Below are positions 1 to 64,000 of a stretch of 64,000 nt of DNA, piece after piece. Source of the DNA: Chrysomallon squamiferum (lineage: Eukaryota; Mollusca; Gastropoda; Neomphalida; Peltospiridae); the NCBI GenBank assembly GCA_012295275.1, contig CM022673.1:265001-329000 (forward strand), written 5' to 3'. The notes beneath the pieces were generated by a model. The model did no database searches and was not told the DNA's origin. It saw only the letters and a list, made by a program, of their open reading frames with translations. Position numbers and translations under genes: made by a program. The number at the start of each line of letters is the position of its first letter. The stretch's first letter is position 1.

Positions 1-192
1 AGACACATAAGTGTATATTTATGTATAAAATTAATACATTAATTAGTATTTACTGTCAAATTTCTCAACCAAAATAGCGAAATAACAACCATAATACACT
101 CCCACATAGGCTACCAGGAACATACATATCAGTATCACTGATATTAATTCTTAAATAATATTTCATTAATCGGATGTATAATTATATCAGTT

Positions 193-196
<4 letters not shown>

Positions 197-268
<72 letters not shown>

Positions 269-273
269 GAGAG
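197..273. repeat. (GA)n microsatellite with GACA variants
   Basis: About 30 GA dinucleotides run without break and pass into a few GACA units at the right end. It lies outside any gene I can recognise. Confidence 0.95.
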
Positions 274-1139
274 TATTGGGGGGGATATAGCCGTCATATA
301 ACAACAGTCACCTTTTCTCCATGAAGTAATGAGGTTTTGCGTTACTTTACATATATCGTTCATATCTGCGCTAAAGGATTTTGGATGCAGAAATTTGACA
401 GTAACTACTAATTAGATGTTTTACAGTTGAATGTAATAGGAGAGAGAGAATTTCGTCTGAAATTACAGTCAAACTTGTTAGAACTACATCAATATCTTTT
501 GATAATTATAAATATCTTGATAATTATAAATATATTATAATATATAAAGAAAGCAGAGACACAAACATATTCATCTTTCATATTCTGAAAAATATATCAG
601 TTAGCAAAAATTCTATTTGGATGGAACCTAAGTTAAGAACTTTTCAAATTAAATGTATTTTATTAAAAAAAAAAAAATTGTATGCTGTAAAACTGCAGAT
701 ATATTATACCTATGTGAATCTTTAATGAAAAATAGAAATGGTGTAAATATGTTTTGTTTAATTTCTAATTTTGCATCTTTAGTACTAATAAAGTATGACA
801 AGATTTTTCCCTTTTATAAGACATCATTTGTATAGATAAAAGTTTACATTTCCATGTTGAATCTGATGTGATGGTTTTTTATTTTTTTTATTTTTTATCA
901 AACTTTATTACTATAACTTGAAAATACTGTTTTTCTCTCTATAAATACTAAAGTTTATAAAACCCCACAAAATCTCTCTGGATGGAAATCATTTCAGTAT
1001 AAATTTCCCAAAATGCATAAAATTATCTACGTATTTTATATTATATGTTTCTCAAAAATGTTTAATTTCTAAGAAAACTTGCCTTTTTTTAATTTTTAAA
1101 ATTTCTTAGTTAGAGAGTATTTCTAAAATAATTAAATGA

Positions 1140-1170
<31 letters not shown>

Positions 1171-2283
1171 TTTTCTGATCTCAAATAACAAACAAGTTTT
1201 TTTAATTTTAAATAAATACTTTATAAACAACAAATTAAAAAACACAAAAAAAATTTAAAATTAAAATAATATTTCTTTATCACAGAAACAAATAATACAT
1301 ATAATATTATACATACATATTTGTTTATTTTTTTATATATTAAACTTGAAACAGGAATGTTAATGCAGATATGTCAAAATTATACATTAATAATGTTGTA
1401 AAATTAGTTCTGTATGCTATGAATGTCTTTGAATTACATTGACAATTATTATTAAACTTTAGAACAAACACTTTATAATCATTACTGAATATCATCACCA
1501 CGTAAATGTTAAATATGGACGGATTGCTTGTTAATACAACAGTTGTATAGAAACACACAAACACACAAAATTAATAAAAATAATTAAAAACAAAATTAAT
1601 TCTACACGCTGTTGAAATTATTTTTAGGAAAAATAAATGTTATAAAATTATCAAAATTTTATCCACTGAAACTAAAAGTAGCAAAACAATTTCTTCAGAG
1701 AATAAAACTTAACATTAAGATTATGAATAAAATTAAAACACACTCAAATTGTCATTGTAAAGAATAAAAACAAAACTTGCACATGATGAATGATGATTCT
1801 ACAATTACATGACAATTTGACTAGAGTTTTTTGTGATTCAGACAACTTCATCTGCCTGTTGTAATAACATATTAATTTATGTTCTTTATACCATCAAGTC
1901 CCAAAGAAGATGTTTTAAAATACACCTGTTAATAATGGCATAATGTCAGTGCCTACCAAAGAATTCTTTTTATTGTCGTCTACCAAAAATGTTTTCTAAC
2001 TAGAATAACCAAGTATCCTTTTGTTCAGTGAGTTTACAAAACATTTCCGATAAAAGAATATTTTCTGTTAGCAATAACTGAAGAACTACATTAACTGAAT
2101 CTAGTGAAGTAATTTTGTACCAATATCTACTGAAGAATGGTTTTACCAGTAAAGACATTTCAAACTAACACTTGGTTAAGGACTATCAAAGAAAAATTTC
2201 TACTAGGATTTACCAAAGAAGCTGTTTAACAGTGCTTAATTATTTGTGTTTCCAAGGAAACCTTTCAACCTGCTTTCAAGCCT

Positions 2284-2635
2284 TTTTACCTAATCAAAGA
2301 AATCTTTTTACCATTATCTATCAAACAAGTCTTTTTACCATCATCTATCAAACAAGTATTTTTACCATCATCTATCAAACAAGTCTTTTAACCTTCATCT
2401 ATCAAACAAGTCCTTTAACCTTCATCTATCAAACAAGTCTTTTAACCTTCATCTATTCGAGAAATCCTTTTCCAAACATCAGCATCTATCATTCATTTTA
2501 CCAGCATCTATCAAAGAAATTCTTTTTATAAATATATATATATCAAAGAAACCTTTTTATAAGCTTCTATCAAAGAAACCATTTTACCAGCATCTATCAA
2601 AGAAACCATTTTACCAGCATCTATCAAAGACTTTT
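2284..2635. repeat. 27-bp minisatellite
   Basis: Units of about 27 bp share the core ATCTATCAAACAAG followed by a T-rich run and ACC. Six near-perfect units lie at about 2311-2470. More diverged units with the core ATCTATCAAAGAAA run to about 2635, and weaker traces lie to the left. Because the unit is a multiple of three and lacks stops in one frame, it gives a false 119-codon frame with a repeating YQTS pattern. It probably lies beyond the 3' end of KIF17. Confidence 0.9.
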
Positions 2636-3560
2636 TAGAAAATCACAGTAAATTATAACATACTCTTGAAAGGTTATGGCACATATTACAGCAGTGTATA
2701 GCATTTTTATGTGATTTATCACAATTGAATATGCTGATTATTCTAATTATCTGTTTTTGATTTCTTATAGTCAGTGGAATGTAATTTTGTATACAGATTC
2801 ATAAAAATGTTTTTAAAAAAATGTGGAAAATCGAGATAAGAAAAGAATATGGCGAATAAATATTTAAAATTTCCAAAACCAGATACAATGTAATTCATAT
2901 GATAGAAAAACAACAACAACTACTATAACAACAACATTGCACATTCCAGAAAATGACACAGAACATGTGAAATGTTAAATAAACACACCAGACATTATCA
3001 CATTTATCATTAATATAATATACATAGCAACAAACAAACATTTGATTTTAAATAGGATATAAATTCAGTTTGGACAATTGTATATTAATAATTTCAATAT
3101 TTATGTTTGATCATTAAACTATATTCTAGCACTGTTAATAATTTTTTTTTTAAAATAACATGAAAAATTATACTTTATATTGAAATTACTTATTAATATA
3201 AAAATAAATGCAAGAAAATAAAGTAAAGAAACAATTATTTAATTTTTGAAGAAAAAAATGTTCTCAACTTATGTGAAGTAAAAATAAAATTTTAACAATA
3301 AATTTTAATACTGTTGTAAATACAATAAATAAATAATTATTATTTCCAAATCAAAATGAATCTCTCATGTAAGTTTGATAATGTGTTTGACAAACAGTGT
3401 AATACTGACAATAATATACCAGTAAACATTTAGTGTAACTGACAATAAATTCTAAGAAAGACAAATAATTTGCTGAAAAAAAAAGAAGTAATCCCAAGTA
3501 AACTTTTAAAAATTAAAAAGATAATAATAATAATTAATAATATTACATAAAAAAATTCTA

Positions 3561-3594
<34 letters not shown>

Positions 3595-4278
3595 TATTTA
3601 TAAAATAAAAAATAATAGTCCATAAACAGAAAGTTTTGTTAATTCCTTCATAAAACGCAACCATGACCCAGTCTTTCTATACATTTTGTATATATGTTTA
3701 AAAAAAACCACTTGACCCTCCATTTAATGAACTTTTGTTTTGGCAAATTTCATAAAATGAGGACAAACTATGGGAAATACACAAATATTCTTGAATCTGT
3801 TGAAATCTGGACCCATACTATGCCTGCTCTGATCTTTATCTTAGAATATGCCAGACATTTTTAAATTATCCTAATTATATTCTGCAATTAGGGAAATTAT
3901 TATAGTCCCTCACATTATAAATAAATAATCAGAAATGTGGAAATAATTAGGAGCCAAGATACTGAGATGCTGTGTGATAAAAGTATAAATTTTCATTAAT
4001 TTCTTTTTCATTTTTTTTTTTTTTGTTTTCAATTCTCAAAATAGAGATTTGTATATTTTTAAACAATAAGAAAACATACCAGTGAAAATAAAATTCAAAT
4101 AACATCCACAGAAATTAACTACTGGAAGGATTAAAATTTCTGAGCTGCTATGGACAACTTAAGATTTTCTTCTTCTGAACAGCAACATCTGAAGCTTAAA
4201 CAGAAAGTCAAATTCTGTGCCAAACATTACATGTGAACCTCAACAGCTTAATTTATATTTAAACAAAACAATGTCTTT

Positions 4279-4482
4279 GACTGAGATTTCAGTCATGTTA
4301 GAATCAAAAGTATTTTATTTGATAACAAAGTTGCACTCACACAATTAACTAAATATTTCTTGACTGAGGTTTTAGTCACTTTACAGATAAAAGTATCGTC
4401 TGACAACACAGTAAATCTTAAAAATAATAAAAATAATAAAAATAATAAAAATCCATAATATTCTTTGACTGAGCTTTTAGTC
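4279..4482. repeat. Three spaced copies of a short hairpin motif
   Basis: GACTGAGATTTCAGTC occurs at 4279-4294, a one-arm variant at 4362-4377 and another at 4467-4482. Each has arms GACTGA and TCAGTC or TTAGTC. The flanks (TCACTTTAC after copies two and three) are also shared, so this is a degenerate spaced repeat. It sits 230-440 bases past the KIF17 stop codon, possibly inside its 3' untranslated region. Confidence 0.6.
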
Positions 4483-4543
4483 ACTTTACTGTTAAAAATA
4501 ATGATAGTAAAATTAAAACCTTTCAGTCTTAAATAATAATAAT

Positions 4544-4585
<42 letters not shown>

Positions 4586-4714
4586 CATAATAATAACAGT
4601 AATAAGTACTGTAATGTTAATTTTTTGAGATTTCTGTTGCTTAACACACACACAAGCAGGCTGAGGAGACACATGATATAATACTTTTAAACAAAATTAT
4701 GCTAAAAAAAAATC

Positions 4715-17892
<13,178 letters not shown>

Positions 17893-19921
17893 TTTTGCTA
17901 AAACCAAAATTAAAGTTAGAAGATTTTTTTTTCTTCTTTTAATAACATAATGATAATTACAAATATAAATATAAGATCCATTTACAGTATTAAAATTATA
18001 TTAAAAAATACAAATGAAATTGCATGATTTTATTTTAACATAATATAAAAAAGATTAAATTTTTCTATGTAATATTTTGGTACATAATTTATGAAAATCC
18101 AACTATTATTTTGGAACTGTTAAGTTAAGCTATATAATACAGAAAAAGAAAACATCAATGAAATTTGTTATATAATTAGGTTACCTGTTTGAAATAAAAA
18201 ACGAATGCAATTCGCTGTGTAAAATAGGTTTATTTTCATTTTTTATTAAATACTTTTATTATTATTATTCATATATCCCTCGCAAAAATCATTACATGTT
18301 CACATTGTAATACTAATAGTAATACTATTACTATAACAATAAGACGCTTATTAAGAGGAAGAATATCACACACATACACACATAAATGTGAAAAATACGT
18401 TTGCAACAATCAAGAATATCAAACTAAAATATCACTTTCTCATGAATAAATTCTGATAATAAATTACCGGAAATTTTTTCAATTATTAAAATATCGAAAA
18501 TGTAATATGGGAACAGTATTTGACAGTTGTCTTGGGAACGTATAAACTAAACGAAACATTAAATATTGATTTCAAAATACCTTTAAACAGTTATCTCTTA
18601 TTGAAGACGCCAGACAAACGTTATTATTTTAACAATACAAAGTTTTAGTCAATAGAAACACATGTCTGCGAAGATGCAGTGGTCCATTAATTCCTCAAAA
18701 AATTAAACATCAATCATCATCAACATCTCCAAACACCACCAAACTGGAATCCTTAACTTTTCTCTCATAAAAGATACGCTTCCTGAGACGATAAAAGAAA
18801 CGTTGTAGAACCAGTGTATGTATATTTCAAAGACTCTCTAAACAACTAAACTTATTTGGATTCCTCATCCATAACAAACATATTAATCGCTATAATTTTC
18901 ATCTATCGCTCTAAATTATTTTATAATATTTGGATAACTAGCCAGTATCAATTTAATAATGAATTGTAAATCCATATGAATATGTAGTGTTTACTATATG
19001 CTATAAGTTTTATAACTGCACTCATTTCTCATTTCATTACTCAGTCGGCTGAGTCGGTAATTAAATAAAAGTATAATTACGAAATTGACATAATTTATTT
19101 TACTAACATGTTCTGTATTTAAATATTATTATTAGGAACTTATGCCTTTAACTTAATCTGTATGTCCCTAATCCAGGTGATTTTATTAATGTACAGATCT
19201 TTAAAAAAGGATAGTACTTTTCCAAATCTAAGTTTGAAATCCCACCTTTTTTTTCTTTTTTTCCCCTTAAATTTCATTTGTATCACGTTAGTAGCACAGT
19301 ATCGCATAGACCGTAAAATACAGAACAACCCACAAGTTATATATCAAACATGTAATTTTCATGCAAATTTATTTTTCTTTTATTCATATAGATTGTACGT
19401 TGTAACGTACAAACATATAATTTATGTTTAAAAGTTCGATTTCTTAAAAATAAGATTTGTTCTTTCTCTCTTATTTGAGAGTAACTAATTACACCAATAT
19501 ACATACAAACAGCCGTATACACATACATACACATATATTATATACACGCATATATATGCATATATGTATTTTTAAAATAATAACATAACAAGTGCCTTTG
19601 AAAAAAAATTTGTCTGAAAGAAAATTAATATATGTTGAAATAAGATAACTGTTATATATTTGAACTGAAAATAAAAAATCAAATGACCATTTACATTCCT
19701 TTCCTTTTTCTTAACATTTTAAAATGTCAATGGTTTAACATTAATATATAATACTAATATATTAAGGATATAATTTTAAGAGAAAAAAAAAAATCAGTAA
19801 AACGACAATTATTTTGTAAAACTGACAGTTAATTTTGGAGCTTATAATTGGATCTATTCCTAGTGGGCACTCTCTCCGATGCTCCTTAAAATAAAGCGGA
19901 AATATTTCACAACAAGCAATC
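17893..19921. other. Divergent intergenic region, KIF17 to PSMD2
   Basis: About 2.0 kb separates the KIF17 and PSMD2 start codons, which point away from each other. Promoters and 5' untranslated exons of both should lie here. I see no clear TATA box or RFX X-box. An alternating TATA/GCATATATGCATATATG palindromic patch lies near 19545-19570. Open frames here are short and unlike known proteins. Confidence 0.65.
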
Positions 19922-33414
<13,493 letters not shown>

Positions 33415-33715
33415 AACAGTGAATATTCTGGGATGTTTGAAAGTATTATGGTACAGACAGGAATGGCAGATGGCTGTTATCAAAGACTTTTTGTGTTTTA
33501 ACTTCTGTATGTGAAAACTGCAACCATGCTGCAATAGAGAGAGTTTCATTATGAGACATTACTGAATTGTGTTTAAATATCCAGTCAAACAGCTGAATGA
33601 AATAGTTAAATACAAAATGTTTAAATCTATAAATGAAAAACAAATGTAGACATTGAAACATTCATTATCAGTTGTCCTTGCTGCAGTTTGGAGTTAGGTT
33701 TCAGGAAAGATTAAT

Positions 33716-33791
33716 AATAAAATTCATTCAAGTATCATGCAAGTTTTATAAAACAGTTAAGATATTTAAGAATTTTTTTTTTTATAATAAA
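33716..33791 (+). terminator. PSMD2: Probable PSMD2 polyadenylation signals
   Basis: AATAAA occurs at 33716-33721 and 33786-33791, about 300-375 bases after the PSMD2 stop codon. A TTGTTGGATG/T-rich stretch follows the second. In such AT-rich DNA the hexamer is common by chance, so the actual cleavage site is uncertain. Confidence 0.4.
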
Positions 33792-34536
33792 TGAGCTAAT
33801 GTTAAAGCAATACTTGTTGGATGTTTTCTTTAATTTTAAGTTCGTGGGATGACTTAGTTTGAATTTAGTGTAAACAGTACACACTTAAAACAAAATGAAA
33901 TGATTCAATTTTTTTTTTTTTAAACTGCCTCTTGACAAATATAACATTGACAACTGGTTTGTTTTCAGTATACTGAGGCATACTTAACTGTACTTTCACA
34001 TTCATACTTTTTGCTGACATAGTTAAATCAAGATATTTATTAAAAAAAACTGAAACAAAAAAAGTTTTGTTTTGCTTTCTGGGGATAATTTATGCTGATA
34101 TTATTTAAGACATGCAGTGTATAATGTATTTCTCAAAATACATTGAAATTATTTGATTATTTACTTGCATTCACTGTTATTGTGTGTTTTTCAAAAAATT
34201 GGGGAGAATGTGCAGCTTGTTTTCAAATTTCATGACTGTTCTAAAAAAGAAAAACTGTTAAAGGGGTTACATTAAATTACTGATTAATAATGTCAACTTC
34301 ATTAAACCCATTTATCTCATCAGTATTTTATTTTACAAATCATCAAATTAATCATAAAAATGAAATAGAAAAACAAACCAATCATACTAAAATAAAATTT
34401 ATTTGGTGACCCGCACCTATTTTTATAACAGTAAAATAAAATTTTATAAAAAAATTTCTTGCACCACTGAAACAGACAAAATGATGATAAACATTTTTTT
34501 TAAAATGTACATTTTACAGTTGAATACTTGATAAAG

Positions 34537-34561
34537 TGTGTGTGTGTGTGTGTGTGTGTGT
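34537..34561. repeat. (TG)n microsatellite
   Basis: About 12 perfect GT dinucleotides in the intergenic region after PSMD2. Confidence 0.95.
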
Positions 34562-36419
34562 AATAATAAAAGTGTTGATGAATCTATTACATTTGATAAT
34601 GGTGTTAATCTAATCTTTTCATGTTAATGATTTATTCAGGTTCCCTACTGGTGAATTTCTGAAAGCCTTATTAAATATTTAAAAGCAAAATATAAAATAT
34701 TTTAAAATTACCCTTCAGTGTAAATGAAAGTAAAAATAGGTATCACTTTTCATTTAAAAAGCAATATTTTAAAGCAATAACAAAATTTAAATACACACTT
34801 TTGGCCATTGCTTTTAAACTATTCAAGTGAAAGATACAAACAATTTATTATTTAATCTGTACAAAAAAAAAAAAAAAAAAAAAAAACAACACCAGTATTC
34901 AGTAAAGCAAAAATCTTTGGTTTGATAATTCAATGTTGTTAATATGACTTAATTTACAGTTTCAATTTGAAGTATGTTTTAAAAAAAATCATTAGTATGA
35001 TATATATATATATAAACAGTATTTTATTTTTTCATCCTCTTCCAATGCAGACATTGAAATTACGAATAATTTACAGAGATTTCTTGTACATTATTTTGGT
35101 TTCATTCACACAGTGCACAAATATATTATTCATCAAACAAGTTTACAATGAATTATTTCATGCAAAATTTATGTTATCTGTTTAAAGAAACAAGAAATAT
35201 TTTTAATGTTCATTAAATATTAAGAAATAAATAGCAGTTAACAAATTTCAATTAGACACAAATTGTAAAATTAATTTTTCATACAATATTTAATCTATAT
35301 CTTTTTAAATTATAAATGGGGGGGGAATCTTATTTATTATCATCATTTTATTTTTTTTAAATTATGTATATTAAATTATATATTATTTAAATAAAGTGCA
35401 TATACTTTCCAATTTGATTATTGATGAATCAGTTATTATAAATACTTATTAATAAATATGTTTTAATATTAATGGTTATTTGGCAGTTTAATAAAGTGGT
35501 ATTTTTCAAGCTTTAAACACAGACTCTATCAGACTCTATTAATTATTCTGTAAAATTACTGCCATTAAAAGTAATATCTTGAAGTGTTCATTTATACATC
35601 TTAAAGTAAATACATACAAATATGTGATGTGTGTAAAACCAAACAGATATTTTGTAAAAATTAGATTTCAGATGACAAAAAAATAATTGTTATTTTACCA
35701 AGATAATCAAAGCTAAATGCTGGGAATAATGTGTGTCACTCATATCTATATACATAAACATAACAATTGAACAAAAACAACACTACTTTAACATCTATGT
35801 AGAAAGGGCTATATCTTACACTGTAAATACATTTTTTTTCAAGAAAACATTGAACCTGTGTTTAATAATTTTGTTTTCATTTCTTCCAAAAAAAAAACAA
35901 GTACAAAAATTGATTAGATATCACAGTTTCTTACCTCATTTGAAAAAATAAAAAATAAAAAAATAAAAATAAACAAAAAATAAAAACAACTAACCCTCAC
36001 ATTCTGATTATTTCTGCAAGGATTACAAGACTTTTATATTAGGAATACAATACATAATTTCACGAAACTTGCTTCTTCAAACTGGAGAAATAAGCTATCA
36101 AATAAATATGGCTGAATAATAAAAGTTATAATTCTTTCAACAAAAGCATATTTTTCTGGGATATGTTTTTAAAATGCTTCAATAATTGATTCAAAAGAAA
36201 AATGGTTTTCTGAAATATTATTTTAAACAACAAAATGTTTTTGGAATTCTTTCAACAACATCTACTAATGAAAGACAATTGTCAACAAAAGCCAACAAAA
36301 TATTCATTGCTATTTATGACATAGAGTTTTATATCTAATCTATAAGAATCAATGTCTTTGAAAGAGTGGCATATGAAATACTTGAGTTCATTTGCCAACA
36401 AGTGAATTCTATGTATGCA

Positions 36420-37240
36420 GATCCATCATGACTGATGCTGAAGAGCTATTATTCAAGCAAAATTATGCAGAATGAGACCGCATATGACTATCTATATACA
36501 ATCCTGATATAGATACAATCACTGAGACTACGAAAACCAACACAATGACAACCAAAGTAAGAAGGCTCACGGATGCCTTTATTGTTGAGTCAAAGGCCAC
36601 CAATATGCCAGCCTATTACAAGAATGGTACACTCACAGCACAATGCCAAATTTCAGGGTGTTTAATGATGAAAAATCACCAAAAAATTTTTTCCAGTCAA
36701 GACCACAGATCACCAGTAAGAATGGTCAGAGATGTCTACACCCACATTTTCAAGTGGTGGCAGGTATGAAAAAAATAAATGGGTGATTTTTGGACATCCA
36801 CACAATTTTCTGTGATGGGAAACTTGTTTTCATTCAGAGGAAAAATGGTATTTATACTGTTAATAAAATTGCCTTGGTACTAAAGCCTGAATAAAGCAAT
36901 ATAATAGTGTTGAGACAATTTTTGTAGGACTCAAAAAGGCATAGAAATTACAGTGTATATTGTGGTCGGACTTTGAGAGAAGCAGCACTGCAGCAGTTGA
37001 ATATCAGTGGAAAGCACCCATGAAATGATGTCTGCATTCATGGAAACGGCCAGAAATCACACTGGGAATATGTCAGGACAAAACGACCCTTATGACTTTT
37101 GAAGTCTATGATTTTAATATGCCAAAATATTTTTAGTGAGCTTGGGAACAGAACTACTGTCATGAAATATTCAAAATAGTTAAGTTGTTTGAAATTTGAA
37201 AACCCTAGGTCAGTGTATGAAGAAATGCCAGATAACAAAA
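36420..37240. other. Broken coding-like patch, possibly an old transposon remnant
   Basis: This stretch is less AT-rich than its surroundings and codon-like over several hundred bases. One frame gives 74 aa at 36545-36769. Other frames nearby include LREAALQQLNISGKHP (about 36972-37019, then a stop) and an alanine/threonine-rich continuation in a different frame. It is interrupted by stops and frame changes. The look is that of a decayed transposable-element coding region, but I could not assign a family with confidence. Confidence 0.3.
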
Positions 37241-37550
37241 AAATTGATTTAGTTTTTATTTCAGTTTGTCAAAAAAACTGTCAAATATTTCATGTGTCAC
37301 TCTTCTAAAGCCTTTGATACTTACAGATTAATATAAAACTAACAGCAATTAGAATGAATATAAACATTACTTTAGTCATTCTGAACAACTTGTCAGCTCT
37401 TGTTAGATCTTAGTGGGTCCCCTTTAAACTTTGTAAATGTATTCTTCAGCAATATAATGGTGTTCCAGGGGATTTTGAAAAATAGAATATACTTTTTTGA
37501 GGTTCCTTCAGCAAGGTCTATCAGAATATTATTTTAAACATAATACACTT

Positions 37551-40500
37551 TCATGATAATTTTTTCAACAGTTGCATGGTTTTTCTGGCCTTCATTTTCA
37601 CTTTATCATTAATCTCTTCTTGACTACAGTGTTTGTCTACTGCTGATAACAGCTTCTTCAAATCAGAATGACAGTCTGTGAAAGTGCACAAATTCTGAAT
37701 GATCTTCAGGCAGATGAGAATGTCATCATTTCCTGTAATATCTTTTTCAAGAATGTTTGCAAGTATTTGCATAATGTCCTCTTCTAAAATCTGTTTAATG
37801 CAAAAAAAGATAGCTACCAATAATAAAATAAAAATATCTTATTAAATGTAATTTGTTGATAAAAAATATTTGAAAAACAATAGTAATAAAACTGCTTTAA
37901 AAAATGTAATTATGTAGCACACATTTATTAGCTATTTTTTAGTAAATAAATGGTACACTGTATCAGACTAGTATTCTTTGTTTTTGTTGGATACTACCAA
38001 TGCAGTCCTCAATGGTATAAAATAAATAAAAATTATTAATTGGTCTTGTGTGCAATATGTATTTTATTCTTTTAGTTAGATCATGTGTTTTATAGATAAA
38101 AATTTTAAAATATTTTAATCAGACATACTTAAGTTCTTTTTTCTGAAAAGTGAAGAAATTAATAAATAACAATAATAAAATGACTAACAATGTAAAATTT
38201 TTAAAATAATTAGTATGTACAAGCCATAACATATATCAACAGAACCTGTATGTTGTTTTGAATATCTGAATTTTCTATAAAGTGCTAGGAATTAAAAAAA
38301 TACTAATAATAAAATGCCTGAAAATGTTAAACAAAAACTGCACATCCAAGACCACTCAATACACTAGGTTATACATCTTAATGGTCTTACCTGAAGAATT
38401 TGATTGGATTCTAGGCTAAATGAACTGAAAGCCAAAAGAAGTTGATGAAGGGTTAACTTCACATTGAACTGGCCCTGGAATATGTAATTATTCCTCTTGT
38501 CCATTGCAACCTTTTTCAGCCATGATGTAATGAGACCAAGAGTTTCTTAAAAATAATTATAGTAAAATAATTATTTGAATTTGATCCTTTTCATCAAAAA
38601 CAATTAAAATATTTGTAATATAGAGGAAATTAGAAACACATAAGATAATTTGTTTTAGAATAAAACAATATACTTAAATAGATAAAAACAACAACCTCAG
38701 CCATGTGTAATGATGTCATTTCCTACAAGGAAATATGGAATAATCCATAAAGGAATGAGCTGGATCATTATAATCTTATTGCTTGAGTTTGTCCAAAACA
38801 CTTTTACATCAGAAAACCTAAAATCTTGGCATAGAGGCATCCAGATAACTTGTTATTTTATTGCAATTTTCTGTTGTAAAGCCTATTACGTGTAAATAAA
38901 ACAACTTAGGAGGGCAAAGCATCTATTTTGGCTATTTGTTCATTCTGTCAAAGAGCAGAAAATGTTGTATTGTATTGATGTATTTCCTGTTATATGTGAC
39001 AAAATGCAATTTGAGACTGTTTTATGATTGAACAGTTAATCAAACTTACTATCAGAATGAAACACTGAAAAATCATTGGGATCATTTTCACTAATCTCCA
39101 AAAGGCTTATCATCACCTCAAGTCCACCATATTTCAGGATCTAAATGATAAAAATAAAAATGGAATGCTAAAATTTAATAAAAAGAAATTAAAAATATTT
39201 GAAGTCCAACTTCAAAGTATTCCCCTGTACATAGATTTTTTAATTTTTAATAAATATCTTTCTGTTATGATGAAGATTTTTCTTTTGCATAACATGGATT
39301 GGTAATAAAAAAGTATAATGTAACACAGTTACAGTATATCATACAAATGTACAAAATAAAAGTTAAAGTTAAGCATATGGCAGAACTTTTTATTCTCACT
39401 GAACAATCAGTATGAATTGTTTTAAATATTTAATGATTTTATAACATCTGGCTTCTCTTTGAGTATTACAGTCTTCACTTTATGTCTGGTATTTGTATTT
39501 ATTTATATTTTGATATTAAAAAGCATTTTCATATTATTCCAGTTACTGTCTTTTCAAATTTTGAAGAAAAAATGTAAAATATATTCTGTGGCCAGCTGTT
39601 CTGAAGTCAACAATTTAATAATAAAATCAAAATTAAAATTCATGTTCATATTTTTGGGCTTTGATTGAATTTATGATGTCATCTTTGCTCAGTTGTGATA
39701 GTGCTACAGCCTTCAATTTCATTCAGCTGGCAGCAATCATATTACTCAAACCTTTGCCAGAATGGCATATAATCTGCATGCTCATTAGAACTAATAAATG
39801 TTTACAAAACATATTATTACCATGAATATTAATGATTATTTTTAATTTAAAAAAAAAAAATGAAATTATGACAGTAACTTGTAGTAAAAGAAAAACCCCA
39901 AAACAATAATGATAATGTGAAAAATGATGTTTATTTATGTATAAAACAAATTGATATTGCACAATGAAAACAGTTTTACCTTTTCTTGACTAAATTCATG
40001 CAAAGCAATCATATTAATTAGCTTTTTCATATGATTTAAAGGTAATGAAACATCAAATTCACCAATAGTTTCAGTGTGGACATGACTCTCTATAGTACTG
40101 GCTTTTACAATCCATTTCAGCAACAAAGATTCCACATCTTTAAAATAAAAAAATATAAATAATTTATTTTAAAAATGTGACCTGGAAATAAAACAAAAAT
40201 GTTTAATTTTTATGTTTTTTATTATTTAAAAACAAAATATAGGATTTAATACTATTTTTTTTTTTTACATTATGTGTTGGTTAATATATTTCTTACTAAA
40301 GTATTAAAGGAAGTCATTTAAATTTTCTTATTTTTAGCAGTAATACTACTTACTGATTGTCAGATTTCTTGGAATGTCTAAGGGCTTAGTAAAAGAAAAT
40401 GTTTTCCCAACTTTGTGGAATAATTGCCTAAGTTTGTCAAATGAATCTGATAAAAACTGAAAAAAAACAACCAATAAATAATAATTAAAAAAAACATAAA

Positions 40501-43500
40501 CAAAAACAGTAACAGTAACAAAACTTTGGTATGACAATGAACAAATATTAAAGCATTCTTGATGCTCTCCAGAAATACAGCTATAATATTTTTTAATTTG
40601 TAGAAAACTAGTAACCAGTTACAGAATAATACACTAAAATAACAGGTTTGTGAGGATGATATTTTTCTTTTCTCATGAAGTCTTTTTATACTGAAAATCA
40701 TTGGTAAATTGATGTGGTTACTTTACAGTGGACTACTCTGTAATCAAAAAAAAAAAAAAAAAAATAGAACCCCCCAAATATTTAATGTTTCTTTCAAAAT
40801 GATTTTATAATATAAAAGAAAAATATCAGCAGTATTATTGTACTGTAACACTTCATTTTCACATTCAGCATCAACACATATATGATTCTGTCAAGATTAA
40901 AAAGAAGGGATTCAGAATTGTGACAGTAATAATGAACTGTGAATGAGAAACACTCAGTGAGAAAAATACCAACCAAATCTTTGACATCAGACTCTAGCAA
41001 GATGTGTCTGATGATTCCATCTTCCTCTTTGTAGGACAATGTAATCTGATTGTTGTTACTGAGGCTTGTTCGAAGTAGGAATGTCCCAGCAGGTTGTAGT
41101 TCCAGTAGATCATTTGCATCATCATATGATAAAGTATCATGGAAATAGGCCAAATCACAAACATCCTTATTCTTACCATCTGTGCATAAAAAATATTTTA
41201 TGACTTGAGCATTTGCTGGTTTAAGAAAATATACCAGATTTTACTTTAATATAAATTATGAAGTTATTTCATCAGATCTAAAATTAACACTGAATGGCTT
41301 CCAATTTTAAAAAGCTATTTTAACACTGTTTCTTTCGTCAACAAATGAAGAGTTTTTGTCTATAAAAGTGAAAATATAATTAATTAAATTTAATATAAAA
41401 GATTTCATTAATTTGGAAAATATAGTTTTTCTCTATACAAATTATAATGTTTAGCCCAGACTTATGTTTACACTGTGATTAGTTAATGCACATAATTACT
41501 ATTACCAATTTTCTTCAAATATATATTTTTAATACTGATGAAATAAAAAAATAAGTCAAACAATTACTATTGCTTTTCATCTTTCAGTGAAATATAATAT
41601 TTAATAACTATTGCAATAATTGTAAACAGAAGGCTGAGTAACAACAACAATCATAGAAGAAATACCCTGTAAAACTAGACAAATAAACTGAAAATAATAA
41701 TACCAAAATTTTACCCCTTAAATTTGTAACATTTTAGAAATGTAGTATTTAGAGATTTAAAAAATTACATAGTGACAATAAAATGCTTTACAATCCTATA
41801 AAAATAACACAAAATATAAGTAAAAGAGCGTACCAGAATAAACCAGTTTGTAAATCAAAGCAGACACAAATCTGGTTTCAGAATCATATGTGTCCTTCAT
41901 CAAATATTTCAAAGTCTGCTGATCTTTTATGCTGAAAGTCTATTAAAAAATAATTAGAAATAAAATAAAATAAAATATCTAGAAATGTCCACATAATTAA
42001 ACCTATGACAGTTAAAATAACAAATTGAATCAATCAAAGCAAATGAATATTATAATTTATTTTTAAAGTAGTAAAATAATTTAAAATTCAAACATTTAGG
42101 GATAAAAGAAGGAATCAATCTTACTGCAATGACACTATGAAGATAGTGGTTTGAGTGATTTTGTTATATGTCTTTGATAATTTAAATTTATTATTTTCAA
42201 ACACTGATGATTCAAATAATTATTTGCAAAATGCCCCACCATTCCATTTCATTAATTTTTTTTCTTCTTTTTCTGAACCACATGATAATTTATGGACAAT
42301 TAATATTTATTTACTTGAATAAAATATTCATTGTCCAAAATGTTTTGTATTAAATTCAATATTATGAAAATTGCTTTGAATACTGAGAATTAAAAACTAA
42401 TGATAGATAAAGACTTGATGTTTTATTTATTTATAATTGTGCATATTCTTTCTTACTTTTTTCCCCACCCCAAATATGAATGCATAAATAAATTATTAAG
42501 GAGCCGTTTCATACTTTGATATTAAATACAACTGTCTAACCTCTTTCTTTCGAGATAACAGCAGATATATGAACAGTCCATTAAGCACTGCTAAATGGGA
42601 ACAGTGGATGGTAATTTTATCTTTGCTGCCTCCTGGTTTTTCTATCTGAAAGCTCAAGCTCATTGTGTTGGTGTACATGAATTTTGTATCAAGACAACTT
42701 AGAAGAAAGTTATAACATTGGCCAGCTAAAAAATTACAAAAAGATATGAATAATAACTTTTTTTTTTTAAAAATAATCACAATTAAGCTTCACTGATTAT
42801 AATTGTAAATTATTTGTGGTTTAATTTTATTAGTGACCATAATGCCACTGGGATAAGTACAGTTCTTTTGTATGCATTTGCATACAAATATAAAATTAGG
42901 AAGAAATCACATATGAATCTATGCTATGTGACAAAGTTTTAACAAAGTTGTAATGCTACAAAGATAAATAAAAGAAATCTTTGAACAAATAAATAAACAT
43001 TAAATTAAATAAAGAAATAAATAAAATAAAGCAATAGGAATTAAATAACAATTCTTCTAAAGTCATATAATAAAAGATATGAGTTATATAAAAAAAGAAG
43101 AAAGGTAAATTTTAAAAACATTGCTTATTATGATAAAAGAAATTTACAAATATCAATTGAATCATTTTTAGTACTGCCTAATAGCTGAGAGATTAATATA
43201 AAAAATAAACAAATACAAACCATTCAATGCTAGTCGCTGAAAACAAATCATGGCCTCTTTCTTTTCTTCTAGATAACCAGTTTCCAAAATATTCACAATA
43301 AAAGCCAAAGCTTTCAGTGATAGTAACTACAAAGAGTAACATCAAGTTAAAAAAATTAATCTATTATAACAATGAATTTAATTATGCTGTTAATACAAGT
43401 CTTTGATAATGTGAACAAACATCCTAGATCACATCAGTATGATTGATGTATCTGTTTTACACATCAATTAACCTTTGCTAATAATAAAATATGATTTCCA

Positions 43501-45843
43501 ATAGAATAAAAAACATATAAGAAAGTCTTGTGACAATAGTAATAATAATTTTTTATTAATGAGTTATTAATGTTTTACTAACAACCTGTTCTGAGCAAAA
43601 ACTTACATTCTGACTTATTTCATGTGAAAAAGCCAACGAACTGAGAGTTTTCACAATGTCTGACACACAAATGCACCATTTACAATTGAAACATCCAATA
43701 TTGACATTTCTGTTCTCACTTTTCATGGCATCCATAAGCCAAACAAGTAACCACCAAAATGATTCCACTTCTGCAATATATTAAAAGAATAAGATATTTA
43801 AATATATCTTAAAGCACACAAAAAAAAAAAAGAAAAAAGAACTAACTAAATAAATAAACTGTTTTTAAGTCACCAAATATATTGCTTAGTTGTGTATAAA
43901 ATTTTGGTGAATTCATACCTAGAGTTTTAAGAGGATCCACTTAATATTTTTCAATGAATCTTTTACATGCTTTTTTAAGAAAGAAGAGCAGCAACTTTAA
44001 GATCTTTGATACACTAATCTTATGAGCTTGTTTGGAATAGTAAACAGCTATAGAGACCACAGTAGGAATTAATCCTGCATTAGACAGATGAATCTACATT
44101 ATGATTTTCTGTTCTAGTAAATGTTCTGTTTCTTTACATTATAAAGTTCATATACAAATGGTGCTACTACATTAATTATAATAATAATAAAAATAATCTT
44201 TATTCAACATTTTAAAAACAAATAGACTCTAGTTTCTAAGTCTTCTGTAGTTCATATGGAATATTAAAATATCCCAACACAAATAAATTTACTACTGGAC
44301 TTATGTACACTGTAAACAAAATGTGAGGCATAATCTACATATATTAATACAGTAAATGAAAAACAATATATTTTTATATTCTTCCTGATAACAAACCAAT
44401 ATTAATCTTGATAATGATGCTATTTTTCAGATATCAAATCTTAGCCTGACACAGCTTATCAAATTAAATTGTACCTATTATGGTAAATAAAATAGAAGCA
44501 TTTATTTTTTTATGGATACATACAATGATTTAATTTTCAATTTTTTTTTTTTATTGTGGCTTATAATAAATTATAAAAACAGTATAACAAGTTTGTGAGC
44601 ACTGATAGTACATTTAAATATGATTCCAGTGAAAATACCATTTTCAATCAGAGAAATGAGATTGATGAGCACTCTGTAATTCTGAATTGATAGTCCACAA
44701 ATAATGACAGCCTTTGCTTTTGTCCAAGCTTTCTTGCACTGCTTCAAAGTTAATGAAACTAACTATAAAAAATAAAAAAATTTAATAATAACCATAAAAT
44801 AAATAAATAAATAAAGAAAGAAAGAAAGAATGAAAGAAAGAAATGACAGAAAAAAATGAAATAAAATTTTATTAAAAAAGTAAGTAAATTAAATTTAAAC
44901 AAACTTGTTAAATAATTATTTATTTTTTCCAGCTTGTCATATTAACACATCATAGCTTATATCATCAGTATAAAACAATTCAAACCAAATGAGATATACT
45001 AAAATTGAAACAATAGAATAAAACAAATCTGTCTGTAAAACAGCTGTAAACAAAAGATCATGCATTTTAAGTTTTTGACATTGAATATTTTTGTTAATAA
45101 ACATCAGATTAATAATGCAATGTACTTATAATCAATTAAACAAGGTTTACTATTGAGAATACTGAAGGATCAAGTTCACCCCAATAATCATGAAAAAAAC
45201 GGAAGATGGTCTTACAGCATGAACAAATTATTAAAGATGTCACAGCATATTTTAAATTTAACAGTTACTAGGTGTCAAAAATAAAGTTTTTATTTAATTT
45301 ATATTTTCCAGCACTGACTTGAGAAGAAACAAGATTAATACAGATAAAATATCTTGAAAATATTCATTTTAATTTCTTAACTCAATACTGACATTTTTAG
45401 TTAACTTAATTTTATTATTCACCTTTATACCAGTTTCATCTTGCAGGTAATATTTGCCATTTTCTGTCTTATGTAAACTCCACAAAAGCTGAATAATGCA
45501 ATCATCTAAAAACTGCAACAAATATTACAATAAAGTAGTTTGAATAATAAATAATTTATTTGGGGGAAAAGCTCTTTTAAAACACAATAAGAAAACAGAC
45601 ACAAAGAAAAATCCCAACAAACCAAGAAAGTAAAAATCACAAAAACATAAACAAAAAAAAAAAAACCCAAAACAACCTCACAACCCCATGAAACAAACAT
45701 TTGCAATGTTTTATTCTTCTAAGTAAAGAAAAAAAAAATCTTCATATTCTTTTATTAGTTATTTTTTATTGTCATATGTCACAATATCCAAAAACAATAA
45801 AACAATAATACAAAGTATATTTAGGCCACTGGTATTTTAAAAT

Positions 45844-45884
<41 letters not shown>

Positions 45885-48800
45885 CTATTTTCATTAATTA
45901 TCTAAAATTTCTTTTTTTCCCTTTGAAAACAATTAATAACATAGAATTGAATTTTATATTGTGTTCTTTAATAAAGAAAGTACAATAATCTACCTCACAT
46001 TTGCTTAGAACTTCCATAAAAACATCAGGAATATCATCTGTCATAAATGGCTGCAATGAAAAGGGAAGAAATAAAGAAATACTTGACTTTAACCATTTAC
46101 TACATAATTTACACAGTATTTTAAATCTGATTACAAATGAATGAATGCTTTAAAAATATATTTCAATAGTTTTTGCATTTCCTAATGTAATGATGATGTC
46201 AGAAAAAAAAAAAAATAATAAAAAAAATAAGCAACACACCTAATTGCATGGAAAACATTATTGCAATTAACTTATTGTTTCCAAATGCAAGTTATTTGAA
46301 AGTGGCAGAGATATCACAATTTTTTTTTTTTTTTTTTTTGTTTCTCAATGTACACTACATTTATTTCTGTTAATGTTTCAACATGGTATAATAACCCATA
46401 ATTCATGATCCTGAATTACCAGATATGGATTAAGTCAAGTCAAGTTGAAACACTATGGCAATTAACATCCAAGTTTTCTGTCATTTACATTATTAGTATC
46501 CAGTTGTAAAAATAATTGCAATCAGTTTTTACCTTTATAAGATTTTCATGTAGTGGAACATAAACTGCCAAAACATTTATTAGATTTGCAGCACACATCA
46601 TGGCTGTCTCTTGTTTATTTGAAGAATTTACATGCTTGAGCCACCAAACAGCTTTCTCTGTATTTAGAAAAAGGGTATATTATTTGGCAGTTTGATTTCG
46701 AATAAGTGTGTTATTACTAATATCTAATTTAAACTTTATTTGTGAAAAATTACACTTAATTTTACTTTTCAATATTATTAAAATTTTAAATGTTTTTTCT
46801 TCTTTTTTTCAATTTTTTTTACACACTGAAATTTGTCTTTCAGTTGATCTCTCTCTCTATATATAAAGAAAAGATATACAAAATTAATAATAATAATAAT
46901 TAAAAAAAACAACAACAGATAAACAAACAAATAAATTAAAATATCCATAATTGCACATGTTCAATAAGGAGTTAGTAATCTTGTTGACTATTATATATTT
47001 ATACCAGAAAGTTTTTCTTCACACATAAGATTTGCTACGTTTTTCCGACTGCAGATATGATGATTGAAAACCTCTTTTAAAACAATACATATCTCTGCAT
47101 TAATACCCTCTGTCTCCTCGGTTATACACTGAGTATGTTGGTCTTTCAGTTTTGAAATCAATAGTCTAAGCTCCTTCAGAAGCGGTTCTTAAAAGAAAAT
47201 GAAAATCAGTAATTTAATAACAAATACTGAATGCAATGACATTAAAAGTACAATTTATTTTACACTTTATAGTAATGCAAATAATGGATTACCAAAAAAT
47301 TATACACATAAATCTATATAGTGGTTGTGACAGATAATATTTACTTACCTTGGGCCTGATGTGCTAACTGTGTCTTCAGACTGTCATCTCTAACCAAAGC
47401 TAATGGAATAACATATGTAACTGCACTGGCTGTTAAACTGGCTTCTTGATCAATAAGCATTTTGGCACTTTCCACATATCCATTGTCACAAGCATAATGT
47501 AATGGTGTTTTTTCACCTTTTCCTTTAACACTCAAAGAAAAACCTTCCTTTGCCATTGTTTTGAGAATTTCAGTTTTTCCATATTTTGCAGCAATACATA
47601 TGAGTGGTTCTTTAATTTTCATTGTTTTCTGCATTGTTTTCATTGTTTGTGGGGTAGAAACATAATCTACACCACACGGTGAATGTGAGTCAAACTTGCG
47701 GTTCAATTTCTTATACAGTAACAGAAATGCTTCCTTGTTCCCACTGATTGTTGCTCCATATAAGGCTTTAAGCAGCTCATTGTCCGTGAATGACTGATAG
47801 TGCAATGTTTTCTCACACAGTATTCCATTAGTATTCCATGATGCCCAGTAAAGAAATTCTTCACATTTCTTTGACTTGTCATTAATAAGTTTTGTCAAAC
47901 TTCCATGTTTAAGGAATGTCTTTGCTTTCATATGTTTAAATAGAAGATTAACAAAATCTGGCAGAGAACAAGCCTGATGGCTACATATGAGTGACAAATC
48001 AGTGCATTGTTCTCGGACTTCATTAGCAAATCGTACTGCCAGATATTGGTAATTTTCTTCTGCAATTTTAATCAGAAACCAGTTATCAGTATCTAGCATG
48101 TCTGCTTTATTAACAAGTCGCACACGCTGGTATATAAAATCAAGACTACAATACTGAAGAACAATTAATGGACTGTAACACCCAATGATATAAGCAATTG
48201 CATCAAAAATTGAAGGATGCCTTGCTGTTATAAAGGAACTGTTAGATACTAGCAAACCTGAACAAAGACAAGCTGCAGCATCTTCAATATCTTTGGGTCT
48301 AGCCATTCTAATGCCTACTTGGTTCAAAAACCTGTTCAGTTTTGATGGGAGTGCACAAATATCTGATTCTTTAATCGTACCATTTCCATGGATAAGCAAA
48401 TAAAAAACTGCCCTATGATTTTTTTTTTCAATGAACATGTTTTCAATTATGCTTACCAAAAACTGCTGTGGATCTGAAAAAAAGTCAACTGGATGGGACT
48501 CAAAGTCACCACTTTTACTTGTGTCAACAAAGAGTCTGCAACATTCTGGAAATCCAATTAGTTTAGCTGTTTCATTTACAATACTCTTCTTGACTTTTTC
48601 GTCCATATCAATGTTATGGTAACGAAGATGACTTTGAAGAATTTCTAATCTTTCATTTTCTGACAGGTAGTGTTTTTGTGTGAGATCCAAAACACAATTT
48701 TTTGTCATAAAATATGATAGTGATTTTCTTATCCTAACATGAGCTTCTGTTAGTAAACAGCTTTTTGTTGTTATAATCAAATATAACCTTGTGTTTTCAA

Positions 48801-51800
48801 TAGCAATTTCACTTTGTTCTTCATATTTCCAATGGGCTATAAATTTATCTATAACAGTTTTTACTGAGTCAAGTGCAGCAGCATTAACAAGTGAAGACTT
48901 TCCAAAAAGGTCTTCACACAATATTACAGTTTTTTCTTCTGGGTTCCAGAATTCAAGGTCGCGAATTTCTCTCATAATCACTGGGTGGTAATCTTTTTGC
49001 ATCAGAGTCAGAACTATCTGTCGACTCATCAATGTTTTGCCTTCACCTGGACCACCACTTATAAATAAACATCCATGCTGAAATATAAGTTTCTTCGCCT
49101 TGGAATAAGCACCAGTTTCAACAAACAGATCTGCATCTAGTTTTAATTCTTGAATTGTTTGCACTAAAATAAAATGTATTAAAGTAGTTTTAATAACATT
49201 TGCTAATATTATAGGCATAAATTTTTTTAAAATAGAGAAGTCTTTCTCCATAAATAAAGATTTATATTTTAACAATTAAAAACAAGAACGTTAAGTATCT
49301 GGCATTTTATGTAAGGTACAGCCTAATTCTAAACTTTGTAAATATGCTGTACACATTCTGAGCACATATTTTAAATTTTTTTTTTTTAAATAATTGTTAT
49401 GATGAATTTATTTTGTCTAACAGTAATACTTTTTTTTTTTTTTTTTAAATTCTTGTTATAATTTTTTTTTACCATAACAGCATATATAAAAATAACATAC
49501 AAACCTTCTATGTTTCTGGCTTTAAATTCAGTTACATTTTCTGAATTTTCGGATGTATCAGCTGGCAAATAATCAGAATCTAGAATAATATTCACAATAC
49601 ATTAAACTATTTGGGAACATAAAATAAAATATATATGAAACAAGGCCAAATTTATAATAAGAAATCTTTTAGCAACAAATTATAAATTATATACAAATGC
49701 ATAAAAAAAACAAATTAGTTGCACTTGATAACTGGTATATTCTTTTGCCCTTAAGTGTAGTTAAATAAACATTCATTGCGATATATCAGTATATTCTTGA
49801 ATTAAAAGCTCATTCATGTTTATTAACATCTAAAAATTCAAATTTTTTTTACTTTAATTATTTTTAAAATACATATATACCATTCAACATATACAAAAAC
49901 AAAAATAAAAATAAACTAGCTATGGTTATGTTAGATATTAGAGATACTTACCAGAAAGGAAACAGTGTTCTGTATCAACAGGTGTATTGATTATTTTTTC
50001 AACTGCATTTAAATATCGCCGTTGTCTGAGACCTTTTATCAGAACTTCAAAGCCAAAATTCTTTCTCTGAACTATTTTTCTTAAAAGAATACGCATTCTT
50101 GTTTTGTTGGTGTTTGGATTTGTGCTTCTTATTTCATCAACATCATCCCAGGTTAAAGCTCCTTCTTGATACACGAAATCAATGATGTCATTAGCGTTTA
50201 TTTCGTCTAGCAAATATAAATGACATTTTCGCAGCTTTTCTTGATTTTCTGCCCACTGCTGCTCATTGGATGGTTCTTTGGGTCTAGTTTTTGGTTGTAC
50301 ATACACTGCTTGTCTACAACCAGGAATGTTGTTATCTGAAAATAAATATTTTAATAATCATTTCTCAGTTTTGAGTTTTTGCAGGATAACATTACATTTA
50401 TAAAAATAATTGTTTTACAAATGAATTTACCCTTTCAGATTTAACTTAAATGGTCTGGTCTATGATGCTGTATTAAAATATATAAATCAGTAAAAACAAC
50501 AACAAAAAAACAACGAATTTTTCAGTTTTACACAGTAGATAATTCAGTAAATTTAGAATAATCATTATAATGGCTTACCCTGTCAGGAACGCGCATTCCA
50601 AGCATGACCTTTGATAAGCCAATTGTGGGAGTCAACGGCAATACGTCAGCAGTTCCAAGATTATTATTATTATCATTACTGAAATTTTTTGGAACGACCT
50701 CCCCCACCCACAACTAATCAAAAGAGAAAAAAATTTGTATCTAACAAAAGGAATATATAATGACATGCATAATAACGTTCTATAACATTTACAGCGTTCG
50801 TTGACAAATTATAATTACAGGCTCCTTGCTACATTTTGTCTTTTCTGCCATTCTCACTTTCTAACCTAATCTGGTAGCAACAGTAACCTTTTTCTATTTT
50901 TAGAAACGTCTGCTGCGTCAATTAGCTTTTTCGCGCCAAATCTAAAAATAAGGTAAAAAACGTAAAGAAACATTTAAGATTCAGATTAATATGTATGTAT
51001 GTATAACAAGTATGTATAACAACCGTATAACAAGTCTCACAGAAGGACAGATTTTGCCCACTTTTCTAAAATTTCAATACATCAGTATTTGCTAAAGACT
51101 GATTCTCATTGGTCAAAAGGTCTGGCAGTAGCAACAAATTATATTGAATAAAAAAAAAAAAAAACAACAAAAAAAGAAATTTTTTTTTTTGAGAAAGTCA
51201 TCTTTATTTTACACAAAGTTATATTCATTTTTCGATTTTCTCTTGGTTGAGCGTTGCATTTTTATTTTTTTTTTTTTTTTTTTAATTCTTTTACATGTTT
51301 ATAACTTGTCTTTTGTATTTAATATCACTGTCAGTTACAACAGTTCTATACAAGATACATGTCGTGTATGATGTACTAAGTAACTAAGGCATGTGGAGAT
51401 AATAGCAAAGCGCGGCGGCTATTTTGCCCTAATTGGCTGTACCACTTCAACCATATCACGCTTGAGGATGTGCACCGCTTGCTAGCTTTTCATCGCCTTT
51501 TATTATGTTATATCTGGGGATTTCACCATAACAACACAGGCGGAAAATCTATAAGCATTCTCGATTTTGAATATTTCGATTCGGTTGAGTTTTTCTGTAT
51601 CTACGATGATTTTGTGAAATATAAATTTTCAACACGCTTGAATCACTTAAGCTGGATATATGACATGAATGAAAAACAGTTGGACATTAAATTGTTTTTC
51701 ATCTTATTGTTTTTGAAATTCTATCAAGCAGCTGCACGTATGCTAATTGTTATTTTTACCATTTGAAACATGGTCAGTTCAGTTTCTTGTCTTGTCTTAT

Positions 51801-53265
51801 GTTTGAGAATGTAAACTTACTCTTCTTAAATTACATATAGTTAACATAAGGATGATGGAAAAAAATGTGACTAATGTTATAATGGTATTTTCCATCCACA
51901 GTTGTCTGGAGTCTCGATCTCTTCGGATTTTAAAATAATAAAAATTGCCGCCTCTTTCCAAATCAAACAAGTACATGCTACTGTATTCTCTGTTGATTTA
52001 ATTTTTACAGTTCATTCAACCAAATTTTGCATTCCTTTTCATAATTTCTTTTGATTTTTGATTTTCTTTTTGGTTTGTTGTTGATTTGTTTCTTTATTAT
52101 TTGATATTGCCCAGAATTTTTTTTTAAATGTAGCAGTTTTCGGTCAAAAACCGCAATTGTCTTCAATTGTGTTTAACTGATCGAAAATAATAACCAATTA
52201 CAGGCTTTGAAATTACTGCTACTTCCTTAATATTTAACACAACTAGTTGATCTTGATCTTAATATTAAACACATTTACTTGATCAGGGGTTTGAAAATGT
52301 TGTCCACATACCACGTATACTGATTTATTTGTCTTAAAAATGTATATTAATAAATACGACTACCATGCCAGTAACCTTGTCTGTTGTTGACTTTGAGTAA
52401 ATGAGCTTCACTGTATTGTAAATGTTTTATACAACTAACGTACAAAGCTAGATCACTTCAAAAGGCATATAAAGAATTTTTAGGGCAAAAATAGTTTTTG
52501 TTTTTGTTTTTTTTTCTCACAAAAGTGAAATGCATGTCATTCTTATTCCTTTCTTTTATTAACGTAAATAATACCCCCCCCATAAAAAAATTATTTCATT
52601 TTTAGACATATTAAAATTAATTTTCCTTTATTTAGAAATATGATGGTATTGATTTCATCCATTATGTATTTAATTAATTAATTTTAAAATTTTAAAATTA
52701 ATAATAATAATAATAATGATATTATTATTATTATTATTTTTATTATTATTATTATTATTATCTTGGGCACTATTACTATTTATTTACTGGTTTATTATTA
52801 TTTTTTAAATTATATTTTTAATTTGTTATGAAAAAATAAATAAAAAGAAGAATTCGATTCTAAATTGATAAATTAGTAATCTACAAGATGAAGGTTGCAG
52901 AGTGGACTATTATATTTTTCTTCTTGTTTGTACGATTTTTATCCCCCAAGAAGTTTCAACATTTTTATTCCTCACCCCCATACGCACACACACGCATCCT
53001 CGTCACAAAAACACAAATTCGTGGAGAATATTTTTCTTACCGTACATGTGTAGTTCAGAATCACTACAAAAGAAAGAAAAAACAAAACAAATTGTTACAA
53101 CATCAATATTAATGTTTACAAATTGTTTCATACGTAATTATATGACTGTAAGCTAATTATTTTAATGTTGCATTGTTAACTTACATAATAAATTACTAAG
53201 TTGAGGATATATTAAAAATGATAAAACATTCGTTAATACCTCTCATTTTCTTCGCGGTCATCCAT
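37551..53265 (-). CDS. CARD / STAND NTPase / ankyrin / SH2 protein, putative innate immune signalling scaffold
   Basis: Not a named gene I recognise. Exons on the minus strand: 53240-53265, 53041-53063, 49952-50335, 49505-49579, 47349-49163, 47005-47187, 46533-46657, 45994-46050, 45423-45512, 44639-44762, 43607-43770, 43221-43326, 42541-42725, 41834-41939, 40974-41179, 40354-40456, 39980-40137, 39050-39140, 38391-38545, 37551-37790. Every junction keeps phase: 4416 nt, 1471 aa. Domains: CARD-like death fold about 45-131; STAND-type P-loop NTPase from about 170, with Walker A GGPGEGKT (206-213) and Walker B VILCEDLFG (249-257), closest in look to the nSTAND3 group; two or three ankyrin repeats about 688-746; helical ARM/HEAT-like segments with repeated VxxWWL/ESFWWLL starts; SH2 about 1163-1258; a helical tail to 1471. 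Plus-strand neighbours are unrelated. I infer a cytosolic sensor or adaptor that oligomerises through the NTPase and reads phosphotyrosine. The N-terminal two exons are inferred from splice sites and phase alone. Confidence 0.85.
40354..41179 (-). other. SH2 domain split over two exons
   Basis: Exons 40974-41179 and 40354-40456 code residues 1155-1257. The pattern is SH2: AYFHDTLSYDDANDLL (helix A), PAGTFLLRTS (strand B with the phosphotyrosine-binding Arg, residue 1191), NQITLSYKEE (strand C), IIRHILLE (strand D with the conserved His, 1213), then SFDKLRQLFHK (helix B). The usual Trp at the domain start is replaced by Ala-Tyr. Both main phosphotyrosine contacts are kept, so binding is likely, though untested. 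Confidence 0.85.
45847..45882. repeat. (AAT)n microsatellite
   Basis: About 12 AAT units inside an intron of the CARD-STAND gene. Confidence 0.9.
47349..49163 (-). other. STAND NTPase and ankyrin exon (1815 nt)
   Basis: One long exon holds the nucleotide-binding core and the ankyrin repeats, residues 170-774. It begins with a short helix, then GCLFISGGPGEGKTLMSRQI (Walker A), YHPVIMREIRDLEFW, TVILCEDLFG (Walker B), TRLYLIITTKS (sensor-1-like strand), then a helical region typical of the STAND lid and winged-helix part. The ankyrin part has EPLICIAAKYGKTEILKTM and EKTPLHYACDNGYVESAKML. One unbroken long exon among small ones is common in animal STAND/NLR genes and could reflect an ancestral retrocopy or domain capture. 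Confidence 0.85.
49952..50335 (-). other. CARD-encoding exon
   Basis: Codes residues 17-144 of the CARD-STAND protein. From about residue 45 it fits a six-helix CARD: LRKCHLYLLDEI (helix 1), NDIIDFVYQEG (helix 2), ALTWDDVDEIR (helix 3, the usual Lt-ee--eI pattern), TRMRILLRKIVQRK (helix 4), FGFEVLIKGLRQRR (helix 5), YLNAVEKI (helix 6). A death-effector or pyrin fold is the alternative, but the helix 3 and helix 5 patterns favour CARD. The acceptor requires a phase-1 upstream exon, which the 23-nt microexon provides. Confidence 0.8.
50336..53040 (-). other. Intron 2 of the CARD-STAND gene
   Basis: This 2.7-kb intron holds a stretch at 50578-50713 with an open frame and a good donor (GTAAGC), whose phase does not fit the CARD exon. 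It also holds an unusually GC- and CpG-richer patch at about 51400-51560, and the (AAT)n/(ATT)n inverted repeat at 52697-52760. It could contain an alternative promoter and first exon. Confidence 0.55.
52697..52760. repeat. (AAT)n-(ATT)n inverted repeat
   Basis: A run of AAT units meets a run of ATT units with only GATATT between them, so each strand can fold into a long AT hairpin or cruciform. Confidence 0.85.
53041..53063 (-). other. 23-nt microexon of the CARD-STAND gene
   Basis: A strong acceptor (TTTTTTCTTTCTTTTGTAG) and donor (GTAAGA) enclose 23 nt. The exon before it ends in phase 2 and the CARD exon starts in phase 1; 23 nt is exactly what joins them. The junction reads MDDREENESDSELHMYDNN. 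No other upstream combination I tried kept the CARD frame open to an ATG. Confidence 0.7.
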
Positions 53266-54454
53266 GTTGAAATTATCAGCTAATGATAATTAAACAGCAT
53301 TCGGTACATAATTTCATCCTGTAAAACGAAATAAAACAGTAGAATTTTTTTTTTTTTTTTTTTTTTTTTTATCTTTCAATTGTTCTTGTTGTCTTTCTCG
53401 TTCAGTTATGTGTGCTTTTCTGTACTCTATTTAAGAGTATAAACCCATGGAGTAGATTTCTTTTCCTGCATAATCATCATCATAGTAATATTTCGAATGA
53501 ACATTAATCCGAATTAAGGAGGATTAGGACTGCATGGCTAACAACTAACATTTATTAACGTACACATGTAGTAATACTGTTTCTTTTAATAATAAAATTT
53601 TGAAAAATACTGATGATTTCAAAAGTGCCTATAATATGATAATTACAAAGATATAAAAAGAAGGAAGATTTCGTTTTATTTTTGGGCAGATCTTATTTTA
53701 TTAATTAATTAATTTATTTATTTGTTTTCTTTTATATATATATATATTTGATTAATTAATACATTTGCAACAAAAGGAAGAAACGACTTCGAATATAATG
53801 TAATAATTATTATATGCAATCAAATATGTTAGTTTTACATAAATAGATGGATTTATTTATTTATTTATGATTTTTATTTATTTTTTATTTTTTAAATTAT
53901 TTTGTTTTATTTATTATGTTCGTGTTGTTTGTAAAAACAAAATAAAACTATAAAACATTAAATAAATAAATACTTTAAATCTTCTGTGTAATAAAAGCGA
54001 ATGAATGTATGTTTGCAAAATATTCTGACAAAAGTTCTGATATTCTGATATTATTCATGGATAATTTATGTCAATTTAATGCTTAACGTTTTTGGTTAAA
54101 TGATGTCATATTACGTCAAGAATTAACTAGAAACAGAATATAAATATTATATTTATATGTTTAACAACAATCCAAAATTAATGCTTCTTTTATGGTCAGA
54201 TCTATGGTGGATGTTCTGAGTATTAATCCCCATTTCGAACGTAATAACCAAAAATGTTTATCCTATTGCCTCTCATACTGAGGTAATAATTACATTTTAT
54301 ACCTTTTATTGTTTATCGCCAGTATATTAACACAGATAATTAAAGAAAGAAAAAATAAACCTGTACTTTTTACTATTCAGTTGAGCATATCTGGATCTGT
54401 AAAAGTTTATATTCATTATGTATAATAATATTACTGTTTCTGATAACGCAAATT

Positions 54455-54466
54455 GTAACCGGAAAC
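54455..54466. promoter_or_regulatory. X-box-like sequence (possible RFX site)
   Basis: GTAACCGGAAAC matches the X-box pattern GTNRCC plus RGYAAC at 11 of 12 positions with no spacer. RFX factors drive many ciliary genes and LRRIQ1 is ciliary-linked, but the site is 2.1 kb from the LRRIQ1 start and one base is off, so this is tentative. Confidence 0.25.
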
Positions 54467-55500
54467 CATTTTGTATCTTTTAACTGTCCATTTTTTCAAA
54501 ATCTTAAAATTTTATGAAACAAAAATCGTACAAAGAATATATTAAAAATACTTCATGTGTTTTGAACTTTTTTCTGAATACGAAATTGAAGTTTAATTAT
54601 TAGTGCCTTAGGTGATTCCCCTTTTTGCTACCCTTCCTGAATCCAACCAATGAAATGGCAGATTGATTTAAGTTAGAAATATATACTTTCCGGAGTGGGT
54701 GTTCGTGTTTTTAAACGACATAATGTTATTATTATTGTCATTCTGTTTATTTATTTATTTATTTATTTATTGATTGATTTTTTAAATAATGATTAATATG
54801 AAACATAAAAATAAATAAATACGAGCGTGATTTGCATAACTCATGCCACGATAAAATAACATACCCATATAATCACACTTCCTGGTTGCTTTGTATATAC
54901 ATTATTTTAACGAAACAAAACAGTGTACATCTATAATTATATGGATAACAGCTATAATTAAGAAATAAATATAATATCTGCTTAATAAAATTTTAAATTT
55001 TTAAACAAAACATTGTTACCTTTTTTTTTCAGGCTGCGTGTATTTCTCTTTCCAGTGTGCCTTACATAACTATAAATCCAGTAAAAACAAGTTGTTCCGC
55101 TCATATTTATTACGGATAACCAAAATCTACACGAAGAGCGAACTCTTCATATTTAAATATCGACTTCTGTAAGTGTCTTTTGATGTGCCATTTTCAAATA
55201 ATCTAGATAAACTGTCAACAAAAGAAAGAACATACTGGCTCTGCTGTTAACTACATTTCATAGCGAGGTGGGAGGAGCAATCGTAATTAAATGTTTGCAC
55301 ATACGTTTTGATTAGTCGAGTTTTCATGTTGTCTTTTATCAAAAATCTACTGGAAAAACTTTAATAAACCAATAATTATTGCAGGAATTATGACTCATGC
55401 ATTTTTATAAAATAAAATAAAATAAAACACAAAATAAATCATAAACGCACATTTATATTACACTCCACAAATATTTATTATTATTATTTTATTTTTTTTT

Positions 55501-55504
<4 letters not shown>

Positions 55505-55539
<35 letters not shown>

Positions 55540-55578
55540 TATTATTAATATAATAATAATTATTATTATTATTATTAT
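55505..55578. repeat. (AAT)n-(ATT)n inverted repeat
   Basis: About ten AAT units, then mixed ATT/AAT units, then several ATT units. The arms are complementary and can form a cruciform or long hairpin. Confidence 0.85.
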
Positions 55579-56550
55579 ATATTTGTTTGGAAACTAAATA
55601 CATCTTGAAATCTAGACCTATCGGAATGGTACCAACAGTTTGGTGGAAATTAAGGAAAAACAAACTATGAAGTAATGAGAACGGAAATAGAACATGCCAA
55701 CTGAGAAAATGGTTGATGTAAACAAAACATTATTTCATTCGACAAAGTATACCTAACATTCTCACTTTCTTGGTGTAACTGTAACATTAAATAATATTAC
55801 TGAATAATATATTTAACGGTTTTAATTTAATTTCAAATAAAAGTTATTAAGTTTATTTATGTTATTTTTAATACTGTAGATGTTGGTTAAATCCTGTTAT
55901 CGATGGATCTGGGATTTCGAATATTTATAATTTCTTTATAAAAATGTAAAAACCACTCTTGCTCTAGTTAGAAAATAATAACTATCATGAAAAAAAAAAT
56001 CTTGTAAAGAAATTGATATATTAATCTTCTTATGTATAGTAATGATATACTTCATTCGAATTACATTTTTACAATTTAGAAATAAATACAAGCAACTGAA
56101 AAGCAGCTTCCAGTCATGTATTTTTATTTACTGGAAGTTAAATTAATTCTCAATTTATCGTTACAATTTTTTACAGTTTTGGCATCCAGCATCTAAATTT
56201 ATGATATAATTATTTTCACGTTTAAAGTAATGTTTAGGTTCAGTTTTTGAAATAACGTGTAGAATAGTATTAGACAGAGCAGATATATCCTGGATCTAAA
56301 TTCAGATGATAGTAAGGCTGGAAATCATATACTCCATGTAACAGAAGTGAACCTACATACTACAAACTGTTGTCACTAAGTTGAAACTAAAGCAGAAATA
56401 GTTATCATTGTTTGAATTACTAATGTTAATGGAGATAAACATTCTTCAGGTTTACATCCAGTTATTTATTTATCTAATGAACAATTCAGAAAATGAAAGT
56501 TTTTTATTTTTCATTTATTAGTTTCAGATAATGTTTGGTGTTACTCTGAA

Positions 56551-59500
56551 ATGACTATGTCTCCATCCATGATTGGAGCAAAGATGAATGATGAAGCCAT
56601 AATTGAGGCTGAAATTCAGCAACAACTTCAGATGATAAATCTGGATGCTGAAGATATTGAAGATGGTGATATTGACATTCTTGAAGGAGCAGATGTCATT
56701 GCTCCAGATGAAGATGCTTTTTCAGAAGTAACTTTTTTATTATAATACAATTTAGATACAAGATGGATTTGTCTCAGTAGTAGATTATTATAAAACAACC
56801 TAATGTTAGTGATTTAAATAAATACTTTTTGTAATGCAAGTATACTGAAATGCTAAGTAACAATAATGATATAGAAACAGTTAATATATAATTTAATTTT
56901 TAAAAATAATACAAAAAATACAAAATTAAAACGGTAAAAAGATTTCTTTTGAAAAAGCAAAGTAATAGTGATTTTATTACTTCTTTATTTTTATTATTTT
57001 CTGGAATTAAATGCGACAGCAAACTTTGAACTATTTACTTTTATGAAGTTGTAAAAAACTATCAAGTACATGCTCAAAATACATCTTTGATCAGTGTTAA
57101 ATAATGTACTAATGAATCCACAAGTCAAACATTTTCTTCAATTCTTAATTTTAATTATGTTGACTCTATATTATCTTGAATATTAATTGTTTTGGGGGTC
57201 AAATTTTCTTGGATCCTTTTTTCAAAAAATTTCTTCAATTTTAATTTTTTTTAAAAACTATAGCCATTACCTGATGTGGAAGAATATCTAGCTTGTATGC
57301 GCAGACAGACAGACAGATTCGAACAGGAGCTGCAAGAATGTGATGAGATTCTCAATCACAAATCACCAGGTTAAATTAGTTAAATGGATTTTTAATATAA
57401 TAATAACCAAAAAAACTATTGAAATAATCTTTTTATAGAATTCGGAATAAAACTGTAAATATGTATTACCATCATTACAGGTATGTTGTATAAAATATTA
57501 TTAATCAGAGCCAAAATAATTTAATTATTATTTACAGAACTACTGTTGTTTTTATTTTTATTAATTTAAATTATATAATTGATTTAATTCTGAAAAAATG
57601 TTTGAGGCTCTCTATGTTGTTTTCACCTGTGATGTTTTGCTTATAATGGGTTAGGTTTTATTTATTTATTTATTTCATTGTTAATTGTATTGACAAATGA
57701 CAGATCAGGAAACCTCATATCATATGTGATCAATTAATTAAATTTCTGTTTTCAAAATATATTTAGATACACATGTGTTTAATGAAGAACTTTATGAAAT
57801 ATCAAAAGAGCTTGGCGAGGATCCAGAAAATCTGAAGAAAAAGGTAAGTTCTTTGAAACTGTAGTTCTACCAAATTTAAAATCCACTAATTCATGAACAG
57901 ACTATATGTCCAGTCTTATGGGTCTCTAGTGTAGCAATTTTTTCTTCTTCTCAGAATGCTGTATATTTCTTTTTGTTATGAAACCCTTTATATCATTGTT
58001 AAATATGAGGACCAATTTAAAAGGTTTAAAAAAACAACCCCAAAACAACAACCAAAAAAACATCTTATGCTTGTTTTATGAATTTGTATTTAACTATTCT
58101 GGTTCGTGCATGCATGATATTTGATGCAAAGTGATATAATGCATTCTGCATACTCTACAGTCATTTGTACACATTTTTTACAATTTTGCAAATGTGATTG
58201 GGAGGAAATAAGACAAACCAGAATTAGAGTACTGGGAGTGAAATGGCAGTTCTGACTCATTTAAGTCAAAAATAAGTATTGCGTTTTTCCACATTAAATT
58301 TATTAACAATTAATCCAGTAATCTGAAGTTTCAGATGATAAATTACTTAATTATGTTTTTTTTTTTTTTATCAGTATTTTTAATAATTTCATTTATTTAA
58401 AATAAAGATTTTAGAAGAACTCGACAAAGAAGATGAACTATACAACATTAACAGCAATTGTCAAGAGGAGACAACTCTCTTCATAACCAGTGATACGGAA
58501 TTGCTTAGAATGGATCAGACTGTTGACACAGGAGAAGAAGAAGGAAAAGATGAAGGAGAAGTAGAGAAAGAAAATGAAATTAATGGTAACAAGGATTTTC
58601 CAAAATGTCATTTTTTTTTCTAAACTCTATCTCATTATAAATGAACAAATAATATGAAGGTTTCTGGTCTCACACTTTTTCATTGTACTCGACTGAATGT
58701 ATCTTTGTTTGATTAATGATGCAGTAACTTGACACATTTATATATTACCTGTTAATTTTTGTTAAGTATCAAATTATTTGTGTCTGTGAATACATCATCT
58801 GATAATTCAGTAGAGTGACAATGCATGATTTCATTTATTTCTATTAAACTGTGTTTGTGTTAAAAAAATGTACCTTATAAAATTTTAGATTTACTCCTTG
58901 TAAATTGTAATTCATAATAGTAACCTTTATAAAATTTTGTTTTTTAAAATATTCTTGAGAAAAGTGAACATTACAAAATTTTAAATTTATATTTTGCAAA
59001 TTGTGAATATGAAAAGATATATTACAAAATTCTAGATATATGTTTTGTAATTTGTAGTTTTGTGAAATTTTGTTGTTCTGAGTTAAAATTATACTTCTGT
59101 TTAATGAAGAAACAAAAGGCTATCTTTATAACTTTTATTATTATTATTATTACTAACATATTCATATATACACACACATATAGGCACACATCTACACACA
59201 CATGCACACATACTCACACAAACATATACATACATATTTATTTCTCATCATTAAATTGAAAACGAATTTTACATTTCAAATAATTAAACATTAATTTATG
59301 ATTTTTTAGATGGTGCTTTGGTTGTGTCTGATGAGATCAGTAACTTGGAAAGGTTTCTACATGAGCAGCTTAAAGCAGTAGACCTGAAGTACAGACAACG
59401 CGAGGAACAATGGAAAAAAGTAAGACATGTAGACAGTTACATGAACAAAAGATATTTGTTAAACAACATCTTAACAGCATCTTTTGTTTAACATCATGAA

Positions 59501-62500
59501 GGTAGTATGTGTTCAAAAGAGCTTGTGGATCACCTGTCAAGATTTTGTTTCCTAAAAAAGAAATAATCAACAGTATGGTTGGATGGAATAGAAAATAAGT
59601 TACATTATTTAGCCTTTCAGATTTTAAAATATTTAATAAAAATGTTTTGGTTGGAAATAATAGCATAATAAAATAGAAAAAGTAACCCTTGTTCTTGAAC
59701 TCCTTTTTGAATTTTATTGTCAAAACTTTATTATTAACAAAATATTTGGAAATACTTTGTATACAAAATGTATTTTGGCTACTTGTTATGAATATTTGTT
59801 TTCTTGTTCTGCTAAAGGACTACCAGTCTGTTATGAAGGCTGAAGAAGAATATTTGACAACTAGAACCAAGGAACACGAACAAGTTCTTGAGAAAATGAA
59901 AGCTGAAGAAGATTTAATGATTCAGCAGAGAGAAGTAAAGATACCACATCTATGACTGCTCAGTGCTTCACAATAAACAATTTAATTTTTATAAATTATT
60001 ACTCTTATTTGGTTGTCTTGTGTATATGTCTGTATATGCATGTGTATGTGTGTGCATGAAAATATATAAAATGTGAAGTTAATGAAATTTCAAACTGATA
60101 AAAGTGAATTTTATTGTTTTATATAGATTAAATCAAAAAAAAAAAAAAAAAGAAGAAATTTAAGGAAAATTAAAAAAGGATAAATTAATATATATTTTAA
60201 ACTTTTATATGAGAAGGACAAATAGGTAAACTATTTTTTAACTTTGATAACAAAACACATAAAAATGTGATCAACTAATACTGTTACCTTCTGTTTGTGT
60301 GTGTTTGGATGTATGTGTAATGAATGCCTGTGTATCTGTGTGTATGTACATATGTGCACACAAAAGTATATATCAAATCCCACATTTCCATTAGGAATAC
60401 AAAATACATATTTTTTGTTATTGACAGATGGATGATCAGAAATTAGCTGCTGAAGTTGCACAAACAGAAAGAAAATTAAATGAAGAAGCAAGCAAATTTG
60501 AAGTAATTTCTGTTTTCTGTTTAACTATACAAAACAGATAACACTCGTATTACTACAATAAGTGAATGAGAGCCCTGTTTTATTTAATCTTCATCTTATT
60601 AGCAATTACATAATATATTAACTTTTTCTGAATTAACAGAAGAAACAAACCAAAAAATACTTCCTACAAAAAACAAAAAACGAACACAAAAAAAACAAAA
60701 AAAAAGCAACAAACAACAAACAAACTATACTGAACTCCCTCCTGAAAAACAAAAACAGCAAAACTTAGTTAAGAAAAATAATATAAATGTTTCAATAAAA
60801 TAATAATAACAATGAAATGAATTATATGTATGGAAATTACTCTGTAATTCAGAATAGAGCAAGTATGTATAATGCTTTAAAATGCTATTGATTTTTGGTT
60901 TTGTTTTCATGTATATATTTTAAGATTATATGCAGTACAATAGTCTATTTATGTGTATTTGTCAGGAAAAAATAGCCAAAATGGTTTCTGATTTGGAGAA
61001 GGAACAAGTGGAACTGCACATACAACAAAGGGTAACCCAGGAGAAACTTGATGAAAAAAGAGATATGTGTGCTTTAAAAATACAGAGCTGGTACAGAGGA
61101 ACAAGGTGTGTAAAGCATGGTTAAACTTTATTTCTTTATTTTTTTTAAATTAATTTTCTTGTTGTTTTTTTTTTTTAATTTTAATTTTAATTTTAATTTT
61201 ATTATTTTTATTTTTATCATTTTTGAAATAAATAAGTTAAATTTATATTTAGTGGAAGCCTGGTAAATCATGTCGAAACAAAAACTATTTATTTTATATT
61301 TTAAAAATTAATTAATTGTGTCATTTTGGATATTGTATAAATTATACATTGGAGTCTTTTTGAAGTGTTATTTAAATTACTACAGCAGGGAACTGCTGAG
61401 AAAAGTGTTCTGCTGGGGATAGTGTTAAATAATGGTAGCCATTTGAAAAGGAACATTTGAAAGAAATCAGTTTAACATGGGTGTTAATAACTAAAGAAAA
61501 ATCAAGGGACTTAAATGTTTTGAGAATCTTGTATTAATTCTGTTACTAAATAATTTAGAGATTTATAATTTATGATATATCTATATTAAACATGCCAATT
61601 ATTTATATACATACACATTCTCATAGGCATATGCATTTATACATATGCATACACATGCACATACAAATATTTTACATAGGAAAACATTTAAGAACTTGAA
61701 AATAATTATTGTTAATAAGAATATAATATACAACAAAAAAAAAAGACTAAAAAATAAGAGTGCTTTTTGTCTTAGGGTAAGGAAAATCTATGGTTCTGAC
61801 TTGAAAGAAAAAAGACTGAATAGACAAAAGATGAAAGAATTAGAGCGAATTAAAGAAATTGATATTGAAATAGAAAGAAGGAAAGAGGAACAACGAAAAG
61901 AAGAAGAAGAAAAAAGGTATTTATAAAACTGTTTACTGACATATTTTTATCAGTAGGAAAGACATGAAGTTTATATATGGTAGATAAATAAATGCTATTG
62001 GTTACAATCTATTGTTAGTTAAATTCAGTCACAATCTGAGATTGGAACTGGTCATTGATAACTCAACAAATGAAATTTTGGATTACATCTCTTTGAGGAA
62101 TTAATTTTAGACTTTTTGAAAATTCAAAAGAGGACTTCTCCTAAGTATTATATTTATTTGAAATTTTATTGCTGAAATTCCAGTTAACTGGTTGAACTAT
62201 ATTTTAATCTAGGCAGAAACAGGAAGAAGAAATTCAAAGGCAGAAGGCAGAGGAATTGATGAGAAAAGAGACAGAGAAAAAGAAAAAAGAAGAGCAGGAA
62301 AAGAAAAAGAAAGAGGAAGAAGAAAGAAAGAGAAAAGAAAAAGAAGAAAGAAAGCAAAAGGAAGAAGAAGAAAAGAGGAGAAAAGAGGAAGAAAGAAAGA
62401 AAAAAGAGGAAGAAGAAAGAAAGAGACAAGAAGAAGAAAAGAACAGAAAGGAAGAGGAAAAGAAACGAAAGGAGGAGGAAAAGAAGAAAAAGGAGGAAGA

Positions 62501-63634
62501 AAAGAAGAGAAAAGAGCAAGAAAAAAAGGAAGAAGAAGAAAGAAAACGAATAGAAAAAGAGCAGGAGAAAGAAAGGAAACAAAGAGAGAAGGAACAAAAA
62601 GAAGAAGAAAAGAAAAAAGCTGAGGAAGAGAAGAGAAGACAAGAAGAAGAAAGGAAAAAAGCAGAAGAAGAAAAGAAAATAGCAGAAGTTCAAAGAAGAA
62701 ATGCAGAAGAAGAGAAATTGAATTTTGACAGAGCTATAAAAGAAGTAGAAAATGTGAACCTTTCAGAAAATTTTGAAATTAATAACAAATTGGAAATACA
62801 GCAAAAATCTGATAATTGTGGAGATGAAGAGTTAGTCAAAATAAATAATTCTAAATCAAAGAAACCAGAAGAAAGTAACGAGAAGACTAATTCTGAACTG
62901 AGGTCTGAGCTGGATAGTGACAAGAAAGTGAGAATTAGTCAAGACTTTATGAGAGTTAACAAGTCAACAGAGAGGGGCTGGGAATCTGTCGATGCTGCTG
63001 TAGTTGCTGATGGTGGGAAAACAACAGTGGAGATGAGCAGTAATAGTCTTCCATCACATCTGGAGGCCAAACGATTGACCTGGATTCAAGAATGTTTACC
63101 TTGGAGGTGTGTTATTTAGTTCATTGTCACATAAATAATAATCAAATGTACAGAATGATGCTTATGACTTATTACGTTTTCAAGAATTACATTAATTATA
63201 TGTTTATCATTTAACAAATATGATCGAACTGCAGTGAAAGGGTTTGACTTTGCTTTCAGAAAGAAGATATAACTCTCAAGCTGAAATACAGTTCGACTAT
63301 AAAGAAAAACTCATTTTGATTGCATATGGATTGCATCTGCTACATAACATAGCATGAAATTTTGTATCATATTGAATAGGTTATCACTTTTATTATTAAT
63401 TACCATAGTATTTTAAATTTTATAATGATCTGTAGTTTTTTTTCTCTTTGCTGATAATTCATTTTCAGGTTGAGTTTAGTTCTCTTTTGTTTCAGTAAAG
63501 TTAGTAATGAGCCGTGGAAGCTGAAAGCTGGTATAAAGAAGAAACCAATGAGGCGTCCTCATTCAGCCAAGAAATTACCTCCCATAACAGAGGAGATTAT
63601 CACTGCAGCAGCCAGGACAGCCACTCTGAGACAG
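56551..63634 (+). CDS. LRRIQ1: LRRIQ1-like protein, 5' part (gene continues past the window)
   Basis: Leucine-rich repeat and IQ motif protein 1, a cilium/flagellum-associated family. Exons: 56528-56727 (coding from 56551), 57264-57369, 57767-57843, 58408-58585, 59310-59419, 59818-59934, 60428-60502, 60966-61105, 61776-61916, 62213-63106, 63496-63634, all in phase: 718 codons so far. The N-terminus is acidic; NDEAIIEAEIQQQLQ resembles the human start, so translation may begin at the in-frame ATG at 56584 instead. An IQ motif IQSWYRGTRVRKIYG, split by an intron, starts near residue 319 and should bind calmodulin. A lysine/arginine/glutamate-rich helix follows at about 375-545. LEAKRLTWIQECLPW matches the conserved LRRIQ1 block just before the leucine-rich repeats, which should lie beyond the window. 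A donor GTGAGT at 63635 shows the gene goes on. Other IQ/coiled-coil proteins are possible, but the RLxWI...PW block favours LRRIQ1. Confidence 0.88.
59156..59240. repeat. Imperfect (CA)n/(TACA)n tract in LRRIQ1 intron
   Basis: Mixed CACA, CATA and TACA units. Similar tracts recur in this intron set (60290-60365 and 61605-61670). Confidence 0.8.
62256..62710 (+). other. LRRIQ1: Single alpha-helix (ER/K) region and all-purine tract
   Basis: The coding strand is almost only A and G for about 450 bases and codes runs of Glu, Lys and Arg with E-K/R pairs spaced three to four residues apart. This favours a stable single alpha helix rather than a coiled coil, because hydrophobic heptad positions are lacking. 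The DNA itself is a homopurine-homopyrimidine tract. The long open frame on the other strand (Phe/Leu/Ser-rich) is a by-product of this composition. Confidence 0.85.
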
Positions 63635-64000
63635 GTGAGTTGTTGTTGTCGTTGTTGTTTCAAGGCAAGACATGTTATTTTTACAGAAAGAAAAAAACCA
63701 AAAAACATCCACCACTAAATTTCATATATTTGAACTATAATATTGTGTGAAAAATGTACCAAAGTGACATTAAACAACAACTAATTCATTTTCACTTATG
63801 CCGGGGTGGTTGTGACACCTTGATTTAAGAAGTGGCAAACTAAATTTCTTGTGAATTCATAAATCCTTTGAAAAGCAGATTTTAAAATTCATTAAAAAAA
63901 AATGTATTAATAGAGTTTCCAATAAAATGAAGAATGAATGAATCTAATAAAACAAAATGATTTTGGCAAGACCGTCTAATTCAACTTTCCCAAATAAAAT
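63635..64000 (+). other. LRRIQ1: LRRIQ1 intron running off the window
   Basis: Begins with a strong donor GTGAGT after ...ATLRQ and continues to the window end. No further exon was recognised. Confidence 0.75.

Follow-up and report, generated by a model that had tools for sequence, protein, structure and literature searches.

Death-fold domains, STAND NTPases and SH2 domains in known proteins

The common plan of NLRs and of Apaf-1 is a CARD joined to a STAND-superfamily NTPase and to repeats. In bacteria, the NTPase of Avs5 is of the nSTAND3 class, and changes in its Walker A motif abolish immunity (PMC12931631). Some TRADD-N proteins, members of an expanded immune-type family, combine death-fold domains with a C-terminal SH2 domain (the legend of the figure concerned names Amphimedon; PMC8195603), and domain shuffling that involves death folds and repeats is well documented (PMC2575513, PMC8998645, PMC8195603). 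Here we describe a locus of Chrysomallon squamiferum at which a CARD, an nSTAND3 NTPase, ankyrin repeats and an SH2 domain follow one another on one strand; it lies in a stretch of 64,000 nucleotides (contig CM022673.1 of GCA_012295275.1, positions 265,001 to 329,000), referred to as the window.

Gene model

Rebuilding of the minus strand from 53265 to 37551 yielded 20 exons from the ATG at 53265 to the stop at 37551, separated by 19 GT-AG introns with phases compatible throughout (4452 nt including the stop, 1483 aa). The single 20-exon, in-phase gene of the original prediction was recovered, but not its length of 1471 aa, so that some splice choices differ between the two models. The features, in window positions, are:

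53240..53265, minus strand: exon 1 with the start ATG, tentative (8 full codons; donor rank 85/799; 176-base intron after it)
53041..53063, minus strand: exon 2, tentative (7 full codons; precedes the longest intron, 2705 bases)
49952..50335, minus strand: exon 3, CARD (phase 1-1; Pfam CARD in the open frame)
49505..49579, minus strand: exon 4, acidic linker of 25 residues (phase 1-1)
47349..49163, minus strand: exon 5, nSTAND3 P-loop NTPase, middle region and ankyrin repeats (phase 1-1)
43607..47187, minus strand: exons 6-11, tail common to the Gigantopelta protein (gene model and homologue alignment)
47187-47005, 46657-46533 and 46050-45994, minus strand: exons 6, 7 and 8 (gene model)
45512-45423, 44762-44639 and 43770-43607, minus strand: exons 9, 10 and 11 (gene model)
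43770-43607 and 43326-43221, minus strand: exons 11+12, repeat unit A (phases 1-0-1; exon comparison)
42725-42541 and 41939-41834, minus strand: exons 13+14 (phases 1-0-1)
41215-40974 and 40456-40354, minus strand: exons 15+16, SH2 (model residues 1178-1248; the pair begins and ends in phase 1)
40137-39980 and 39140-39050, minus strand: exons 17+18, repeat unit B (phases 1-0-1)
38545-38391 and 37790-37551, minus strand: exons 19+20, repeat unit C (phases 1-0, then the stop codon)
37255..37260, minus strand: AATAAA 3' of the stop (of no diagnostic value, as words of this kind are common here)

The codon score of the coding frame exceeded that of both other frames in 20/20 exons, a comparison in which most of the other frames contain stops, which are penalised, and for which the training set includes exon 5. 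The score of the short exon 4 was equalled by 1/459 matched pseudo-exons. Poly(A) words were dropped as a test of gene boundaries, AATAAA or ATTAAA being present in 19/19 introns. Two further stretches were kept out of the model, namely an ARM-looking frame at about 44074-43966, which would run into a stop, and a possible small exon at about 41359-41326, which would keep the frame.

The CARD, NTPase and ankyrin part

On the spliced model Pfam returned nSTAND3 (9.8e-26), Ank_2 (1.1e-11), SH2 (1.1e-8) and CARD (8.2e-7), each above its curated gathering cut-off, so that the four domains and their order are as originally proposed; the profile search, failure of which to find CARD, NTPase or SH2 had been named as a refutation, found all three. 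In the open frame the CARD scored 34.8 bits (1.7e-8; cut-off, 23.9), and its best solved relative is MDA5 (chain positions 92-187, 1.1e-6). The fold model of this domain is all-helical (pLDDT 67); its structural matches, none of which reached E<=0.001, begin with a designed protein, ahead of the CARDs of Apaf-1 and MDA5, and CARDs make up most of the best 50 listed. Profile and fold thus agree with the CARD-like fold that had been claimed.

The nSTAND3 profile (PF20720) was matched in the exon-5 open frame over positions 1-154 of 155 (3.9e-26, 92.1 bits; cut-off, 27.2), and Ank_2 at 5e-12 in the same frame. Both Walker motifs are present as described, A as GGPGEGKT and B as VILCEDLFG; the corresponding motifs of the Gigantopelta homologue discussed below are GGPGEGKT and AILCDDIFG. 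An AlphaFold model of exon 5 from a two-row alignment, bearing on the helical and winged-helix domains that should follow the NTPase of a STAND protein, was poor (pLDDT 40) and was discarded as unusable. Membership of the NACHT family was rejected, the match reaching 19.2 bits against a cut-off of 26.7 and being placed in the CARD, at residues 77-116; neither LRR nor WD40 was among the Pfam matches to the spliced model at E<=1, where ankyrins were found instead. Of the term 'NLR-like', therefore, the STAND-type NTPase stands and the NLR does not: since neither NACHT nor LRR passed, the protein does not belong to the NLRs, and its NTPase is nSTAND3.

The SH2 domain and the repeated units of the tail

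In the unspliced exon-15 frame the SH2 profile was matched over positions 1-57 (34.6 bits), and the splice between exons 15 and 16 extends the match to positions 1-74 of 77; this holds for the spliced model (35.5 bits; cut-off, 21) as well as for a spliced fragment of 127 residues (39.0 bits). The FLVR-type Arg, in FLLR, and the His of RHIL, predicted as intact contacts, are both present. Where the haematopoietic SH2 structure has the Arg of an 'ISR' motif, a usual phosphate contact in SH2 domains, the aligned residue here is Tyr.

The exon pairs 11+12, 17+18 and 19+20 are similar to one another, with matching intron phases, and the SH2 pair lies between them. In global alignments the observed score was reached by 0/3000 shuffles for exons 11 and 17, 9/3000 for 11 and 19 and 1/3000 for 17 and 19, and among control pairs of a long with a short exon 0/25 were at <=0.05. 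Exon 14 is similar to exon 12, and exon 13 is unlike every other long exon. Local comparison of single exons put 6/66 pairs at <=0.02, and in three of these the paired exons are unlike. An incidental match of exon 16 to exon 20 was at 0.016. The Gigantopelta counterpart of exon 11 resembled exon 17 globally (0/3000) and only at 0.051 locally, did not match exon 19 (0.16) and matched exon 7 at 0.022. The SH2 domain would thus appear to sit between tail units as a two-exon cassette, phase 1 to 1. The ARM/HEAT-like helices originally assigned to the protein were not borne out by profiles: no Pfam ARM/HEAT profile was matched, and against solved structures the first part gave importin-alpha at E 0.59 and the second part nothing.

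Homologues of the locus

The only database homologue is the uncharacterized protein LOC121380464 of Gigantopelta aegis, with 51% identity over model residues 171-1015 (exons 5-11); it covers neither CARD nor SH2. Relatives of the tail and SH2 half outside the SH2 domain itself were found neither in two database searches nor in the own genome, where all matches of the tail at E<=1 (15/15) fall inside the window. One of these searches overlapped the Gigantopelta match by about 135 residues and did not return that protein, and therefore its sensitivity is limited.

The genome holds at least 73 nSTAND3 places, that of the window included (scored among 153 candidates). Apart from that of the window, the highest-scoring CARD in the genome (4.8e-17) is at locus L030 (C7, 21.75 Mb), in a frame homologous to the exon-3 CARD (38% identity over 99 aa) that starts 1 kb upstream of an nSTAND3 place with ankyrins in the nSTAND3 frame. 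Splice sites allowing phase-1 junctions exist there, one of the two candidate CARD acceptors being phase 0. A CARD match was found beside 1/10 nSTAND3 paralogue loci read, and 2/14 CARD places, again counting that of the window, begin no more than 3 kb from an nSTAND3 place on the list. Hence the CARD-nSTAND3-ankyrin arrangement occurs at least twice in this genome, at the window and at L030, and a chance neighbourhood of CARD and NTPase was rejected. The novelty therefore lies in the tail with its SH2 domain; of the 68 SH2 places in the genome one is near a listed nSTAND3.

One gene, two genes or an optional domain

The locus is probably, if by no means certainly, one gene, in which a CARD, an acidic linker, nSTAND3, a few ankyrins and a tail of repeated units with an SH2 cassette would form a STAND-class signalling switch. 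As far as can be read from the DNA, this rests on the domains found, on their arrangement along a single strand and on compatible splicing, together with the match of exons 5-11 to Gigantopelta, the homology and identical order at L030 and the similar units flanking the SH2 exons. Against it weigh the weak splice sites around the SH2 exons, the codon score of exon 16, which is negative and is reached by 78/244 pseudo-exons, the dissimilar exon 13, the matches between unlike exons, the lack of an ARM/HEAT profile match, the poor NTPase fold model, the scarcity of CARDs beside nSTAND3 paralogues and a single database homologue that includes neither CARD nor SH2. That the CARD-nSTAND3-ankyrin gene instead ends near exon 11, and is followed by a separate SH2 gene on the same strand, is quite unlikely. 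The annotated Gigantopelta protein does end near the exon-11 border, about 30 residues past the matched stretch, no homologue of the SH2 half came from the databases, and in the intron after exon 10 the ARM-looking frame hits a stop that could serve as an alternative end; however, the similar exon pairs with matching phases lie on both sides of the SH2 exons, introns 11-16 (216-618 bases) are no longer than introns 6-10 (347-868 bases), junction phases are compatible across the proposed break, and the Gigantopelta end may reflect read-through of a donor.

Within one gene, the SH2 exons could be alternative or rarely used, or the domain could be a structural module that does not bind phosphotyrosine. 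The frame stays open when exons 15 and 16 are skipped, the SH2 acceptor (136/780) and the donor after exon 16 (160/799) are weak, and a Tyr replaces the 'ISR' Arg; retention of the FLLR Arg and RHIL His and the codon score of exon 15, equalled by 0/27 matched pseudo-exons, argue against this reading, which we consider unlikely. Rather less doubtful, although still not favoured, is an ordinary member of the expanded nSTAND3-ankyrin family that gained its SH2 by chance, with no new signalling role. The number of nSTAND3 places and the known shuffling of death-fold and repeat domains, with SH2 among the TRADD-N partners (PMC8195603, PMC2575513, PMC8998645), are in keeping with such a gain. Against it, exon 5 is 53% identical to the Gigantopelta relative versus 26-28% to the top-scoring remaining copies in the same genome, and therefore seems to represent a distinct lineage of some age and not a recent duplicate.

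If the locus is a single STAND-class switch, we infer that it would act as a phosphotyrosine-docked, CARD-nucleating one. With ADP bound, the NTPase would keep the protein inactive, and the ankyrin and tail region may sense or restrain. Through its SH2 domain the protein would dock on a receptor or scaffold that carries phosphotyrosine, or would read a phosphotyrosine of its own, and nucleotide exchange would then lead to oligomerisation, CARD clustering and recruitment of a CARD-bearing effector. A link of inflammasome-like assembly to tyrosine-kinase signalling, as originally suggested, can reasonably be inferred. The stricter proposal, by which the tail SH2 cassette lets tyrosine-kinase output license or localise CARD polymerisation within one molecule, is improbable as it stands. 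In vertebrates, separate kinase, SH2 and CARD adaptors do what such a switch would do alone. If expressed as modelled, the gene would show how a single cassette, its two ends equal in phase, can rewire a STAND immune switch, and it would allow a direct test of whether phosphotyrosine controls CARD assembly inside the same polypeptide.

Comparison with known systems

The protein-database and literature searches made returned no described protein with the order CARD-STAND-ankyrin-SH2, in agreement with the original statement. The SHARK-type kinases join ankyrin repeats to SH2 domains; in contrast, no tyrosine kinase domain was among the Pfam matches to the spliced model of the window protein at E<=1. 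With NLRs and Apaf-1 the protein shares the plan of CARD, STAND NTPase and repeats, and its CARD fold model matches the Apaf-1 CARD, but its NTPase is nSTAND3, with NACHT below cut-off and neither LRR nor WD40 among the matches. The TRADD-N proteins with SH2 are a precedent for death-fold plus SH2, although the nSTAND3-ankyrin core is not mentioned in what that source says of them (PMC8195603).

L030 has a homologous CARD followed by nSTAND3-ankyrin in the identical order; it differs in its many more ankyrin matches, after which the open frame stops, and in the lack of an SH2 match within the 10 kb read. In the Gigantopelta protein nSTAND3, ankyrins and the tail through exon 11 are joined as in the window gene, but its annotated model has 897 aa and no CARD or SH2 match. 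A literature search on nSTAND3 or PF20720 found no paper titled for animal nSTAND3-ankyrin genes. In Avs5 (AVAST type 5), as in the window gene, nSTAND3 is flanked by an effector at the N terminus and by repeats at the C terminus, the effector being Sir2-like rather than a CARD and the repeats TPR, Sel1-like or PPR (PMC12931631). The results also suggest that an animal genome carries many nSTAND3-ankyrin genes, whose NTPase is related to that of the anti-phage Avs5.

Gene model and domain content

On the minus strand, window positions 53265-37551 can be read as 20 exons separated by GT-AG introns of compatible phases, encoding 1483 residues with no internal stop. At the level of sequence, the existence of the 20-exon, in-phase CARD-nSTAND3-ankyrin-SH2 reading of the original prediction is confirmed, with the length corrected from 1471 residues as a result of different splice choices; exons 1-2 are tentative. 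When profiles were run on the spliced model, all four domains claimed earlier exceeded the curated Pfam cut-offs, and all were also recovered by Pfam from single-exon frames.

Domains of the spliced model (Pfam E-values)
Residues 49-121, CARD, 8.2e-7
Residues 183-350, nSTAND3 P-loop NTPase (PF20720), 9.8e-26
Residues 687-747, Ank_2, 1.1e-11
Residues 1178-1248, SH2, 1.1e-8

The codon score of the model frame was higher than that of both other frames in 20/20 exons, stops in the latter being penalised and exon 5 being part of the training set. With splice sites scored leave-one-out on matrices derived from the sites of the model itself, the donors rank from 1 to 160 among 799 and acceptors from 11 to 136 among 780, the weakest being the donor after exon 16 and the acceptor of the SH2 exon, respectively. 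Between exons 10 and 11, a minus-strand ARM-like open frame (LIPTVVSIAVYYSKQAHKISVSKILKLLLFFLKKA, window about 44074-43966) reaches a stop, and is possibly an alternative terminal exon or a decayed repeat unit.

The searches covered a genome of 404.6 Mb in 22 contigs, in which the window occupies C9:265001-329000. Kinesin and RPN1/RPN2-type exons give the window the appearance of an ordinary animal chromosome.

Other features of the window
15197-15625, minus strand, kinesin motor exon (Pfam Kinesin, 2.1e-39)
17635-18000, minus strand, kinesin motor exon (Pfam Kinesin, 1e-7)
22569-22886, plus strand, RPN1/RPN2-type exon (Pfam, 5.6e-25)
62208-63116, plus strand, 303-residue Lys/Glu/Arg-rich open frame, unmatched in Pfam at E<=0.01

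The CARD-nSTAND3-ankyrin core

Exon 5, which encodes nSTAND3 and the ankyrin repeats, identified at least 73 nSTAND3 places in the genome, its own included (73 scored of 153 candidates), and the nSTAND3 profile at least 22 matches, all above cut-off (22 scored of 163). Many lie on contigs C14, C10, C11, C4 and C3, often clustered, with some single open frames of up to 3756 residues. Ten paralogue loci were read; ankyrins share the frame in five of the six NTPase frames scanned, and a CARD match was found at one locus in ten. The best-scoring other copies, among the 73 scored, are only 26-28% identical to exon 5, against 53% for its sole homologue at E<=0.001 among 6642 candidates, the uncharacterized Gigantopelta aegis protein LOC121380464 (897 residues), so that, judged by identity, the window member is an outlier in its own genome. 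This sole homologue suggests that the DNA comes from a gastropod.

The Gigantopelta protein aligns with model residues 171-1015 (exons 5-11) at 51% identity, spanning six splice junctions, and ends about 30 residues past the matched stretch, close to the exon-11 border. Donor read-through may explain this end and, as it would account for it, the protein argues neither for nor against the SH2 domain.

The CARD exon yielded 14 genome matches at E<=1, one being the window's own (19/19 candidates scored). The best of the others (4.8e-17) is at 21.75 Mb on C7 (locus L030) and starts 1 kb from an nSTAND3 place; there, a CARD frame (Pfam 1.6e-6; 38% identity to the window CARD over 99 residues) lies upstream of an nSTAND3-ankyrin frame. 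Splice sites for the same phase-1 junctions are present, one of the two candidate CARD acceptors being phase 0.

Features of locus L030
4240-8943, compact apparent CARD-nSTAND3-ankyrin gene, possibly with a short ATG exon
About 4394-4693, CARD exon
From 5390, NTPase-ankyrin long single frame

Since both the CARD and the nSTAND3-ankyrin parts are homologous, a chance neighbourhood is unlikely in the window, and the predicted CARD-nSTAND3-ankyrin order is found at two loci of the genome. Each of the remaining 12 CARD matches either is separated by at least 128 kb from the nearest nSTAND3 place listed or has none on its contig, 73 of the 153 exon-5 candidates having been scored for the list behind this and the SH2 distances. 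Four CARD-like matches fall within about 20 kb at C6:33242729-33263308, in frames of 262-301 residues on a contig with no nSTAND3 place listed, and are perhaps a tandem CARD gene group. By sequence, the window CARD is nearest to MDA5 (chain positions 92-187, 1.1e-6). Its single-sequence fold model (pLDDT 67) matched a designed protein best, followed by Apaf-1, MDA5 and other CARDs, none at E<=0.001.

The SH2 cassette and the tail repeats

The SH2 domain matches known SH2 structures and, as predicted, has both the FLVR-type Arg and the RHIL His, with a Tyr aligned to the Arg of 'ISR'. The genome has 68 SH2 places at E<=1 (72/72 candidates scored); measured against 74 listed nSTAND3 places, the SH2 of the window is alone in having such a neighbour within 100 kb, and the next closest is 187 kb off. 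In addition, tblastn of the SH2 exon against the ten paralogue loci (10 kb each) gave no match.

The exons around it are in part repeated. By global alignment, 3/10 pairs of the long exons 11, 13, 15, 17 and 19 beat shuffled sequences (11-17, 0/3000; 17-19, 1/3000; 11-19, 9/3000), exon 13 matching no other long exon. The short exons 12, 14, 16, 18 and 20 gave values under 0.035 for 6/10 pairs (12-14, 12-18 and 12-20, 0.003-0.009; 18-20, 0.024; 14-20, 0.034), the sixth, exon 16 of SH2 with exon 20 (0.016), being a reminder of chance levels; none of 25 long-by-short control pairs reached 0.05. As two-exon units, 11+12, 17+18 and 19+20 account for the 3/15 comparisons under 0.01. Local single-exon comparisons gave 6/66 values <=0.02, three between unlike exons. 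The Gigantopelta counterpart of exon 11 resembles window exon 17 (global, 0/3000 shuffles; local, 0.051) and does not match exon 19 (0.16). Searched against the genome, the tail gave 15 matches at E<=1, all of them inside the window, and protein-database searches returned no relative of the tail.

Phases are 1-0-1 in units 11+12 and 17+18 and 1-0 then stop in 19+20, a rhythm shared by exons 13+14 and the SH2 pair, so that phase alone does not mark a repeat. The SH2 exons 15+16 (345 bases) run from phase 1 to phase 1 between mutually similar units, and their position is therefore that of a removable cassette. The same 1-1 phasing holds for exons 3 (CARD), 4 (linker) and 5 (NTPase), and such same-phase modules are the usual mark of assembly through exon shuffling.

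The Gigantopelta alignment, the paired CARDs of the window and L030, and the similar units on both sides of the SH2 exons favour a single gene. Taken together, the original interpretation is partly supported: the domain order holds by Pfam on the spliced model. From the gene structures read here, what is new is the SH2 cassette in the predicted tail, the CARD-nSTAND3-ankyrin core being present at two loci.

Possible mechanism and known systems

Bacterial Avs5 has nSTAND3 as its NTPase; its immunity is lost on Walker A changes and on Glu to Ala, but not Glu to Gln, substitution in Walker B, and its activation requires the C-terminal repeat domain (PMC12931631). The window NTPase also matches the PADLOC candidate-defence model PDC-S73 (6.2e-12), and the abundance of nSTAND3 in the genome looks like an expansion of the Avs5-type NTPase in an animal. 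By analogy, the protein would oligomerise in a nucleotide-dependent manner and act as a switch whose output is the CARD. Its SH2 domain might dock on a tyrosine-phosphorylated partner, by which the switch would be localised or licensed, or, equally plausibly, bind the protein's own phosphotyrosine.

In the openly licensed full-text literature searched, nSTAND3 or PF20720 is named in two papers, and no paper was found that joins CARD, SH2, NACHT and mollusc as whole words. Other sources report four NACHT proteins in Aplysia (PMC9334734) and domain shuffling in amphioxus innate receptors (PMC2575513) and lophotrochozoan RLRs (PMC8998645). The combination of a death fold with SH2 has a precedent in the TRADD-N proteins (PMC8195603), which join death-fold domains to variable C-termini including SH2, Amphimedon being named in the legend of the cited figure panel.
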